Of a DNA stretch of 64,000 nucleotides, positions 1 through 64,000 are shown one piece after another. A model generated the notes under the pieces. It had not been told where the DNA came from and did not search any database. It saw nothing but the letters and a program-made list of their open reading frames with translations. The DNA is from Bdellovibrio bacteriovorus str. Tiberius (GTDB lineage: Bacteria > Bdellovibrionota > Bdellovibrionia > Bdellovibrionales > Bdellovibrionaceae): contig NC_019567.1 of the NCBI RefSeq assembly GCF_000317895.1, positions 1,488,001 through 1,552,000 on the forward strand, given 5' to 3'. The translations under genes were made by a program, and so were the position numbers. Every line of letters starts with the position of its first letter. Positions within the stretch are counted from its first letter, which is position 1.

Positions 1-509
1 TTGTTGGAACGGGGATTCGGCCCAACACCCAGCTGGCCGAGCAGGCTGGGTGCTGGGTTGAAAATGGTGTGCTGGTGAATGAGTACCTTGAAACCAGTGT
101 GCCTGGAATCTTTGCTGCCGGTGATATCGCAAGGTGGCCCGATCCCCACAGTCAGCGCTCGATCCGGGTGGAACACTGGGAGGTCGCTGAACGCCAGGGT
201 CAAACGGCGGCCCTAAACATGATGGGCGATCGGGTGAAGTTTCAGGATGTGCCGTTCTTCTGGACACAACACTATGATCTGAGTCTGGGATATGTCGGGC
301 ATTCGGATCGCTTTGATCGAATGGATGTGATGGGTGATCTCGGTAGCCGGGACTTTGCCGTGGCCTATTATGAAGATCAGAAGGTGGCGGCGGTGTTAAC
401 TCTGGGACGGGATCGGGAAAGTCTTTTGGTTGAGGAAGCTATCGGCCAGTTTGACGAAAAAAAGATCCATGAAATCTTTAATCAGCACGAGCGCAATCAT
501 CATCCCTAA
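1..509 (+). CDS. FAD-dependent pyridine nucleotide-disulfide oxidoreductase, C-terminal part (cut by window edge)
   Basis: The reading frame is open from base 3, so the gene begins before the window; the first in-frame ATG at 69 is internal. Visible residues begin VGTGIRPNTQLAEQAG, the end of the NAD-binding domain, followed by TSVPGIFAAGDIA, the classic FAD-binding GD motif of this superfamily. The tail (EHWEVAERQGQTAALNMMG, then VPFFWTQHYDLSLGYVGH) matches the C-terminal dimerisation domain of AIF-like and ferredoxin/rubredoxin reductases. Such enzymes pass electrons from NAD(P)H through FAD to a small redox protein or quinone; the partner cannot be inferred here. A strong terminator follows directly. 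Confidence 0.85.
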   Translation, partial: VGTGIRPNTQLAEQAGCWVENGVLVNEYLETSVPGIFAAGDIARWPDPHSQRSIRVEHWEVAERQGQTAALNMMGDRVKFQDVPFFWTQHYDLSLGYVGHSDRFDRMDVMGDLGSRDFAVAYYEDQKVAAVLTLGRDRESLLVEEAIGQFDEKKIHEIFNQHERNHHP

Positions 510-514
510 AAAAG

Positions 515-543
515 AAACCCCCGGGATCTCCGGGGGTGTTTAG
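515..543 (+). terminator. Intrinsic terminator, probably bidirectional
   Basis: CCCCCGG (518-524) pairs with CCGGGGG (530-536) around a 5-nt loop. An A-rich side lies upstream and a T-rich side downstream. It sits between the convergent oxidoreductase and OsmC genes and can serve both. Confidence 0.85.
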
Positions 544-547
544 CAGA

Positions 548-1000
548 CTAGTGTGCGGATGCAGAAGGGGAGCGAAGCTCGTGGAAGTCGATTTCTAAAG
601 AAATTTCTGCCTTGAGCACCTTTGAAACCGGACAGTTGGCCTTGGCATCCTGAGCAATGGTTTCAAAGAGTTTGCGATCAATGCCCGGCACCAGCGCACG
701 CAGCTTCAGCTTGGAAGACGTGATGGAAAATCCTTCGCCGGACTTTTCCAGGCTCACTGTCGCAGAGACATCCAGCGATTCCGCATTGAATCCTTTTTTG
801 GCGAGGGCTCCAGAAAGGGCCATGGAAAAGCAGCCGGCGTGAGCTGCGCCAATCAGTTCTTCGGGGTTGGTCCCCATGCCATTTTCAAAACGATCCGAAA
901 AGGAATAGGGAAGATTCTTAAGGGCGCCGCTTTCTGTGGACAGTTCGCCGCTACCATGTTGAAGATTTCCCTGCCAGTGAGCTGAACCTTTGCGTTGCAT
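548..1000 (-). CDS. OsmC/Ohr-family peroxiredoxin
   Basis: 150 residues, close to the usual ~140 for OsmC. Family members reduce organic hydroperoxides in the cytoplasm using a reactive cysteine pair. Both are present: C57 in GAAHAGCFSMAL and C123 in ANCPVSKVL. The N-terminal QRKGSAHWQGNLQHGSG also fits OsmC. The ATG at 1000 is chosen over an upstream extension to 1072 because AAAGGAGG lies at normal spacing before it. OsmC rather than Ohr is favoured by the N-terminus, but substrate preference is not visible. It is monocistronic and divergent from the YeiH-type gene, with a shared ~120-bp promoter region. Confidence 0.92.
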   Translation of the reverse strand: MQRKGSAHWQGNLQHGSGELSTESGALKNLPYSFSDRFENGMGTNPEELIGAAHAGCFSMALSGALAKKGFNAESLDVSATVSLEKSGEGFSITSSKLKLRALVPGIDRKLFETIAQDAKANCPVSKVLKAEISLEIDFHELRSPSASAH

Positions 1001-1122
1001 TGCAACCTCCTTTGTTCGAGGAAAGCATAAGATGTTTAATCGTCCTTCGCCTAGTGCTCCGACAAAATGCATTTTTACGATTGTTAGGTGACAGAAGGAT
1101 TCCCGCCACGCATAGTGGATCT

Positions 1123-2076
1123 ATGAACAAAACAAAAATAGCAAAAATTGCGTTTCCGATAGCGGCACTTTTGTGCTTTTTCCCCTTTGTCTCTTCCGCA
1201 GCGGCCTTGGTTCTGGGCGTCTTGCTGGCTGTTTTTTTGGGTAATCCTTATGTCGATAAAACCCGCAGCTATACTCATCATCTGTTAAGTCTTTCTGTGA
1301 TCGGTCTGGGGGCCGGGATGGATTTGATGGTCGTGGGTCGAGTGGGTTTTCAGGGCATCGGCTACACTGTGGTGGGGATCTCTTTCACTTTGCTTTTGGG
1401 GATGGTGATCGGGCGCATGCTTAAGATCGAACGTGATACTTCTACATTGATCACGGTGGGCACCGCGATCTGTGGGGGCAGTGCGATTGCGGCGGTGGCT
1501 CCTACAATTCGCGCCAAGTCTCATGAAGTATCCGTGGCATTGGGTACGGTGTTCATGCTGAATGCCTGTGCATTGGTGATCTTTCCTTGGATTGGTCATT
1601 TGCTGAATCTGACGCAGACCCAGTTTGGTCTTTGGAGTGCCTTGGCAATTCACGACACCAGCTCTGTGGTGGGTTCAACATTGCAATATGGGCCAGAGTC
1701 TTTGCAAGTGGGAACCACGGTAAAACTGGCACGCGCGTTGTGGATTGTTCCGGTGACGTTCTTGATTGGTTTGTTCTATTTCCGCGGTCAAAAAGTGGAA
1801 GGTGGTGCCGGCAAGGCGAAAAAGCCCTGGTTCATTCTGGGCTTTTTGATCGCAGCCGCCCTGGTGACCTGGATTCCCGAACTGCGCCCGGTGGGCCACG
1901 TGGTTGAAACCGTGGCGAAACGCGCTTTGGTAGTGACGTTGTTCCTGATCGGTGCCAACCTGACGAAGGAAACCCTGAAAAGCGTCGGCATCAAACCGTT
2001 CCTGCAAGGGGTGGGGTTGTGGATCGTGGTGGCGTCCTGCACGCTGGGTGCGATTTTGATTGGATGGATTCACTAA
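1123..2076 (+). CDS. YeiH/UPF0324-family membrane protein (putative sulfate exporter family)
   Basis: 317 residues, almost entirely hydrophobic, with about ten predicted membrane segments. Family-typical stretches are LGVLLAVFLGNP near the N-terminus, SVIGLGAGMDL, GTAICGGSAIAAVAPTI and AIHDTSSVVGS. The family is annotated as putative sulfate exporters or simply UPF0324; transport substrate is not experimentally settled, so it is not asserted here. The ATG at 1123 is chosen because the upstream extension to 1000 overlaps the divergent osmC promoter and is not hydrophobic. A terminator follows at once, so the gene is probably transcribed alone. Confidence 0.85.
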   Translation: MNKTKIAKIAFPIAALLCFFPFVSSAAALVLGVLLAVFLGNPYVDKTRSYTHHLLSLSVIGLGAGMDLMVVGRVGFQGIGYTVVGISFTLLLGMVIGRMLKIERDTSTLITVGTAICGGSAIAAVAPTIRAKSHEVSVALGTVFMLNACALVIFPWIGHLLNLTQTQFGLWSALAIHDTSSVVGSTLQYGPESLQVGTTVKLARALWIVPVTFLIGLFYFRGQKVEGGAGKAKKPWFILGFLIAAALVTWIPELRPVGHVVETVAKRALVVTLFLIGANLTKETLKSVGIKPFLQGVGLWIVVASCTLGAILIGWIH

Positions 2077-2083
2077 AATAAAA

Positions 2084-2110
2084 AAGGCGCTGGTGACAGC
2101 GCCTTTTTTA
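2084..2110 (+). terminator. Intrinsic terminator
   Basis: GGCGCTG (2086-2092), loop GTGA, CAGCGCC (2097-2103), then a run of T. It has an A run on the other side, so it also ends the minus-strand DUF1328 gene. Confidence 0.88.
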
Positions 2111-2118
2111 TTATTCCG

Positions 2119-2289
2119 TCAGGGCTTTCGACCACTGACCAGATTGATGACAAAGCTGATAATGGCCAAAGCCAGGAAGACGAACAGTAAGATTCGTCCG
2201 ATCTCCACCGACAACCCCGCTACGCCGCTGGCACCGAAGATGTAGGCTACAATCGCTAGAATAAAGAAAGCTATCGCGGCTCTAAGCAT
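2119..2289 (-). CDS. DUF1328 (UPF0391) small membrane protein
   Basis: 56 residues with two hydrophobic helices: LRAAIAFFILAIVAYIFGASG, then a loop, then ILLFVFLALAIISFVINLV, ending in SGRKP. This matches the DUF1328/YtjA family of inner-membrane peptides, often linked to envelope stress in proteobacteria; no function is proven. The ATG at 2289 has AAAGGAG at good spacing. Its start overlaps the end of the small upstream ORF by 8 bases, suggesting translational coupling. Confidence 0.85.
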   Translation of the reverse strand: MLRAAIAFFILAIVAYIFGASGVAGLSVEIGRILLFVFLALAIISFVINLVSGRKP

Positions 2290-2491
2290 AAGAGCTCCTT
2301 TCAGTTGGGGCGGGGGGTGAGTGCGGGTGCAGATAGAAGTCCTCAAAGTTATCCCTTGAGCTGTTCATCTGTGAAGGATACGGGACGGTTTCGCGCTGAT
2401 GGCGTTTGGATGCCCTTTGCATCTCGTCCAGTTCCCAGATTCGGCACAGTTCATGGATGTGTTTTTCAGACTGATCCATTGGCTCCTGCAT
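2282..2491 (-). CDS. Small hypothetical protein, coupled to the DUF1328 gene
   Basis: 69 residues, hydrophilic, rich in Glu, Gln, Arg and Pro, with no signal peptide and no recognised domain. Support for it being real: the ATG at 2491 is preceded by GGGAGGA at proper spacing, and its 3' end overlaps the DUF1328 start by 8 bases as in coupled operons. A GTG start at 2503 is possible but would place the ribosome site inside the gene. Function unknown. Confidence 0.5.
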   Translation of the reverse strand: MQEPMDQSEKHIHELCRIWELDEMQRASKRHQRETVPYPSQMNSSRDNFEDFYLHPHSPPAPTERSSYA

Positions 2492-2587
2492 GATTCCTCC
2501 CACGCATGTGGTGGTTTATAGGATCGGCGCAGAAGATTTGAAAGGCCAAGTTTTTAAAGGAAATGTTTTAGAAAACAAAAATACGGT

Positions 2588-2634
2588 GCGGACCGGGCGC
2601 CCCCCGAGGGAAATCAGAGCGACGCCCGACCGTC
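2588..2634 (-). terminator. Possible terminator of the lytic-transglycosylase-like gene
   Basis: CGGGCG (2594-2599) pairs with CGCCCG (2623-2628), extended by imperfect pairs. On the minus strand it precedes a T run several bases further on (ATTTTTG). The gap before the T run makes this moderate. Confidence 0.4.
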
Positions 2635-2637
2635 TTG

Positions 2638-3438
2638 TTACTTACAGAAGGATAATTTTTTAACCATGCCAGAGATCTCGGTGATCTTCTGATATTTGCC
2701 ACCGCTTTTTAGCACAGCCCAGTACGCGCCGGAACCCACCGTGATCAGACCTTTGTTTTTGATCTGTTTGGCCATGATGCCGACTCCGCAGTAAAGGTTC
2801 TTGTACGGATCCAGAATGGTTTTCTTGGGATCTTTCGCGGCCAGGTTTTTGTCTTTGCTCCAGTCAAACTCACACCAGCGAGCCCACTGCACATCCTGAT
2901 AGGACAGTTGCAACAGACCTTCAGAATAAACCGGATTGCCGGTCACAGGATCAGTCCCCATGGTTGTTTCATGCATGCGTGATGTGGGGCTGTAAGCGCT
3001 TTCATATTTCGACATGGCCGAGAACAACGCGGCCCACACATTGGCCCGCTGATCGTTGTCCAAAGAGCTGTAGCGGGGGCAGAATTTGCTCATGTCATCT
3101 GCGCCACCCAGAAGGGTGTTCCAGTCATCCAGGATGATCTTGTGCAGGTATTCAGACCACTGTCTGCGCTCTGGATTTGTGGATGTTTCCCAGGACAGGG
3201 CTTCTATTTTGTAGCTGTTGTCAGGGACAGACGGCACGGATGGTTCAGATGGGTTGGCGGGTTCAGTGGGGGTTTGTTCGCCCGTATCCGGTGTGCCCGC
3301 GCTGCCGTTGCCATCTTCAATGGTGCTGGCCAGATCTTTCAGGGAAGTAGAGGAAGGGGAACAACCAGCCGCCATCAAAAATGCAATAGCAATAGCAGCG
3401 AAAGAAACAGCTTTCGTAAGATGCTTAGGGTTCGTCAA
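2638..3438 (-). CDS. Lipoprotein with lysozyme/transglycosylase-like domain
   Basis: 266 residues. The N-terminus is a lipoprotein signal with lipobox MAAGC (Cys26), so it is probably anchored in the envelope. Residues ~28-75 are a low-complexity Thr/Pro/Glu/Ser linker. The remainder resembles an SLT/goose-type lysozyme fold: SAMSKYESAYSP carries the likely catalytic Glu and SEGLLQLSYQD fits the substrate-groove motif GLxQ. Such enzymes cut peptidoglycan, which fits a predatory bacterium, but this role is inferred. The start is TTG at 3438, supported by GGAGG seven bases upstream; no ATG or GTG fits as well. Confidence 0.7.
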   Translation of the reverse strand: MTNPKHLTKAVSFAAIAIAFLMAAGCSPSSTSLKDLASTIEDGNGSAGTPDTGEQTPTEPANPSEPSVPSVPDNSYKIEALSWETSTNPERRQWSEYLHKIILDDWNTLLGGADDMSKFCPRYSSLDNDQRANVWAALFSAMSKYESAYSPTSRMHETTMGTDPVTGNPVYSEGLLQLSYQDVQWARWCEFDWSKDKNLAAKDPKKTILDPYKNLYCGVGIMAKQIKNKGLITVGSGAYWAVLKSGGKYQKITEISGMVKKLSFCK

Positions 3439-3696
3439 AAGACCTCCAAAGTGTCGGGGGCTCCTGCTGAAGAACGTGCGAACGGTGCCGGGTAAACTGT
3501 TATGGGTTCAAAATCATGTCACCGGTGTAAGACAAAGCTGTACTTTCAAAATACAAGAAGGCTTCCGAAGTATGTTAACTTTCACACTGAAACATAAAAA
3601 TTCAGGACGATGGGTTTGAAAATGCCGACGGAGGTCTGGTAAAAAATGAATTTGATGATTCTTTAAATCAGAGATTTTTCATGTTCCAATACGGAT

Positions 3697-3966
3697 ATGA
3701 GTTTGGAGAAGTATTTTAAAGACATTATTGCCCGAGTTGAAGCCTCAGACGAGATCACCAACGCTGGCAAGGACAATGAAGGTTTTTACAAACCCACACG
3801 CACGATTCTGCTGCGGCATCTGAATCTGCTCAAAGATCTGCATGCAAAGCCCTTGGCTAAAAAGATGTGTCAGCAGTCCTGGGACTATGTGACCGAGCAT
3901 GTACCACCGGAATGGCTGATTGCGGGGGATGATGAAAAAGACCAGCTAAAGAAAATGCTGGAATAA
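3697..3966 (+). CDS. Small hypothetical cytoplasmic protein
   Basis: 89 residues, mixed charge and helical, with no signal peptide or membrane segment. Motifs such as FYKPTRTILLRHLNLLKDLHAKPLAKK are not recognised. The ATG at 3697 is the only conventional start after an in-frame stop at 3664; there is no clear Shine-Dalgarno sequence, which lowers confidence in the exact start. It ends directly at a strong terminator, which supports it being a transcribed gene. Function unknown. Confidence 0.65.
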   Translation: MSLEKYFKDIIARVEASDEITNAGKDNEGFYKPTRTILLRHLNLLKDLHAKPLAKKMCQQSWDYVTEHVPPEWLIAGDDEKDQLKKMLE

Positions 3967-3998
3967 AAAAAGCCAGGAGGACCCTGGCTTTTTTGTTT
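3964..3998 (+). terminator. Bidirectional intrinsic terminator
   Basis: AGCCAGG (3971-3977) and CCTGGCT (3983-3989) around a 5-nt loop, with seven A upstream and a T run downstream. It lies between two convergent genes and works for both. Confidence 0.88.
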
Positions 3999-4004
3999 TT
4001 GAAA

Positions 4005-4313
4005 TTAATCGTTACACTGAGCAAAGCTGAAGTCGGAATCTTCCAAGCGGTCCATCCACCAGTCAACACAGCCACCAGAATCATATTCGCTGCATTTGAT
4101 CACAGAAGTGGAAAGCGCGCCATCGATGCAAGTGCGTGTGCGGGCAGTGCTGTTGCAAGTGTAGTTAGGGCCGATTTGTTTTGTCGGTTCAGCGCTGTAG
4201 TACATACGAACAGTTTTACCGTTCGGGATGATCAAACCATCAGCAGAAACGCAGTTGTGAGCTTGAGCTGTTGCGGAAACGCCCAGTGCCAAGGCAAAGA
4301 TAAGTGCTTTCAT
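4005..4313 (-). CDS. Small secreted cysteine-rich protein
   Basis: 102 residues. It begins with a clean Sec signal (MKALIFALALGVSATAQA, cleavage after AQA). The mature ~84 residues hold six cysteines (HNC, YTC, RTC, IKC, GGC, AQC), an even number that suggests three disulfides outside the cytoplasm. No known family recognised. The start has GGAG six bases upstream. Monocistronic, sharing the terminator with its convergent neighbour. Confidence 0.75.
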   Translation of the reverse strand: MKALIFALALGVSATAQAHNCVSADGLIIPNGKTVRMYYSAEPTKQIGPNYTCNSTARTRTCIDGALSTSVIKCSEYDSGGCVDWWMDRLEDSDFSFAQCND

Positions 4314-4405
4314 TCTATCTCCTATGTTTTCAGAACCGGGACTATAGCCAAAATGTTCCGCGAATGTTGTCAGGAGATTGTCAGGGAATGGTTGGGATTT
4401 GTGAA

Positions 4406-5590
4406 TTACCGGTTATTCACCAGTTTTCTTTCGGTGTACCAATGAAATCCAAAGCGGCCCTTGTGCATGTCATACTGGAGTTGAGGCTTTTCGCCGCGAT
4501 TTCGGATTTGATCAATTATTTCGCAAACCGAAGGGGCCAGGTCATTTCCTTCGGCGCGGTGTGATTCAATCGGATCGGGACTGACCACATGGCACACCTG
4601 ACGGCGTGAACGTTTGGATTTGCGCACTTCAATCCTGTTGGAATGAATGTCCATGGACAAGATCTGCTCAGGCTGGGATTTTGTATAGTTCAGAAACTTA
4701 AATGTGGAATAAGACCAGGCCGGAGCGGCAATAATCATCAAAAATAAGAATGGGAATAAAAAGTGCGGCGCCCAGGCCGAACCCTTCATGCTGACCAGTC
4801 CTCCGGTCATCAGGGCAAAGAACAGAGCCAGTGACGGTATTAATCCCCAGGCAAAGAAGGGCATTCCTTCGTGAATTAAGCCCAGACTTCCACTGAAGTA
4901 GGCATGGGAATAAAACATCACTCCTGTCAGCGTCAGGGCCAGGCCCATCAGAGTCAGCTTCAGGCCCCGGCGAAAACCGATTTGATCCCAATTGATAGGG
5001 TCCGTTCCCCATTTATCCAGAAGCAGATTTTTCAGTTTTAGCAGGCTTCCCGAAACTGTGGTGAAATCCTGAAGAAACAGCGCCAGATCCTCGGTCTTCA
5101 TCTTTTTCATGAAGGATCGCTTGAAAGACAAATCTGTGCGATAGGTTTTCAAATGCACAGAAATCTTTCCGTTTTTAATCTGGATCTTTTTAATTGCTTC
5201 GTCGGTCAAAAGTTCCTGAATCACAGCGCGAATGGTGTGCTCGGATTTCAACAGATTGTGAATCGTGCGGCTGTCGGTGTTGATATAAACCAGATCATCG
5301 AAAGTGCGATCACCAGTCTGGCATTCGCGGGCAACGGAAAGTCCCTTCAGCATTTCAGTCCACGAGGACTCGCGATGGAAATCCAGGTGAACGTTGTGGT
5401 GGGGAAAGTCCATGATGAAGTGCAGATAATAACCGGAGGCGCCGTTTTTTTCAGAAAATGCCTGTGCTGTGACTTCCCAGTTTTGTCCCAGATACTGAGT
5501 GGGTTGGCCACTGTCTTTACGAAACAGCAGCCAATAGTAATAAGCCGCCAGCGGGATAAAGATCAGTAGCAGGGCAATAATCAACTGCAC
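4406..5590 (-). CDS. Hypothetical membrane protein
   Basis: 394 residues. One N-terminal membrane helix (residues ~2-22) is followed by a ~190-residue soluble region, then three or four membrane helices (roughly 213-232, 245-262, 280-297) and a basic, soluble C-terminal tail of ~80 residues. No family recognised. It lies 14 bp after the small lipoprotein gene on the same strand, so the two are probably cotranscribed and may work together at the membrane. Function unknown. Confidence 0.65.
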   Translation of the reverse strand: MQLIIALLLIFIPLAAYYYWLLFRKDSGQPTQYLGQNWEVTAQAFSEKNGASGYYLHFIMDFPHHNVHLDFHRESSWTEMLKGLSVARECQTGDRTFDDLVYINTDSRTIHNLLKSEHTIRAVIQELLTDEAIKKIQIKNGKISVHLKTYRTDLSFKRSFMKKMKTEDLALFLQDFTTVSGSLLKLKNLLLDKWGTDPINWDQIGFRRGLKLTLMGLALTLTGVMFYSHAYFSGSLGLIHEGMPFFAWGLIPSLALFFALMTGGLVSMKGSAWAPHFLFPFLFLMIIAAPAWSYSTFKFLNYTKSQPEQILSMDIHSNRIEVRKSKRSRRQVCHVVSPDPIESHRAEGNDLAPSVCEIIDQIRNRGEKPQLQYDMHKGRFGFHWYTERKLVNNR

Positions 5591-5604
5591 AGGGTAAGAC
5601 CTTT

Positions 5605-6117
5605 CTAGCGCGTGTAAAGTTCGGACAAGGCCGAATCCAGGTTTTTAAACAGCAGATTCAGGGCCTCTTCATAGGCCTTGGTGATGTCAGTGCCCATTTT
5701 GAATCCAAACGGGTGTTTGGTTTCAAAGCAACTGGAAGCTTCGGCTTTGACTTTGGCTTTATTTGGAATTGTCAGAATGCCGGACACCTTCACGCAGCCT
5801 TCTTTGAACTGGCCGGTTTGGTAATCTTCAATCGTCAGCAGCATTGAGTTAGCGCCCGGAGTTTTCACCGCCACACCCTGACGTTCCAGAGCTTCGGCAA
5901 CGGCCCGGCGCACTTCGGAACGCAGTTCATCGCTTTGGGCTTTAACTTCTTCTTTGCGGGCATCCACCACGCTGATGGTCACTTCCTTTTTCGGAAGGTC
6001 ACGCAGGGGCGCTTGAATATTTTGTGAATTGATAGTGGGAACATCACGAATGCTTTGCCCCTTCATCGCGCAAGAGGAAAGAAGTGCCAAAGCTGCCAAT
6101 ACCAGAAGTTGTTTCAT
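5605..6117 (-). CDS. Small lipoprotein, hypothetical
   Basis: 170 residues with lipoprotein signal KQLLVLAALALLSSC (Cys about residue 16). The body reads EVTISVVDARKEEVKAQSDELRSEVRRAVAEALERQGVAV and resembles small YajG/LPS-type lipoproteins with a beta-alpha fold, but the match is weak. The ATG at 6117 is preferred over GTG at 6126 because AAGGA sits 8 bases before it, whereas the GTG lies inside that site. It is the first gene of a two-gene unit with the membrane protein downstream. Confidence 0.7.
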   Translation of the reverse strand: MKQLLVLAALALLSSCAMKGQSIRDVPTINSQNIQAPLRDLPKKEVTISVVDARKEEVKAQSDELRSEVRRAVAEALERQGVAVKTPGANSMLLTIEDYQTGQFKEGCVKVSGILTIPNKAKVKAEASSCFETKHPFGFKMGTDITKAYEEALNLLFKNLDSALSELYTR

Positions 6118-6130
6118 AGCCACCATCCTT

Positions 6131-6162
6131 GAAAAGAAAAAGGGGGACTTGAGGTCCCCCTG
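6131..6162 (-). terminator. Intrinsic terminator of the serine protease gene
   Basis: On the minus strand GGGGGAC (6160-6154) pairs with GTCCCCC (6148-6142), followed by TTTTTCTTTTC. It lies between the protease stop and the next minus-strand lipoprotein gene. Confidence 0.85.
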
Positions 6163-6200
6163 TAAAGTTTATGGATGTTGACGAAAATTTCAAACTAAAA

Positions 6201-9200
6201 TTAATTTTCGTCGCTGAACGTGGCTGGAATCAGCTGGGACTGGTTGTCCTCAAGCAGAACGTCACGAACCGAGCGATTCTGAGGCGCGTAAAGGATCAGG
6301 TCACCAGCGCCGTAACCTTTGATCAGGTTCACGGTTGTGCTGGATTGAGCATCCAGTTCGATCACTTCAGGGATCTGGGTGTAGGCTTGAGCATTGGTGT
6401 TCACAGAAACCTTTTCCCACTGAGAGCTGTGCTCGCCCAGATAGTCGTCATATTCAATCGCGCCGTTGTCACCGTGGGTTGTAGAAACCTTCAGGCTGAT
6501 TTCCCCAGTTTCTGCAAAGGACAGCAACGAGATATCAGCCTCGATGATCGCCAGGGTGGAGTTATCGAACACACCCATTCCGCGAATATCCAAAACCGCA
6601 CCACTGTAGTCTTCTTTGGCTTTGCTCGGATCAGTGGCAAAGTCTGTTTCATACTGACGACGCATTTCACGGGCCTGGTTGCCATCCAATAGCAGGCTGA
6701 CAAAGTCATCGCCAGTCATGCCCGGCAGGTCGGACGCCGGCAAGCCTGCCAGCTCCTGATCTGCCAAGCCGTCACCGTTGGAATCAATTTGCACGTTCAC
6801 TTCGCAACGCTGCCAGGTGGTCATGCCTTCATAAAGCTTCAAAGCCACTTGAAGTACGCGGCCTTTGTCGGACTCAATCACACGGTAACCTGCAGACTGA
6901 AGGTCACAGTTGCGGTTGTGAACCAGGTCCTGTTTCGGAGATTTCTTGCGACCGTCAGCACCCAAAAGGTTGAACAGGTAAGCTTCACCCGGATTTACGC
7001 TGTCATTTTTCAGAACGATTTCCGCCAGACTGCCGGCGCTGTCTGCTTTGGAAGAAGAATGAACCACAACAGGGGACGCCGAGATTTTAGAAATCTTGCG
7101 AGTCACCGCCAAAGCCGGCAGTTGCGCCAAAGTTTTGTCCTGAGCCTTGAAGGTCAGGAATCCATCCAGCTCGTCGGTAGAGTTTTGCATCAAAGAGCCG
7201 TTGATTTTGCCCTTAACCAGAACAGTTTTGGATTCGCCGGCCGCCAAGGTTACAGTTGCTGCCGTGATTTGCAAAGCCTCAGAGCCAGTCCACTGAGCTG
7301 TCAAAGTCACAGTCTCGTCGCTGATGTTTTTAACAACGATTTCTTTAGCCAGGGTCTTTTGTTTTTCAACGTCGGTAATACCAAAAGAAATCACAGACGG
7401 AACCGTCACGATTTTGGCATTCAAAGATTCTGCCACCTGGACACGTCCAGCACCCTGACGGCTGACGGAGTAAACCTTTTTGTCCGCCGCGTGGATCACT
7501 TTTCCGTGTGCCAGCAGTACTGATTTCAGCTCGGCCGGGCTTAGTGTGCTGTATTTTTGTTTCAGCAACGCCATCACCCCTGCGATGTGCGGGCTGGCCA
7601 TGCTGGTTCCAGTCATCGTCGCACCTTTGTCACCAGCACCGCGAGCCGCAGAGATGATGTTGGTGCCCGGAGCAGAGATCTCAGGCTTGATGATACCGTC
7701 TTCAGAACGGGGACCACGGGAAGAAGACGGGGAGATGGTGTCTGCCATCCACGGTTTTTCAATCTGAGCCGTGGTTTTAAGGTTGGCTTCAACCGGGCCT
7801 TGCGCCAATGCCGCCTTGATACGTTTTGCAGATGTCAGGTCAATCATGATGGCTGGGATGTCAAATTTCCCGTCACCACCCATAACGATCGGTGCACCTT
7901 CAGCATTGTTGGCAACAACAACGCCGATAGCGCCATTTTCCTGAGCCACTTGAATTTTCACGGAGAAGTTCACTTCACCACGGTCGATGAAGGCGATTTT
8001 ACCCTGCAGACGAGCTTTGGTCGCTTCATCCAAAGGTTTGGCTGCTGTACCGATATAAACCAGCTCGCCTTTCAAATCAGTCACTTCAGCCAATTGTTTG
8101 GTGATGGCGCCTTCAATGGCTTCAACAACCAGGGCTTCGCCGTTAACTGCAAATTCTGCCGCTGGGAAAAGCACGTTTTGGTTCATGTTGTCGATGCTGT
8201 TAGCCACGGAAATAGCGTCATCAGAAACAGACGGGGCACCCACGATGTATGGCAAATCACCACTGTTACCCGCGGCCGCCACAACAACAGTTCCCCCGCG
8301 CACCAGATTTTTGATTGCGTGATTGTACATGATGTGAGGATTGCCGTAACCGCTGCCCAAAGAAAGATTCACAACATCCAGTTGTTTCTGGAAAGTCAGG
8401 TCACCCGTTGGATCTGCCGCATATTCCAGGGCCGCGATCACAACTTCATCACTGGTGGATCCTTTAGCGCCGAAAACTTTGATCGCATAAAGATCCGCAT
8501 CCGGAGCGACACCATCATACGTGTTCACGCCGTCACCCACACCAGCCACAGTGCCGGCCACGTGGGTGCCGTGAGTTGCTTCGTCCAAAGGGTTCGCATC
8601 CGGAACCGGAATGCGCTTCACTGGATTTGGTGCGCCGGAGTTGTACTCAGAACCCACGATGTCGATACCGCCCACAACCTTTTTGTTCGGGAAAGACGGG
8701 TGAGTTTCGTTTGGATTGACAGCTTTGTAGGCCTCTTCTGTGCCTTCGCCACCCAGCATTTTATGAGTGTAGTCGACACCTGTGTCGATCACGCCCACAC
8801 GCATGCCCTGACCACGGATGTTCTGGGCATAAGCGGCTTCAGAACCGATGAATTTCACGGACGTGTTTTTGCCAACCAGGCCTTTCAGGTTGATTTCATC
8901 TTCAGAAGGGCGGGCGAAAGAACCCGCTTTTTCAGAAAGAGTGATGTTTGGAACGGCCTTGATCTTTTCATAGACGTTCGCAGGTGCCCAAACCGCAAAA
9001 CCATTCAGCACCAGTTTGTAGCGAATAAGAACTTTGATATCAGCAGAGATCTTTTTAAGTTCTTCAACAGTGGCTTCCTGTTCCGCCTGAATCGCGGCAA
9101 GAAGTTTTTTGTCGATAACCAGTTTGCCGTCTTTTCTTTGCGCTGTTTCCAGCAAAGCCGGATTGGAAAGTTTGACGATAAAGATATACGGATCTTCAAC

Positions 9201-9356
9201 AGTCGGGCGGTTGCTGTAAAGGCCTTCCAGGAAATCTGAATTGAAGATCTGACCTTTCGGAGCTTGAGCCGACGGGCTGCAGGCCGTGAACAACAAAGCT
9301 GAAATCAGCAGGGATGAAAAAATTCTTGGTGTTGTCTTCGGTTTAAACGTTCTCAT
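6201..9356 (-). CDS. Subtilisin-like (S8) serine protease lipoprotein with PA domain
   Basis: 1051 residues. The lipobox LFTAC (Cys26) predicts an envelope-anchored protease. An inhibitor-I9-like propeptide is likely in residues ~55-145. The peptidase S8 core carries the full triad: Asp191 in VGVIDTGVDYTH, His262 in THGTHVAGT, Ser585 in GTSMASPHIAG, with oxyanion Asn364 in AAAGNSG. A protease-associated domain is inserted at ~405-520 (EVTDLKGELVYIG, KIQVAQENGAIGVVVANNA), as in Vpr/C5a-peptidase types. Beyond ~620 come Fn3-like and other beta-rich domains. Extracellular protein degradation is the family role; use in prey digestion is inference. Transcribed alone, with its own terminator. Confidence 0.93.
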   Translation of the reverse strand: MRTFKPKTTPRIFSSLLISALLFTACSPSAQAPKGQIFNSDFLEGLYSNRPTVEDPYIFIVKLSNPALLETAQRKDGKLVIDKKLLAAIQAEQEATVEELKKISADIKVLIRYKLVLNGFAVWAPANVYEKIKAVPNITLSEKAGSFARPSEDEINLKGLVGKNTSVKFIGSEAAYAQNIRGQGMRVGVIDTGVDYTHKMLGGEGTEEAYKAVNPNETHPSFPNKKVVGGIDIVGSEYNSGAPNPVKRIPVPDANPLDEATHGTHVAGTVAGVGDGVNTYDGVAPDADLYAIKVFGAKGSTSDEVVIAALEYAADPTGDLTFQKQLDVVNLSLGSGYGNPHIMYNHAIKNLVRGGTVVVAAAGNSGDLPYIVGAPSVSDDAISVANSIDNMNQNVLFPAAEFAVNGEALVVEAIEGAITKQLAEVTDLKGELVYIGTAAKPLDEATKARLQGKIAFIDRGEVNFSVKIQVAQENGAIGVVVANNAEGAPIVMGGDGKFDIPAIMIDLTSAKRIKAALAQGPVEANLKTTAQIEKPWMADTISPSSSRGPRSEDGIIKPEISAPGTNIISAARGAGDKGATMTGTSMASPHIAGVMALLKQKYSTLSPAELKSVLLAHGKVIHAADKKVYSVSRQGAGRVQVAESLNAKIVTVPSVISFGITDVEKQKTLAKEIVVKNISDETVTLTAQWTGSEALQITAATVTLAAGESKTVLVKGKINGSLMQNSTDELDGFLTFKAQDKTLAQLPALAVTRKISKISASPVVVHSSSKADSAGSLAEIVLKNDSVNPGEAYLFNLLGADGRKKSPKQDLVHNRNCDLQSAGYRVIESDKGRVLQVALKLYEGMTTWQRCEVNVQIDSNGDGLADQELAGLPASDLPGMTGDDFVSLLLDGNQAREMRRQYETDFATDPSKAKEDYSGAVLDIRGMGVFDNSTLAIIEADISLLSFAETGEISLKVSTTHGDNGAIEYDDYLGEHSSQWEKVSVNTNAQAYTQIPEVIELDAQSSTTVNLIKGYGAGDLILYAPQNRSVRDVLLEDNQSQLIPATFSDEN

Positions 9357-9640
9357 TTAGCGCCCTTTGCTCTCAAGTTGCATTTCAGTGCCATAGCGAC
9401 ACCGAAAAACGGGTTTTGGAATTCCAGTGGGGAATATTCCAAGATCCGTGCCGGGAAAAATGCCACCAGTTTCGGCATTTTTTCTAGTGCTTCGGAGGGC
9501 TTAGAGCAAGCATATTGTGGGGATTTGGGGACTATTTGTAGACGCGCAGATTCCAGCACTGACCGCGAAATGCGTGCAGAATCTGGTTGGCTCTGGGGCT
9601 CTTCTTAAAGTAGCGTGAATGGATTAAATAGGATTTATCT

Positions 9641-10330
9641 GTGGAAACGTTGTCGGTTCATTCGTTCTTTCATTTGGTGGCTTTGTCTTTTCTGGCGCTT
9701 TTTCCGCCGGTGAATCCCGTTGGCAGTTCGTTGGTAGTCGGGCCCTTTTTTATGGGGCATTCCGCAGAGGTTCGCCGCAAGGCCGCTTTGTCCATTGCGA
9801 CCTTTTGTCTGGGCCTTTGTTTTGTTGTTGCGATCTTTGGGGTTTACTTCTTCCGTTTGTTTGGAATTTCGACGGCGGTGGTGCAGCTGGCGGGGGGATT
9901 TATTATCGCCCGGATGGCCCTGCAAATTCTGTCGAAGTCTGATGAAGAAAGCGACCCTGAAAAAGCTGTGAAGCCTTCTGATCCGGCTCAGTCTTCGTTA
10001 ATGAGACATTTGTTCTATCCACTGGCTTTTCCTACGACCATGGGTGGGGGGACGATCTCGGTTTTGCTGGCATTAAGTGCCAACAGTTATCATCCCGATG
10101 CCGAGATTCATTTGTTTCAGGTCGTGGCCGTTCTGGTGGCCAGTGTGCTGATGTGTGCGCTGGTTTTTGTTTGCTACTATTCGGCGCCGACGCTACTTGC
10201 AAGACTCAGTCCCCAGGCGATGCAGGTTTGTAATAAACTGGTGGGTTTTCTCACGTTCTGCGTTGGCTTGCAGATCATAGTCAACGGCGTGATCAGCCTG
10301 ATAAATATTTACCCTTCGTTGAAACCATAA
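9641..10330 (+). CDS. MarC-family integral membrane protein
   Basis: 229 residues with six predicted membrane helices. Family features are the N-terminal LFPPVNPVGSSLVVGPFF and the central PLAFPTTMGGGTISVLLALS, matching the MarC/UPF0056 signature (PxNPxG, PLAxPxxxGPG). Function of the family is unresolved; the old link to antibiotic resistance is not supported, so none is claimed. The start is GTG at 9641 after TAGGAT. A second, more divergent MarC-type gene lies at 26667. Confidence 0.88.
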   Translation: METLSVHSFFHLVALSFLALFPPVNPVGSSLVVGPFFMGHSAEVRRKAALSIATFCLGLCFVVAIFGVYFFRLFGISTAVVQLAGGFIIARMALQILSKSDEESDPEKAVKPSDPAQSSLMRHLFYPLAFPTTMGGGTISVLLALSANSYHPDAEIHLFQVVAVLVASVLMCALVFVCYYSAPTLLARLSPQAMQVCNKLVGFLTFCVGLQIIVNGVISLINIYPSLKP

Positions 10331-10358
10331 AAGTCCTGAAAACAACCTTCGGTTTGCG

Positions 10359-10391
10359 GTCGAGAAATGGATGGGATCCATCGTCCTCGAC
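10359..10391. other. Two-part hairpin before the beta-barrel gene
   Basis: GTCGAG (10359-10364) pairs with CTCGAC (10386-10391), enclosing ATGGAT (10367-10372) paired with ATCCAT (10376-10381). No T run follows, so it is not a standard terminator. It could be a leader structure of the downstream gene or an end to the marC transcript. Confidence 0.4.
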
Positions 10392-10440
10392 TTGAGCAAA
10401 TTGCTTCGTCATACTTACTATGGAACTTCATGAGGTGATT

Positions 10441-11112
10441 ATGATGAAGTTCCCCGTTGTCGTTGGATTGTTTTCTTTAATCCTGACTGCCACTGCATCG
10501 GCAGTGGAAATTCCGGTTCAGGCAAGGCTCTTTGCCGGGATGACTCCGGTAGCTCCCGGGCCTCTTAACGACAATCTTGTTACCCAGAATATGAAAAAAA
10601 TTGAAGGTGTCACTCAGTTGGGAGTGGAGATTACGTATCCAGTTATGAAGTATTTGGATGTCGGGGCACGGTATGCCAAAAAACTGGCAGACAGTGAAGA
10701 AAATCCGGCAGATCCCAACACCGATTACACTGCCAAACTTGATCAGGATGCATTCCTGCTGATGGCGCGCGTGCCATTTGTTCGTACCGACATCTATCGT
10801 ATTGACGGATTTGCCGGGGTGGGCGGAACGAATACCAAAGTCACCATGAAGTCTGCTGCACAAAACGGCGATTACTCCAAAAGTGTGGGTGACAACTGGT
10901 ACGCTTCACCTTACGCGGCCGCCGGGATTTCTTTGGCTTTGGGTTACAAGCGTTTTTATTTCGTATTCGAAGGTGGAATCGAACACAACAAAATCGAAGA
11001 TCTGAAACGTTCCGGTACAGTCAGCAGCAGCGTGGATTCGCTGGATCTTTCAGGTTCCTACTTCACAGTGGGACTCATGTTTGACGGGATTCCCGGCACG
11101 GTCGGGAAATAG
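10441..11112 (+). CDS. Outer-membrane beta-barrel protein
   Basis: 223 residues. A Sec signal (FPVVVGLFSLILTATASA) is followed by amphipathic beta-strands alternating with short turns, for example QLGVEITYPVMKYLDVGARYAKKL and a final strand YFTVGLMFDG. This fits an OmpA-like or OMP_b-brl barrel of eight strands. The ATG at 10441 (or 10444) follows GAGG at proper spacing; the upstream ATG at 10420 overlaps that ribosome site. Specific role unknown. Confidence 0.75.
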   Translation: MMKFPVVVGLFSLILTATASAVEIPVQARLFAGMTPVAPGPLNDNLVTQNMKKIEGVTQLGVEITYPVMKYLDVGARYAKKLADSEENPADPNTDYTAKLDQDAFLLMARVPFVRTDIYRIDGFAGVGGTNTKVTMKSAAQNGDYSKSVGDNWYASPYAAAGISLALGYKRFYFVFEGGIEHNKIEDLKRSGTVSSSVDSLDLSGSYFTVGLMFDGIPGTVGK

Positions 11113-11125
11113 ATTCTGAAAAAAC

Positions 11126-11156
11126 AAAAGGCCGGGGAAACCCGGCCTTTTTTATT
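11126..11156 (+). terminator. Bidirectional intrinsic terminator
   Basis: GGCCGGG (11130-11136), loop GAAA, CCCGGCC (11141-11147), then seven T. The A-rich left side makes it usable for the convergent minus-strand gene ending at 11155. Confidence 0.9.
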
Positions 11157-13980
11157 AGAAGAATGTCAAATTTGTTCCAAGGAAGAATTCCCCTTCGCCT
11201 TCAGCCGGGTCGACCTTCTGAATGTAACGAAGTCCGAAATCGATCGGCAGCAAACGGAAGACCACGGTCTGCGCAATCAGCTCGGCCCCGTAACTGTTCA
11301 GGTTCGCATCCACGGAAGACAGCATAACTTTGGTGTGATCCAAGTACAGATTTCCATACACGCGTTTGAAATAGATCCATGCGCCCAGGTTGTAATCGGG
11401 GTAAGACAGCGGGAACAGATATTCAAAACTGCCTTTCACAAATCTATCCGCCGGAACATAGTCAAAACCGCGGGAATAGATGTATCCCACGGGATTGAAC
11501 GCGGGTGTCGGGAAGATATAGTTGCCGGTTCCTTCACGGTTTTCCTGACCGTTTCCAGTCAGGCGAATGCCGTTGTTTTCCATAAAGCCTGGCAGATAGA
11601 AACGGAGCTGACCGTAGGTGCGATAAGACCCCGGAGCTTCCTCGTCAGACACGCCACTGGCATCTTCATAGAACGCCTGAATGTCCATACCCAACGGCGG
11701 CAGCAAGGCACGCGCTTGCGCCTGTTTGGTATAGGCAAACAACACGCCCACTTGCTGATCCACGTAGGTCGAGGCTTGTGAACCTGGCACGGACACTTTG
11801 TCCAGGCGATAGCTTTCGGTTTTCAGGATCTTTGCGGAATAATCCAACTGCAGGTAACCGCTGTAGGTTTTGTTTTTAAATGCATAGGGCAGGGCCACAC
11901 CCAAACCGTAAGAGCCTTCACGCCAGGTCAGTTCCTGCGTGTTGCCGTTGACATCCGCGGCACGATTGCGGATGTCACCCAGGATGCTGAACACCGGCCA
12001 GTAGCGCTTAAAGTCGATTTTTACGGAAGTAAACGGAGTGTTTTCCTCGCCATCAGATCCGATGGTGATCATCGAACCAAAATCATGCAGATAGTTGTCC
12101 GTCATCAGCGTCAAAGACATCCCGCGGCCGCCAAAGAAGCTCCAGGAATGCGGTGTGAACCCACGGGTGTCAAACATGCCATAGTCGGTTTCAGAGTACT
12201 TGTCGGCATTGGCAGTGTAGAATGACTGCTGATCATTCAAAGACACTTGCGGGAACTTGTTGTAATTATCGCTTGGGTTTTCACCCAGATAGTTAAAGTC
12301 GACAAGATCGGTGGCAGGAAGCACTTTGCAGGAATTCAAAGGCGCTTTTTGAGTTCTTGCACCATAAGGCGTTTCTTCAGAATACAGGAAGCTTTCGCCA
12401 TCAAAGGTCGGTGCGTAAGATGAAATTCTGCTGTGCGTGCACTGGGTGAACTGCGTGTTGGCCAAATTCAGGTGAATGATTTCGTTGGCACCCTTGTATT
12501 GGGCTTCAAACAAGGCGGCTTTTCCGTCGCTTTGAAGTCCAAACATGTTGTTGCGTGAAAACGGCAGCAGCACTTTGTATTCGGCAGAACCAAAGCGCGC
12601 CTGAATCAGGGACTTGTGCCCGGTGTTGTTGGAAGCAATCGCAATGATTTCATCCTGATTGATGGCCACAGCTTCCAGCAGATCCAGGCCTTGCAGCGAC
12701 AGGGTGCGAAGGGTTTTTCCTTCCAAACTGATTTCATTGATATTCCAGACCATTTTGTCTGTGTATTCCGCTGCCAGAATGGTTTTGCCATTCAGGCTGA
12801 ATTTCGGATTGTACAAACGCTGAGGTCCGGTGATGTAAGACTGGGATCCATTATCCAAATCCACCAGTACCAGACTTGCCGCCCCTTGATAGCCGTAACG
12901 GGGATGAGGCACATAGTCCGTGTAAACTGCGTGGTTTGCAGAGAAATCAATACGACTCAGGTCCTCTGAATACGGAACATCGGTGATTTTTTTATCGCCT
13001 TCCGCTGTGGCCTTGTAGATCGCCGGGATGGTGTTCATGTCAAATTTAACAAAATACAGATTCTTGCCAGTCACCTTCGGATTGAAAGTCACCGCATAGT
13101 CTGTTTTTGGCAAATCAGGGAAGGCATCTTTTTTCCACGTTTCACGCAGTTCGCTGAAAGTTTCATAGTAGAAAGTTTTAAACTCTGTGCCGGTCAGTTC
13201 TTTGAACGCAGATTCCAGACGGAACGGGTGAGGCCCATGAGTGATCTTGTCGGTCAGCTTTTCCCAGAAATCATCACCATATTTTTGATAGGCGCGGGAA
13301 ATCAGCACATAACCATAAACGTACTGGTTCACCAGGACGTCGCGGTAAGTGCCGTTCACGAATTGATCGTAAGTCGGAGTTTCTCCGCCCAGCAAAATAC
13401 CCTTCAGGCGAGTCAGGAAACGCGGTGAACGGCCGCGGCCGGCATCCGTGTATTTGGTTTCAGCGTAAACCGCATCCCCTTCTGCCATCCACGGTTTTTT
13501 CGAAAGGGCGTCGGCCAGATTCAGGCCCAGGTCCCCGAAAAGGTAATCAAAATAGCGAACGGTGTTTTTGTTGAAATCATCCATTTGTTGCACGTGGCGG
13601 TATTCATGGATGGACAGGATCTGCAGCCATTCCAAAGAACCCACGATGGGGCTGTAGGCACCGGCATTAAACCATTCAGTGCGGCGCGGGGCACGGGCCA
13701 CAAAGCCATTGGGAAGGGCCACTTCGTTTCGGATGATCAGGGTGATTTTCTTGGGTTTGGTGATGCCATAGCTTAAACCCACCACCGAAGAATAGTGCTG
13801 AATCAGATTTGCCACATAGATTGCTTTAGGGCGGAACTCTTCCGGATAGATGACTTTTACAAACTCATTTTCAATGCTTTTCCAGTTGTGCGGGGGGCTT
13901 TGGGCGTTGTCCAGAACCTGCGCCATCGCAAATCCGGGGAGCATCAAAACACACGTCATCAGAGCCAAAAGAACCTTCAT
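11155..13980 (-). CDS. Secreted zinc-protease-like protein fused to a C-terminal beta-barrel
   Basis: 941 residues. Signal peptide MKVLLALMTCVLMLPGFAMA. HEYRH at 125-129 is an HExxH zinc motif, and MAEGDAVYAE about 38 residues later offers the third ligand (Glu167), the gluzincin arrangement. Residues ~300-620 hold repeats resembling a TolB/WD40-type beta-propeller. The last ~350 residues show alternating beta-strands ending in LGTNLTFF, an outer-membrane-barrel type of terminus. It could therefore be a surface-tethered protease that secretes or displays its own domain; this is inference. The ATG at 13980 has GAGGTGA upstream; the longer frame to 14031 does not. Confidence 0.75.
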   Translation of the reverse strand: MKVLLALMTCVLMLPGFAMAQVLDNAQSPPHNWKSIENEFVKVIYPEEFRPKAIYVANLIQHYSSVVGLSYGITKPKKITLIIRNEVALPNGFVARAPRRTEWFNAGAYSPIVGSLEWLQILSIHEYRHVQQMDDFNKNTVRYFDYLFGDLGLNLADALSKKPWMAEGDAVYAETKYTDAGRGRSPRFLTRLKGILLGGETPTYDQFVNGTYRDVLVNQYVYGYVLISRAYQKYGDDFWEKLTDKITHGPHPFRLESAFKELTGTEFKTFYYETFSELRETWKKDAFPDLPKTDYAVTFNPKVTGKNLYFVKFDMNTIPAIYKATAEGDKKITDVPYSEDLSRIDFSANHAVYTDYVPHPRYGYQGAASLVLVDLDNGSQSYITGPQRLYNPKFSLNGKTILAAEYTDKMVWNINEISLEGKTLRTLSLQGLDLLEAVAINQDEIIAIASNNTGHKSLIQARFGSAEYKVLLPFSRNNMFGLQSDGKAALFEAQYKGANEIIHLNLANTQFTQCTHSRISSYAPTFDGESFLYSEETPYGARTQKAPLNSCKVLPATDLVDFNYLGENPSDNYNKFPQVSLNDQQSFYTANADKYSETDYGMFDTRGFTPHSWSFFGGRGMSLTLMTDNYLHDFGSMITIGSDGEENTPFTSVKIDFKRYWPVFSILGDIRNRAADVNGNTQELTWREGSYGLGVALPYAFKNKTYSGYLQLDYSAKILKTESYRLDKVSVPGSQASTYVDQQVGVLFAYTKQAQARALLPPLGMDIQAFYEDASGVSDEEAPGSYRTYGQLRFYLPGFMENNGIRLTGNGQENREGTGNYIFPTPAFNPVGYIYSRGFDYVPADRFVKGSFEYLFPLSYPDYNLGAWIYFKRVYGNLYLDHTKVMLSSVDANLNSYGAELIAQTVVFRLLPIDFGLRYIQKVDPAEGEGEFFLGTNLTFF

Positions 13981-13993
13981 ACAGTCACCTCTT

Positions 13994-14016
13994 AATCCCC
14001 CTGTTTTATGGGGGAG
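13994..14016. other. Hairpin in the leader of the protease-barrel gene
   Basis: CCCCC (13997-14001) and GGGGG (14010-14014) with an 8-nt loop. No clear T run on either strand. It lies between the giant lipoprotein stop and the start of the protease gene, and may be a weak terminator or a leader hairpin. Confidence 0.3.
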
Positions 14017-14069
14017 AAAGGGCTTAAGCAAGAAGGTGTTTATTGATGCGCAAGGTCGTTTAGCTGAGA

Positions 14070-17000
14070 CTAATTCGGGAATGGGCCCATGGACACCGGC
14101 GCCAGGCGGAATGGCTTTCTGTTCGTTCCAAGCTCGCTATTGGTGTCGATACCAGAGCAGTACCAGTTGGTTCCCACTTTACCGCAGATCCCATAAGAGC
14201 CTCGAACTTCCAGGTCAGTGACCGTTCCAAAAGCGTTGAGACTGGTAAGTGCGGTGGGTGAATAGTGATATTCATTTGTCTGATAGTCGTTCAGGCCGTG
14301 TTGGTCATAGCGGTTGAAGCCCCAGCAATAGGCGGCTCCATTGTTAATGGCACAGTGGTTTGTATAACCGCTGACCAGTCTTGTTACGTTGGTGAAGCTT
14401 CCAATATCAATCGGAGTTTTAGCGCTGGTCGTTGTTCCATTTCCGGTAGTTTGCCCCCAGCATTTTATGGAGGTTGTGCCAATACGGGCGCAGGTTCCGT
14501 AACTGGAAGCCTGCAGTTCATCAACATTCGTCAAACCGGCAACTTGATGCAGACCAGGTCGGTCCGTATTGTCGCCCATGCCCAGCTGTCCTTGAGAGTT
14601 GTATCCCGTACACCAAACAGTTTTGTCAGCCTTTAGAACGCAGCCATGATGGCGACCCATGGTGACAGATACGTTGTTCGTCCCCGCAGAGGTGATCTCT
14701 ACGGGCGCGTAATAGAAGTCCGCGGCAAGATCAAAGTAAGGAATTATATCCACTTGGCCCCAGCAGTAAAGTTTTCCACCAGCGACGGCGCAGACGGTGC
14801 TTCCCATGCTCATCGCGAGTTCAGTGACCCCGGAAGACAAGCCGGCTGGTACATTGGGATTTCCAGATGTGGATCCAGAAGCACGGATATAGTTGCGTCC
14901 CCAACATTGAACACCGCCGGAAACGATGGCGCAGGAACCTACGCTGGTGGTCACAATTTTAGTGGCACCGGAAGTCAGATTTTTTACCTGAGTTGGCGCT
15001 TGATAAATACGGTCGGTTAGCAGATTTCCAGTTTTGTTATAGTAGCTGTCCCCCAGACACTTGACGGCACCACTGAAGATCCCGCATGCATGCTCTGTGA
15101 AAAGGGAAATGGAGCTTGCGCCGCTGAATTTTGGACTGAGAACATGAGCATTGGACTGCAAAGTCTGGGTGTCGCCATGCTGACCGAAACCAGAGAAGCC
15201 TGTGCAATAAACCTGTCCGCTGCGCACGAAGCAAGTGTGCGCACCCGTGGAGCCCGCGACCGCGGTGACTCCGCCAGCACCACCTACAACAGGCGTCAAA
15301 GGTATGACAGAAGTTCCGGTCGGCTGGTTGATGCCGGCTTCACCAAAGTAGTTTCTGCCTCTGCAGTGTAGATCGCCCGCGATAGCAGCACAGAACTGAA
15401 TGCCATAGTAAATATCGGTGGATCCGGCCAGTTCCGCCATGAGCAGCGGTGAGGTGACGTCGGCAGTGGTATTACTGACCAGTTGATTGTCTGAGTTGTT
15501 ACCCCAGCAATAAACCTGATTGGAACTGTTTTTGGCGCAAGTGCCATAATAACCCGCCCAAACATCAGTAACTGTTCCCAGTCCGGCAATGGCAGTTGGA
15601 GTACTAACCACAGCAATAGAACCGACACCCACTTCACCGTTGGAGTTTTGACCCCAGCAGTAAAGGGCGCCTGCCTTGATCGCACAGGCATGGAACTGAC
15701 CATTTACGATTTTTGTGACGCCGGTGTTCAGACTTGGTATTGCCACCGGCACCATCGTCGCTGAGGCCGTTGCAGGATCACCAAGAATGCCGCCTTCTTT
15801 TATACCCCAGCAATAAACCGCGCCATTTTGGATGGCGCATGAATTGCCCCAGCCCACGCTGACCTGGGTGACACCGGAACTCATTCCCGTGACCAAAGTA
15901 GGCAACAAACGAGTGGATAGAGAGTTTGTCCCGGTGAATCCGCCACCAGGATAGGTGCCGTGATTGCCCTGACCCCAGCAGTACAGAGCGCCGGTGTTTA
16001 GCGCCGCACAAACGTTGTTATAGTGAGAGGCAATGGACACAGCTGGGGCCGGCAGGGAAACCTGAAGGGGTGAGGAACTTGGGTAGTAATTTCCTTGTCC
16101 CAGTGCACCCGCGCCGTTGTGGCCCCAGCAATAGACATTTCCATTGCTTGTAACGGCGCAGGTATGATTGTCACCGATCACAACATCGGTGGCGTCTTTA
16201 CCTGCGGGACTGTCGTTGTCGTTGATATAAATATCTGCATTGGAGATATAAGATGTACCACCGGTGATGCCAGTGATTTTAATTGGAATGCGTTTATACA
16301 GCTCGTCCGCCGCATTGTTGATGGTGGTCAGACTTCCAAAGGTGATGGACGTCGATCCCGACGGAACCGAAGCTGTACCGGAAGTCACAGCCATCGTATA
16401 ATCAGTCCCCGAAGTCGCACAATCTACACCCGCGCAAGTGTCACGAGTCCAGTTGATTGCCACAGCACCTTTGTCTGTTGGATGCGACAGGGTTGCCATC
16501 AAGCTGGTGGCTGCACCTTCCACAACATAAACATCCTGAATGGTCACCAGCGGTGGAGCTTCGTCATCAGTGATCGTCACAGTGTGAACGGTATTGGCCC
16601 CCAAAGAACCGCCCACTGGACCGCTCAACGTAATCTTAAATGTTTCATCATTTTCTTCCGTGCTGTTGTCCAGAATCGGAATTGAAATATTCACTGAAGT
16701 ACTGCCCGCAGCAATGGTCGCCGTGCCATTCACCGCGGTATAGTCATTGCCCATAGTTGCGGTTGGAGCCGAACCATTGGTATAAGCATAGCTGACGCTG
16801 ACGGCGATATCCACTGCCGTTGGAATGCTGACCGCCACGGTGTGGGTAGGGTCGTTGTACTCTGAAACAGAGGACGTGGTGTTCGTAAACTGAATCGCCG
16901 GAGAATTCTTCGTCCACGTCGCCGTCGTCGCAGCGGCATAAGTCTGCCAATTGCCCGCAGCATCTTTACCCACCACGCACACTTTGATACTGCCATTGGC

Positions 17001-20000
17001 AACGCCCGCGATATTGTCGGTGATATTGGTGGTGTGAACAACCTCAGAAGAAGAATAGCCCGAAGCCACCGTACAATCCGTGGAACCTGCAACACCCAGT
17101 TTGTATTTATATGCAACGACACCACTGCCATTAACGTCAATATTCAGAAGATATTTTGAACTTGAGCCCGTAGGCTGCCCGGAAAGGGTGGCCGTCGGAG
17201 GTGTATTGTCAAAGGTGATGGAAGCAGAACTTGCCATCGCACTGACGTTGCCCGCAGTATCTTTCACCCAGGCATACAGGGTTTTTGCCTCATTCACCGT
17301 TGTGACTGTGAATGTTGTCGGCAAGGTGGCCCCCGCCGTCCAGGTACAGGACGCCACGGTGGTGTTGTTTTCCATAATACAATAAGTTGTCGGTGAACCA
17401 CTGACCGTGGAAGTGATATTGAAGGTCGTGCTGTTCGTCGGTGTCGCATTGGTCACGGTGAAGGCCGTGATACTTGGAGCCGTCGTATCAATAACGATAT
17501 TTTTGTTCGTGCCCAATGATCCCGCCGCGGCAGTGCCAGGCAAAGTCAGGGTCGCATTGTTTGCCGCCGCATCGCGGATGGTGGCTGAACTGATCGTCAA
17601 CGAATTCGTGGCAGCATAGTTCAGGTCCGCCGCGGTGTCTGTGGCTACAACCGTATAGTTAAATACCAAAACCGTGGTGCCAGAACCCGAGGCATAGGAA
17701 GCCGAGCGGGCGGGGGTCGTATTCAAAGCAATCAGCGGGGTGCCCGTGACAGTCACGTTTTCACTGAAGGTCACACGCACGTCGATCACTTCACCCACAG
17801 TATAGGAACCATTGGTTTTATTGGAAGTCACATTCGTCACCGTAGGAACGGTCGTATCAACAACCAAGGCACTGGAACAAGCCGACGTGATCGAATTTCC
17901 GGCCGTGTCGGTGGAAATAACCTGATAGGTGTAAGTCGTGCCGTTCGCTCCGGTAAAGTTGGAAGTGGTGGCAGCACTGGTCGCAGCGTTTTCAGTGCCG
18001 GTATAAGTGTTACAAGCAGTGCCCGTATAGAAGCGCACTTTTTGTGAAGCCAGATCCGTACTGGTTGATTTCGTCCACTGAGCCACAAGGGATGTGGTAT
18101 TGGTCGGTGTTGTCTGCTGCCAAGCCAGGGAAGCCGCATTCACCGGGGCCGTGATATCGTAGGTCACTGTGGCATCGGTGGTGGATGAAGCGTTGTTCGT
18201 GTTTCCGGCAGGGTCACTGACTTTACCGGCTGTGATGGACGGGATCAATGTACCTGCAGTGGTCACCGCGGTGGCTTCCAGGGTCCAAGTGATATTGTCG
18301 GCTGTTGTCAGACTCCAGGTGATACCGGATGCCGTACCACCTTGGGTGATGTCGGCGGCAACAAAGGTGCTTGGATTGATGGCTTCCGTAAAGACCACGG
18401 TGAATTCAATTGGCAATGCATTTGTCGGGTCGGTTTGACCAGCGGCCTGATTGATCGTCAGGGACGGTTTTGTAGTTTCATAGGTGATCTGATTGTCGGT
18501 GCTGGTGCTGGCAGTGTTGTTATTGCCCGCCACATCCGTCAGTTTATTGGCGGTGATGGATGGAATCAGAGTGCCCGGACCCGTGATCGCCGTTGCTTTC
18601 AAAGACCAGGTGATATTGTCCGAGGTCGTCAAAGACCACGTAATACCAGTGGCAGATCCGGACTGAGTAATGTCGGCGACGGCAAAATTGTTAACGGCCT
18701 CGCTGGCTACGATCGTGAATTCCAGTGGCAGGGTGTTGGTTGGATCGGCCTGACCGGATTTTTGGTTGATGGTCAAGGTCGGCGCCACAAGATCCTGAGT
18801 CCAAGTGACACTTGTTGCTGATGTCAAAGCCTGCTCTACAGCGGCAGAGTTCTTACCGATCACGCAGACCTTGATATCTGTGTTACCCAAACCACTGACA
18901 GAATCAGTGATATTGGTTGCCACTGGCACGTCGGCAGAATAGCCCGTCGCGACCGCACAATTCGTGGAAGCAGACGTTCCGACTTTATAGCGATAGGTCT
19001 GAACATCTGCGCCCGCAACATCAATATTCAAAGTCGTTTGATTGGTTTTACCAGACGGCTGACCAGTGACGGTTGCAATCACCGCGGACGTGTTCACATT
19101 AAAGATAAAGTCGTTGTTAGTGGCATTTGTAAAGTTGCCGACAGCATCACGGGCAGAAACGCGGACCGTGTACTGAGTGCCATTTGCCAGCGTGCATCCG
19201 GTGAAGGTGTGGGACGTCGTCGCCACCGTTTGTTGCGCGCAGACGGAGGCCGAGGCATCGCTATTGCGAATTTCCACCAGATACTGGGTGCTGCCCGTGG
19301 CCGCCGCCCAATGAGCCGTGGCCGTGGATCCGTTGGTCAGCCATTCATCCTGAGTGGAATCAGTTCCACCAGTCACGCCGCCGATAACAAAGGCGTCAGG
19401 AGCAAGCGTATCGATAACGATATTTTTATTCGCAGCCAAGGATCCCGTCGTTCCCGGAGCGGGCAGAGTCAGAATCATATCGTTGCCGAAGCTGTCTTTC
19501 AGGGTGCTGCCATTTAAATTCAACGCATTGATGGACTCATAATCAAGATCAGAAGAATTGTCGCCCGCTTGAACGGTGTAGTTAAAGACCAACGTGTTGG
19601 TGCCGCTGCCACTGCCACTGACATAGGTCGCCACTTGATCAGTGGATCCGGTTTCAATCAATAATTCAGGATTTCCACCAGCCACAGTCACAGCTTCGGT
19701 GAACTGCACGGATACCGGAACAACCTGGCCTGCTTTATAGCTGCCGTTTGCCAATGACGAAGTCACTGAAAGCACGGTGCCTGGAAGATCTAGAGTGTAA
19801 GAAACTGTTCCGGCCGCGGCCAGAGCATTTCCAGCAACGTCGGTCAGGGTTGCTTTCGCCGTCAAGGTGCAGACCTCGGCATTTGCCGGAGCTGTAGATA
19901 CGGTCAAATTCACAACGGCCGAGGTTGCGGAAGCAGCAGAAACACCCGCCAAAGAAACCACGCCGCTGCCAGAGCAAGCGATGCCCCAGTTGCTTAAAGA

Positions 20001-21809
20001 CTCCATCGAAGAAGCCAGCATGTCTTCGTTAAAGGTCACTGTCACAGAGGCCGGCAAGCTGGAACGAACGCTGGTGACGGGGCTGAAGGACAGCAACGTT
20101 GGCGCTGTGCGATCCATCAGCAGGGCCGTTGAACACGCTGAAACCGAAACGTTGCCAGAGGTGTCGATCACCGTGATGTTGTAACTGTATGTTTCACCAT
20201 CGGCGCCCACGAAGCTGCGCGAAGTTGCAGAGGTCGTAAGAGCCACCGCAGACCCATCCAGCAAAAGACAGCTCGCGTCCTTATAATACTGGATCTTTTG
20301 TTCGGCGATGTCGGTGGATGCGGAAAGACTCCACTGAGCGGTCACAGGGCTTGTTTTGGTCGGGGAGGATTGCTGCCAGGTCAATGAAGTCGGCAGGGCC
20401 GGAGCCATCGTATCATAAGTAACCTGATTGTCTGTGGCGGTGGATAAAGTGTTCAGATTGCCCGCAAGGTCAGAGAACTTATCCGCATTGATCACCGGCT
20501 GGATCACGCCGTTGTTATCTACTGCTGATACGGTCAGGTCATAGTGAGTGCTGTCGATTTTAGTCAGAGTGTGGCCACTGACCAGGGCTGAGCCCGTGAA
20601 GTTCACATCTGAATCCGTCAAAGTGGATTCTGCAATGGGTTCACTAAACACCAACGAAAAACGCACTGGCAAAGCGTTGGTCGGATCGATCTGACCGGTT
20701 TTCTGGCTGATCACCACTGCGGGGCGAAGGGTGTCATAGTTCCAGACATAGCTTGTAGCCGACGTCACCGGCTGCCAGAAGTTATTAGAGTCTTTACCGA
20801 TCGCGCAGATTTTCAAATTCTGATTCGCAAGGGCGGTCAGGCTGTCTTCGATTTTAGTGTTGATTGCGGTTTCAGCAGAATAGCCGGCAGCCACCGTACA
20901 ATCAGTGCTGGATTGCGGGCCGACTTTGTAACGATAGTGAGTCACGTTGGTACCTGATACGGTGATATCCAGATCATCCACGTTGCTTGGATTTGCAGGG
21001 CGACCGCCCAGCACGGCAGCGACCTCAACCCCAAGACCTGTAATGCTTAAGGAATCACTGTCTGCCAGATCGGGATTGGTATAGTTCCAAGTCAAAGTCT
21101 GGGAATGAGTGTTCACTTCAGTTGGACTGTAAGTCACCACCACGGTACAGGTTGCGTGTCCGTTCAGGGTGCTTGAACACGTGCCACCGGAACCCGGGAA
21201 AGCGCCGCCCTTAAACCCAAAAGGAGCAGACAAAGCTGCCGGTGCAAACCCCTGCGCTGCCGCATCACCAGAATTTGTGAAGGTCACGGACCTTTCAATG
21301 ACGGTGTCTTTCAACTGCGGACCGAAATCCAGACTTGCAGCCGAGGCAATTTTCGCGCGGGTGGTTTTGTCTTTTACGACAAAAGTGATCACGCTGCTAT
21401 CAAGGTTTTCGAATTTTTCACCGGAAAAGCGCAGTTGGAAAGTTTCATCGGCTTCGATTTCGCCGTCGCGCAAAGGTTTGATGATAAAGCTGATCGAGGT
21501 CAGGCCTGGTTGCACAATCAGGGTGCCTGCGGAAGCTTCAAAGTCGCCGTCTTCGTCGTTCAGACTCCATTGCAGGTCTTCAGGTTTCAGGGTGATGCCG
21601 GGAACAGACGGGGTTTCCACCGCCAGTGTGATCTGATGGCCAATGCCTTCATCCAGGTTGATGGTTTTGCCGGCAGCTTCAACGATGATTTTTCGAAGAA
21701 CTTGATTTTCGCTGAGCAGAGGGGACAACGAAGCATCCATACAACTTGTAAGCAAGAGTACGAGGAAAGCCGTTGAGATGTATTTTAGGTACGTGCTGGC
21801 GTGAAACAT
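14070..21809 (-). CDS. Giant surface lipoprotein: Ig-like, Calx-beta and RCC1-like repeats
   Basis: 2579 residues. Lipobox LLLTSC (Cys23). A first Calx-beta-like stretch (~90-150, DGEIEADETFQLRFSG) is followed by an ASPM/choice-of-anchor-like domain, then a long array of bacterial Ig-like units (~260-1640). These include three copies of a CVIGK-type module with paired cysteines and repeated INQKSGQxDPTN units. A Calx-beta pair lies at ~1643-1860 (NDYTAVNGTATIAAGS, DETFKITLSG). The rest (~1868-2575) is 14 RCC1-like repeats, each with a Cys and a YCWG-type motif. The form suggests a long adhesin or prey-contact protein tipped by propellers; function is inferred. No terminator is obvious after the stop. 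Confidence 0.88.
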   Translation of the reverse strand: MFHASTYLKYISTAFLVLLLTSCMDASLSPLLSENQVLRKIIVEAAGKTINLDEGIGHQITLAVETPSVPGITLKPEDLQWSLNDEDGDFEASAGTLIVQPGLTSISFIIKPLRDGEIEADETFQLRFSGEKFENLDSSVITFVVKDKTTRAKIASAASLDFGPQLKDTVIERSVTFTNSGDAAAQGFAPAALSAPFGFKGGAFPGSGGTCSSTLNGHATCTVVVTYSPTEVNTHSQTLTWNYTNPDLADSDSLSITGLGVEVAAVLGGRPANPSNVDDLDITVSGTNVTHYRYKVGPQSSTDCTVAAGYSAETAINTKIEDSLTALANQNLKICAIGKDSNNFWQPVTSATSYVWNYDTLRPAVVISQKTGQIDPTNALPVRFSLVFSEPIAESTLTDSDVNFTGSALVSGHTLTKIDSTHYDLTVSAVDNNGVIQPVINADKFSDLAGNLNTLSTATDNQVTYDTMAPALPTSLTWQQSSPTKTSPVTAQWSLSASTDIAEQKIQYYKDASCLLLDGSAVALTTSATSRSFVGADGETYSYNITVIDTSGNVSVSACSTALLMDRTAPTLLSFSPVTSVRSSLPASVTVTFNEDMLASSMESLSNWGIACSGSGVVSLAGVSAASATSAVVNLTVSTAPANAEVCTLTAKATLTDVAGNALAAAGTVSYTLDLPGTVLSVTSSLANGSYKAGQVVPVSVQFTEAVTVAGGNPELLIETGSTDQVATYVSGSGSGTNTLVFNYTVQAGDNSSDLDYESINALNLNGSTLKDSFGNDMILTLPAPGTTGSLAANKNIVIDTLAPDAFVIGGVTGGTDSTQDEWLTNGSTATAHWAAATGSTQYLVEIRNSDASASVCAQQTVATTSHTFTGCTLANGTQYTVRVSARDAVGNFTNATNNDFIFNVNTSAVIATVTGQPSGKTNQTTLNIDVAGADVQTYRYKVGTSASTNCAVATGYSADVPVATNITDSVSGLGNTDIKVCVIGKNSAAVEQALTSATSVTWTQDLVAPTLTINQKSGQADPTNTLPLEFTIVASEAVNNFAVADITQSGSATGITWSLTTSDNITWSLKATAITGPGTLIPSITANKLTDVAGNNNTASTSTDNQITYETTKPSLTINQAAGQTDPTNALPIEFTVVFTEAINPSTFVAADITQGGTASGITWSLTTADNITWTLEATAVTTAGTLIPSITAGKVSDPAGNTNNASSTTDATVTYDITAPVNAASLAWQQTTPTNTTSLVAQWTKSTSTDLASQKVRFYTGTACNTYTGTENAATSAATTSNFTGANGTTYTYQVISTDTAGNSITSACSSALVVDTTVPTVTNVTSNKTNGSYTVGEVIDVRVTFSENVTVTGTPLIALNTTPARSASYASGSGTTVLVFNYTVVATDTAADLNYAATNSLTISSATIRDAAANNATLTLPGTAAAGSLGTNKNIVIDTTAPSITAFTVTNATPTNSTTFNITSTVSGSPTTYCIMENNTTVASCTWTAGATLPTTFTVTTVNEAKTLYAWVKDTAGNVSAMASSASITFDNTPPTATLSGQPTGSSSKYLLNIDVNGSGVVAYKYKLGVAGSTDCTVASGYSSSEVVHTTNITDNIAGVANGSIKVCVVGKDAAGNWQTYAAATTATWTKNSPAIQFTNTTSSVSEYNDPTHTVAVSIPTAVDIAVSVSYAYTNGSAPTATMGNDYTAVNGTATIAAGSTSVNISIPILDNSTEENDETFKITLSGPVGGSLGANTVHTVTITDDEAPPLVTIQDVYVVEGAATSLMATLSHPTDKGAVAINWTRDTCAGVDCATSGTDYTMAVTSGTASVPSGSTSITFGSLTTINNAADELYKRIPIKITGITGGTSYISNADIYINDNDSPAGKDATDVVIGDNHTCAVTSNGNVYCWGHNGAGALGQGNYYPSSSPLQVSLPAPAVSIASHYNNVCAALNTGALYCWGQGNHGTYPGGGFTGTNSLSTRLLPTLVTGMSSGVTQVSVGWGNSCAIQNGAVYCWGIKEGGILGDPATASATMVPVAIPSLNTGVTKIVNGQFHACAIKAGALYCWGQNSNGEVGVGSIAVVSTPTAIAGLGTVTDVWAGYYGTCAKNSSNQVYCWGNNSDNQLVSNTTADVTSPLLMAELAGSTDIYYGIQFCAAIAGDLHCRGRNYFGEAGINQPTGTSVIPLTPVVGGAGGVTAVAGSTGAHTCFVRSGQVYCTGFSGFGQHGDTQTLQSNAHVLSPKFSGASSISLFTEHACGIFSGAVKCLGDSYYNKTGNLLTDRIYQAPTQVKNLTSGATKIVTTSVGSCAIVSGGVQCWGRNYIRASGSTSGNPNVPAGLSSGVTELAMSMGSTVCAVAGGKLYCWGQVDIIPYFDLAADFYYAPVEITSAGTNNVSVTMGRHHGCVLKADKTVWCTGYNSQGQLGMGDNTDRPGLHQVAGLTNVDELQASSYGTCARIGTTSIKCWGQTTGNGTTTSAKTPIDIGSFTNVTRLVSGYTNHCAINNGAAYCWGFNRYDQHGLNDYQTNEYHYSPTALTSLNAFGTVTDLEVRGSYGICGKVGTNWYCSGIDTNSELGTNRKPFRLAPVSMGPFPN

Positions 21810-21884
21810 CTTAAGGTTCTTTTCGGCAGATTTGGTTGAAATGTTAAGTGATTTTTACTGGAAAAAGCCCAGTCCTTTCTGAGG

Positions 21885-22039
21885 TTTAGTTCTCGAAAAT
21901 ATGAAACATTTTGGGCTTTTTGGGAGCGGCCGGGCTGTTTGGCCAGCAGAGTGTCTGATTTTAGGTCGAGTGCCATACGTCACAACAGGACTTTACATTT
22001 CAGATTATCAACACTGATTACTTTATTTAGTTCTCGAAA
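21885..22039. promoter_or_regulatory. Two copies of a 14-bp direct repeat in the divergent promoter region
   Basis: TTTAGTTCTCGAAA occurs at 21885-21898 and again at 22026-22039, in the 284-bp gap between the giant lipoprotein gene and the HAD-sulfatase operon. Identical copies 141 bp apart could be a regulator site; no regulator is identified. The second copy runs into CCCGAG and can form a small hairpin. Confidence 0.35.
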
Positions 22040-22093
22040 CCCGAGGGGACTTTCTATTCTTCAGAGGAAGGAAAAACTAAACATGGAGGAGTA

Positions 22094-23083
22094 ATGGCTT
22101 GGCTGTCACAGCTTGTCTTCTTGGCATTCGTTTTGGTTTCATTTTCCGTTCATGCCGCGGGCACGGACCCGCTGCCATCCTGGCATGACGGCAAACTGAA
22201 AAAATCAATCATCGACTTTGTTTCTGAAGTCACCCAGAAGCAGAGTTCCCGTTTTGTCCCGCCGGAGGACCGCATTGCCACCTTCGATAACGATGGCACC
22301 CTGTGGTCGGAAGTTCCAACTATCGAGGTGGAGTTCACCAAAAACCGACTGCAAGAGGCGTTGAAAAAAAATCCCGCCCTTAAAAAGCAGGAACCTTATG
22401 TCAGTCTTTTAAAAGGGGTTCCGGTCACGCAGCTGACTCAGAAGCAGATTCTGGAAATATTTTCCCTGACCCACGCGGGTATGAGCGAAGAGGAGTTTTC
22501 CCGGGAGGTGCGCGAATTTTTCAAGACCGCGCTTCATCCAAAACTGCAGGTGCCTTACACGCAAGCCGTGTATCAGCCGATGCTGGAGCTTTTGGCCTAT
22601 CTTCGCGCCAATGAATTCACGCTGTTTATCAGTTCGGGCGGAGAGATATCCTTCATGCGGGAAGTGGCAACCACGATTTACGGCGTGCCCTCGCAGAATA
22701 TCATCGGTTCTTATTTCGTCGACAAACTGGAGGAAAGAAACGGGCGACTGGTCGCCGTCAGGACATCGGCACTGGCGCTTGTCAATGACAAGGAAAACAA
22801 GCCCATCGGAATTTTACGCCACATCGGCAGACGCCCGATTTTTTCTGTCGGCAACGAGCGCAACGGAGGGGACATCGCTCACTTGCGTTTTTCCCGGGAA
22901 TCCACTTTGCCGAACTTTCAGATCATGATCAATCATGATGACGAGGCCCGGGAGGCCGCTTACAGCGAAAAGGACAATGCTTCGCTGGCGGCAGCCAAAA
23001 AGTTCGGATTCAAAGTTTTAAGTATTAAGAATGACTGGAAGCAGGTCTTTCCGTCACAGAAATCAATTGCGAAGGATTTTTAG
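22094..23083 (+). CDS. Exported HAD-superfamily phosphatase-like hydrolase
   Basis: 329 residues. Signal peptide WLSQLVFLAFVLVSFSVHAA, so the enzyme is likely periplasmic. HAD motif I is ATFDNDGTLW (Asp65 nucleophile, with the usual DxDGT spacing), motif II is FISSGGE, and motif IV is SVGNERNGGDI, with a later NHDDEAREAAY loop. The cap between motifs I and II is alpha-helical, as in phosphoserine phosphatase-like C1 members. Substrate unknown. Start ATG follows GGAGGAGT. It heads a plus-strand group with sulfatase and its activating enzyme, 34 bp downstream. Confidence 0.85.
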   Translation: MAWLSQLVFLAFVLVSFSVHAAGTDPLPSWHDGKLKKSIIDFVSEVTQKQSSRFVPPEDRIATFDNDGTLWSEVPTIEVEFTKNRLQEALKKNPALKKQEPYVSLLKGVPVTQLTQKQILEIFSLTHAGMSEEEFSREVREFFKTALHPKLQVPYTQAVYQPMLELLAYLRANEFTLFISSGGEISFMREVATTIYGVPSQNIIGSYFVDKLEERNGRLVAVRTSALALVNDKENKPIGILRHIGRRPIFSVGNERNGGDIAHLRFSRESTLPNFQIMINHDDEAREAAYSEKDNASLAAAKKFGFKVLSIKNDWKQVFPSQKSIAKDF

Positions 23084-23117
23084 CTGACTCACTAACACAT
23101 GGAAAAGGAGTTCCATT

Positions 23118-24818
23118 ATGGTTAAGTCCCAGGAATCTCAAAAATCTCAAAGAAAAGAAAGTGGCGACGGCAAGGGCAGGAAGCCCAATATCCTCGTCAT
23201 CATGGGTGATGATATCGGCATCACCAACTTAAGCTGCTACAGCCGCGGAATGATGGGTTATCACACCCCGAATATCGATCGAATTGCTCAAGAGGGAATG
23301 ATGTTCACGGATTCCTACGGCGAACAAAGCTGCACAGCGGGACGCGCCGCCTTTATGACGGGACAAAGTGTGTTCCGCACGGGGCTGTCCAAGGTGGGAC
23401 TGCCCGGGGCGCAAGTGGGAATTAAAAGTGAGGACCCAACCATTGCGGCTTTGCTGAAACCCCTGGGGTATGCGACCGGCCAGTTTGGTAAAAACCATTT
23501 TGGTGATCGCAATGAATATCTTCCTACTGTTCATGGCTTTGATGAGTTTTACGGTAATCTTTATCACCTGAATGCGGAAGAGGATCCGGAAGATCCTGAT
23601 TATCCAAAAGGACATCTGTTCAGAGATCGCTTTCTGCCTCGCGGAGTTTTGCGTTGTAAGGCCACGGATAAAGACGATCCAACTGTGCATGAGCGCTGGG
23701 GCCGTGTCGGCAAACAAACTATCGAAGATACCGGTCCGCTGACCAGAAAACGCATGGAAACCTGTGACGATGATTTTGTTGATGCCGCTAAGGACTTTAT
23801 TTCCCGACAAAATTCGGACGGAAATCCTTGGTTCGTCTGGTTGAACACCACTCACATGCATTTGCGCACGCACACCAAACCTGAAAGTATCGGTCAGGCC
23901 GGGCCGGGGCAGTCGCCATATCATGACACCATGATTGATCATGACAAAAACGTCGGACAAATGCTGGATCATCTTGATGCTTTGGGTATCAGCGAAGACA
24001 CAATCGTGCTGTATACGACGGATAACGGACCTCATATGAATACCTGGCCGGATGGGGCTATGACTCCTTTCCGCAGCGAGAAAAATACGAACTGGGAAGG
24101 GGCTTTCCGGGTTCCATTGTTACTTCGCTGGCCGGGACAGGTGAAGGAAGGGTCCATTTCAAATGAAATTGTTCAGCATCACGACTGGTTGCCGACATTC
24201 CTGGCTGCCGCCGGTGAACCCGATGTCGTCAATAAACTGTTGGGCGGTCATCAAGCCGGAGAAAACAAGTACCGCGTTCATATCGATGGTTATAATCTGG
24301 TTCCGTATTTGACCGGTGAAGAAAAAGAAAGCCCGCGCAAAGGATTTATTTATTTCAGTGATGACGGGGATCTTGTAGCCCTTCGTTTCCAGAATTGGAA
24401 GATGGTATTCATGGAGCAGCGAAAAGCCGGAACATTGGGTGTGTGGGCGGAACCATTCACCCCACTGCGTGTGCCGAAGCTCTTCAATTTGCGCACGGAT
24501 CCATTTGAACGTGCTGATGTGACTTCCAATACCTATTGGGATTGGTACATGAGCAAAGCCTATATCATTATGGCAGCTCAGGCCATTGTCGCAAAATTCC
24601 TGGAAACTTTTGCCGAGTATCCGCCTCGTCAAAAGGCGGCCAGCTTCACCATTGATCAGATCATGGAAAAAATGAGCAACGCCGCTGGCTATGCCCATCA
24701 GGATTCCACAGGAAAAAACATCAAAGAATCCCCCGAGTCCCATCGCGAAGCGGGGCAGGGCATGCCGCCTGTAAAAGGCAGACAGGATGAAGGTGAGCAA
24801 CGCAGAAGTACTCATTAG
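23118..24818 (+). CDS. Sulfatase (arylsulfatase family, Cys-type)
   Basis: 566 residues. The N-terminal KPNILVIMGDDIG gives the metal-binding Asp pair. SCTAGRAAFMTG contains the C-x-A-x-R signature, with Cys72 the residue that a formylglycine-generating enzyme converts to the catalytic aldehyde. Later, TTDNGPHMNTWP gives the second metal-site DN pair. Family members hydrolyse sulfate esters using Ca2+. No signal peptide is visible, so it may be cytoplasmic or exported another way; this is unusual beside an exported HAD enzyme. RBS AAGGAG at good spacing. The stop lies inside the start of the activating-enzyme gene (32-bp overlap). Confidence 0.92.
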   Translation: MVKSQESQKSQRKESGDGKGRKPNILVIMGDDIGITNLSCYSRGMMGYHTPNIDRIAQEGMMFTDSYGEQSCTAGRAAFMTGQSVFRTGLSKVGLPGAQVGIKSEDPTIAALLKPLGYATGQFGKNHFGDRNEYLPTVHGFDEFYGNLYHLNAEEDPEDPDYPKGHLFRDRFLPRGVLRCKATDKDDPTVHERWGRVGKQTIEDTGPLTRKRMETCDDDFVDAAKDFISRQNSDGNPWFVWLNTTHMHLRTHTKPESIGQAGPGQSPYHDTMIDHDKNVGQMLDHLDALGISEDTIVLYTTDNGPHMNTWPDGAMTPFRSEKNTNWEGAFRVPLLLRWPGQVKEGSISNEIVQHHDWLPTFLAAAGEPDVVNKLLGGHQAGENKYRVHIDGYNLVPYLTGEEKESPRKGFIYFSDDGDLVALRFQNWKMVFMEQRKAGTLGVWAEPFTPLRVPKLFNLRTDPFERADVTSNTYWDWYMSKAYIIMAAQAIVAKFLETFAEYPPRQKAASFTIDQIMEKMSNAAGYAHQDSTGKNIKESPESHREAGQGMPPVKGRQDEGEQRRSTH

Positions 24819-25776
24819 ACCTGAGCAGGAAAAGGGGCCCTCGGCCCCTTTTCCTGATATGATCTGGATCCCCGGTGGTATGTTCACCATGGGCTCCGAT
24901 AATCATTATGCAGAAGAAGCACCGGCCCACCGGGTGAAAGTCGATGGTTTCTGGATGGACCGCCATCCCGTGACCAACCGGGATTTTTTGGCCTTTGTTC
25001 AGGCCACGGGCTATCGTACATTTTGTGAAAAAGAACCCGATCTAAACCTGTATCCGGGCGCTTCTGAATCCATGAAAGATCCCGCGTCGGTGGTGTTTGT
25101 TAAGCCAGCTTCACCTGTGGATCTGCGAAATCCGTATTTATGGTGGCAATTTATTCCCGGGGCGAACTGGCGCTCTCCGCAAGGCCCTGGCAGTTCTATT
25201 GAAAGCCGGATGGATCATCCGGTGGTGCACGTATCGTGGCAGGATGTTCAAGCCTATGCCAAGTGGATCGGCAAAAAGCTGCCGACCGAAGCTGAATGGG
25301 AATTTGCAGCGCGCGGGGGGCATGAGGGGCGCGAGTTTGCGTGGGGTGAAGAGCTTGAACCCGAAGGCCGTCATCAGGCCAACATCTGGCAAGGGGAATT
25401 TCCCTGGCAGAATCACAGCGGCGATGGTTTCGAGGGGACTTCCCCGGTCACAGCCTTTCCGCCGAATGACTACGGATTGTTTGATATGATCGGCAATGTC
25501 TGGGAATGGACGGTGGATTGGTACAGCCCGCGGCATCCCGATGAAAAACTGAAAGCCTGCTGCATTCCGAAAAATCCCCGCGGAGGGGCCGAGGCAGACA
25601 GCTTTGATCCTCGTCAGGCTTTAAAGATCCCCCGTAAGGTGATGAAAGGGGGATCGCACCTGTGTGCCCCCAATTATTGCAAACGCTATCGGCCCTCGGC
25701 CCGCATGGCTCAACCCGTGGACACTTCGACATCTCATCTGGGCTTTCGCTGTGTTGTTCGAGGAGAACGAAGTTAA
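24787..25776 (+). CDS. Formylglycine-generating enzyme (SUMF1/FGE type)
   Basis: 329 residues with the FGE-sulfatase fold: MIWIPGGMFTMGSD, HRVKVDGFWMDRHPVTNRDFLAF, LPTEAEWEFAARGG, GNVWEWTVDWY and a C-terminal GFRCVVRG. The copper-binding active-site cysteine pair is present: Cys293 and Cys298 in SHLCAPNYCKRYR, as in human FGE. It oxidises the sulfatase Cys to formylglycine using O2. Overlap with the preceding sulfatase argues that this pair works together. Proteins of this fold lacking the Cys pair are not oxidases; this one keeps it. The start ATG is inside the sulfatase frame, with AGGATGA just upstream. Confidence 0.93.
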   Translation: MKVSNAEVLIRPEQEKGPSAPFPDMIWIPGGMFTMGSDNHYAEEAPAHRVKVDGFWMDRHPVTNRDFLAFVQATGYRTFCEKEPDLNLYPGASESMKDPASVVFVKPASPVDLRNPYLWWQFIPGANWRSPQGPGSSIESRMDHPVVHVSWQDVQAYAKWIGKKLPTEAEWEFAARGGHEGREFAWGEELEPEGRHQANIWQGEFPWQNHSGDGFEGTSPVTAFPPNDYGLFDMIGNVWEWTVDWYSPRHPDEKLKACCIPKNPRGGAEADSFDPRQALKIPRKVMKGGSHLCAPNYCKRYRPSARMAQPVDTSTSHLGFRCVVRGERS

Positions 25777-25787
25777 AGGAGACTTTC

Positions 25788-26141
25788 ATGGAAGAAGCCG
25801 TCCGGCAATGGACTGAAGTCATTTCAATTTGTCTTGAGTTCTTTGCGGCTTTGTTGATTGCCGTGGGCGCATTGGAAGGTCTTTTCAGGCTGGCCAAGTT
25901 TTCCATTTTTGGTCAAAGAGGTCTGGGCATCAGAAAGGACATCTGGCTGGGGTTTGCGCGGTGGATTGTTCTGGGGCTGGAATTCATGCTGGCGGCAGAC
26001 ATCGTATCAACCATTGTTTCGCCGTCGTGGGATGCGATCGGCATGCTCGCCGCTATTGCGTTGATCCGGACTTTCTTAAGTTATTTCCTGGAAAGAGATC
26101 TGGAGGCCGCCTCCAGAAAGGAGTTGGGCGATGGAGCCTGA
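25788..26141 (+). CDS. DUF1622 membrane protein
   Basis: 117 residues with three predicted membrane helices (VISICLEFFAALLIAVGALEG, IVLGLEFMLAADIVSTIV, IGMLAAIALIRTFLSYFLERDLE). The final helix with RTFLSYFLERDLE is characteristic of the DUF1622 family. Function unknown. The ATG at 25788 follows AAAGGAG; an earlier in-frame start at 25662 would lie inside the FGE gene. Twelve bases after FGE and overlapping the DUF202 gene, so probably the same operon. Confidence 0.82.
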   Translation: MEEAVRQWTEVISICLEFFAALLIAVGALEGLFRLAKFSIFGQRGLGIRKDIWLGFARWIVLGLEFMLAADIVSTIVSPSWDAIGMLAAIALIRTFLSYFLERDLEAASRKELGDGA

Positions 26142-26661
26142 ACGTTCATCAAATGAGATGTCGCAGGAAAGAACAAATCTTTCAGAACATAGAACCGATC
26201 TGTCGGAACATCGCACCGGACTTTCTGAGCATCGAACAGAATTATCCGAACACAGAACTGACCTGTCCGAGCATAGAACCGAGTTGTCGGAAGGTCGCAG
26301 TGATCTGTCGGCAGTACGCAGTCATTTGGCGAATGAGCGCACACATTTAGCTTACATGCGCACTGGAATTTCTTTGGTCAGCTTGGGAATCACCATGAAC
26401 CGATTCAGCTGGTTTTTGATGGAAAACAAAGCGATCTCCCGGCACGGGGGGCGTCCTTTTTTGGATGACGCCAAAAATACGGGTCTGGGAATGGTGATTC
26501 TGGGCAGCGCCATGCTGATATGGTCGCTGTATCGTTATTCGCACACGGCCAAGCAAATCGATGCGCATCACTATTTGCCGGCGCATCGGTCGGTGCGCGC
26601 CTTCACGCTGGCTTTGATACTAATTGGTATTGTGTCTGTATTATGGATGATTGTGGGGTAA
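26131..26661 (+). CDS. DUF202 membrane protein with N-terminal heptad expansion
   Basis: 176 residues. Residues ~11-79 are tandem 7-residue units of the form L-S-E-H-R-T-x (six or seven near-perfect copies, encoded by ~21-bp repeats at about 26161-26367). They run in register into the family signature LANERTHLAYMRTGISL, so the repeats look like duplications of the DUF202 motif itself. Three membrane helices follow (~80-95, 120-140, 155-175). DUF202 proteins are of unknown function; VTC-complex membrane domains belong to this group. Start ATG has AAGGAG seven bases before. Overlaps the DUF1622 stop by 11 bases. Confidence 0.85.
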   Translation: MEPERSSNEMSQERTNLSEHRTDLSEHRTGLSEHRTELSEHRTDLSEHRTELSEGRSDLSAVRSHLANERTHLAYMRTGISLVSLGITMNRFSWFLMENKAISRHGGRPFLDDAKNTGLGMVILGSAMLIWSLYRYSHTAKQIDAHHYLPAHRSVRAFTLALILIGIVSVLWMIVG

Positions 26662-26666
26662 GTAAT

Positions 26667-27296
26667 ATGGAAGGCACTTATGTTTTAGGGGCAAGTCAGC
26701 TCTTCACTGTTTTCTTTATCATGCTGGGGCCTTTTCAGGTGATCCAGCCCTTTGCCAAAGCGACCAAGGACATGTCCCAGCCGCAGGTGGTTTCGCTGGC
26801 TACGAAAACCACCTTACTGGTGATACCGATTTTAATAGTGCTGGGGCTATCAGGCCGAGTTCTGATGGAAAACTGGCAGATCCCCCGTGCCGTTTTAGAG
26901 CTGACGGCCGGATTGATCTTTGCCTATGTGGCTTTTTCCATTGTCCTGGTGGGAAAGCAAAAAGCAGAACCCAAGTCTGAACAAGCCCAGGATCCCGTAC
27001 CGGTCACGCCGTTGGGAGTGGCTATGAAAATGGTGGTCAGCGCCCATGGACTGGCAACGTTGATTGTGCTGCTGGCGGTAAGTCAGGATCACCAGCGAAC
27101 GCTCTTGATTTTCGGTGTCCTGATTGCGGTGATGATTTTGAATTTACTGGCGATGATCTATAAGAAAATATTCTTGGGTAAGACGGGTGTCGTGGCCATG
27201 CAGGTCTTTGGCGTCGTTTTGGGCGTGATGCAGGCGGGGATGGCGCTGGCGATCATTCACATCAGCCTGATGGAGCTGCATAAAGGGTTTCTTTAG
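26667..27296 (+). CDS. MarC-family membrane protein (divergent)
   Basis: 209 residues with six membrane helices. FFIMLGPFQVIQPFAKATKDMS replaces the canonical PxNPxG motif, and VVSAHGLATLIVLLAVS takes the place of PLAxPxxxGPG, so it is a divergent member of the MarC/UPF0056 group. Start ATG at 26667, five bases after the DUF202 stop, so it is the last gene of the sulfatase-FGE group. No function is established for the family. Confidence 0.72.
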   Translation: MEGTYVLGASQLFTVFFIMLGPFQVIQPFAKATKDMSQPQVVSLATKTTLLVIPILIVLGLSGRVLMENWQIPRAVLELTAGLIFAYVAFSIVLVGKQKAEPKSEQAQDPVPVTPLGVAMKMVVSAHGLATLIVLLAVSQDHQRTLLIFGVLIAVMILNLLAMIYKKIFLGKTGVVAMQVFGVVLGVMQAGMALAIIHISLMELHKGFL

Positions 27297-27311
27297 TTAA
27301 AATCCTCAGGC

Positions 27312-28142
27312 TTAAAAATTCGATGACTTGATCGTCTGAATGATTCTTTTGCTGACGGTGTTGTTGTGCTTTTCGGGACGGTACACCAGACAGATTTCGT
27401 CTTTGAACACCGGGGCTTCTTTTAATTTTTCAAGCTGCTTGTATTGGGCGGCGACTCTTGTCGGCAAAAGACCGTACCCAAACCCCAAAGACGTCAGTTT
27501 CGCCACGACCTCAAGGTTGCCTGAACTTAGCACGCCATTGAAGCTGGTCCTTTTGCTGATCTTTTTCAGAATGTATTGGGACTGGGCCAGGTTCTGATCA
27601 TAAATCAATTTGTCCTGGGCGTTTTTGGTGTGGAAGATCGTGACCTCATCTGTGCACAGCTTGTGAATAACAAGATCCGGGTGCTTGATGGGATTCACGA
27701 CAATGCCGAAATCCGCTTCCCAACTGATGACCTTTTCAGTCATTTCCCTGGAAAGACCATGAATAAAATTGAAATCAAGGCCCGCAAAATCGGACTGCAA
27801 AGTCGGCATGAACGCCGCTAGGGTATAAAGCGCGACCGAGGGGTGAACCGCAATGGTATAACTTCCCTGAATAAGACCCGAATCAGGATTTGCCAGATTC
27901 TGGGCCTGCTCCCATTCATAAAGCAAACGGCGAGAGCGCTGTTTGAATTCTTCCCCCAGCTTGGTCAGCTGAATGCCGTTTTTAAGCCGGATCAGCAGAT
28001 TTCCGCCCAGTTCAGTTTCCAGTCGTTTGATGGAATAGCTCAGGGCCGGCTGGGAAATGCCAATGATTTCCGAAGCCCGGGTGACATTCAGGGTTTCGCA
28101 GACAGTTACAAAGTATTTTATGTCATCCATCATTAAAGACAT
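27312..28142 (-). CDS. LysR-family transcriptional regulator
   Basis: 276 residues. The N-terminal helix-turn-helix is typical: DIKYFVTVCETLNVTRASEIIGISQPALSYS..KRLETELGG. A LysR substrate-binding domain follows (~90-270). It is transcribed away from the isonitrile genes across an 88-bp gap holding two dyads, so it most likely controls them in response to an unknown ligand. Related clusters in Pseudomonas are also under LysR control (ptxR, pvcR). No clear Shine-Dalgarno site precedes the ATG at 28142; ATG at 28133 is also possible. Confidence 0.93.
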   Translation of the reverse strand: MSLMMDDIKYFVTVCETLNVTRASEIIGISQPALSYSIKRLETELGGNLLIRLKNGIQLTKLGEEFKQRSRRLLYEWEQAQNLANPDSGLIQGSYTIAVHPSVALYTLAAFMPTLQSDFAGLDFNFIHGLSREMTEKVISWEADFGIVVNPIKHPDLVIHKLCTDEVTIFHTKNAQDKLIYDQNLAQSQYILKKISKRTSFNGVLSSGNLEVVAKLTSLGFGYGLLPTRVAAQYKQLEKLKEAPVFKDEICLVYRPEKHNNTVSKRIIQTIKSSNF

Positions 28143-28145
28143 AAA

Positions 28146-28196
28146 TAGTTTTTATCACAATGAACTAAAAGGGTCATTTTATTTATTTCTAGAAAT
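28146..28196. promoter_or_regulatory. Divergent promoter region with two dyads (candidate LysR sites)
   Basis: TAGTT (28146-28150) and AACTA (28163-28167) form an inverted repeat with 12-bp spacing that includes a T-N11-A LysR-box form. ATTTCTAGAAAT (28185-28196) is a perfect 12-bp palindrome closer to the synthase gene. Binding is inferred from position and symmetry. Confidence 0.45.
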
Positions 28197-28230
28197 TCGC
28201 TAGTTTCCGCTTTAGGAGGAAACCGAGTTT

Positions 28231-29277
28231 ATGAAGCCTGCAGCCCTTGAACTAATTTCAATACAGAGTCATTCCCTTGAAAGTTTTGATCTAAAAAGGT
28301 CCCCCGCTGCCGACACAGCCATGGAAACGGCCCGAAGAATGTTGGCCGAGGTCATGAACTATCGCCGTGTCCCGGGGGCTCATGACCGGTGCGACAATTC
28401 CGAATGCCAGGCTTGCGCCTCTGTTCACCTGCCCAAGATCATTTCGGCCGTTCGCAACAATATGCCTGTCACCTTTGTACTTCCGGCTTTTCCCGGTAAA
28501 TCTCCGAATCCGGAAAAGGTTCTGGGGCCTTTGCCAGACTATGCAGAACAGCTGGCGCTGGAATTCCTGGGCCGCCTGGGTCAGAGGATTAAAAAGTACT
28601 ACTCTCCGGGGATTAAAATCATCCTGTGCTCTGATGGAAGGGTTTTCAGCGACCTGGTGGGTATGAAAGAAAGCAACGTGACGGCTTACCAGTCCGAACT
28701 TTCGGTGCTTAAGGACAAACTATCCCTTGCAGATATTGAGACCTTCAATCTGGATGATTTTTATGGCGAGCTTAGCTTCAATCAAATGCGTGATGAGCTG
28801 ATGAAGCGCTATGGCAGTTCCTTGGATTTCTTAAAGCACAAAGTTCGCAATGGTGCCGGGGATCAGGCGACCGCCGACGAACAAGATGCCCATCGTATGT
28901 ATTGCGGAATCACGCGCTTTCTGTTCGAGGATTCTTTGCACTCGGGGCAGACCAAAAGCCGTTCTGCGATTCAGAAAGAATCCCGTTTGAAGTCCTATGA
29001 AGTCATTCGCCGAAGCAACGCCTGGAGCGATCTGATCGCCGAGCGCTTTCCTGAAGCCGTCAGGCTGTCCATTCACCCACAAACCTGCGGGGCTGCGAAG
29101 CTGGGTATCCGCCTGGTTGGAAATGAAAGTTGGATGACACCATGGCATGGAGTGGCTGTTGAAACCAAGAACGGCCCCGTTCTGCTGAAACGTTCTGAAG
29201 CCGAAGCACTGGGGGCCGAGTTGATTTATTCATCGGACGGACGCCCCAGCCACTACAAAATGGGAGGTGTCCTGTGA
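28231..29277 (+). CDS. isnA: Isocyanide (isonitrile) synthase, PvcA/DIT1 family
   Basis: 348 residues, the usual length for PvcA/IsnA. The enzyme converts the amino group of an aromatic amino acid (tyrosine or tryptophan) to an isonitrile using ribulose 5-phosphate. Recognisable parts: HLPKIISAVRNNMPVTFVLPAFPGKSPNP, IILCSDGRVFSDLVG, RLSIHPQ, KLGIRLVG and TPWHGVAVE, all characteristic of the family. RBS AGGAGG 12 bases before the ATG. Its stop overlaps the GTG start of the dioxygenase gene by four bases. Whether Tyr or Trp is used cannot be told from sequence alone. Confidence 0.9.
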   Translation: MKPAALELISIQSHSLESFDLKRSPAADTAMETARRMLAEVMNYRRVPGAHDRCDNSECQACASVHLPKIISAVRNNMPVTFVLPAFPGKSPNPEKVLGPLPDYAEQLALEFLGRLGQRIKKYYSPGIKIILCSDGRVFSDLVGMKESNVTAYQSELSVLKDKLSLADIETFNLDDFYGELSFNQMRDELMKRYGSSLDFLKHKVRNGAGDQATADEQDAHRMYCGITRFLFEDSLHSGQTKSRSAIQKESRLKSYEVIRRSNAWSDLIAERFPEAVRLSIHPQTCGAAKLGIRLVGNESWMTPWHGVAVETKNGPVLLKRSEAEALGAELIYSSDGRPSHYKMGGVL

Positions 29278-30107
29278 ATTTTAAAGCAACTTATATGAAG
29301 CCCTTTGGCGTTATTGTTGAACCCTTGGTTCAAGGCACCAGTGTCAGGGATCTGGATTTGAAGTCCTTGCACGACTTTTTCCTGCAGGAACAAATCGTGG
29401 TGCTAAGAGGATTTTCCACCTTCAGGGATTCTGCGGATTTTGCTAAGTATTGTGAGCTTTGGGGCGAAATCAGCATCTGGCCTTTTGGAAAAGTGCTGGA
29501 GCTGATCGAGCAGGACAATCCTCAGGATCATATATTTGATCACCGCTATGTTCCGATGCATTGGGACGGAATGTATCGTCCTCAGGTTCCGGAATATCAG
29601 ATCTTTCATTGTGTAAAAGCACCACTGCCGGGGCATGGCGGGCGAACCACTTTTTCAAATACCGTGCTGGCCCTTAAAAATGCGACGCCCCAGCTGAAAG
29701 ATCTTTGGAGCAAAGTCACAGGGATCTATCAAAGAAAGATGGAGTTTTACAACAGTAAGACCGTGTCGCCGATTATCACGAAGCACCCGCAACGAGATTT
29801 TTCTGTAATTCGTTACAATGAGCCTCCTTGTGAAGGTAAAGAATTTGTTAATCCTCCGGATCTGGAGTTCGCTGGTGTCGCGGGCGGAAAAATGAAGGAA
29901 TTCCATCAGGGGTTGCAAGACGCCCTTTACTCGCCCGAAAATTTCTATGCGCACGAATGGCAGGACGGGGATGTGGTGATTACGGATAATTTCTCTTTGC
30001 TGCATGGACGGGAAGGTTTTACTTCAAAATCGCCACGTCATCTGCAGCGTGTGCAGGTGCAAAGCAGTCCGCCCTTTAACAACCCCGGTCTGGAGTCTTA
30101 CAAATGA
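29274..30107 (+). CDS. isnB: Fe(II)/2-oxoglutarate dioxygenase, TauD/PvcB-like
   Basis: 277 residues. The iron ligands are His96 and Asp98 in MHWDGM and His244 in LLHGREGF; an Arg in the following PRHLQRVQ binds 2-oxoglutarate. In PvcB/IsnB, the enzyme oxidatively decarboxylates the isonitrile amino acid to a vinyl isonitrile, or desaturates it. Start GTG at 29274 overlaps the synthase stop; its own stop overlaps the next ATG (ATGA), so all three genes appear translationally coupled. Confidence rests on both sequence and context. Confidence 0.9.
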   Translation: MNFKATYMKPFGVIVEPLVQGTSVRDLDLKSLHDFFLQEQIVVLRGFSTFRDSADFAKYCELWGEISIWPFGKVLELIEQDNPQDHIFDHRYVPMHWDGMYRPQVPEYQIFHCVKAPLPGHGGRTTFSNTVLALKNATPQLKDLWSKVTGIYQRKMEFYNSKTVSPIITKHPQRDFSVIRYNEPPCEGKEFVNPPDLEFAGVAGGKMKEFHQGLQDALYSPENFYAHEWQDGDVVITDNFSLLHGREGFTSKSPRHLQRVQVQSSPPFNNPGLESYK

Positions 30108-31519
30108 CGCCTCAAGTGGTGGATCTTGTTGTTGTCGGGGCGGGGCCCGTGGGGCTGATGTGTGCCTATCTTGCGAATCTTTGCGGGATCAGCACCGTGA
30201 TCGTCGATAAATCCGCGGCACCATTGCAGGTAGGGCGCGCCGATGCCCTGAACGCCCGAACTTTGCAGCTGCTGGAAGTCGGTAAGTTATTTGACGAAGT
30301 TTACCCTTTGGGAAAGTCCTGCAACACCAGTTCCGTGTGGGCGGATGGAAAGTTTATTTCGCGCCAGTCTTCGTGGTGGGACGAGCTGGAAGGGTGCCTG
30401 CACAAACATTTTCTGATGCTGGGGCAGTCTTATGTGGAACAGCTATTGGACGGGCGGCTTGCCGAACAAGGCGCTGCGGTTCGTCGTTCGACCGCGATTG
30501 CGAATATTGAGATTATTGAAAACGGGTGTCTGACCACTTTGGCGGACGGTCAGGTGATTCAGTCCCGTTATGTTGTTGGAGCTGATGGTTCGCGGTCTTT
30601 TGTCCGTGAAAAAATGCAGGTGCCGTTTGAAATCGTGAGGCCGCAGATTATTTGGGCGGTTATTGATGGGGTCGTTGAAACGGACTTTCCAAAAGTGCCT
30701 GAAATCATCGTCTTTCAGGCGGAAACCTCGGACGTGGCGTGGATTCCCCGGGAAGGAAATATTGATCGTTTCTATGTTCGTATGGACGTCAGTGATTTCA
30801 CCCTGGAAGAAGCTGTTGCGAAAATCAATCGCGCGATCAAACCCCATGTTTTGGGGTTTAAAGAGGTCGTGTGGTTTTCCCAGTTTTCGGTGAAAGAGTC
30901 TGTGGCGGAAAAGTTCTCAGTGCAGGATCGGGTGTTTTTGGCGGGTGATGCCAGCCACATTCATTCGGTCAACGGCGGACAGGGACTGAACACGGGCCTG
31001 GCGGATGCTTTCAATCTTATTTGGAAAATGCATATGACTTTGCATCACGGGGCTTCGGATGGCCTTTTGCAAAGTTATGAATCTGAACGGAAACCCGTAG
31101 CTTTAAGTGTCATTGAGTCTTCAGGAGAACTTGTTCGTTCAACCAAATATTCTGCGAAGGGGACGCATGCCGAAGATTACGTTCGGATTGTGCAGAAGCG
31201 CGCGGGGAATATTACCGGGATGGGGATTCGTTATGCGGGCGAAGGTTTGGTGGGATCGCGACTGTTTGATTTTGAGGTGAACAGCGGGGCGGGGACAGTT
31301 CGGCTTTATTCTTTGCTGGATTATACGAAGTTTACTTTGTTTGTCTTTGGGGATGCGCAGCTGGAATTTGAGCTGCCGAGGTATGTTCAGCTTGTTGTCG
31401 TTGATGCTTCTGATTCTGTGTATGCGGGGCAGGCGGTATTGGTGAGACCGGATTCTTATATTGAATTCGTGGTCCCACTGGCGCGGGTTGGGGAACTTGT
31501 GGAATTGGTTTTTGGTTAA
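30104..31519 (+). CDS. FAD-dependent aromatic monooxygenase (PheA/TfdB type)
   Basis: 471 residues. VVVGAGPVGLM (residues ~10-19) is the FAD Rossmann motif, YVVGADGSRSFVRE the DG motif, and DRVFLAGDASHIHSVNGGQGLNTGLADA the GD motif, all diagnostic of group A flavoprotein hydroxylases such as phenol hydroxylase and PgaE/RdmE. It probably hydroxylates the aromatic ring of the isonitrile product. This differs from Pseudomonas PvcC, which belongs to the FADH2-dependent 4-hydroxyphenylacetate hydroxylase group. Overlaps the dioxygenase stop. The stop overlaps that of the convergent ASCH gene by four bases. Confidence 0.9.
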   Translation: MTPQVVDLVVVGAGPVGLMCAYLANLCGISTVIVDKSAAPLQVGRADALNARTLQLLEVGKLFDEVYPLGKSCNTSSVWADGKFISRQSSWWDELEGCLHKHFLMLGQSYVEQLLDGRLAEQGAAVRRSTAIANIEIIENGCLTTLADGQVIQSRYVVGADGSRSFVREKMQVPFEIVRPQIIWAVIDGVVETDFPKVPEIIVFQAETSDVAWIPREGNIDRFYVRMDVSDFTLEEAVAKINRAIKPHVLGFKEVVWFSQFSVKESVAEKFSVQDRVFLAGDASHIHSVNGGQGLNTGLADAFNLIWKMHMTLHHGASDGLLQSYESERKPVALSVIESSGELVRSTKYSAKGTHAEDYVRIVQKRAGNITGMGIRYAGEGLVGSRLFDFEVNSGAGTVRLYSLLDYTKFTLFVFGDAQLEFELPRYVQLVVVDASDSVYAGQAVLVRPDSYIEFVVPLARVGELVELVFG

Positions 31520-31872
31520 AGGTCTATTTCCAGTTCGTAGATGCCTCTTGCGGCGAGGACTTGTTGGGTGGAGTTTAGTTTTCTTACTTCGGTGAGTTCC
31601 CAGGAATAGTAGCCGGGTTCCCATCGGGTTGCGCAGGCGGCGGGGATGTCTTTTTCTTCGAAGGGGCGAACGGATTTGATTTTTACGATTGCGACTGGGA
31701 TGCCGATGTCGGTTTCGCCTTCTTTGAAGAGGAAGTTTTTGTTTTCTACGATGAGCAGGTCACCGGTGAGGTCGGTAGGGGGAAGCCAGCGGCGGACTTC
31801 GATGGTTTTTTCGCCGTTGGCGATGCGGGTGCCGTTGGGGTGGACTATGGAGAGGGTTTTGTGTTTCATCAT
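31516..31872 (-). CDS. ASCH-domain protein
   Basis: 118 residues. TLSIVHPNGTRIANGEKTIEVRRW resembles the ASCH start, where a GxKxxExR motif lines the pocket, followed by LLIVENK and GIPVAIVKIKSVRPF. ASCH proteins are PUA-like and thought to bind RNA or modified nucleosides; no specific role is claimed. The ATG is at 31872 (or 31869); upstream in-frame codons lie in a GC-rich intergenic element and are not used. This is the last gene before the integrated element. Confidence 0.75.
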   Translation of the reverse strand: MMKHKTLSIVHPNGTRIANGEKTIEVRRWLPPTDLTGDLLIVENKNFLFKEGETDIGIPVAIVKIKSVRPFEEKDIPAACATRWEPGYYSWELTEVRKLNSTQQVLAARGIYELEIDL

Positions 31873-31949
31873 TCTGTTCCCGGTTTTGACTGGCTTGTTT
31901 CTCGCGTTGCTTGAAACTCGCTTGGGTTCTGGGTTTGCGGCGGGGGGTG

Positions 31950-32095
31950 GGGCTCGTCGCATCACGCTCCTCGGGGCGTTGCCCTGCGCTTTCGCGCACC
32001 CTCGCGCTAGCATCCTGCTAGGGCGAGGAACCCCTGTGCCGGCGTCGCCGCGTGCTGCGAGCTTTGTAGGATTGTTTTTGCGCCGGCGCTCTAAG
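31950..32095. repeat. GC-rich palindromic intergenic element
   Basis: About 150 bp of very GC-rich non-coding sequence. It holds a strong imperfect hairpin: CCTCGCgCTAGC (32000-32011), loop ATCCT, GCTAGgGCGAGG (32017-32028). Outer parts GCTCGTCGCATCACG (from 31953) and CGTGCTGCGAGC nearly match as inverted repeats. It looks like a dispersed intergenic repeat unit, but only one copy lies in this window. Confidence 0.45.
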
Positions 32096-32133
32096 TTCTA
32101 AGCCCCTTGAAAACTAAGCTGTGAGTAAAAATA

Positions 32134-32166
32134 AAAACCCGAATCTTTCGATTCGGGTTTTTTATT
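32134..32166. terminator. Bidirectional intrinsic terminator, probably the original tRNA-Glu terminator
   Basis: CCCGAATC (32138-32145), loop TTTC, GATTCGGG (32150-32157), with A and T runs on either side. It lies just outside the left attachment repeat. Before integration it would have stood immediately downstream of the tRNA-Glu gene on the minus strand. Confidence 0.8.
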
Positions 32167-32173
32167 TTTAATT

Positions 32174-32187
32174 ACAAATTGGCGTTC
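32174..32187. repeat. Left attachment repeat of the integrated element
   Basis: ACAAATTGGCGTTC, a perfect 14-bp match to 47110-47123. It contains the tRNA-Glu 3' CCA and the last bases of the acceptor stem, as expected for a residue of the target left at the far end. Confidence 0.85.
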
Positions 32188-32682
32188 GCTGGTGCCGGGT
32201 CTTAGAACTGAATTGGTTAACAACGGCCAATGATTCTTACGGCGCTTTGTGTCACTATCTCGGGATTGTTTACATTAGTTGCAGCCCAATATTCTTGGGC
32301 TCTTTGAAACATACTAGCAACGGAGTCTGCTTGAGTGAAGTTCATATTCCAGTCCCCACGGTGGTAAGCAGCTTTTTTATCAAGAATCTCTACTTTATAT
32401 AGGATATCAAAGCCCCTTTGTCCTTCAATACGGAAGCGCTCGGCAATAGTTTTATCTTCGCAAAGAAAGATAGAATCCCACCTGCTGGGTTTGTTTTGAT
32501 AGTTGAGGACGCGTATTTGCTCAAATATGGCTTCTCGCGCGACTAGTCGCAGGTCGTTATGGGCTGAATATAGTTTAAGCATTCTTCCCCAGTTGCCCGG
32601 GAGGACAACGCTCCCTACATCGAGTGGATATGAACTGTTCCTGACCCCGATTTTATTTGGACACCCAACCCAGGGGGTCTTT

Positions 32683-33060
32683 ATGGAAACAACGTCTAAC
32701 AGACGGAAAGTATTTACACAGGAAAAGAAGCAATTAATCATCAAAGAGCACAATTCCCAGGGAATTTCTATCCCAGTGCTTGCCAGGAAATACGGGGTTC
32801 ATGCTATCACTCTTTATAGTTGGAAGAGGCAAATGAACCACAAAAAAGACGAATCCCCAATCAGTGCGGAATACATTCAAAAGTTGATCGAAGAAAACGA
32901 CAAACTCAAGGCTGAGAATCAGAATCTCAAAGCTAAAGTTGGCGATTTGACGATCAAGAATGACATCTTAAAAGATGGCCTGGAGATCGTTCAAAAAAAA
33001 GCGATATTAAAAGCACTTCAACCGCCAAAGAAGTCAAAGCGCTTAATCGGTATGAAGTAA
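32683..33060 (+). CDS. IS3-family transposase OrfA
   Basis: 125 residues. N-terminal helix-turn-helix (VFTQEKKQLIIKEHNSQGIS..VLARKYGVHAITLYSWKRQM), then a leucine-zipper coiled coil (LIEENDKLKAENQNLKAKVGDL). It binds the inverted repeats and acts as regulator or, fused to OrfB, as transposase. Near its end is C-A8-G at 32992-33001, a slippery site for the -1 shift into OrfB. Confidence 0.9.
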   Translation: METTSNRRKVFTQEKKQLIIKEHNSQGISIPVLARKYGVHAITLYSWKRQMNHKKDESPISAEYIQKLIEENDKLKAENQNLKAKVGDLTIKNDILKDGLEIVQKKAILKALQPPKKSKRLIGMK

Positions 33061-33887
33061 GTCAGATCGCAGAAGTTTTCGAAATCAGCCGAAGTTCAAT
33101 TTATTACGAACCAGTTTCTCAGGAGGAAATTGGCATGCCTCGCCATTACCAAAAATCAGACGATCAAATAATTTTAGAAGAAATCAAAGCCGTTATTGCA
33201 ATTAGAGCCACCTATGGCTACCGCCGGGTGACAACGATGGTGAATCGCCAAAGATCCCTTGATGGTCGCAATAAGATCAATCGCAAGCGTGTTCAAAGAA
33301 TCATGCGCATGAATGGTCTTTCATTGCCACAAACAATGCCACAGCCAAAAAGGCCACATACGGGAGTTGTTATGACTATGTTCCCGAATCTGCGTTGGTG
33401 TTCAGATGGCATGGAAATCCGCTGTTTTAACGGCGACAAAGTTTTCGTGGCGTTTGCTTTGGATTGTTGTGATCGCGAAGCATTTGCTTACGTCGCTAGG
33501 ACTGAGCCGCTATCAGCTACCGACATAGAGGAATTGATGGTTAAAGCTGTTGAAGCGAGATTTGGTGAGTCATTGAGATGTCCTCGCGAAATTCAGTGGT
33601 TGTCAGATCGAGGGTCAATTTACCGTGCGAAGTCCGTGAAGGATCTTGGCAAAGAGTTAAATCTGAATTGCTGTTACACCAGAGCCTACAGCCCAGAATC
33701 CAACGGCATGGCTGAAGCATTCGTTAAAACAATCAAAAGGGATTACGTTTATCAGGCTGACTGTGACAGCGCAGAGACGGTTCTCAAGCTTTTGCCGCAG
33801 TGGTTTGCAGATTATAACAATATTGCTCCGCACTCAGCACTTGGCATGAAGAGCCCGGTCGAGTACAAAGGGTCCGTGAACTTTTAA
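33000..33887 (+). CDS. IS3-family transposase OrfB (DDE integrase), read by -1 frameshift
   Basis: The frame is open from the A8 slippery run (about 33000), giving SRSSIYYEP before the first ATG at 33135. The rve integrase core shows the acidic residues: Asp in RWCSDGMEIRC, Asp in QWLSDRGSIYRA, Glu in PESNGMAEAFVKTIKRDYV, matching the IS2 subgroup. The HTH_21-like region ATYGYRRVTTMVN lies before it. All key residues are intact, so the element could still move. The product is most likely an OrfAB fusion from 32683. Confidence 0.88.
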   Translation, partial: SDIKSTSTAKEVKALNRYEVSQIAEVFEISRSSIYYEPVSQEEIGMPRHYQKSDDQIILEEIKAVIAIRATYGYRRVTTMVNRQRSLDGRNKINRKRVQRIMRMNGLSLPQTMPQPKRPHTGVVMTMFPNLRWCSDGMEIRCFNGDKVFVAFALDCCDREAFAYVARTEPLSATDIEELMVKAVEARFGESLRCPREIQWLSDRGSIYRAKSVKDLGKELNLNCCYTRAYSPESNGMAEAFVKTIKRDYVYQADCDSAETVLKLLPQWFADYNNIAPHSALGMKSPVEYKGSVNF

Positions 33888-34017
33888 ACCGTGTCCAAAA
33901 AATCGGGGTTCACTCCAGAACAAAAGAGATAGTACGATTGATCAGCTAACATTTATCGATTTCCTTACTTTATTTAATTGGGTTAAGTACTCATTGATTT
34001 GATAAGATCTCTTAGAT

Positions 34018-34941
34018 CTACATTTCCCATTCTTTCAAAGATCTATCGATGTAGGACTTGAGACGTTTATATCTTTGACCTAGCTTTGGATGATCTTTGA
34101 ACTTGTCTTCACAGTCTAAGACAAATTTTTTAAGGGGTTCGAGGATCTCAAGCGTATAATTGAAATCATCTGGCAAGGTGGATTGAAGTTCTCGGGCGGA
34201 TGCGCCAAAAAAATGAACCATTGGTCGCCCATCTTCGTCCACAATTATCCAGCCATTACATCGTTCCGCCATCATTTGACAGTATTTCCCTATGGCGGCA
34301 TCTCTGAACTCAATGTTTACAATGCTTCTTAAAAAGTTTAGTAGGCCTATTCCAATCAGAACCCTAGGATATTCAGCTTCCTTGCTTTCTAAAGTATAGG
34401 CTCGATTTAGTGCTGGTCCATAAAGTTCATTGCTCCCTGGATACAGAGAAATACCACCTTCAAGATCGATACCTCCACGGAATGGTACTTTTTTACTTAA
34501 ATACAACGGAGCTATCGTACCAACTGAAGCTAAAATTCCGTGAATGCTATTCAGTACTTTGGCGTAATCCAGGTCATTTTTAAGGTAGACTGGTGTCCAT
34601 ACGATTGTAGAGTCAGAGAAACTCTGAAAGTTTATCTTCGAATGACTTAGCATTTCCTTAAAATGAGTTTCAAATTTTTTCGGAATTTGAAACGGTGGCT
34701 CATGCTCTAAATAGCTGTCGAAGAAGTCTAAAAACTGCTTTCTAAAAGCCCAAACAGTGCCTACTGTATGCTTGAGGGTCTTTTGCAGTTTATCTCGACT
34801 TATCTCCGGATTCTCAGCCTCTAGGATCCCTTCAATTTCGCAGATTCGATCCTTCTGTCCAAGTAAATCTAGGAAAGCTACAACGTGATGGCCGTAATAT
34901 AAGTCTGGCTTGCTCTCTCGATCTGTCTTCGGGATGACCAT
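34018..34941 (-). CDS. Class III nucleotide-cyclase-like protein (candidate defence cyclase)
   Basis: 307 residues, soluble. Three motifs fit a divergent class III cyclase fold. HHVVAFLDLLGQKD (Asp25) corresponds to the first metal Asp; QSFSDSTIVW (Asp110) to the second; FRGGIDLEGG..YGPALNRAYTLESKEAEYPRV (~154-193) to the substrate-binding region seen in prokaryotic cyclase homologues such as Pycsar PycC. No effector domain is attached. It is 6 bp after the DUF4209 gene, so they form a two-gene operon. Enzyme activity and product (cUMP, cCMP or other) are hypotheses. An inactive or different cyclase-fold protein cannot be excluded. Confidence 0.55.
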   Translation of the reverse strand: MVIPKTDRESKPDLYYGHHVVAFLDLLGQKDRICEIEGILEAENPEISRDKLQKTLKHTVGTVWAFRKQFLDFFDSYLEHEPPFQIPKKFETHFKEMLSHSKINFQSFSDSTIVWTPVYLKNDLDYAKVLNSIHGILASVGTIAPLYLSKKVPFRGGIDLEGGISLYPGSNELYGPALNRAYTLESKEAEYPRVLIGIGLLNFLRSIVNIEFRDAAIGKYCQMMAERCNGWIIVDEDGRPMVHFFGASARELQSTLPDDFNYTLEILEPLKKFVLDCEDKFKDHPKLGQRYKRLKSYIDRSLKEWEM

Positions 34942-34947
34942 AATTTA

Positions 34948-36789
34948 TCAGACCTTTTTCTTTGCTACTATCAGAAGACACATGACTAGCAGGACCATTA
35001 GGTTGAAAGAATATTCGGGTTTGTATGATAGGCCATGGGCTACTTTATGACGCCAGTTCTGTCCGGATTTTTCAATTAGAACAAAGCGCAGATAAAATAG
35101 TTGGTCTTCAGAGAATAGATTTTTGATGGTTTTGGAGTACAACAAAGCATTGATGTCTTGTTCATTTACTACCTTGCGTCTACTTTTATCGTCTTTCATG
35201 AAGAAGGTAGCCTCTTTGTTCTGCTCACAGAGGTCTCTGAGAAGGCTTTCGAACTTCATAGCAAGAGAGTCGCAACAGAGGACAAAGTCGGGGCGATAGT
35301 TAGCATTTGCTAGAGCTTCGTTAGTTTGAGTGATGAAATATTTCAGTGCCGGGAGCACCAGGTCCAGAAAGGATTCTTCTGTTTCAACTGCTGGTGACCA
35401 GATGTTTCTTTTCTGGGAAAGCCAAGTCTCATTCGTCAGATATGATTCAAAAAGCTCAATAGTAAATAGTCCGCTTTTGATGCCGTGTAAGAAAATAAAT
35501 CTGAGCAATAGAATTTTATTACATTGAAGATGGAATTCGTATGTATGTAACTCCCATCTTCTTTTTATTTCTTCAGGGGTTGTGAAGTGTTCAATTGTGT
35601 TTCCTCGGTGATCCAAGACAGATTGAGGCATATCACTTTGGAGAGGCATTTTCTTAAGTCTAGCCTCATTTTCGGTGCGAATGGCGTTGACGTTTGGAAT
35701 GAGCTCGGGAGTGTCCCTTAAGAAATTTAGGACTTCTGCTCCGTGTTCTTTGAGTAGCTCTTCGGCGTATCGTGAAGCTGAATTTGCGGACTCTGTTAAA
35801 TCTATTGTTTGACGATATGACCCTAGACGGATTGATTTTTTTGCTTCGTCGTACTTTCTTTCTAAATCTGCGACTTTGTCCGTGTTTTTCATAGATTTAT
35901 AAAGCTCCAAGGCTTCAGAAATATATTCCGCCGATGCTGGATTACTCTTCCCAAAAGAATCTGCAATTTGTTCGTAGACATCTGCCAGTTGATGCTTCCA
36001 ATCAATGGATTTTAGTTTGGACTTGTTGCTCACTTTTCCGAGAGCAAGTAGCCAGTCCATTTTACCAAATAGATCCGTTTTATCTTTCTGATGAGTATAA
36101 ACATTTTCGATGTGTGGGAATAAGATCGAACCAAAGGTTTTCCATTTTTCTATTGAAAGATCAAGTATGAATAGTCTTACTGAACTAGACGCCGGATTGT
36201 TGTAATCGTATGAATTAAATATTCTGATTAGTAATTCCTGAGTCTCTTGTTCTTTGTAGGACACTCTAGTCGATAGGACCCAGAGGCTTTTTAGTGAGTC
36301 AATAATTCTGTGTCCTCGGCTCTTCTTTGGTTCTTCCAATTCGAAATTCAGTAGTTGGGAAGTTGAGTCTAGATACGAGTCTATTGCAGATTTCACAAAA
36401 TCAATATGCTTTAATTTCGATTCCCAGAGAAGATGTGCGTAGCGTGCTTTGAGGGTTGGATTTTTGGAAGTCCAATGGCGTTCCTTCAGATAGTCCAAAT
36501 CTGAATCTGAGTAGATGGATAGGTCTGGGAATGGACTAGCCAGCACAAACTTTGGATTTACTTTTCCATCGACAAAAACAAAACTCTGAAATTCTAGTTC
36601 AAGTTGACACTTATGAAGAGACTCTCTGTCGCCAGCATTTTTGTATTTATCCCGTAGTTTTTGAAACGCATTAGCTAGGCTATCTTCGTATTTTACTTTA
36701 TGCGCAAAACTCTCTAGTATATTGAAGCCCTCGTTAAGATCCTGAAGGTCAGGTATCTTGGGGTTTCTTTTCTCATCTTCTTTTTTCAT
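34948..36789 (-). CDS. DUF4209 protein with HEPN-like RNxxxH motif
   Basis: 613 residues, mostly helical, with no signal peptide. The C-terminus carries NWRHKVAHGL (~580), matching the RNxxxHG motif that defines DUF4209 and the R-x4-H motif of HEPN ribonucleases. The N-terminal ~480 residues are helical repeats without recognised catalytic motifs. The ATG at 36789 is chosen because GGAG lies five bases before it; the longer frame to 36999 overlaps the divergent promoter. It is first in an operon with the cyclase-like gene. HEPN proteins often act as RNA-cleaving effectors in defence, so this may be the effector; that is inference. Confidence 0.6.
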   Translation of the reverse strand: MKKEDEKRNPKIPDLQDLNEGFNILESFAHKVKYEDSLANAFQKLRDKYKNAGDRESLHKCQLELEFQSFVFVDGKVNPKFVLASPFPDLSIYSDSDLDYLKERHWTSKNPTLKARYAHLLWESKLKHIDFVKSAIDSYLDSTSQLLNFELEEPKKSRGHRIIDSLKSLWVLSTRVSYKEQETQELLIRIFNSYDYNNPASSSVRLFILDLSIEKWKTFGSILFPHIENVYTHQKDKTDLFGKMDWLLALGKVSNKSKLKSIDWKHQLADVYEQIADSFGKSNPASAEYISEALELYKSMKNTDKVADLERKYDEAKKSIRLGSYRQTIDLTESANSASRYAEELLKEHGAEVLNFLRDTPELIPNVNAIRTENEARLKKMPLQSDMPQSVLDHRGNTIEHFTTPEEIKRRWELHTYEFHLQCNKILLLRFIFLHGIKSGLFTIELFESYLTNETWLSQKRNIWSPAVETEESFLDLVLPALKYFITQTNEALANANYRPDFVLCCDSLAMKFESLLRDLCEQNKEATFFMKDDKSRRKVVNEQDINALLYSKTIKNLFSEDQLFYLRFVLIEKSGQNWRHKVAHGLSYKPEYSFNLMVLLVMCLLIVAKKKV

Positions 36790-36920
36790 CTTTTCTCCAT
36801 AAATGAAGATCACTATACAATGACTGCTGGTATTAGTTGACAATTTTGTGTTTAGCGTCATGATATATTTGTCGGATTGATTACACAAGTGGTGTGAGTA
36901 CCATTCTCGGAAGGGTAATG

Positions 36921-37565
36921 ATGGCTGCATTGGTGCTGGAGTTGCAAAAAGAAGCATTGGGGAAAGATGTTGGATTAACCGATCTGTTGCGGAAAGCATA
37001 TTTTGTTGCTCGCAAGCTTAAGGTGAAGGAACTTGAGGAGTGGGTAAGTCACGAACTCAATGGTTATCCTTCGGGTACTGATTTGCCTCCATATAGAACG
37101 ATTTCTGGAACAATGAAGGTCTGGAATCCGTATCACGGATGGCAGACCGTAATGTTTGAGAGTTCTAAAACTATGGATGCGCTATCTACTCGTCAGTGTT
37201 CTCAGGCGGCATCTGAAATTGAGCATATACTTCAAAACTCTAAAGATGGTGGGTCAGCCACAATGGACTACTCTGCGGAGGTAGCTGGTCAAATAATGAG
37301 TTCAATCGGAATAGACTTGCGGCCATCTCTTCACATTCCACTATCAGCTCTCCATAGAATCCTGGACTCAATTAAGAACTTAATCTTGAACTGGTCATTG
37401 AAGCTTGAAGAGGACGGGATTCTCGGTGATGACGTTTCCTTCTCAGATGAGGAAATTAGAAGAGCGGCGCAGGCAAATTATAATATCACTAATATTTATG
37501 GGAATGTCGTTGATTCGCAACTTCAGCAAGGAACTCAGAGTTCTAGGCAGAAATCGAGGAAGTAG
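36921..37565 (+). CDS. AbiTii-domain protein (abortive-infection type)
   Basis: 214 residues. The N-terminal region LLRKAYFVARKLKVKELEEWVSHELNGYPSG..LPPYRTISG matches the AbiTii domain (helical, with the W..ELNGY and PxYR motifs). The C-terminus ends NITNIYGNVVDSQLQQGTQSS, a Gln/Asn-rich motif found in several prokaryotic proteins with coiled or assembly domains. Start ATG at 36921 follows GGAAGG by five bases (36918 is an alternative). The next gene begins 2 bp after the stop and carries a similar motif, so the two proteins probably work together. A role in phage defence is inferred from the family name and location. Confidence 0.7.
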   Translation: MAALVLELQKEALGKDVGLTDLLRKAYFVARKLKVKELEEWVSHELNGYPSGTDLPPYRTISGTMKVWNPYHGWQTVMFESSKTMDALSTRQCSQAASEIEHILQNSKDGGSATMDYSAEVAGQIMSSIGIDLRPSLHIPLSALHRILDSIKNLILNWSLKLEEDGILGDDVSFSDEEIRRAAQANYNITNIYGNVVDSQLQQGTQSSRQKSRK

Positions 37566-37567
37566 TT

Positions 37568-38209
37568 ATGGTCGATATTAACAAGAAGCAATTGCAGAGA
37601 TTGAGGTATCTGAATCAGCTTTTTGACGAGGTTGGGGGTGACACCGGTCCAAATGTTGGGAGTTTGGTAGTTGGGCGATCTATAGGCCTTACTGATCATG
37701 AAGTTGATGTGATTATTCGCTACTTGTCAGATGAGGGTTTAATTGAAATTACGACGATGGGCGATGATGATGGGCCTACCGTCGAGCTAACTCATCAAGG
37801 ATTGGTTGAGATTGAGAGAGCTAGAACCAACCCCCAGTTAAGGACTGAACATTTTCCGCCAATGGTAAATATTATCAATATTAAAAACATGAACGGTTCG
37901 CAAATTCAACAGGGATCTGTTGGCAGTAGTCAATCGCAAGTCAACAAAAATGCAGATCTTGAGATTTCTATTCGCAACTTGATCAGTAAGATTGAATCCT
38001 CTAATGCGGCTTCAGAAGATCAAAAGGAACTAGCCCGGACTTATGCTGATGTCATTATCTCTCAGGCTAAAATTTCTGCTGAATCTAGAAATAGTGATTT
38101 GGTAAAGAAGACGTGGGAGAAGTTGAACAAACTTAGTGTGGCCCTTTCTCTGATCGATTTTACCGCCAAAGCAGCACCTGTTATTGCAAGTACCTTTGGA
38201 TTCCTATGA
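37568..38209 (+). CDS. Winged-helix protein paired with AbiTii protein
   Basis: 213 residues. Residues ~1-80 look like a winged helix: QLQRLRYLNQLFDEVGG..VGRSIGLTDHEVDVIIRYLSDEGLIEITT. Residues ~98-116 hold INIKNMNGSQIQQGSVGSSQ, close to the motif at the end of the AbiTii partner. The C-terminal ~80 residues are helical. Coupled to the AbiTii gene (2-bp gap). It could be a sensor or a regulator of its partner; no family is asserted. Confidence 0.65.
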   Translation: MVDINKKQLQRLRYLNQLFDEVGGDTGPNVGSLVVGRSIGLTDHEVDVIIRYLSDEGLIEITTMGDDDGPTVELTHQGLVEIERARTNPQLRTEHFPPMVNIINIKNMNGSQIQQGSVGSSQSQVNKNADLEISIRNLISKIESSNAASEDQKELARTYADVIISQAKISAESRNSDLVKKTWEKLNKLSVALSLIDFTAKAAPVIASTFGFL

Positions 38210-38339
38210 GTTTGAGCTGATGATTTCAGTAGAAGCCTGATTTTAGGTTGATGATAGTAGTGTAGGAGTTTCTAAAGTTCCCGGTCTAGTATGTTACTTT
38301 AGATCTTTAGTTACAACAACGGCAATCCCCCTACCCTAA

Positions 38340-39005
38340 GAAGAGAGCTGCGCACTCTAGAAATAGTGATTGCTAGCGCGATACTTCAAACTTAACCCTC
38401 TGGCCAGCGCTACTCATGGAACAACGGTCAGTAATTCCATCAGTAGAACTCGCCAGTTAATGGTGGTTGCCGTTACCCATCCACCAAAGTATTCAGTCGT
38501 TACCTGAAGGCGAGGAGTGATCCTCTATATTCAAGATCCCTTATTGGCCGGTTTGAGAGTAAATCCCCCTTCAGTCTTGATCGTCCTGATGCTACTGAAG
38601 CCCAACTGTGTCACCTATGAATGCGTCCGCATCCATCCCCAATGACTACCTGACACCTAAAAGAAATAGCGTTGAAGATTCCCAGTAGATTTAAGACTTC
38701 TTCAAGAGCCTTTGCCAGTCCTTATTAGGTAACTGAACCTTGCCTAATTTTACGTCTGATAGGCTACGCGTTGACGGAAAGCTTGCGCCTTCTCAAAAAG
38801 CAAACACCGCTGGTCGAAATAAAAAAAGGGAGAAAGCGTCGAGTCGTGAACAATTATTCAGCCTGGTTTGGGGTTCCGGAGGAAAGGAGGCTTTTCACAA
38901 GGAAACGACGCTGTAATAAGCTCGTGGCACAATAAGTACAGGTCGCCGCGGCCAACCGGCGGGGGCAGTCACTGAGCCGCTCCTAAGACGGATCTGGAGT
39001 TTACT
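38340..39005 (+). ncRNA. Large structured non-coding RNA (candidate)
   Basis: About 830 bp between genes (38210-39043) hold no ORF, yet many perfect or near-perfect helices are visible. CTACT-C-ATGGAA (38410-38421) with TTCCAT-C-AGTAG (38435-38446). CTCGCC (38449-38454) with GGCGAG (38509-38514), enclosing TGGTGG (38461-38466) with CCACCA (38481-38486). GAGGA/TCCTC (38512-38525) with a GTGA (GNRA) loop. CTTCAGT (38569-38575) with ACTGAAG (38594-38600). GTGTCA (38608-38613) with TGACAC (38651-38656). TTGAAG (38672-38677) with CTTCAA (38700-38705). AGCGTCG (38835-38841) with CGACGCT (38906-38912), enclosing GTGAA/TTCAC and AGCCT/AGGCT. CGCCG (38944-38948) with CGGCG (38957-38961). Size, structure and location on a mobile element recall GOLLD/ROOL-type RNAs, but membership is not shown. 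Confidence 0.65.
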
Positions 39006-39043
39006 CTAATAGCAGCTGAAGAGTTTTCCTTCTTGGAGGTGTT

Positions 39044-39241
39044 ATGTCCATTCCGTCCACAAAGAAGATAGATATTGAAGCAAGCAAGGCTATGAATAGC
39101 TACAGAGCGGGTAGGTCGCTCAGGGCAAAGGTAACGAATGCGTCAGCGTTGATGCTGTTAGGAGTCTTGCCATTGGTTACTGATGACACCAAGGCGGCTA
39201 GGCTTCTAAAGGTGATTTCCCAGTTAACGAAGGATAAATAG
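39044..39241 (+). CDS. Small hypothetical protein downstream of the structured RNA
   Basis: 65 residues, basic (MSIPSTKKIDIEASKAMNS, then SLRAKVTNASALMLLGVLPLVTDD), with a weakly hydrophobic middle. No family recognised. GGAGG five bases before the ATG supports translation. It begins about 40 bp after the structured RNA, so it may be cotranscribed with it. Function unknown. Confidence 0.6.
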   Translation: MSIPSTKKIDIEASKAMNSYRAGRSLRAKVTNASALMLLGVLPLVTDDTKAARLLKVISQLTKDK

Positions 39242-39312
39242 CAAGCCAGCGTTTTCCAATGCGGGGTAGCGGTGCTATATGGCCCTCTTCTTTAAGAATT
39301 TATATACCTACT

Positions 39313-39936
39313 TTATTCTTCTGACTGAGTAATGCCGTTTTGGACAGCCTGTTCTCTCTGTCTTAGGGCTTCTTCTTGAGATTCTGCTTTGTACTCCATT
39401 AGCCGTGCAGTAATGGGCTCAGACTTGAAGTCCTTTGGGTAGGCATCAACTAGTTTTGTTACGGCCTCATCCCAGGAGGCGACAGTGCCCCAGTCTGTTT
39501 TTACAGTATTCTCTACAGCGGTAATAACTTCCCCTGTGGAAGTGTCCATCAAGTTAATGGATTGCTGGCACTCGTGTCCCATTCCAGTCCAATAAGAAAT
39601 ATCTCGGCATTGAACATTGGCCACTACGACGGCACCTGCTCCATACAGTTTGCCATAAAGTGCAAACTTTTCTCGATCTTCAAAGCGATCAATAGACTTC
39701 CGGTGAAGCATATCTTGTTCTTCTTTGATTGCCTTCAATCCTTTTGATCTATCAAGAATAATGAAAGATCCATTTGCCACTAGAGCTGTTTGGAGTTTCG
39801 CATACTCTTTTGCTGAAATAGAAGCACTATCAATCATGATCCTCATGGACTTATCTGAAAATTTAGTTCGCTTCTCTTTTGAGGAACACCCAGTAGCCAA
39901 AATGAACAAAGAAAGTATCAGAATAGCATTTTTCAT
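39313..39936 (-). CDS. Lipoprotein with CsgG-like domain
   Basis: 207 residues. Lipobox LATGC (Cys17). The body has LQTALVANGSFIILDRSKGLKAIKEEQDML and YGKLYGAGAVVVANVQ, the typical second and third strands of CsgG-like and FlgT-M-like domains; CsgG is the curli secretion pore, but this short version lacks the pore-forming segments I would expect. RBS GGAGG before ATG at 39936. It follows a signal-peptide protein gene by 28 bp. Likely an envelope accessory of the element; function unknown. Confidence 0.6.
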   Translation of the reverse strand: MKNAILILSLFILATGCSSKEKRTKFSDKSMRIMIDSASISAKEYAKLQTALVANGSFIILDRSKGLKAIKEEQDMLHRKSIDRFEDREKFALYGKLYGAGAVVVANVQCRDISYWTGMGHECQQSINLMDTSTGEVITAVENTVKTDWGTVASWDEAVTKLVDAYPKDFKSEPITARLMEYKAESQEEALRQREQAVQNGITQSEE

Positions 39937-39964
39937 AGAATCCTCCTGGCCTTGATTGAAGTGC

Positions 39965-40390
39965 CTATTTACCTTTTGATTTCTTCATATCCATCAGTCC
40001 CTTGCTCTTAAGGCCTTCTTTTAGAGGATAGAGAATATTGGGAAACAGAATTTGTGGAATATCCTTTCCATCAATAACAACTCTCTGAATATCCAAGATG
40101 TCTTCTTTCTTTACCGTCTTTTTCTTAAACAGAAACTTGGAGACCGTCACGTTGTCCGTCATTTGATCCACGGATTCATTGGTTAAGATCCAACTATCGC
40201 TGCCCACGGCAGTCCATGAAGTTTTACCATTTGAAAAGAGCTTAACAAAGGACTTCAGAGATGTTTCAAAATTAATAAGTCCTCCCTGCGAATCTGAGAT
40301 GACTCTTAGGGACTGGTTTGGGCTCTCAGCATTTGCTGTAGATGCGGTTAAAAACAACGCTAATAAGATGGTTTTTAGTGTATTTGACAT
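39965..40390 (-). CDS. Exported hypothetical protein
   Basis: 141 residues. Signal peptide TLKTILLALFLTASTANA, then a small soluble domain (LRVISDSQGGLINFETSLKSFVKLF.., TVSKFLFKKKTVKKED). No family recognised. It sits upstream of the CsgG-like lipoprotein gene in the same direction and just downstream of the HTH gene, suggesting one operon of envelope-exposed cargo under the local repressor. Confidence 0.6.
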   Translation of the reverse strand: MSNTLKTILLALFLTASTANAESPNQSLRVISDSQGGLINFETSLKSFVKLFSNGKTSWTAVGSDSWILTNESVDQMTDNVTVSKFLFKKKTVKKEDILDIQRVVIDGKDIPQILFPNILYPLKEGLKSKGLMDMKKSKGK

Positions 40391-40399
40391 AATAAACTC

Positions 40400-40720
40400 T
40401 CACTTCCCTGATTTTGTCTTAACTTTCTTAATAGTGATTTCATATAGGCCGGTGTGAACCTCTGCCTTGTCGATGAGGCTTATAAATTCCTCTCGTGGAT
40501 CCTGCTCTCCGAACAACAAGTAATGTGTGCTAATGCCAAAATAGTTCGATAGTGACTTGATTGTCTCAGCTTCCCGAGGAATTCGCCCGCCGGCGCCCAG
40601 CCACTCTTGTACAGTTCGATATGGAATGTTGAGATCTCTGGAAAGATCTTTTGCTGTTAGGCTCTTTTGGCTTAAAAGCGTCTTTAATGTATTTCCGAAA
40701 ATATTCTTTATTTGTTTCAC
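40400..40720 (-). CDS. Cro/CI-type helix-turn-helix regulator
   Basis: 106 residues. The HTH is clear: LKTLLSQKSLTAKDLSRDLNIPYRTVQEWLGAGGRIPREAETIKSLSNYFGISTHYLLFG. The C-terminal ~40 residues are a short extension. Start GTG at 40720 is chosen because AAGGA sits seven bases upstream; the frame opens to a TTG at 40738 without a good ribosome site. Such regulators often keep phage or element genes silent; which promoter it binds is not visible. Confidence 0.8.
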   Translation of the reverse strand: MKQIKNIFGNTLKTLLSQKSLTAKDLSRDLNIPYRTVQEWLGAGGRIPREAETIKSLSNYFGISTHYLLFGEQDPREEFISLIDKAEVHTGLYEITIKKVKTKSGK

Positions 40721-40734
40721 GCTATTATCCTTCG

Positions 40735-40827
40735 TCAAATAACAGAATTTGCTTTAGATAGTTGCTTAACAGTGTGTTCAATGCGCGTAACAGCGTGCTT
40801 CGGATGTACATATTCATGTGTATTCAT
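40735..40827 (-). CDS. Possible 30-residue peptide
   Basis: ATG at 40827 with AAAGGA upstream; MNTHEYVHPKHAVTRIEH and so on, ending 14 bases before the HTH start and overlapping the end of the upstream gene. It may be a coupling leader. No homology recognised; weak. Confidence 0.25.
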   Translation of the reverse strand: MNTHEYVHPKHAVTRIEHTVKQLSKANSVI

Positions 40828-41308
40828 CCTTTCTTTCAAATTTAAGATCTTTAACTTTCCCAATTGATAGCTGAATAGATGATTTGCTGGATGGAGATTC
40901 TTTAAGTAGAGGGTTCTGTTTAAGAGTGGTGATGAGATCATAGTCTAAATCATCCAGAAGTAGGTAAACGTGCGACTCTTCCGAGATCTCTAGTAAGTCA
41001 GCGCTTCTTATTAGTGCTTCATGGGCTGATTCAGCAATCTTTCTAAGTTCACTTGAATCTATTTGAGCGCAATATCTGCGAGCTTCGCGTAGCAATATTG
41101 AAAGATAGATGCATTCTTGTCTGGCTCTTGAGGGAACTAGTGTTGAAGCGGCTTCATGAATAATAGACTCAGTGGTCATGCCTTCTCTTATCTGTCCGTA
41201 TCCAACACTAATGATGGGGGAAGCTTTGAGTGTAATATGTTCTTTCCTAATCTGGCTGAGAATCTTGTTGGCATTTTTAAAGACAATTTCAAGATCTCGT
41301 ATCTTCAA
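40814..41308 (-). CDS. Hypothetical protein, element cargo
   Basis: 164 residues, helical, cytoplasmic. RARQECIYLSILLREARRYCAQIDSSELRKIAESAHEALIRSADLLE is the most ordered part. No family recognised. Start TTG at 41308 is supported by GAGGAG five bases before; an overlapping ATG gives only a short frame. First gene of the minus-strand group that continues through the HTH, exported and CsgG-like genes. Confidence 0.55.
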   Translation of the reverse strand: MKIRDLEIVFKNANKILSQIRKEHITLKASPIISVGYGQIREGMTTESIIHEAASTLVPSRARQECIYLSILLREARRYCAQIDSSELRKIAESAHEALIRSADLLEISEESHVYLLLDDLDYDLITTLKQNPLLKESPSSKSSIQLSIGKVKDLKFERKDEYT

Positions 41309-41392
41309 TCATTCTCCTCTGTAACGAATTTTAATCGGCCGATTTCGTTCTCTCGAAAATGACAAAAATCCAGAAGCCGTAACCCTTCGTAA

Positions 41393-42064
41393 TCACTTGT
41401 TGTCATTACCCTCTGAGGTGTGTTTTTCGGAAAACGATTTAGCTGCGCCCTTCAAGACACGTTTTATGACTGTATTGGAACAGCCTAACTGCTCTTCGAT
41501 TTTCCGATAGGACATACCCTGTTCTCTTAATCTTAATATTTCTTGATCTAACTTAAGCGGTGGTCGTCCTAAAGTTTTTCCTTGGGACTTGGCATAGGCA
41601 AGACCAGCGATAGTCCGTTCTCTAATGAGGGCTCGTTCAAACTCAGCAAATGAGGCAAGTAACTGGAATTGCAATTTACCGATCGCCGTTGAAAAATCTA
41701 TATTGTCTTCAATACTGATGAACTTGACGTTATGGTCATCGAAAAGAATCATCATATCCAATAGGTGCTTGAGAGAGCGGAACATCCTATCGAGTCGAAC
41801 GACGCATACGACACTTACGACGTTACGACGTACAAGTTTTTGGAGTTCAGCAAGGCCAGGGCGAATATCCGTTCCGCCGCTGTAGCCTTGATCCACGATC
41901 TCCACTGTGTTATTGAGTTCTACATGGTGGGCGTAGTCCCTTAGAGCTTCAAGCTGCACTTCTGGCTGCTGTAGCTCTGTCGAACATCTCGCATAAAGAA
42001 TAGCTTGCTTGTTAGTTTTTTTATTCTTTTCCACCTTTTTTAAAATTTTGCCTGCGTGAATCAA
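41393..42064 (-). CDS. Serine recombinase (resolvase/invertase family)
   Basis: 223 residues. The resolvase catalytic domain starts AILYARCSTELQQPEVQ (nucleophile Ser in RCST), followed by VVCVVRLDRMFRS and FAEFERALIRERTIAGLAYAKSQGKTLGRPP, then a Hin-type HTH (LREQGMSYRKIEEQLGCSNTVIKRVL). This is the small resolvase/invertase type, separate from the large recombinase at the right end. It may resolve multimers or invert a segment. Start is uncertain: the frame opens at TTG 42064 with no good ribosome site, and a GTG at 42034 is possible. Confidence 0.88.
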   Translation of the reverse strand: MIHAGKILKKVEKNKKTNKQAILYARCSTELQQPEVQLEALRDYAHHVELNNTVEIVDQGYSGGTDIRPGLAELQKLVRRNVVSVVCVVRLDRMFRSLKHLLDMMILFDDHNVKFISIEDNIDFSTAIGKLQFQLLASFAEFERALIRERTIAGLAYAKSQGKTLGRPPLKLDQEILRLREQGMSYRKIEEQLGCSNTVIKRVLKGAAKSFSEKHTSEGNDNK

Positions 42065-42084
42065 AATAAAAAAGGGAATAAGTT

Positions 42085-42963
42085 ATGAATGAGAACATTA
42101 ATTTGCCGTTGGCTCTGCCATTTGGTCTTAAGAATAAGTCCCATGCCGAGGAAACTATACTAGATAAGTTTAATACCCTCTACAATAACAGAGCATTCTC
42201 CGAATATATCAAGTTTGGAAAGACCCTTGAAAAAGAGGAACAGGATGCAAAGAAAGAAGGAAAATGTCTGGATCTAATTCCTGACTTTCATAGAGGGCTT
42301 CTTTGTCTTTTTCAGAAGATGCTTGAAAATATAAATCTACAAATAATCTGTGATTGTCTTGAGAAGGATCTACAATCTAGACAGCTAATTTATGACATTG
42401 TTAATGCACTTCAAGTTTTCAGAAGCCCTTACTTTGGAGAAATGTTTGGCGAATATACAAATCGTAGGCTTGTTAATTATGTCGCCAATAAAAATGGAGA
42501 CCCAAGACTATTCAACAACGCCGGTGATGTTAAGCCTCCAAAGGAGCTCAATGGTATAAAAAATATTTTTTGGTACTTATTAAGAAATCTTCAAGCGCCT
42601 GATAGTACGTTCAGAAGAAGCATTAAGAATTCTGCATACATTAATGAGAAAATGAAAAACGAGATCATTAATTCATTTAAAGTGTCGTCTCTAAATACAA
42701 AGTCTTCTAAACTTACCTTGGCAGATCAACTAAATGATTTTTTTAGTAAGGACAAAAAGTCACAGGAGATGCATTCAAGAATATTGGCAAATGTTGAACA
42801 GGAAAAATTTAGATTAAAACATGAAGTCATTGCTGACATCTTGAACTGGCGATTCAACTTAGATATGGAGTATGATCATGACCTCCAATATCCTAAGTTT
42901 AAGCCGTTAATATATTTTTCGAAGGATAACATTGAGGTGTACCTTAACCCTCGAAAAAAGTAG
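42085..42963 (+). CDS. Hypothetical protein, element cargo
   Basis: 292 residues, AT-rich codon use, helical and hydrophilic. Recognisable stretches such as DLIPDFHRGLLCLFQKMLENINLQIICDCLEKDLQSRQLIYDIVNALQVF do not match a family I know. No signal or membrane segment. RBS AGGGA before the ATG. It is divergent from the small serine recombinase and upstream of the replication-like genes, possibly a regulator or replication accessory. Confidence 0.6.
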   Translation: MNENINLPLALPFGLKNKSHAEETILDKFNTLYNNRAFSEYIKFGKTLEKEEQDAKKEGKCLDLIPDFHRGLLCLFQKMLENINLQIICDCLEKDLQSRQLIYDIVNALQVFRSPYFGEMFGEYTNRRLVNYVANKNGDPRLFNNAGDVKPPKELNGIKNIFWYLLRNLQAPDSTFRRSIKNSAYINEKMKNEIINSFKVSSLNTKSSKLTLADQLNDFFSKDKKSQEMHSRILANVEQEKFRLKHEVIADILNWRFNLDMEYDHDLQYPKFKPLIYFSKDNIEVYLNPRKK

Positions 42964-43075
42964 TCTCAAATCGAATATATGCGACTTTCGGCCCCCTTAG
43001 AGTGCTTTTTTAAGGTATGACATAAGGATCTCACTTAAGCGGAATCAACCGCACAAACCCTTGAAAAGGGAGAAG

Positions 43076-43504
43076 GTGAGGTCCATCTTGGGCATTCTAA
43101 AACCAAACTACAATAATTCAATAGAGCAAGTGCCTGCGGGCATTTATACAGCCGCCATTGTTTCTGCAACTCCGATTACAACTAAGTCTGGCACTACGGC
43201 TGTCAAAGTTGAGAGTAAAATCACAGAAGGTCCTTATAAAGATAAGGTCATTCCAGTAACTCTTCCTTTGGAAGGAAAAGCTGCCGGATTCTTTAAGAAC
43301 TTTGTTTTAGCTGTCAAGCCAGACTACCAAGGTCGTGAAATTGCAACAGAAGATCTTATTGGGAGGCCTCTAAAAATCAAGGTAATGACTTCGACTTATC
43401 CAAATGGTGCAAGGTCATATCTAAAGATAGCAGCCTTCCCTGCTTCTTTCGATGAGGGTCAAAATACTACTCAGTCGCAAGAGGGGATTCGCAATGAAAT
43501 GTAA
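43076..43504 (+). CDS. DUF669-like protein (possible single-strand DNA binding)
   Basis: 142 residues from GTG 43076 (RBS GGGAG; TTG at 43061 is an alternative). The start LKPNYNNSIEQVPAGIYTAAIVSATPITTKSGTTAVKVESKITEG and FKNFVLAVKPDYQGREIATEDLIGRPLKIKV resemble phage DUF669-type proteins with an OB-like fold. These usually sit beside phage replication genes, as here. The family match is moderate. The stop overlaps the next gene start. Confidence 0.55.
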   Translation: MRSILGILKPNYNNSIEQVPAGIYTAAIVSATPITTKSGTTAVKVESKITEGPYKDKVIPVTLPLEGKAAGFFKNFVLAVKPDYQGREIATEDLIGRPLKIKVMTSTYPNGARSYLKIAAFPASFDEGQNTTQSQEGIRNEM

Positions 43505-43793
43505 TGCGAAAATCGTTGGACTTAAATTCCTTAGTTCAAGAGCCATTATCTTAGTACTCCATCTTCGCAGTGAGGATGGGATTGAGACAACAAAAACAGC
43601 CTATTGCCCAATCGATAGCAAAGGCTTCTTCCTGATAACACGTCCCATTTTGGAGAAATACCTCTGCGATGCAGATGGCTGGATCAATGGGAGAAGTTTT
43701 GAGACTGAAATTCAGAACATGGAATTTGAACTGTATGCCAACAATGACAATTACATCAACATCAAGGGATTTGAACGTGGCATTAGTAAATAG
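43494..43793 (+). CDS. Small hypothetical protein of the replication-like module
   Basis: 99 residues, AT-rich, no signal peptide. KIVGLKFLSSRAIILVLHLRSEDGIETTKTAYCPIDSKGFFLITRPILEKYLC suggests a compact alpha/beta fold. No family recognised. ATG at 43494 with GAGGGG upstream; overlaps the preceding stop by 11 bases and the next start (43777) by 17. Tight coupling suggests a shared job with the ATPase. Confidence 0.6.
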   Translation: MKCNAKIVGLKFLSSRAIILVLHLRSEDGIETTKTAYCPIDSKGFFLITRPILEKYLCDADGWINGRSFETEIQNMEFELYANNDNYINIKGFERGISK

Positions 43794-45297
43794 TATTAAC
43801 GTATCTGGTTTTGCGTTTCACGGACTTTGGAGAAACTCGAGTGGCGAAGGAATTGTATCCATCGCCCGTGGTAGTGCGTTGGATGTTTACCCCACTCGCT
43901 CAATAGAGTTGCGTCGGTATTTAAGGCAAAAAGCATATCTAATTGATGGTGAGAATGAAAGAAGTCGAATCCTGAACGACAACGCCTTGGATTCGATCAT
44001 TGGCACTATTGATGCCCTTTGTGATCTGTCTGACAATGAAGTTAATTTATCTGTTAGAGTCGCGACTGGAGCTGGCGGCGAAATTCTTGTTGATGGCATT
44101 AGCAATATTTATTCTATTACTGCTGATGGCTGGAATATAACTAGTATTGACAGGCCTATTTTTAAGAGATCTTCCGGAATGAAGCCTTTGCCGGAGCCTG
44201 TTCCTGGTGGAGATATTCACAAAGTGTTTGAATATCTGAATATTAAGGACAAGTCGGATAGGCTGCTATTCTTGACGTATTTGGTTTCGTCATTTGTTGC
44301 GGATATTCCTCATCCATTTGGGAACTTCTTTGGATCTCAAGGCGCTGCGAAGACTACAGCGATGAAAGTCTTTACAGCTATTGTTGATCCAAATACGGTG
44401 ACTGATATCCACTCAGCCTCGGAGAATGACTTTCAGATTGCGGCCAGTCAAAGATGGGTTGTTTGCTTGGATAATGTTCCGGATTTTACAAGAAAGTTTT
44501 CCGACTACATCTGTAAGGTAGTAACTGGGGCGTCTTTTATTAAAAGACGTCTCTACACAGACGACTCAATGATGGCCGAGCGATTCTTACGTGTTGTTGT
44601 TGCTAACGGAATCACAGTCCCTGCTCAACGCGCTGATCTTTTAGACAGATGCCTCTTATTCCAGTTAGAAAGGATTGAAAGACATCTGCGCAAGGATGAA
44701 AAAACTCTTTTTGCAGATTTTGAAACTGACCGAGCACAGATTCTTGGTGGGTGTTTTGATGCGCTATCAAAGGCCATGGCGCTCCTGCCCACAATTGAAG
44801 GATCTTTTAACACTCGAATGGCTGACTATGGAAAATGGGGGTGTGCGATTGCTCTTGCTCTTGGATATTGCAGAAGTGATTTCGAGGATGCCCTAGAGAA
44901 AAATAATCAGAGGCTGAATGAAGAGTCCTTGGATGCATCACCTATTGCAACAGTGCTGGACTATATTTTTCTCAAAGCAGGAAGTTCTGGTTTTAGAGGT
45001 TCTGCAAGTGATTTGCTTAGTGGAATAAGAAGTTGTGCAGAGTCTGCGGGAATAGAGCCAAGGTATTTGCCTTCGAGTCCTCATGCAATGGGAAAGAAGC
45101 TGGTAGAAATAAAAGCAAACCTTCAGAGTTCACAGTATTTTATTGAATTTGTCAGAGGGAAGGAGCGCATTTGGACAATTTGTCCTCCTCCGAGCTACGC
45201 AAAAGACCGTAGTAAATATTTAAACAATTCTTTGTCGTCTATATCGTCCGGAGTCACAAGAGCTTTTTCTTACAATGATAAGATGACCGATTTGTAG
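43777..45297 (+). CDS. P-loop ATPase, probable SF3-type/replicative helicase or primase-helicase
   Basis: 506 residues. FGSQGAAKTTAMKVF (~185-199) is a Walker A; WVVCLDNVPDF ~50 residues later fits Walker B. ERFLRVVVANGITVPAQRADLLDRCLLFQLERI resembles the sensor and arginine-finger regions of phage/plasmid helicases. The start GTG at 43777 follows AAGGGA by seven bases; the frame upstream to 43669 overlaps the previous gene and lacks a good site. Context is element replication. It could instead be an ATPase of a DNA-packaging or other phage-like function. Confidence 0.7.
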   Translation: MALVNSINVSGFAFHGLWRNSSGEGIVSIARGSALDVYPTRSIELRRYLRQKAYLIDGENERSRILNDNALDSIIGTIDALCDLSDNEVNLSVRVATGAGGEILVDGISNIYSITADGWNITSIDRPIFKRSSGMKPLPEPVPGGDIHKVFEYLNIKDKSDRLLFLTYLVSSFVADIPHPFGNFFGSQGAAKTTAMKVFTAIVDPNTVTDIHSASENDFQIAASQRWVVCLDNVPDFTRKFSDYICKVVTGASFIKRRLYTDDSMMAERFLRVVVANGITVPAQRADLLDRCLLFQLERIERHLRKDEKTLFADFETDRAQILGGCFDALSKAMALLPTIEGSFNTRMADYGKWGCAIALALGYCRSDFEDALEKNNQRLNEESLDASPIATVLDYIFLKAGSSGFRGSASDLLSGIRSCAESAGIEPRYLPSSPHAMGKKLVEIKANLQSSQYFIEFVRGKERIWTICPPPSYAKDRSKYLNNSLSSISSGVTRAFSYNDKMTDL

Positions 45298-45304
45298 GTA
45301 GGGC

Positions 45305-45451
45305 ATGACAAAATTAGTAGAGTCATTAAAGAAAGGTCTGAGTTGTTCGGACTCCTGTTCTGATGATGAGTTTATCGAAGTTGTCACGCTCTTCAAACTT
45401 CTGGTAGAGATCAGTAAAAGAAAAAGACCGCATGAGTCTCAAGATGGCTAA
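45305..45451 (+). CDS. Very small protein between the ATPase and recombinase genes
   Basis: 48 residues: MTKLVESLKKGLSCSDSCS, then DDEFIEVVTLFKLLVEISKRKR to a TAA at 45449-45451. The ATG follows AGGTAGGG, and the gap to the ATPase is only 7 bp, fitting operon structure. Two Cys near the middle and a predicted helix. No family recognised; could be a regulator or directionality factor (speculative). Confidence 0.5.
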   Translation: MTKLVESLKKGLSCSDSCSDDEFIEVVTLFKLLVEISKRKRPHESQDG

Positions 45452-45501
45452 GATCTTCTCTTTCCGAAGCCATCGAGTTAAAATTATGTTTGGGGTATTA
45501 A

Positions 45502-47172
45502 ATGTTACCAAAAAAAATAAGAAATAGAAAAGCCATCGCACTACTGCGTGTATCTAGCAAAAGGCAAGAAGGCAATAACTCTCATCAAGTTCAAGAAGAG
45601 AAAGTTGTAGAATATTGTGGGGAGTTTGACCTTGAGTTGGTCGACACAAGAAGGATTGTTGAATCCGCGAAAAGATCGGATCTTCGAAAGAAATATGCTG
45701 ATGCTATTCAGACGGCACTAAGAAATGATATTTACAATGTTCTTTTCTATATGAACGATCGCGAGGCTCGTAATCTTACAGACAATGAGAACAATGAAAG
45801 GCTGGTTAAGGAAGGAAAAATCTGTATTCACTATGTGAATGACCGGAAGGTTCTTCATTCAAAAAGTCCTGCTTCTGATTTTTTAATGAGAGACTTCTAT
45901 GCTGTTCAAAATAAGAACTACAGCCGTGTCTTGAGTGAAAAAGTGAATGATGCCATGAGATTCAAAGCAGAAACAGGCTGCTTTCCTGGGAATCGTCCCC
46001 CATTGGGATACATTCATCAAAAGATAAAAAGCGCTTGCGGAAAAGAGATGAAACGAGGGACTGTTGTTGTTCCAGATACGAATGAAGGAAATCTACGTTG
46101 GGTGCGCCGAGAGTTTGAACTCCGCTCTCAAGGCATGACGATTGAGCAAATTAGAGATCGAATCTTAAGTGAAAACTTAGTTCCTCCCTCGAAGCGCTAT
46201 AGCTATTCTGTTCATGGAGTGGAGGAGCGGCTTAAAAACAAATTTTATTGGGGCTCATTCGACTGGCAAGGGATTGAATACAAGGGCAATCATGATCTTA
46301 TCATCGACAGGCAGACACTTCAGTTGGTGAAGGCAAGCTTTGGTCTTAAGGGTACATACAATCGCACCAAGCATCTGCAAGCATTGTTTTCAGGTGGCTG
46401 GCTTCGTTGCTCCCATCCGGAGTGTGGTCTTCAGATTGTCTATGACCCAAAGGAAAAGAAAAACAAAAAGAAGGGCACAGTTCGTCGTTTTGAATACTAT
46501 CGCTGTGCTAACTCCAGAAAGCTCCATAAAAGCTTAAAGTACGTCACTGAGGGGCATTTGTGGGAGCAGTTTGAGTCTGCCCTTGGTGGGCTTTCTATGA
46601 CTCCGGAAATGGCAGAGAGAGTATCTTTGGCATTGAATGAGTATGACCTAGCCGCTAGGAAGAATGTAGAGGTTGAAGCCCGTAGGGTGCAGGTATCAAT
46701 TGCAGAGCTGCATGAAAAGAAAGACAAGCTAATGGATCTTTACCTGGCTGGAGGTTTGGACTCCCAGGAATACAAAAGGCAGTCTCAAAGATTCCAAGAT
46801 GAAATAACAAAGAACGAGAAGCTGTTAGAAGAAATAAAGCTGTCTCAAGACGATTCTTGGAAGATAACAGCCCAACGTGTATTCGAACTCGCTATCAATC
46901 TGAAATCACTTTGGAAACAAGGAAGTGAGGAAGAGCGACTGCAAATACTGAAAAAGCTCTATTCGAACCCAAAATTGAACGAGAAAGAGCTTTTGTTAGA
47001 ACCACGGCGTCCGTTCCTAACTCTCAGTAATATAAAGGAAAAGATGATTGAAGAAGAGGTTCAGAAAAAACAAAACCCAGAGCTTTTAGACTCTGGGTTA
47101 GTCGATAAAACAAATTGGCGTTCCCAAGGGGATTTGAACCCCTGTATCCTCCGTGAAAGGGAGGTGTCCTAG
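45502..47172 (+). CDS. Large serine recombinase (integrase of the element)
   Basis: 556 residues. Resolvase catalytic domain (KAIALLRVSSKRQEGNNSHQVQEE, catalytic Ser in RVSS), Recombinase domain (GNRPPLGYIHQKI; MTIEQIRDRILSE), zinc ribbon (GWLRCSHPECGLQIVYD..YYRCANSRKLH) and a coiled-coil C-terminus. These enzymes join attP and attB. Its last 16 residues (from SQGDLNP on) are encoded by the antisense strand of the tRNA-Glu gene. Excision would give a different C-terminal tail (see findings). Target choice in a tRNA is uncommon for this family. Start ATG follows GGGGT weakly. Confidence 0.92.
   Translation: MLPKKIRNRKAIALLRVSSKRQEGNNSHQVQEEKVVEYCGEFDLELVDTRRIVESAKRSDLRKKYADAIQTALRNDIYNVLFYMNDREARNLTDNENNERLVKEGKICIHYVNDRKVLHSKSPASDFLMRDFYAVQNKNYSRVLSEKVNDAMRFKAETGCFPGNRPPLGYIHQKIKSACGKEMKRGTVVVPDTNEGNLRWVRREFELRSQGMTIEQIRDRILSENLVPPSKRYSYSVHGVEERLKNKFYWGSFDWQGIEYKGNHDLIIDRQTLQLVKASFGLKGTYNRTKHLQALFSGGWLRCSHPECGLQIVYDPKEKKNKKKGTVRRFEYYRCANSRKLHKSLKYVTEGHLWEQFESALGGLSMTPEMAERVSLALNEYDLAARKNVEVEARRVQVSIAELHEKKDKLMDLYLAGGLDSQEYKRQSQRFQDEITKNEKLLEEIKLSQDDSWKITAQRVFELAINLKSLWKQGSEEERLQILKKLYSNPKLNEKELLLEPRRPFLTLSNIKEKMIEEEVQKKQNPELLDSGLVDKTNWRSQGDLNPCILREREVS
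47062..47100 (-). terminator. Intrinsic terminator inside the recombinase gene, serving tRNA-Glu
   Basis: Minus strand: AACCCAGAG, loop TCTAAAAG, CTCTGGGTT, then TTGTTTTTTC. Pairs are 47091-47099 with 47074-47082. It lies within the 3' end of the plus-strand recombinase gene, just downstream of the minus-strand tRNA-Glu. The element seems to supply a replacement tRNA terminator. Confidence 0.8.
47110..47123. repeat. Right attachment repeat of the integrated element
   Basis: ACAAATTGGCGTTC, identical to 32174-32187. It spans the encoded CCA and last acceptor-stem bases of tRNA-Glu. Confidence 0.85.
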
Positions 47173-47191
47173 GCCCCTAGACGATGGGAAC
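47116..47191 (-). tRNA. tRNA-Glu (anticodon UUC)
   Basis: 76 nt with encoded CCA. Acceptor GTTCCCA with TGGGAAC, discriminator G; D-arm GTC..GAC; anticodon stem CCTCC/GGAGG with loop CTTTCAC (anticodon TTC); T-arm AGGGG/CCCCT with TTCAAAT loop. Intact despite the integrated element. Confidence 0.97.
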
Positions 47192-47218
47192 GTTTAGAGA
47201 AAACAAACGAACTAAAAA

Positions 47219-47294
47219 TGGTGGCTCGCGATGGATTCGAACCATCGACCCCTTCATTAAAAGTGAAGTGCTCTACCAGCTGAGCTAGCGAACC
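47219..47294 (-). tRNA. tRNA-Lys (anticodon UUU)
   Basis: 76 nt with encoded CCA. Acceptor GGTTCGC with GCGAGCC (one G-T pair), discriminator A; D-arm GCTC/GAGC; anticodon stem CTTCA/TGAAG with loop CTTTTAA (anticodon TTT); T-arm GATGG/CCATC with TTCGAAT loop. Twenty-seven bases from tRNA-Glu, probably cotranscribed. Confidence 0.97.
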
Positions 47295-47389
47295 ACTGTC
47301 CGTTTGAGGAAGTGCTAATTTGTAGTAAGAGGGGTCCAAAGTCAATACACTTTCTTGCAGTTTTTTAAATATTTTTGCGATTTTTTGAT

Positions 47390-47428
47390 AAAAAAAAGGC
47401 CTTTGCTCAAGCTCTGAGCAAAGGCCCC
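47390..47428 (-). terminator. Intrinsic terminator of purA
   Basis: Minus strand: GGCCTTTGCTCA (47426-47415), loop, TGAGCAAAGGCC (47409-47398), then eight T. Perfect 12-bp stem. Confidence 0.92.
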
Positions 47429-47448
47429 CTAAAAACTGCTAACTCTGC

Positions 47449-48759
<1,311 letters not shown>

Positions 48760-48808
48760 TTAAAACAGACCCTAGAAATGTCTCTCAAAGAGGGGATGTC
48801 AGGCAAGT

Positions 48809-49795
48809 TTATTCGCCCTTAAATGGAGCCGCCCCATACCAAGGGGCCCTTGGCGGGAGGGTGTCAGACGTCGATCCGTCCACAAAAAAGGCCATAAGCT
48901 TATTAGCTGCAATCTGGGAGGCTTTAAAGAACGCGTCCTCTGTATTGGCTCCAATGTGCGGAGTCAAAACCAGGTTCGGGTATTTCAGCAAATTAGAGTT
49001 TCTGTTCAAGGGCTCTTTTTCGTAAACGTCCAAACCCACCGAGCGCAGCCAGCCTTTTTCCAGGGCTTCGCACAGATCGTTTTCGTTGATGACCGATCCT
49101 CGGGATGTGTTGATCAGAACAATCCCGCGGTGGATGTATTCAAACTGCGAGCGGTTCAGCATGTGCTCGGTTTCAAGTGTTTTTGGCACGTGGAAGCTGA
49201 TGACATCGGCGGTTTTTAAAACCTCTTCGTAGCTGAGGCGGGGAATGTGCAGACGTTCAAAGACCTCGTCTTCCTGATAAGGGTCGTAAGCGACAACATT
49301 CATCCCGAAGGCTTGCGCCAGTTCGGCCACGCGGGATCCAATGCGTCCCAGGCCCACAATGCCATAGTTTCTGCCGGCCAGTTCAATGCCGGTGATTTGA
49401 TCGCGGTTCCATTCGCCAGCCTTCACCATTTTGTGCGCGGCCTGAATGTTGTTCACGCACGACAAAACCAAGCCCCAGGTTAACTGAGCGGCCGATTCAA
49501 TGTTCGCCGTCGGTGTGTGCATGACAGTCACGCCCCATTTTTGCGTGGCTTCCAGATCAATGTGATCAAAGCCGCTGGTGCAAGTCACAATCAGCTGCAG
49601 TTGGCGGGCCTTTTTCAAAAGTTCTTCGTCAATTTTAGTGCGGCTGCGAATGATCAGGGCGTTGGCACTGACCAGATGTTCCAGTGGCAGGTGCTGGGGG
49701 TTGTCGCTGCGAACAACTTCAAATTGGCTGTGCTGCTGCAAGTACAGGAAGCTGTCTTGCGCGAAGCGGTCGGTGATCAGGATTTTTTTCTTCAC
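48809..49795 (-). CDS. D-2-hydroxyacid dehydrogenase, SerA-like (no ACT domain)
   Basis: 328 residues, the short form without ACT regulatory domain. NAD site GIVGLGRIGSRVA (~147-159). Catalytic Arg in LINTSRGSVI, Glu in DVYEKEP, His in LTPHIGAN. It most likely oxidises 3-phosphoglycerate to phosphohydroxypyruvate, the first step of serine synthesis, given the adjoining class V aminotransferase. Other 2-hydroxyacids are possible. Its start overlaps the aminotransferase stop by four bases (ATGA). Confidence 0.88.
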   Translation of the reverse strand: MKKKILITDRFAQDSFLYLQQHSQFEVVRSDNPQHLPLEHLVSANALIIRSRTKIDEELLKKARQLQLIVTCTSGFDHIDLEATQKWGVTVMHTPTANIESAAQLTWGLVLSCVNNIQAAHKMVKAGEWNRDQITGIELAGRNYGIVGLGRIGSRVAELAQAFGMNVVAYDPYQEDEVFERLHIPRLSYEEVLKTADVISFHVPKTLETEHMLNRSQFEYIHRGIVLINTSRGSVINENDLCEALEKGWLRSVGLDVYEKEPLNRNSNLLKYPNLVLTPHIGANTEDAFFKASQIAANKLMAFFVDGSTSDTLPPRAPWYGAAPFKGE

Positions 49796-50955
49796 GGATT
49801 TTGCTCCAGCCAGTTTTTTGCCTCGGTAGTGATATTGGAAATATGTTCTAACGACATAAAGTCCGAATCAAAGTGGCGCAGGGTGTGTCCCAGGCATTCC
49901 ACCAGGCGAATCAGTTCGTGATCCTGGATGTAGCCCATGTGACCCACGCGGATGATTCGGCCTTTGGCCTGATCCTGTCCGCCCATGATGGTGATGTTGT
50001 GAACTTCCTCCAGATGCAGGCGGATTTTTTGTCCGTCCATCTGTGGTGGCACTAACAAAGCAGTCACCGAGTTGCTGGGGGATTGTGCATATAAAGTGAA
50101 ACCCAGTTTCAGACCAAAGATGCGGGTGAATTCTGCGCGACGGTGAATGTCGTGGAAAAGTTTTTCCAAGCCCTGCTGGGAAATCATGGACAACACCACA
50201 TCCAAAGCACGGATCAAAGCGACATTGGAAGAATAGAAGGTTTCACCGGCAGCGTTGGCTTTTTGTTCTTTGCGGATGTCAAAATAATATCTTGGTGATT
50301 TGGCATTGGGGATGAATCTCCACGCCTTTTTCGAAAACGAAAGCAGTGACAAACCTGTCGGCAGCATAAAGGCTTTTTGCGATCCCGCGACGATCCCGTC
50401 AATGCCCCAGGCGTCCATCGGCAGCGGGTAAGCACCCAGTGCGGTGATGGCATCCACCAGGAACAAAGTGTCGGGGTACTTTTGAATGATTTTACCCAAA
50501 GCTTCAATCGGGTGGGCGACGGCCGTGCTGGTTTCGCACGCCTGGCAAAGCACGGCGCGGGTGTCGGGATTTTTCTGCAGCAGTTCTTCCACTTCAGAAA
50601 CTTTGACGGCTTCACCCCAAGGGACATTGAGGGTCAGAACTTTGGCGCCAAAGTGGGCGGCCATATCAGCCCAACGCTCGCCGAATTTGCCTGAAACAAT
50701 GGCAATAACTTTGTCGCCTGGTGACAAGGTGTTGACCAGTAAAGCTTCCATCCCGCCAGAGCCGGTGGAGGTCAAAAGATAGACATCTTGTTCGGTCTGA
50801 AAAACAGTTTTGATCTGAGTCAGAACTTTCTTAAGGATTTTATCGAATTCCGGAGTGCGATGGTGAATCATCGGCAGTGCCAGCGCTTTGCGCACCTCAG
50901 GATGAATATTGACGGGTCCCGGAGCCAGCAAACTGTAATCGTCTTGAGTTGCCAT
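49792..50955 (-). CDS. Class V aminotransferase (serine-pyruvate/phosphoserine type)
   Basis: 387 residues. SLLAPGPVNIHPEVRKAL and MIHHRTPEF match class V aminotransferases of the alanine-glyoxylate/serine-pyruvate type; the PLP lysine is in VAGSQKAFMLPTGLS, the Asp in FLVDAITALGAYPL. In archaea and some bacteria such enzymes transaminate phosphohydroxypyruvate beside a SerA-like partner, which is the arrangement here, so a serine-synthesis role is likely. Start ATG at 50955, with GGAAG before it; the frame to 50988 lacks a site. Confidence 0.88.
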   Translation of the reverse strand: MATQDDYSLLAPGPVNIHPEVRKALALPMIHHRTPEFDKILKKVLTQIKTVFQTEQDVYLLTSTGSGGMEALLVNTLSPGDKVIAIVSGKFGERWADMAAHFGAKVLTLNVPWGEAVKVSEVEELLQKNPDTRAVLCQACETSTAVAHPIEALGKIIQKYPDTLFLVDAITALGAYPLPMDAWGIDGIVAGSQKAFMLPTGLSLLSFSKKAWRFIPNAKSPRYYFDIRKEQKANAAGETFYSSNVALIRALDVVLSMISQQGLEKLFHDIHRRAEFTRIFGLKLGFTLYAQSPSNSVTALLVPPQMDGQKIRLHLEEVHNITIMGGQDQAKGRIIRVGHMGYIQDHELIRLVECLGHTLRHFDSDFMSLEHISNITTEAKNWLEQNP

Positions 50956-51030
50956 ATTTCTTCCTTGATTGCGTCGCGCAGTCACCATTTCTGTGATGAC
51001 TTCCTGCTAAATTTATACTCAACTGGGGCC

Positions 51031-51612
51031 GTGGACGCAATATTTAAAGCTTTTCGCATCACTCTGATTCTGTCGCTATTCCTTTCGGGATGTGCTTATC
51101 GTCTGGGCAGTGGCACGCGCAGTATTCCGGGCGGCTACAAGCAGATTTCTGTGCCGATTTTCAAAAATAAAACACAGGAAACCGGGATCGAAGTGGCGTT
51201 CACAAACACACTGATTCAGGAATTCCAGCGCTCGCGAGTTGCCCGAATTGTGGACAATTCTTTGTCGGAAGTGGCAGTGATCGGGCAGATTGATTCTGTT
51301 CAGTATCTTCCTGGTGCAAAACGTGTGGCCGGGGACTCTTCCGCGCCTTATTTGCCCAATGGAACTGTTGTTGCGTCAGAGTATCGTATCTTGCTGAATG
51401 TGACGGTGAAAGTCGTGCGTCAGGCAGATGGAACAGAGCTGTGGAGTGGGTCCTTCAGTGGAGAAAGAACATACGCAGCACCTCAGGTAACGCTGGCCGG
51501 TGTTAACTCTATAAATCCGCTTTACAATCTTTCTGCGCGAAGGCAGAACATTGACCTCATGGCTTATGACATTATGTCCGAGGCCCATGATCGTATCACT
51601 GAAAACTTCTAG
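51031..51612 (+). CDS. lptE: LPS-assembly lipoprotein LptE
   Basis: 193 residues. Lipobox LSGC (Cys21). CAYRLGSGTRSIPGGYKQISVPIFKNKTQETGIEVAFTNTLIQEF is the typical LptE opening, and RILLNVTVKVVRQADGTELWSGSFSGERTY fits the core strands. LptE plugs LptD in the outer membrane for LPS insertion. Start GTG at 51031 (upstream open frame overlaps the aminotransferase on the other strand). It is directly followed by holA, the common lptE-holA order. Confidence 0.88.
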   Translation: MDAIFKAFRITLILSLFLSGCAYRLGSGTRSIPGGYKQISVPIFKNKTQETGIEVAFTNTLIQEFQRSRVARIVDNSLSEVAVIGQIDSVQYLPGAKRVAGDSSAPYLPNGTVVASEYRILLNVTVKVVRQADGTELWSGSFSGERTYAAPQVTLAGVNSINPLYNLSARRQNIDLMAYDIMSEAHDRITENF

Positions 51613-51627
51613 AAGGATATTCAACTC

Positions 51628-52638
51628 GTGGCACTCATCGATGCGCAGAAATTTTATCGCGATCTTGAAAAAGGTCAGACTGCGCCATTGTATTTCCTTT
51701 TCGGTGAAGAGCCTTACCTGTTGAACCAATCCGTTGAGCGTTTCAAGTACTCTGTCCTGACTGAAGGGGCGGTGGATTTCAATTACAGCCTGTTCTATGC
51801 CTCTGATGCCGATGTGGTGTCCGTGCGTGATGCCGTTGAAACTTTGCCGATGATGGCTCAGCGTCGTCTGGTGATCTTGAAAGAAGCTCAGGAACTTACC
51901 GACAAGGAATGGGCCGAGCTTGAGGCCCTGTTTGAATCCCCGGTGGACAGCACCGTTTTTGTGATTCTGGCGTCCCGCGTGGACAAGCGTAAAAAACAGA
52001 TCCGTCTTTTGCTCGACAAAGCCGACTGTGTTGAATTCAAAAAGCCTTACGAAAATCAGATTCCTTCCTGGATCAACTACATCGCCCAGTCCCTGGGTTT
52101 GACGATCAGTAACGATGCCATCCTGCTTTTGCATAAGCTGGTGGGGCATCACCTGACGGAAATCGAAGGGGAGCTTAAGAAGCTGGGCGAATTCGTGGGC
52201 GAGCGCCGTATTGAAGTGGCAGACGTGGCTCAGGCTGTGTCTCGCTCCAAGGAAGAAAACGTTTTTGATTTTACCAAGGCCATCGGCGAAAACGACCGTG
52301 TAAAGGCGCTGGAGCTTTTGGTTCACTTGCTGGATCAGGGGCAGAACGAGATCGGGATCGTGTCTTTGGTGGCCCGCCACGTGCGTATCCTGCTGACTTT
52401 GAAGCGGGGAATGGAAGAAGGCCTGCATGGAGCGAAGCTTGCGCATTTCGCTCAGGTGCCGCCTTATTTCCTGGAAAGCTATCTGGATCAGGCCCGACTT
52501 TGGACTGCTAAAAAGCTGGAACAAACCCTGGTGGTTCTGTCTGAGACAGACAAGGCTTTGAAGTCCTCACCATTGTCCAGTCACATCTGGCTGGAAAACC
52601 TGGTTTTAAAGACCTGCGGCACTCAATACGCCATGTGA
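51628..52638 (+). CDS. holA: DNA polymerase III subunit delta
   Basis: 336 residues. APLYFLFGEEPYLLNQSVERF is the family start, LPMMAQRRLVILKEAQEL the second motif, then KKPYENQIPSWINYIAQSLGLTIS and a helical C-terminal domain ENVFDFTKAIGENDRVKALELL. It is part of the clamp-loader complex that opens the sliding clamp. Start GTG at 51628, 15 bp after lptE. A hairpin without T run (52642-52660) follows. Confidence 0.93.
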   Translation: MALIDAQKFYRDLEKGQTAPLYFLFGEEPYLLNQSVERFKYSVLTEGAVDFNYSLFYASDADVVSVRDAVETLPMMAQRRLVILKEAQELTDKEWAELEALFESPVDSTVFVILASRVDKRKKQIRLLLDKADCVEFKKPYENQIPSWINYIAQSLGLTISNDAILLLHKLVGHHLTEIEGELKKLGEFVGERRIEVADVAQAVSRSKEENVFDFTKAIGENDRVKALELLVHLLDQGQNEIGIVSLVARHVRILLTLKRGMEEGLHGAKLAHFAQVPPYFLESYLDQARLWTAKKLEQTLVVLSETDKALKSSPLSSHIWLENLVLKTCGTQYAM

Positions 52639-52641
52639 ACT

Positions 52642-52660
52642 ACTCCAGCGAAGCTGGAGT
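52642..52660 (+). other. Hairpin after holA
   Basis: ACTCCAGC (52642-52649), loop GAA, GCTGGAGT (52653-52660). Perfect 8-bp stem but no T run, so possibly a Rho-related or processing structure. Confidence 0.4.
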
Positions 52661-52706
52661 GCAGACAATTTCAAGTTGATAGCTGAATAGACCGATAAGC
52701 TTTGTG

Positions 52707-53075
52707 ATGAACAAAGCCAACTCTGCATTTGAAGATAAAGGTTATTTCCGCCGCCAGTATCCGCGTCGTGCGATGAAACGCAAGATCGGTATCCTGTGCG
52801 ATGGGACTTACTTTGTCTGTGAATCCGGAGAAATCGGCGAGGGTGGTATGTCCATTGTCACCGATTACGTTCTGACCGAGGGCCACGAGGTGGTGGTCAG
52901 TTTCCAGGTGCCGGGTGGGGACTTTGTCTTCCTTCGCGGCGTGGTTCGTTCGACGCAAAAAAAAGAGGGTGACCATAAAGTCACCCACGGATTGAGCTTC
53001 AATCAGATCGCGTTTTCTACAAAACGACAAATTCGCGCCTTTGTATCAGCGCGAACCCAATCAGAGTTGAATTAA
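52707..53075 (+). CDS. PilZ-domain protein
   Basis: 122 residues. YFRRQYPRRAMKRKIGI gives the RxxxR motif for c-di-GMP; ESGEIGEGGMSIVT is the second motif, slightly off the usual D/NxSxxG form; FQVPGGDFVFLRGVVRSTQ and VTHGLSFNQI complete the fold. It likely binds cyclic di-GMP, important in the predatory cycle of Bdellovibrio, but the altered motif makes binding uncertain. GTG at 52704 or ATG at 52707 could be the start; neither has a good ribosome site. Its 3' half contains a minus-strand terminator. Confidence 0.8.
   Translation: MNKANSAFEDKGYFRRQYPRRAMKRKIGILCDGTYFVCESGEIGEGGMSIVTDYVLTEGHEVVVSFQVPGGDFVFLRGVVRSTQKKEGDHKVTHGLSFNQIAFSTKRQIRAFVSARTQSELN
52955..52986 (-). terminator. Terminator of rpsT inside the PilZ gene
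   Basis: Minus strand: GGGTGAC (52986-52980), loop TTTATG, GTCACCC (52973-52967), TC, then eight T (52964-52957). It lies inside the convergent PilZ coding region, about 95 bp beyond the rpsT stop. Confidence 0.85.
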
Positions 53076-53081
53076 ACCCAA

Positions 53082-53345
53082 TTACTTCGTTGCAGAAGCG
53101 CGAGTAGAAAGACGGCTGATCTTGCGGGATGCAGTTTCTTTCTTGATAACGCCAGTTTTTGCAGCTTTCATTACTTGAGAAGAGAAGTTCTTCAACAATT
53201 CAGGAAGAGCTTTCAGATCTTTCGCTTCGATAGCTTTAACAAGTTTTTTCTCAGCGGTTTTTACAGTGCTTTTACGAGCATTGTTAACAGCAGTTTTACG
53301 GATAGACTGACGAGCTCTTTTTGCTGCAGACTTATGATTTGCCAA
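53082..53345 (-). CDS. rpsT: 30S ribosomal protein S20
   Basis: 87 residues, ANHKSAAKRARQSIRKTAVNNA, basic, typical S20. The start is TTG at 53345, with GGAGG seven bases upstream; no ATG is available. E. coli rpsT also begins at UUG, which is tied to its autogenous control, so a similar feedback is plausible here. It faces murJ across 52 bp. Confidence 0.95.
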   Translation of the reverse strand: MANHKSAAKRARQSIRKTAVNNARKSTVKTAEKKLVKAIEAKDLKALPELLKNFSSQVMKAAKTGVIKKETASRKISRLSTRASATK

Positions 53346-53397
53346 GGGATAACCTCCACAGTAACTTTTATAGACGAACCAAAGGGATTAACATAGG

Positions 53398-54969
53398 GTG
53401 TCTCACGAAGCAAGTGGATTAAAAGAAGATCGCAAAAAGGTCCTCAAAAGCGCCTTTTTAATGGCCTCCGGGACGTTAACGAGCCGCATCTTGGGCCTTT
53501 TCCGGGATATTGCCCTGGGGGCTTTGTTCGACCGGGCGGTCACTGACGCGTGGACCGCGGCTTTCCGTATCCCTAATCTGTTCCGCCGCCTGTTCGGGGA
53601 AGGCTCCCTGGCTGTGAGTTTTATTCCCGTTTTCATGCAAACTCAATCGGAAGATCCCACCGGTCAGCGGTCCCGAAACCTGGCAAATGCCTTTTATTCG
53701 CTGCTTTTGGTGATTTTAGGGGTTTTGACCCTGCTGGGTATTGTCTACGTCGAGCCGCTTTTTCGTCTGATTCTTTCTTCAGAGTACGCTCTGGATGCCG
53801 CCAAGTGGGAACTGACCCTGCGTATGGGGCGGATCATGTTTGGGTTTGTCTTCTTCGTCTGCACTTATGCCTTCTATATGGGGATTTTGAACGCCCTGGG
53901 CAGTTTCGGGCTGCCCGCTGTGGCCCCAGCGCTTTTAAATGTGTCTATGCTGGTCTTCACCTTTATGCCGCCGCAGTGGTTTCCCGTGCATGGGGATGGT
54001 TTGGCGTGGGGCGTGCTGATCGGGGGGCTGTTGCAGGCGCTGCTGTTGGCGGTGGCTTTAAAACAGCGAAACTATCTGCCGCGATTGCAGACGATGATGT
54101 GGACCCCGGAAGTAAAAACCGTGGTGCGGGGAATGCTGCCGGGGTTGATCGGTATGGGGCTTTTGCAGTTTTCAACACTGGTGAATCTGTACTTTGCCAG
54201 CTCCCTTCCGGAAGGGTCGATTTCTTATATCTATTGGGCGGACCGATTGCTGGAGCTTCCGTTGTCGTTGATTTCCGTCAGCATCGGGGCGGCGCTTTTG
54301 CCTAGCTTAAGTGATTTCGCCAGTCGGGGACTGAAAGAAAAATTCCAGGAAACGGCCGAAGAAAGCTTCCTGATGAATCTGTTTCTGGCGTGGCCGGCGG
54401 CACTGGGGCTTTATATCCTGGCTGAACCGATCATTGAGGTTCTTTTCCTGCGGGGCAAGTTCACCGCGCAGGACGTGCAGATGACGGCGGCGATCTTGCG
54501 TATCTATGCTGTCAGTTTGTTGCTGGTGTCCTGCAGTCGGGTGTTGATGCCGCTTTATTATTCCGTCAAAAACACGAAAGTTCCCATGGTGCTGGCTTTG
54601 GTTTCATTGGCGGTGCATGTGGCGCTGGCTCCGGTGCTGATGCGACAGTGGGGGCTTGAAGGGCTGATGATTTCAGGTGTGGCGGCGGCATTAATAAATG
54701 CGGTACTGCTGATGGGACTTTTGAAAAAGTATTCCCCGGGAATCAGGATGTCTGTGCTGTTTCGTCCGGCATTGAAGTTTGTTCTGGCCGGGGCGGGGAT
54801 GGTGATATCGCTGCAGGCTTACGAACTGCTGATGGCCCAAACAGGAAGAGGGCTGCAGATGCTGGCCCTCTTTATCACGATCCTGCTGGCGGTTGTCGCC
54901 TATTTCAGTCTGGCTTACGTTTTGGGTTGCGAGCAGATTTCTAGAATCCGTCGGTCGTCCCCACCTTAG
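53398..54969 (+). CDS. murJ: Lipid II flippase MurJ (MviN)
   Basis: 523 residues with about 13-14 membrane helices. The start KKVLKSAFLMASGTLTSRILGLFRDIALGALFD is typical, with Arg residues of the central cavity (SRILGLFRD), and FRIPNLFRRLFGEGSLAVSFIPVF is the family signature. It moves lipid II across the inner membrane for peptidoglycan synthesis. Start GTG at 53398, with AAAGGGA some 11 bases upstream. The last 29 bases overlap the convergent chemoreceptor gene. Confidence 0.95.
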   Translation: MSHEASGLKEDRKKVLKSAFLMASGTLTSRILGLFRDIALGALFDRAVTDAWTAAFRIPNLFRRLFGEGSLAVSFIPVFMQTQSEDPTGQRSRNLANAFYSLLLVILGVLTLLGIVYVEPLFRLILSSEYALDAAKWELTLRMGRIMFGFVFFVCTYAFYMGILNALGSFGLPAVAPALLNVSMLVFTFMPPQWFPVHGDGLAWGVLIGGLLQALLLAVALKQRNYLPRLQTMMWTPEVKTVVRGMLPGLIGMGLLQFSTLVNLYFASSLPEGSISYIYWADRLLELPLSLISVSIGAALLPSLSDFASRGLKEKFQETAEESFLMNLFLAWPAALGLYILAEPIIEVLFLRGKFTAQDVQMTAAILRIYAVSLLLVSCSRVLMPLYYSVKNTKVPMVLALVSLAVHVALAPVLMRQWGLEGLMISGVAAALINAVLLMGLLKKYSPGIRMSVLFRPALKFVLAGAGMVISLQAYELLMAQTGRGLQMLALFITILLAVVAYFSLAYVLGCEQISRIRRSSPP

Positions 54970-56590
54970 CTCTTTCATCGTCATCAAATGGAATCACATC
55001 CTGGGAAGCGGACTTTTTCGGAGCCACGGCCTTCATCGGAATAACATTGGATTTTTTGTTCAAAGCCGGTTTGGTTTTCGGCTTGGACTTCGTAGTTGCC
55101 TCTGGATTTGAAGTGGCCTTGGCCACTTCGCTCGTGCCGACAACAACCTCGTTCAGTTCCACGGTCAGATTTAAGGACGTCGTTGCCAGATTGTTGATCT
55201 CGCCACTGGTTGCGGCAATCTCTTCAGCGGATGCGGCGTTGCTTTGTGCGGCCTGATCCAGCTGGTTCATGGCTTTACCGATTTGCTGGATGCCGGTGGT
55301 CTGCTCAGAGCTTGCCGCGGCGATTTCGTTGTTCAGGTCAGAAACTTTTTTGATCGAGTTTACAATGTTCGTCAGAACAGCACCGGACTTGTCCGCTGTC
55401 GCGCTGCCCTCTTCGATCTGAGCCACGGAATCTTTGATCAGGGAAGAGATGTCCTTGGCGGACGCCGCACTTCTTTGTGCCAAAGTTCTGACAGCTTCCG
55501 CCACCACCGCAAAGCCTTTACCTTGCTCACCGGCACGGGCGGCCTCAACCGCGGCATTCAGCGCCAGCAAATTGGTCTGGAAGGCGATATCATCGATCAC
55601 ATGAATGATTTCTTCGATCTTTTTGGAAGATTGAGAAATCGAAGTCATGGAGGTGATCAGGTGCTGGATTTCTTTTTCACCCTGTTCAGCGGAATCACGC
55701 GAGCTTGCAGACAAAGCGGCGGCTTGTTTGGCGTTGTCAGAATTCATCTGAACCATGGAAGTCATTTCTTCCAGAGCTGCCACAGTTTCTTCCAGGGAAG
55801 CGGCTGCTTCAGTAGAAGACTGAGACAAAGAGTTGCCTGCTTCGTTCAGCTGTTCAACTGCGGATGCCACTTGGCCGCCGGCGGTTGTAAGACGATCTGC
55901 GACCGATCCTACGGAAGAAGCAATCTTGGCTGCAATCCACAGAAGGACCGCAAAAACGGAAATGCCGGTGGCCGCAGACACCAAGTAAATCAGATTTTTA
56001 ACGTAAGCTTCAGTGGAGCTGGCCTGCTTGACGCCATCTTTTGCCATTTGCGAATAGATGTCCGTGACAGCGATATTCCAGTCACGCACCTTTTTGCCGA
56101 TTTCCACAAATCGTCCGTCCAGAAGAAGTTCGGCCTCTTTGGCTTTTGCGGGGTCAGCTGAACCGATCAAAGCCAGAACTTTGTCCATCGTTGCATAGTA
56201 TTCCGCAAAAAGAGGTTTGACGGTTTGATATGACTTGTCTTCTTCCGGCGTTCTTGGAATTGGATCGTACACTTCCTGCGCTTTGCGGAATTCATCAACG
56301 CCTTCGCTGGCGGCTTTCAGATAGGAAGCAAGTTTTTCCGGCTCGTCCAGATGCTCCATCGCGGCCCAGGAACCATACAGGAATTTATTCCGGGCGGCAC
56401 GCATGTCACCGACCATTTCGAAAGTGGGGATGACTTGTTCATTGGCTACATCCAATAGCTGCACGACATTCGTGATTCCGTTGATGGCGATGGATCCCAG
56501 GATCGCAAAGCCGACCACAGGCATAAATGCTGCCACGAGCAGTTTGCCCTTAATTCCTTTGAACCAGCTGGATAATTTAAATTCCGACAT
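54941..56590 (-). CDS. Methyl-accepting chemotaxis protein
   Basis: 549 residues. Membrane helix at ~17-37, a ~160-residue four-helix sensing domain outside, a second membrane helix at ~200-220, and a signalling domain whose tip is [36 protein letters not shown]-like (here AEAVRTLAQRSA). No HAMP is evident between the second helix and the signalling bundle. Methylatable Glu/Gln-rich helices flank the tip. The C-terminal tail ends in a conserved [14 protein letters not shown] paralogue of the same length lies just upstream. Ligand unknown. Confidence 0.93.
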   Translation of the reverse strand: MSEFKLSSWFKGIKGKLLVAAFMPVVGFAILGSIAINGITNVVQLLDVANEQVIPTFEMVGDMRAARNKFLYGSWAAMEHLDEPEKLASYLKAASEGVDEFRKAQEVYDPIPRTPEEDKSYQTVKPLFAEYYATMDKVLALIGSADPAKAKEAELLLDGRFVEIGKKVRDWNIAVTDIYSQMAKDGVKQASSTEAYVKNLIYLVSAATGISVFAVLLWIAAKIASSVGSVADRLTTAGGQVASAVEQLNEAGNSLSQSSTEAAASLEETVAALEEMTSMVQMNSDNAKQAAALSASSRDSAEQGEKEIQHLITSMTSISQSSKKIEEIIHVIDDIAFQTNLLALNAAVEAARAGEQGKGFAVVAEAVRTLAQRSAASAKDISSLIKDSVAQIEEGSATADKSGAVLTNIVNSIKKVSDLNNEIAAASSEQTTGIQQIGKAMNQLDQAAQSNAASAEEIAATSGEINNLATTSLNLTVELNEVVVGTSEVAKATSNPEATTKSKPKTKPALNKKSNVIPMKAVAPKKSASQDVIPFDDDERAKVGTTDGF

Positions 56591-56703
56591 AGGTAGAGTC
56601 TCCGTAAAAGTCTTTAATGGTTTCTTAACAGATAATTATTCGGAATTTAAAAGAGTGCTTAGTAGTCCAGAATTAAAAATACGAATAACGGGGGAGAAAA
56701 AAT

Positions 56704-56735
56704 AAGAAACCCCACGGAGGTCGTGGGGTTTTGTT
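56704..56735 (-). terminator. Intrinsic terminator between the chemoreceptors
   Basis: CCCCACG (56710-56716), loop GAGGT, CGTGGGG (56722-56728), with T-rich sequence on the minus-strand side (TTTCTTATTTTTT). It separates the two receptor transcripts. Confidence 0.82.
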
Positions 56736-56760
56736 AACAAATCTTGATGTGTTTGCGAGA

Positions 56761-58410
56761 CTAGAATCCGTCTGTTGTTCCGACCTTTGCACGGTCATCG
56801 TCATCAAATGGGATCATGTCTTTGGATTCTTTGCGGGCCGGAGTGGCCTTCATCGGGATCACATTGTTCTTCTTGGCCATCGGTTTGTTGAAGGCCGCGA
56901 CTTTTTTTGTCGCCTTTGCCGTCGTTTCAGCAGGGGCTTCAGCCAACACGCTGCCGCCACCCAGGATGATGGTGTTCAGTTCCAACGTCAGATTCTGATT
57001 GGTTGCTGCCAGGCCGTTGATTTCACCGCTGGTCGCCGCGATTTCTTCCGCGGAAGCGGCATTGCTTTGGGCTGCCTGGTCCAGTTGGTTCATCGCCTTG
57101 CTGATCTGCTGAATGCCCGTGGTCTGTTCAGAACTTGCGGCGGCGATTTCATTGTTCAGATCAGAAACTTTTTTGATCGAATTCACAATATTGGTCAAAA
57201 CCGCACCGGACTTGTCAGCGATCTCGCTGCCGCTGTCGATCTGCGATACGGAATCTTTGATCAACGAGGAAATATCTTTGGCAGAGGCCGCACTTCTTTG
57301 CGCCAGCGCGCGAACTGCTTCTGCAACTACTGCAAACCCTTTGCCTTGTTCACCGGCACGGGCGGCTTCCACCGCGGCATTCAGGGCCAGCAGGTTTGTC
57401 TGGAAGGCGATATCATCGATGACGGAAATGATTTCTTCGATCTTTTTGGAGGACTGGGAAATTTCAGTCATGGAATGAATCAAAGACTGGATTTCTTTTT
57501 CACCCTGTTCGGCGGAATCACGCGAGCTTGCTGAAAGGGCCGCGGCCTGTTTCGCATTGTCAGAATTCATCTGCACCATAGAGCTCATCTCTTCCAAAGC
57601 GGCCACGGTTTCTTCCAGTGATGCGGCAGCTTCAGTGGAAGACTGGGACAAAGAATTGCCGGCTTCATTCAGCTGTTCAACCGCCGAGGCCACTTGACCT
57701 CCTGCCGTGGAAAGACGGGAGGCGATAGAGCTGACTGAATTTGAAATGCGGGCGGCGATCCACAGCAGGATTGCCAGAATGGAAAGGGTGGAAGCCACCG
57801 TCACAAACAGTGTCAGGTTGTTGATGCGGATGGAAGCTTCTTCAGCGGCTTTGTCATCTTCAGCCGCCAGGTTGTTGTAGTACTTCATGGATTCAGAACT
57901 CATCTTGTGCATGATGGTGCCGATTTCCCAAAGACGGCCGTCAAGTTGGGATTCAGCCATGGCAAAACCTTCCGGAGTGCCTGTGCCAATTTCTTCAATC
58001 ACCAGATTCAGAAGCTTTTCATATTCTGCACGGTTTTGTTTGGCTGGTTCAAAAGCTTTTTCCATTTCCGGAGTGAACGGGGTGGAGGCATAGTTATCCA
58101 ACGCGGCCGTGAACTCTTTCACCGCTTCTTTGGCGATGGCAAGGCGCTCGTTGCGTTTTTCAGCGGTCTTCACACTCATCGCTGCGAAGACCTGATAGCC
58201 GTACTTATTGCGAGCCTGGCGCATTTCTGCAAGGGCCTGCAGATTCGGGATGATGTTCTTGTGGGAATTTTCCAGATAGGCTTCAAAACCTTTCATGCCC
58301 TGATTTGAAATCGTATAGACAATTCCGAAACCAATGACGGGCAGGGCTGCAGCGATAAGTAGTTTTCCTTTGATCCCTCTGAACCAGGATCCGATACCGG
58401 TGGCGTTCAT
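56761..58410 (-). CDS. Methyl-accepting chemotaxis protein (paralogue)
   Basis: 549 residues, same architecture and same length as its neighbour. Membrane helix ~17-37, sensing domain ~40-190, second helix ~200-220, then a signalling domain nearly identical to that of the other receptor from about [20 protein letters not shown] onward. The sensing domains differ strongly (this one has [19 protein letters not shown]). It also lacks an evident HAMP and has the tail [13 protein letters not shown]. The pair probably arose by duplication and now senses different signals with shared output. Confidence 0.93.
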
Positions 58411-58540
58411 TTTTACTCCTCAATTTTTTATTTAGTATGCTAAAGAAATATTGACCGAGAATTTTTCGGACTTCTTAATTCCGGGGTGGAGTCCAGTTTT
58501 TCATTACCTTTGCAACGAAAGTGGATGAACGTCAGGCATA

Positions 58541-58576
58541 AAAAAAGGGACTCTTCCGCGGGCGGAAGAAGTCCCT
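58541..58576 (-). terminator. Intrinsic terminator of the Glt-like operon
   Basis: Minus strand: GGGACTTCTTCCG, loop, CGGAAGAGTCCC, then seven T. It ends the five-gene unit starting near 63939. Confidence 0.88.
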
Positions 58577-58605
58577 GGGTGGTTCTTGAATTTATTCGGA
58601 TCTGA

Positions 58606-59259
58606 CTATTTCACTTCAGCCAAAGAGTTGTAGCTGTCGCTGATCTTCTGCTGTCTTTCAACTTCTTTGCTCCAGCGTTTGACTTCGCCCTGGTAGCCGC
58701 GCTGTTTGGCTTTCCATTCGTTTTCTTCGCTGGCCAGGCCGCGAAGTTTCTGGTTCACCTGTTCGTTTTGCTCTTTCAGATTTGCAGCGCGGGAATTCCA
58801 GATTTTCTTTTCTTCCGTCAACTGGGACATCTGCAACTGATAGTCGTTGATGTTCAGCTCACGCTTTTTCTGGTTTTCCTTGATTTTGGCAATCATGGCT
58901 TCCAGTTCGGCGATCTTCTGGGTTTCCTGCGCCATTTTGTTTTTTTCATCGTTGATCAGACCCTGAATTTCTTTTTCCTGACCACCGATGCGGCCCATGG
59001 CCTGATTGTTTTCTTCAGCCTGCTGCAGAACCTGCTTCTGCTGGTTTTCCACCTGGGATTTGGCTTTGGCCACTTCTGACAGATTTCCATCCACGGTTTT
59101 CAGGTTCTTTTCGTATTCCTGAAGGTTGGTTTTTGAATTGTTCAGATTGCCTTTGATTTTCTCAAGGCCCTCTTTGGCGGAGTTCTGCGCCATTGCGGTT
59201 GTGCCAAGACTCATCAAAACACCTAGGGACAAAGTCGTCATTGCTTTAGCGAATTTCAT
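58606..59259 (-). CDS. Exported coiled-coil protein
   Basis: 217 residues. Signal peptide FAKAMTTLSLGVLMSLGTTAMA, then an almost continuous coiled coil rich in Glu, Lys and Gln (EGLEKIKGNLNNSKTNLQEYEKN and onward). ATG at 59259 follows AAAGGA; the longer frame to 59331 overlaps the TPR gene. It is the last gene of the Glt-like operon, so it may be a periplasmic structural component. No family name given. Confidence 0.75.
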   Translation of the reverse strand: MKFAKAMTTLSLGVLMSLGTTAMAQNSAKEGLEKIKGNLNNSKTNLQEYEKNLKTVDGNLSEVAKAKSQVENQQKQVLQQAEENNQAMGRIGGQEKEIQGLINDEKNKMAQETQKIAELEAMIAKIKENQKKRELNINDYQLQMSQLTEEKKIWNSRAANLKEQNEQVNQKLRGLASEENEWKAKQRGYQGEVKRWSKEVERQQKISDSYNSLAEVK

Positions 59260-59275
59260 CTTGAAAATCCTTTCC

Positions 59276-61405
59276 TTATTGTTCAGACAAGCCGGCCACA
59301 CTGCCGTCCTGACCTTCTTGGGCACAAACATTTTTCAAAGAAGAACGATAGTGACCCACTTCGTCCTCCCAGATTTCACCTTTAAACTTCCAGTTCAGGG
59401 ATTTTTCCTTCTGAACTTTCAGCTCTGGACGCTCTTTTTCGTTGATCTCTCCACCAGCCATTTGATAGCGGATGTGTTCACCGGCGCCAGAATACAGCTC
59501 GTACTGCAGAACATCGTTCTGATCCAGAACCTTGTCCAGACCTGCCAGCATCTCGTCAAAGCGGCCTTTCAAAGCCTGGGAAGCCTGGGCACGCAGCACA
59601 GTTTTTTCTTTTTCAATACGGGCCATGCCGGTTGCACGCAGATTCTTGATGGAAGTGCGGGCTTTCTTGGCAATGTGGAACTGGATGCGATAGCTGAGCA
59701 GTTTCTGCTCGGCCTTTTGCACTGCCGCCACTGTGGATGCAGAAGGGCTGTCGCCTTTCAGTCCTTTTTTAGCGTCAGCCAGTTCTTTGTTGGCTTCGTT
59801 TTGTTTCGCAATCAGCTCGCGCTCTTTTTTTACCAGCGTCAGTGCGATGCGGTTGAATTTCACGATTTCGTCTTCATAGGCGTTGATCTGCTTTTGCACA
59901 CTCATGTAAGCAGGGTGGCGCGCCAGTTCCACGATGAAGGAACGAGGCAGACCGTCAACTTCCTTCAGGTCCGAGTTTTTCAACCAGCCTTTGACAGTTT
60001 CATAGTACGCAGATGTGTCCTTGTGCGAAGTGCTGTAAGCAGCCAGTTTCTGCTTCCAAGGAGCGTATTTCTTTTTCATTTCATTCAGCACCTGCACACC
60101 GTCACCGTATTGGCACAGGTTCAGGTAGCCCACCGTACGAACCACATAGGATTCCGGAGAAAACGCGTTTTTGAAGAAATCCGTGTGCAGCGAGAACATG
60201 TTGCCGGCAGCACCTTCATAGTCCTCACCCAGGATCTGGGTCCACGCACTTTCCACCATGGCCTGCAGCCACAGAGGATTGGATTTGTCGACTTTCAGGT
60301 AAGACTGGAAGGCTTCTTTATATTGGCTTTTCTGGAACTGCATGCGCGCCAGAGTCAAAGCACCCACAGAACGCAGCTGGGATGTCTTGTCAGCATCCGT
60401 TGCCGCCATCAGCTTTTCCAGATAGATGGTCGCTTCCTCAACTTTGCCCTGGCGATAGTTGAACAGGGCATTCAGCAGCAGAGCCTCGGGATAACGCGGG
60501 GACTTTTCGCCGATAAAGATCAAAGCGTCTTCCATCAGACCCAGTTGGCCTTTGTCAGAATAATACTTTGCACGGGTGATCTGATAGTCATCATTTTTAG
60601 TGATGTCCATTTCATACTTGATCACCAAAGGATCGATGAACGCGATGTCCGTGGTTTCCAGAGTATTGATGTTCTGAACCAGAGCTTCCGTGGCTTTTTG
60701 CTGCCATTCTTTGGCTTTGGTTTCTTGCGCCACCTGAATCATGTACTGACGGAATTCCGAGTTCAGACCCAGGCCCTTGGCAGTCATGGCATAGTGGTAC
60801 AGGGACTCGATGCGATGTTCCGGATCCTCGATCAGTTCCGAGAACAAACCCATCGCCAGTTCATAGTTTTTCTGGATTTCCAGGAAGATCAAAGCCTGCA
60901 GCAGTTTGTAGTCGTTCGGCTGCATATCTTCAAGTTTCGCCAGTTGCACCAGAGGATCCTTGGTCACCGGATCTGCCACCGGATTCAGAATTTTTACATC
61001 CGGAATCTTGTTAAAGGCATCAGCTGATGTCAGGGATTTGGCTGGATTGACCACGTCGGTGTAAGGCTTCAGGACAAAATCAATTGCCACTGGAGATTCA
61101 CGGCGACGAGTGTCTTTCAAAGTGACTTCGCGGGAAGCGGGGAGGCGCAGCGGGCTCATGTCAGAAGCCTCGAGTTCGCGCTCTTCGCCGACATCCAGCA
61201 AAGGAATGTTTTTAACCTTAAAGACCTCCACTTTGCCTTTCACGACTTTCTTTTGATAGACATCAAAAGTCGGGACCAGACTGGATTTGACCTTCAGGCT
61301 GGCAGCCGCCGGGCGGCCGCCTTTTTTAACTTTCAGTGCGGGCTCAGCCAGAGCCGTGCCGCAAAGAAATGGAATAGTAATCAAAATGCTTAATGACTTG
61401 TTCAT
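59276..61405 (-). CDS. Exported TPR protein of a gliding-type complex
   Basis: 709 residues. Signal peptide (NKSLSILITIPFLCGTALA). Tetratricopeptide-like repeats fill ~140-480 (YKLLQALIFLEIQKNYELAMGLFSEL, PEALLLNALFNYRQGKVEEATIYLEKL, TLARMQFQKSQYKEAFQSYLKVD), followed by a coiled coil (~540-610). It resembles Myxococcus Glt/AglT-type TPR proteins that scaffold envelope complexes. Start ATG at 61405. Sixteen bases before the coiled-coil gene and 23 after the beta-barrel gene, in the same operon. Confidence 0.72.
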   Translation of the reverse strand: MNKSLSILITIPFLCGTALAEPALKVKKGGRPAAASLKVKSSLVPTFDVYQKKVVKGKVEVFKVKNIPLLDVGEERELEASDMSPLRLPASREVTLKDTRRRESPVAIDFVLKPYTDVVNPAKSLTSADAFNKIPDVKILNPVADPVTKDPLVQLAKLEDMQPNDYKLLQALIFLEIQKNYELAMGLFSELIEDPEHRIESLYHYAMTAKGLGLNSEFRQYMIQVAQETKAKEWQQKATEALVQNINTLETTDIAFIDPLVIKYEMDITKNDDYQITRAKYYSDKGQLGLMEDALIFIGEKSPRYPEALLLNALFNYRQGKVEEATIYLEKLMAATDADKTSQLRSVGALTLARMQFQKSQYKEAFQSYLKVDKSNPLWLQAMVESAWTQILGEDYEGAAGNMFSLHTDFFKNAFSPESYVVRTVGYLNLCQYGDGVQVLNEMKKKYAPWKQKLAAYSTSHKDTSAYYETVKGWLKNSDLKEVDGLPRSFIVELARHPAYMSVQKQINAYEDEIVKFNRIALTLVKKERELIAKQNEANKELADAKKGLKGDSPSASTVAAVQKAEQKLLSYRIQFHIAKKARTSIKNLRATGMARIEKEKTVLRAQASQALKGRFDEMLAGLDKVLDQNDVLQYELYSGAGEHIRYQMAGGEINEKERPELKVQKEKSLNWKFKGEIWEDEVGHYRSSLKNVCAQEGQDGSVAGLSEQ

Positions 61406-61428
61406 AAATCCCCCCACCCTGGAGAAAA

Positions 61429-62193
61429 TTAATGCCAGTACGTGATACCAATCATCAGTGATGTATCGTTGATCGTTTCACTGCCCAGATCACGCTGACC
61501 GCCCACAACAGTACCGCCCACGTTAGTGCCGGGAGCATAGTACTTCATCTTTTCCTGAGTGGACCAGGTGTTGACCAAATCCGCTCTGATCGCAAAGTGC
61601 TCAGAGAAGAAGATCTGCTGGAACACGCCCAGTTTGTAGGCCATGGTGTCTTTGGATACGTTTCCTTCAGCCTGGGTGATTTCATAGTTCAGTGACCCCA
61701 CACCGAACGAGATACCCATGTCGAAATAGATGATGGCTTTATCAACCACGCTCATTTTCGCATAGAAAGGAACCCAGATACCGGAAAGGAAATAGGACGA
61801 TTTGAACACGTTGTGATCTGGAATCACGCCATAGGTGTCAACGAATTGTTTTACCGCATCGTTGTCCTTCAGGCTTGCTGAGTTGTAGGTACCCTCAAGA
61901 CCCCAGCGTTCATTGAAGAAATACCCCAGGCTTCCGCCCGCGATAGTTCCTGTGCTGTAAGGATCATTGAATGGAATACCCGCCGCACCGGTCAGATAGA
62001 AACGCTCCGCTTTCACGTAACGTCTGTTCTGAACGACACTGAAGTCGTCGTCTTTGGCTGCCCAGTATTTCTGCTCCAGCTTTTTGATGTCCAGCTTGTC
62101 GCTGCCGCGTTGATCAGCTTTGCTGTCTGCCGCTTGCTGTGCAAATGCCTGAGATGCCGTCAGGATGAACATTACAATTGTCTTCTTCAACAT
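61429..62193 (-). CDS. Outer-membrane beta-barrel of a gliding-type complex
   Basis: 254 residues. Signal peptide (LKKTIVMFILTASQAFA) and an eight-strand OMP barrel: FYLTGAAGIPFNDPYSTG, GGSLGYFFNERWGLEGTYNSASL, ending in SLMIGITYWH. Barrels of this outer-membrane beta-barrel domain type accompany AgmX-like proteins in Myxococcus and Bdellovibrio. It is 15 bp after the AgmX-like gene, so it probably forms the outer-membrane part of the same complex. Confidence 0.78.
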   Translation of the reverse strand: MLKKTIVMFILTASQAFAQQAADSKADQRGSDKLDIKKLEQKYWAAKDDDFSVVQNRRYVKAERFYLTGAAGIPFNDPYSTGTIAGGSLGYFFNERWGLEGTYNSASLKDNDAVKQFVDTYGVIPDHNVFKSSYFLSGIWVPFYAKMSVVDKAIIYFDMGISFGVGSLNYEITQAEGNVSKDTMAYKLGVFQQIFFSEHFAIRADLVNTWSTQEKMKYYAPGTNVGGTVVGGQRDLGSETINDTSLMIGITYWH

Positions 62194-62208
62194 GATATAA
62201 CCCCCGCC

Positions 62209-63675
62209 TTAGTTTGTACTTTTGAATAAGAATGGATAAGTCACTAGCACGCGCGTTCCCCCCTGTGGAGCAGGAAACTTCCACGCGGCAACCCTATTCA
62301 ATATACATCCCTCAACGGTTGCGTTCTTAAGTGTTGTGTCGCCAATAAGCTGCTGTTCAACCTGACCGGATGGACCGATCGTGAATTTCACAGCGACCTT
62401 ACCGAACAGATCCGGTTTGGCACTCAGTTGTCTTTCATAGCAATACAGAATCTGACCCAGTTTGGATTTGATGTACTGAGCGATGATTTCGCGGTCCAGA
62501 CCGCCGGTGATTTCACCTTCCTCTTCGATCAGACCCACGCCACCGGAACCAGTGCCGCCAGCTGCCAGCCCCCCCATGCCGGAAGCGCTGCCGCCACCGC
62601 CACGGCCGACGGTACCAACACCGCCACCGGAACCTGCACCCTCGTTGCCCCAGTCACGACCGGAGCGTTCCATGCTGCCAACCGCAGCCAGGGCACGACC
62701 GGAAGCACCGGAACCCGCTTTAACACCCGTGGCGATAACCACGTTGCCACTGCGTGCGGCTTGAGCGGAAACTTTACCCAGAAGCTGGGAAATACGACCG
62801 CCGGAAAGGGATTTCATCATTTTTGAAACTTTGCTGCCACCAGTAGGCATCTCTGCCGTTTTCTGGTTTGCCGCTGGAGCTTGTTCTTTCACAACCACCT
62901 GTTGGGCAGGGGCGGACTCCGCTTTTTTGCGTTTGGGCTTGATTTCAGTCTTTACGATGATTTTCTGCGCCGCTTTTGGCGGAGCCGCAACCACCTCAAG
63001 CTCCTGGGATTTCGGGGCGAACAAGCCCACAGTCACCAGGAACAAAGCCGCACCCAGAACGATGAACACACCTTTTTTGGAGTCTTCATCCATCAGCTGG
63101 TCTGTGGAAAGGCGGGCCATGCGGGCCGCGTCTTCCAAAGAAACGGTTCTTTGTTTCACTTCAAGGTCGCCAACCATTTGTTTGTGCCATTCCTGGGAAG
63201 GAACACAAGACACCACTGTTGGAGTCAGTGCCATGGAAGGTTTGAATTTTTTATTCATTGGCAGGATCTTGGTTTCAAGAACCTGATCGTTCTGCTTCAC
63301 GATGTAAAGCTGGAACTGCTTGCCGGCTTCACGTTGTTCTTTACCGGCTTTTTCCAGACGCAGATACAAATCCGCCTCTTTCACCACCGGAGTGAACTGC
63401 AGCGTGCAATCGCCGATTGTCAGGGATTTTTCCTCGTCCAGGCGCAAAGCCGGAGAACCCTTGGCAGAGGCACTGGTGTTCATGTCCATATCGACATACC
63501 ACCATGCACCGTCACGGTATTCAAAAAGACCCTGGATGCCCTTGGAATCCGGTGCGATGGAGATAACATCGGCCAGACGGGAGGACCCGAAGGTGTGTGT
63601 TGTGTTGTTGGATCTTAACTTCCAAGTTTTCGCCGTCCCGTTTTTCAGGGATTGACGTACAATCAACGTGAGCAT
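62209..63675 (-). CDS. AgmX/PglI-type TonB-like protein with FHA-like N-terminus
   Basis: 488 residues. N-terminal ~100 residues look like an FHA-type beta domain (TFGSSRLADVISIAPDSKGIQGLFEY). One membrane helix at ~202-220, a Pro/Lys/Ala-rich periplasmic stretch, a Gly-rich linker (~335-385), then the AgmX/PglI C-terminal domain (~395-485: QILYCYERQL, GKVAVKFTIGPSGQV, CILNRVAAWKFPAPQGG), which is TonB-C-like with two conserved Cys. Such proteins link the inner membrane to outer-membrane partners in gliding complexes. RBS GAGGTAA before ATG 63675. Gliding occurs in Bdellovibrio, but assignment to it is inference. Confidence 0.85.
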   Translation of the reverse strand: MLTLIVRQSLKNGTAKTWKLRSNNTTHTFGSSRLADVISIAPDSKGIQGLFEYRDGAWWYVDMDMNTSASAKGSPALRLDEEKSLTIGDCTLQFTPVVKEADLYLRLEKAGKEQREAGKQFQLYIVKQNDQVLETKILPMNKKFKPSMALTPTVVSCVPSQEWHKQMVGDLEVKQRTVSLEDAARMARLSTDQLMDEDSKKGVFIVLGAALFLVTVGLFAPKSQELEVVAAPPKAAQKIIVKTEIKPKRKKAESAPAQQVVVKEQAPAANQKTAEMPTGGSKVSKMMKSLSGGRISQLLGKVSAQAARSGNVVIATGVKAGSGASGRALAAVGSMERSGRDWGNEGAGSGGGVGTVGRGGGGSASGMGGLAAGGTGSGGVGLIEEEGEITGGLDREIIAQYIKSKLGQILYCYERQLSAKPDLFGKVAVKFTIGPSGQVEQQLIGDTTLKNATVEGCILNRVAAWKFPAPQGGTRVLVTYPFLFKSTN

Positions 63676-63690
63676 GTGTTACCTCATGAA

Positions 63691-63939
63691 TTAATTATTC
63701 AAGTAGAGAGCTGATTCACGGATGCGGCCATCCATATCTTTTTGCACATCGTAAAGAGGCATAAACTTGATGCCTCTTTTCTGCACAAGATAGGCGCCGT
63801 CAGGGTTCCGAATCGTTCCCTTAAGGTTCATGTCACCGAAATTGACTTCCTGGACTTTACGGACTGTTCTTTGTTTGGCAAAGCCAGTCGATGCTCCCAA
63901 GAGAATGAAAGCAACCATCGCTGTGATGATAGATTTCAC
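63691..63939 (-). CDS. Small exported hypothetical protein, first gene of the operon
   Basis: 82 residues. Signal peptide KSIITAMVAFILLGASTGFA, then a short basic domain ending in ESALYLNN (motif VQEVNFGDMNLKGTIRNPDG). Start GTG at 63939, with GGAGGG six bases upstream. It is 15 bp before the AgmX-like gene and begins the unit 63939 to 58606. No family asserted. Confidence 0.7.
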   Translation of the reverse strand: MKSIITAMVAFILLGASTGFAKQRTVRKVQEVNFGDMNLKGTIRNPDGAYLVQKRGIKFMPLYDVQKDMDGRIRESALYLNN

Positions 63940-64000
63940 TTGTACCCTCCATAACTACAAGTCTCCCGAGATTACGTGCTGACCGACTTTGTTTTGATTT

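Follow-up and report, generated by a model that had tools for sequence, protein, structure and literature searches.

Isonitriles are tight-binding metal ligands and act as inhibitors of metalloenzymes; among them, paerucumarin is an iron chelator with effects on swarming and biofilms, and rhabduscin is an inhibitor of phenoloxidase. The paerucumarin genes of Pseudomonas aeruginosa, pvcABCD, place a ring-hydroxylating flavoenzyme next to PvcA and PvcB, and a LysR protein, PtxR, activates them (PMC3639982). In the rhabduscin/byelyankacin isnAB clusters of Xenorhabdus, Photorhabdus and Enterobacter, IsnA and a PIsnB-type IsnB give a tyrosine vinyl isonitrile, and in the isnAB-P450 cluster of Legionella (PMC5126622) a monooxygenase gene directly follows IsnA-IsnB. 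A related cassette of Bdellovibrio bacteriovorus str. Tiberius lies within the window analysed here, a stretch of 64,000 nucleotides (contig NC_019567.1, positions 1,488,001 to 1,552,000) whose own numbering is used throughout.

Operon layout and the divergent LysR gene

Table 1. Features of the isonitrile cassette and its upstream region, in window positions.
Feature	Position	Strand	Remarks
LysR-family regulator gene	27312–28142	−	divergent from operon; Pfam HTH_1 and LysR_substrate
Candidate LysR box, ATAAA-N5-TTTAT (T-N11-A type)	28141–28155		divergent intergenic region, read from sequence
AGGAGG upstream of the IsnA ATG	28214–28219
IsnA, isonitrile synthase (DIT1_PvcA)	28231–29277	+	348 aa, ATG start
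IsnB, TauD-type Fe(II)/2-oxoglutarate oxygenase	29274–30107	+	277 aa, GTG start
FMO, group A FAD monooxygenase	30104–31519	+	471 aa, ATG start

The three genes of the operon are all intact and overlap by four bases at each junction (GTGA at 29274–29277 between IsnA and IsnB; ATGA at 30104–30107 between IsnB and FMO), with the LysR gene separated from IsnA by 88 bases. Coordinates and Pfam profiles thereby confirm the layout of overlapping genes and divergent regulator described in the first-pass annotation. The operon ends with the FMO, since the next gene, which encodes an ASCH-domain protein, lies on the other strand; in the B. bacteriovorus lineage it is not followed by any partner gene for a transporter, a glycosyltransferase, an ATP-grasp enzyme or a SnoaL protein. 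A low-GC island begins only at about 32174, downstream of the cassette.

The same LysR-IsnA-IsnB-FMO block, free of stops and with 82–89% protein identity, occupies the matching chromosomal place in a relative (G001), so that the gene order is kept in a homologous Bdellovibrio cluster, a check that had been proposed. The block is not a product of chance, because it is conserved in this relative and the order IsnA-IsnB-FMO recurs in 41 other loci. A recent-island origin was rejected on two grounds, the shared chromosomal place and a GC content of 0.496 for the cassette, near the 0.50–0.51 of the sequence flanking the cassette and low-GC island together. The cassette is thus genuine and intact, its pathway belonging to a known type of chemistry, and the original assignment to isonitrile biosynthesis is upheld by the profile scores of IsnA (DIT1_PvcA) and IsnB (TauD) and by the retention of catalytic residues, as detailed below.

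The LysR protein scores 64.1 bits against HTH_1 (Pfam, cut-off 26.6). It is 89% identical to its counterpart in locus L029 and 68–78% identical in several Bdellovibrionota cassettes, where the gene is again divergent; more widely, a LysR homologue adjoins a good part of the cassettes, mostly in divergent orientation. The LysR-IsnA intergenic region is strongly conserved in comparison with the relative, and the 15 bases of the candidate box are identical in L029, with differences among the neighbouring bases. The sequence of this box suggests that the LysR protein may bind there. By analogy, the regulator is likely an activator of the operon, and it would probably switch these genes as PtxR does for pvc.

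Predicted pathway and its alternatives

Our preferred reading, to which we assign a probability of roughly 0.6, is that the minimal operon takes L-tyrosine through tyrosine isonitrile and (E)-4-(2-isocyanovinyl)phenol to the catechol of the latter; both chemistry and product are predicted from the sequences and a structural model. As expected from its family, IsnA would turn the amino group of L-tyrosine into the isonitrile and take the added carbon from ribulose-5-phosphate. Judged by its residues, IsnB, being of PIsnB type, would then take the benzylic hydrogen, and loss of CO2 would give the vinyl isonitrile. Residues and fold suggest that in a last step the FMO would use NAD(P)H and O2 to hydroxylate the phenol ortho to its OH, although ring hydroxylation may alternatively come before the IsnB step. 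The resulting 4-(2-isocyanovinyl)benzene-1,2-diol would have two groups able to bind metals, its catechol and its isonitrile. The compound may act in metal binding, signalling or inhibition, as the first-pass annotation proposed.

The FMO was assigned to NCBIfam NF005531 (PRK07190 FAD-binding protein) with 887.1 bits (cut-off 530) and to FAD_binding_3 with 206.8 bits (Pfam, cut-off 22), and it contains the motifs for FAD and NAD(P)H, GAGPVG at 12–17, GADG at 159–162 and GD at 281–282. FAD_binding_3 and these motifs bear out the earlier view of the third enzyme as a flavin hydroxylase of group A rather than of the PvcC (HpaB) type. Residues D47, R216 and Y224 align with Asp54, Arg281 and Tyr289 of phenol hydroxylase and are invariant in 45–48 relatives; rifampin monooxygenases in the same alignment lack this trio. 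The Asp and Tyr bind the phenol and the Arg stabilises the flavin (PMC3546652; PMC10257657), and the matching residues also matter for the oxepinone-forming enzyme VibO (PMC10257657). On the best reading of sequence and model, the FMO is predicted to be a ring ortho-hydroxylase that gives a catechol.

The fold leaves some room for a different reaction. The AlphaFold model (22 sequences; pLDDT 82.5, pTM 0.88), which is weaker around 89–99 and 290–292, near the active site, has its nearest structural neighbours in VibO (Z 39.5), hydroquinone hydroxylase (38.7) and phenol hydroxylase (38.5). Foldseek also placed VibO closest, with MtmOIV and FlsO1 ranking high, and VibO is the best PDB match by sequence as well. 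VibO has the same trio residues and mainly performs Baeyer-Villiger ring expansion, catechol being a side product only (PMC10257657). The FMO may accordingly be imagined to carry out Baeyer-Villiger/oxepinone ring expansion, or else epoxidation of the vinyl group, with no catechol formed. We regard this as unlikely: phenol hydroxylase and hydroquinone hydroxylase lie within about 1 Z unit of VibO, the trio is that of phenol hydroxylase even if VibO shares it, and the 471-residue FMO is without the long insertions of VibO.

For the first enzyme, the family assignment is clear and the amino acid substrate is less so. IsnA matches PF05141 (DIT1_PvcA) with 251.5 bits (Pfam, cut-off 26.4) over profile positions 3–268 of 273, is 42% identical to PvcA (3e59), with a best PDB match at E = 2e-71, and has no paralogue in the B. 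bacteriovorus Tiberius genome. All 24 columns that are invariant across 38 aligned sequences are kept in IsnA; a synthase lacking its catalytic residues, which would have spoken against the assignment, was therefore not found. With 271.5 bits it falls under the curated cut-off of 600 for NF045653, the tyrosine-specific PvcA of NCBIfam, and is a homologue, not a PvcA equivalog.

This shortfall, together with the tryptophan-specific members AmbI/WelI of the PF05141/IsnB family (PMC4236562), would fit L-tryptophan as substrate and a hydroxylated indolyl vinyl isonitrile as product. Tyrosine is preferred mainly because the FMO has a phenol-type site, including the phenol-binding Asp/Tyr pair. The closest solved relatives of IsnA are likewise tyrosine or mixed enzymes, in a comparison made without a tryptophan reference sequence, and we consider a tryptophan-derived product decidedly unlikely.

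The second enzyme bears on the fate of the tyrosine carboxylate. IsnB scores 161.3 bits against TauD (Pfam, cut-off 27), has PvcB and PIsnB as its best PDB matches and, in the alignment, keeps the HxD...H metal triad together with the Arg that binds the carboxylate and an equivalent of Trp74. At the two marker positions (PIsnB numbering) it has Arg at 107 and Asn at 188, as PIsnB-type enzymes do, and the PvcB-type Leu 107/Cys 188 are absent from the aligned sequence. Lys/Arg at 107 with Asn/His at 188 is found in vinyl isonitrile enzymes, and Leu with Cys in those forming isocyanoacrylate (Kim et al., 2022, PMC9467999); Asn versus Cys correlates with loss versus retention of the carboxylate (PMC9467999). 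The markers are to be read as correlates of product type, because single swaps of these residues left the product of a PIsnB orthologue unchanged (PMC9467999). From this alignment, IsnB is predicted to be a decarboxylating desaturase giving a vinyl isonitrile.

Were IsnB instead to keep the carboxylate in the manner of PvcB, the pathway could lead to a coumarin like paerucumarin. The FMO family does occur beside PvcB-type Leu/Cys IsnB in two Pseudomonas loci (L015 and L022), and in 10 loci its neighbour is an Arg/Cys IsnB accompanied by a SnoaL-like gene. Such an outcome is nevertheless improbable in B. bacteriovorus, where IsnB has the Arg/Asn of vinyl-isonitrile enzymes and no SnoaL or cyclase-like gene follows the FMO. 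Nor was any member of the HpaB family (PF03241) found in the whole genome, in a search whose control was found in four of 14 genomes. The cassette was therefore rejected as a paerucumarin orthologue on the IsnB markers and the missing HpaB; paerucumarin appears an unlikely product, in support of the earlier expectation that the product should differ from it. Since the same FMO family pairs with both PIsnB-type and PvcB-type IsnB, the target of the FMO is probably the phenol ring that their products share.

Distribution of the cassette and its sub-classes

A scan of genome contigs for the FMO returned 24 loci from Gammaproteobacteria, Alphaproteobacteria, Bacteroidota (Chryseobacterium, Aquimarina and Flavivirga), Pseudomonas and Bdellovibrionota, and IsnA and IsnB precede the FMO in every one with intact upstream sequence. 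Burkholderia stagnalis also carries the cassette. Overall, IsnA and IsnB adjoin or lie near the FMO in 41/41 loci with intact upstream sequence, directly adjacent in 40 and about 2.2 kb away in L015, with two DJ-1 family genes between. Five loci fall outside the 41: three run off the end of a contig (L082, L086 and L088), L064 lacks IsnA and has incomplete IsnB and LysR genes, and L087 (in genome G007) is a remnant consisting of a truncated FMO and an ATP-grasp gene. The flavoprotein had been called unusual, which did not prove apt, the whole PRK07190 FMO family sitting with IsnA/IsnB. A flavoprotein gene following IsnAB on a Hymenobacter plasmid was set aside as a different FAD enzyme (18.6% identity over 199 residues, E 0.05).

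Of 368 Bdellovibrionota genomes, 29 contain the FMO family and 42 an IsnA, with both present in 27 of the 29; in the genus Pseudomonas the FMO family was detected in two of 398 genomes. The complete cassette occurs in only two of 24 Bdellovibrio species genomes, with the remnant in one. An IsnAB-P450-glycosyltransferase cluster is found in two of the 24 species, one of them the remnant carrier. With so few complete copies in Bdellovibrio and many carriers in other phyla, a predator-specific gene set was rejected, and a role in predation found no support; the distribution argues that the cassette is dispensable for predation. A silent or decaying cassette that makes no product in B. bacteriovorus is improbable, for despite the patchy presence and the G007 remnant, the three genes are intact and tightly overlapping, the invariant residues are all kept and the relative's copy has no stops.

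In many loci the FMO is followed by a fourth gene, whose product is either an ATP-grasp enzyme or SnoaL-like. The ATP-grasp gene occurs with Asn188 of IsnB in 10/10 cases and the SnoaL gene with Cys188 in 10/11, the latter association being a lead and not statistical proof because in the IsnB tree the SnoaL/Cys loci group into what is essentially a single clade. The ATP-grasp gene kept in the G007 remnant suggests that the B. bacteriovorus line has lost this partner, and no ATP-grasp homologue was found elsewhere in the genome, in a search run without a positive control.

We tentatively suggest, at somewhat short of even odds, that IsnA, PIsnB-type IsnB and the PRK07190 FMO define a widespread, undescribed class of bacterial metabolites that crosses phyla and unites, within a single small molecule, a vinyl isonitrile and either a catechol or a ring-expanded phenol, the ATP-grasp and SnoaL genes marking sub-classes according to the Asn or Cys of IsnB. 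No description of the cassette in Bdellovibrio or of a PRK07190 FMO partner was found in the open literature, earlier mention in Brady 2007 and in Drake and Gulick 2008 being possible. The finishing enzyme thus appears to be without prior description there.

Comparison with known systems

If the prediction is correct, the unnamed NCBIfam family PRK07190 gains a likely function, and the three genes provide a signature for finding further producers; in Bdellovibrio, the cassette offers a simple test of whether these predators make isonitrile-type small molecules. As to the FMO, phenol hydroxylase PHHY (1pn0/1foh) and VibO (7yj0) share with it the group A fold, the FAD motifs and the Asp/Arg/Tyr residues. 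The identity is 28–30%, however, and at 471 residues against about 650 the FMO is without the longer insertions and has a short C-terminal domain.

The gene systems differ mainly in what follows IsnA and IsnB. In pvcABCD the hydroxylase is the HpaB-type PvcC with a small partner, PvcD, whereas B. bacteriovorus has a single-component group A FMO, and the Leu/Cys PvcB keeps the carboxylate where the Bdellovibrio IsnB has the vinyl-forming Arg/Asn pair. The rhabduscin/byelyankacin clusters glycosylate the phenol; the B. bacteriovorus operon has no glycosyltransferase gene and carries a flavin hydroxylase instead. In the Legionella-type cluster, which in two other Bdellovibrio species (L030 and L031) is followed by a UDP-glycosyltransferase gene, a cytochrome P450 takes the place of the FMO, and its IsnB is only about 34% identical, with His/Ala at the marker positions. 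Beside these systems, the B. bacteriovorus cassette would represent a third way to finish the shared IsnA/IsnB intermediate, by means of a one-protein flavin hydroxylase.

Fourth genes and a decayed copy

In the loci L003 and L013 of other genomes, and in their relatives, the fourth gene tracks the selectivity marker residue of IsnB, with ATP-grasp genes accompanying Asn and SnoaL-like genes accompanying Cys; this pairing suggests two product sub-classes. In the Bdellovibrio genome G007, unrelated sequence occupies the expected sites of IsnA, IsnB and the start of FMO, and the locus is a decayed cassette copy. The remnant retains FMO without its first third and an intact ATP-grasp gene.

Coordinates of the features described in this part
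Feature	Location	Details
Fourth gene, ATP-grasp or SnoaL-like	L003:3424-4674	
Fourth gene, ATP-grasp or SnoaL-like	L013:7643-8449	
Cassette remnant	L087:6395-8586 (G007)	truncated FMO, ATP-grasp gene
IsnA-IsnB-cytochrome P450-UDP-glycosyltransferase	L030:4437-8519	other Bdellovibrio species
IsnA-IsnB-cytochrome P450-UDP-glycosyltransferase	L031:4667-8773	other Bdellovibrio species
2579-aa protein	window 14070-21809	RCC1 repeats, Calx-beta, bacterial Ig-like domains
Sulfatase-like gene and overlapping gene with sulfatase-modifying-factor domain	window 23118-25776	FGE-sulfatase 288.8 bits
DUF202 membrane protein gene	window 26131-26661	repeat part 26170-26292
Genomic island	window 32174-47111	~14.9 kb; low GC, flanking direct repeat, absent from L029

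Neighbouring genes and island

The cassette's neighbour is a low-GC genomic island (GC 0.415 vs ~0.50), flanked by the 14-base direct repeat ACAAATTGGCGTTC and adjoined by tRNA-Glu and tRNA-Lys. In L029, the relative's corresponding locus, its flanks are directly joined. Two serine recombinases and an IS3-like transposase pair are encoded on the island, together with defence-like AbiT-type (AbiTii, 165 bits; AbiTi, weak) and PDC-S39 genes.

Comparison with the relative's locus revealed no counterpart of window 21.9-27.3 kb. A sulfatase-like gene here overlaps the FGE-sulfatase-domain gene. In the DUF202 protein, a 7-residue unit (LSEHRTD/E) recurs about six times and makes up the N-terminus; its coding sequence, a tandem repeat with a 21-base period, is the window's single tandem array. 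The very large multidomain protein is possibly exposed at the cell surface.

A second cluster type

The genus holds another isonitrile cluster type, in L030 and L031, whose arrangement resembles that of Legionella isnAB-P450.

Follow-up and report, generated by a model that had tools for sequence, protein, structure and literature searches.

Large ornate RNAs are few in bacteria, and their functions are mostly open. One of them, ROOL, forms a homo-oligomeric cage with intermolecular kissing loops, and HEARO is a large structured bacterial RNA tied to mobile genes. To our knowledge, a conserved large structured RNA has not been described as a core component of VapE-type integrative elements or satellites. 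The RNAs that come closest to the one considered here are ROOL and GOLLD. A gene for a small HTH regulator lies near ROOL (PMC5643018), and in Ligilactobacillus salivarius the deletion of a plasmid-borne lncRNA was accompanied by a lowered plasmid copy number (PMC5643018); we identified this lncRNA as ROOL by its match to the Rfam model. GOLLD (RF02032), also large and ornate, occurs in prophages and phages, often close to tRNAs (PMC12286853).

We analysed a stretch of 64,000 nt from the genome of Bdellovibrio bacteriovorus Tiberius (hereafter the window), which contains an island of ~14.9 kb (32188-47123) integrated at tRNA-Glu. The corresponding site is empty in HD100: by synteny, HD100 and four other genomes join exactly across the island. 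With an integrase, attachment repeats, an empty site in a relative and defence cargo, the island is a defence-carrying integrative element, and it was recognised as neither phage nor plasmid. Our main reading, with a probability of about 0.8 that refers to identity and structure, is that positions 38776-38327 of the minus strand encode a highly structured non-coding RNA of ~450 nt, from a non-Rfam family that belongs to the core of Bdellovibrionota integrative elements. The features of the island and the RNA are, in window coordinates:

32175-32187 and 47112-47124: island attachment repeats CAAATTGGCGTTC, flanking the island at tRNA-Glu
36894-37565, plus strand: AbiTii gene (Pfam AbiTii, 7e-46; PADLOC AbiTii)
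37568-38209, plus strand: AbiTii partner gene, which with AbiTii forms the cargo adjoining the RNA; other copies have other genes here
38327-38776, minus strand: predicted structured RNA of 450 nt, its ends placed by conservation, some of which extends to 38317
near 38776, minus strand: RNA 5' end, CGUCAACG
near 38327, minus strand: RNA 3' end, UAGGGUAGGGGG
38777-39043, no strand assigned: intergenic space from the RNA 5' end to the small-protein gene, outside the conserved RNA and the presumed site of both promoters
39044-39241, plus strand: gene for a 65-aa protein with a strong ribosome site, transcribed away from the RNA
41393-42064, minus strand: serine resolvase of the element core (Pfam), in the same place and on the same strand in the homologous loci G085 and G072 described below
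43669-45297, plus strand: VapE-like primase/helicase of the element core, start codon uncertain
45502-47172, plus strand: serine recombinase (integrase) at the tRNA-Glu end (Pfam and PHROG integrase)

Several further observations concern the island and its flanks. A 683-aa protein with DUF7380 and DUF4209 (34948-36999) matched the PADLOC candidate PDC-S39 (4e-29) and represents a second defence gene. In G106, a related AbiTii pair adjoins the same tRNA-Glu, tRNA-Lys and purA genes, which points to an insertion hotspot at tRNA-Glu. The left junction of the island holds an AT-rich, terminator-like palindrome (32093-32210) that is kept in HD100; on either strand, no other local fold of the window is as strong (z ~ -7.5). 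The VapE-like protein is 36-41% identical to its counterparts in G085 and G072, the latter with a VapE-like Pfam match, and relatives of this helicase occur on small plasmids.

An earlier sequence-only reading had singled out the interval 38340-39005 (~650 nt) as a non-coding, plus-strand RNA with more helices than expected by chance. Its non-coding character was confirmed: region 38210-39043 has 14-21 stops per frame in all frames and no codon signal, and its six frames, read through stops, gave no Pfam, PHROG or NCBIfam match. The excess of helices was not borne out. Perfect stems of at least 5 bp numbered 55, against 49.9 +/- 7.4 in shuffled sequences, and other 666-nt windows of this stretch averaged 58. 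Nor was the whole region more stable than shuffled controls (MFE z ~0 on both strands, 200 shuffles); the sole outlier on its own energy was a 58-nt hairpin at 38399-38456 (z -6.6 on the minus strand). Such tests are uninformative here, because a true ROOL RNA (plasmid pMP118) reached a z of only -1.3. Unremarkable energies and helix counts are thus no argument against an RNA, and homologues had to decide.

Plain DNA similarity searches in phages, plasmids and relatives gave nothing useful, and searches of viral contigs with several patterns and two protein queries yielded chance matches only. A covariance model with the window sequence as its sole input (R1, 38380-38494) matched G085, a genome from the same order and a different family, end to end with 39.8 bits. 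A blastn comparison of the window and G085 loci gave 1e-12 over 38372-38570 (200 nt) and 5e-7 over a second block, and with MAFFT the two loci align over the whole 450-480 nt. Both served as founders of a second, minus-strand model (R2) of 150 columns and 39 pairs, all standard in the two sequences. When run against 369 genomes of the phylum, R2 recovered G072 with 118 bits (E 1e-27) and G327, from another family of the phylum, with 54 bits (E 1e-10), these E-values being rough because of a short calibration. A match in G360 (26.6 bits) scored the same as the reverse-strand self-match, which is noise level, and was left out. The three homologues, all in other Bdellovibrionota genera, scored 162, 118 and 54 bits with the refined model, bringing the total to four copies in four genera. 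Conservation also extends beyond the modelled 150 nt, to AAATYAGGCA and CTAAYAA close to the 5' end and, at the 3' end, to UAGGnnGGGGG. All copies share their two end blocks, with total lengths of 450 nt in the window and 480, 477 and 469 nt in the homologues. This conservation outside the R2 core provides independent support for homology, and from the four copies the family length is estimated at about 450-480 nt.

The predicted fold comprises the following parts, all on the minus strand:

38384-38509: core junction, with closing helix 38509-38499/38396-38384 and 38496-38495/38399-38398, enclosing P3 and P2
38400-38456: P2, a long hairpin interrupted regularly by 1x1 internal loops
38461-38486: P3, hairpin TGGTGG/CCACCA, whose register differs by one base
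38512-38525: small hairpin GAGGA-UCAC-UCCUC
38742-38776: candidate 5' H-type pseudoknot (38776-38773/38756-38753 and 38764-38760/38746-38742, with the A-rich loop UAAAAU)

In the four-sequence core, 95.5% of cells were paired and 19 of the 39 pairs showed double changes, a number equalled in none of 500 shuffles and reduced to 2-3 pairs with a slid partner; the alignment was fitted to R2 and so leans to the model. The two-sequence MAFFT alignment made before model fitting contained eight double changes (1/500 shuffles). Covariation was seen in 10 of the 19 pairs of P2. P3 occupies the same place in G085 with a different sequence (GGACAGG/CCTGTCC), and the small hairpin is paired in all four sequences, with three covarying pairs. 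For the 5' pseudoknot, 88.9% of cells were paired, against 19-47% when slid, with one double change per helix; its pairing was matched by 26 of 500 shuffles, so that the evidence for its existence is suggestive. Taken over four copies, homology and structure are well supported.

These results uphold the proposal of a large ornate RNA on a mobile element, possibly of a new class, including the compensatory changes looked for in homologues. They also redraw it. The conserved RNA spans about 38327-38776, leaving out the 3' third of the interval first proposed. All of the helices named at the outset are present in the sequence, and three are conserved: CTACT.ATGGAA/TTCCAT.AGTAG (the P2 hairpin), TGGTGG/CCACCA and GAGGA/TCCTC. 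AGCGTCG/CGACGCT falls outside the conserved RNA, and in place of CTCGCC/GGCGAG the conserved fold uses the different closing helix listed above. The sequence TCTAGAAATAGTGATT occurs exactly twice in the genome, once towards the 3' end of the partner gene of AbiTii (38084-38099) and once in the RNA 3' domain (38356-38371), where Tiberius has more bases than G085 and G072; the pair may mark a local duplication or recombination.

The plus orientation first suggested was reversed by the comparison. Alignment energies were -81.9 kcal/mol for the minus strand versus -49.6 for the plus strand with two sequences, and -99 versus -66 in the second comparison. The minus core fold contained 32 G-U and no A-C cells, compared with two G-U and three A-C in the plus fold; as R2 was built from the minus fold, the G-U counts of its two founders lean towards minus. 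Column-shuffle z-scores were -15.5 (core) and -7.9 (full length) for minus, and -8.9 and -5.2 for plus, a partial score that is expected from the complement of a true fold. On the G-U and A-C cells and these z-scores, we assign the fold to the minus strand. A GNRA loop had been cited for the plus strand; it is GNRA on plus in Tiberius, whereas G085 and G072 have GCAA on minus.

The order of genes was constant in three of the four copies: cargo, RNA, 65/67-aa gene, resolvase, VapE-like helicase and integrase. The window has AbiTii and its partner, the RNA, the 65-aa gene, lipoprotein genes, HTH, resolvase, helicase and serine integrase. An 8.3-kb contig of G085 carries a 1086-aa P-loop-like gene, the RNA, a 65-aa gene, resolvase, VapE-like helicase and tyrosine integrase, and G072 has DUF4297-HerA defence genes, the RNA, a 67-aa gene, HTH, resolvase, helicase and integrase. 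The cargo is unrelated between them (AbiTii and PDC-S39 in the window, DUF4297-HerA in G072 and a large P-loop-like protein in G085), with defence genes in two, and the integrase type also varies (serine in the window, tyrosine in G085), while the RNA and the small protein stay. G327 kept the RNA and an HTH gene (locus L087) very like that of the window (40400-40738), with no recognisable small-protein gene at its locus. This likeness suggests, from sequence, that the HTH regulator may also belong to the element core.

The sequence-only reading had pointed to the small protein with a strong ribosome site beside the RNA, and this protein proved to be a conserved companion in three of the four copies. 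Its homologues (65 aa in G085 and 67 aa in G072) occupy the same place and align over their length. The window protein is predicted to be a three-helix bundle (pLDDT 78), and a fold search with it gave no significant structural match. The AbiTii pair that this reading placed directly before the RNA is exchangeable cargo, which differs in other copies. A role for the RNA as part of the AbiTii system was considered and rejected, as AbiTii pairs occur in G081 and G106 without such an RNA. Its fixed place between swappable cargo and the small-protein and recombination genes suggests that the RNA is a core module in a family of integrative elements. Being common to islands with different anti-virus genes, it probably belongs to the machinery of the islands themselves.

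The main rival to a minus-strand RNA is that the conserved fold acts as single-stranded DNA, for example as an origin from which the excised element replicates or is transferred. The plasmid-like VapE helicase and the location in the element core would suit such an origin, and G-T wobbles form in single-stranded DNA too, where compensatory changes would look alike. We consider this unlikely, given that no iterons or relaxase were seen nearby and that the helicase gene lies several kb away in the window; the length of 450 nt, the large branched fold with its many G-U pairs and the possible pseudoknot are, in our judgement, also more RNA-like. Transcription of the same RNA from the plus strand, perhaps by processing of a 3'-extended cargo mRNA, is less probable again. 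The higher plus-strand alignment energy, the weaker core z-score and the wobbles on minus speak against it, and because the cargo is unrelated, a promoter in the cargo ends would have had to arise anew for each cargo. It draws some support from G085 and G072, in which the block begins only 15-18 nt past the cargo stop and ends, on the plus strand, in a terminator-like stem (ACGCC/GGCGT) followed by T5-6; the bases of this stem also form one helix of the candidate minus-strand pseudoknot. No terminator was seen at the minus-strand 3' end.

It appears improbable that the RNA belongs to ROOL, GOLLD or another known class of large RNA as a strongly diverged member. Size and mobile setting are similar, partner proteins are unknown in both, and ROOL lies near a small HTH gene (PMC5643018). 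None of the four copies, however, matched any family of Rfam 15, including GOLLD, ROOL, HEARO and OLE, with permissive thresholds included for two of the copies, while the ROOL model (RF03087) scored 130 bits on the known ROOL plasmid. Without a match, the RNA cannot be filed under these four families, and the early likeness to GOLLD and ROOL does not extend to membership. Titles and abstracts in the open literature on Bdellovibrio and non-coding RNA covered transcriptome work, and none described this RNA. The family is absent from Rfam and previously unlisted. It is hardly credible, finally, that the helices arose by chance in coding DNA, ordinary or decayed: the unremarkable single-sequence statistics and a 54-nt likeness to queE would agree with this, and the homologues with their covariation contradict it. 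The queE likeness, a match to the G368 motif RLTGCPLRCTYCDTTYSY (E 3e-6) at 38923-38979 on the minus strand, lies outside the RNA. It was judged to be chance because a frameshift-tolerant profile scored 21.8 there and 22.7 elsewhere in the window (6/800 shuffles), and other relatives of G368 lacked the match.

Read as a minus-strand RNA, the molecule would be transcribed from the intergenic space that it shares with the small-protein gene, towards the 3' end of the cargo. No consensus promoter was found in this space (38777-39043). The spacer between RNA and small protein is conserved in G085 and G072 (loci L079, ~4110-4336, and L086, ~7850-8072) with the dyad TTAGCAAGCGCTAA, and a block AAAGCTCTTAGANGGCGTTTATGGAGG stands just 5' of the small-protein gene in both, with a weaker likeness in the window; the dyad and the block are possibly an operator and a structured leader. 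As the RNA 3' end faces the cargo 3' end and the RNA 5' end faces the small-protein gene, cargo could presumably be swapped without touching the promoter side of the RNA.

The RNA and small protein are retained as the cargo changes, which makes the pair a likely contributor to the life and spread of the defence islands. We tentatively propose that the RNA would act in trans to maintain the element, through copy number or persistence of the excised form or through expression of the element in the cell. This proposal draws on the drop in plasmid copy number that accompanied loss of ROOL (PMC5643018) and on the observation that the RNA accompanies genes for replication and recombination rather than any particular cargo. 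The RNA would act alone as a folded particle or jointly with the small helical protein, a joint particle of RNA and 65-aa protein being possible. More doubtful is the wider idea of a new mobile-element RNA machine (~450 nt, with the 65-aa protein or RNA-only) that would control replication or persistence of defence-carrying elements and have evolved independently of ROOL and GOLLD. A further family, unrelated in sequence and found in a culturable predator, offers an independent case for why mobile elements carry such RNAs.

Among described systems, the RNA may work like ROOL, judging by analogy. Both are large multi-helix RNAs in a mobile setting, close to a small regulator gene and with function open; ROOL measures about 550-570 nt and is carried by plasmids, phages and prophages. 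Helix layout and host phylum differ, and the RNA here is accompanied by a three-helix protein of 65 aa, next to a resolvase-VapE-integrase core. Many GOLLD members exceed 800 nt, and the RNA described here lies 8 kb from the attachment-site tRNA. HEARO and OLE are likewise large structured bacterial RNAs, but neither an IscB/TnpB-type gene nor the OLE partner was among the neighbour genes of the RNA that we examined. The carrier itself resembles VapE-type integrative elements and satellites, with which it shares an integrase at a tRNA or other site, a VapE-like helicase, an HTH regulator and swappable defence genes.
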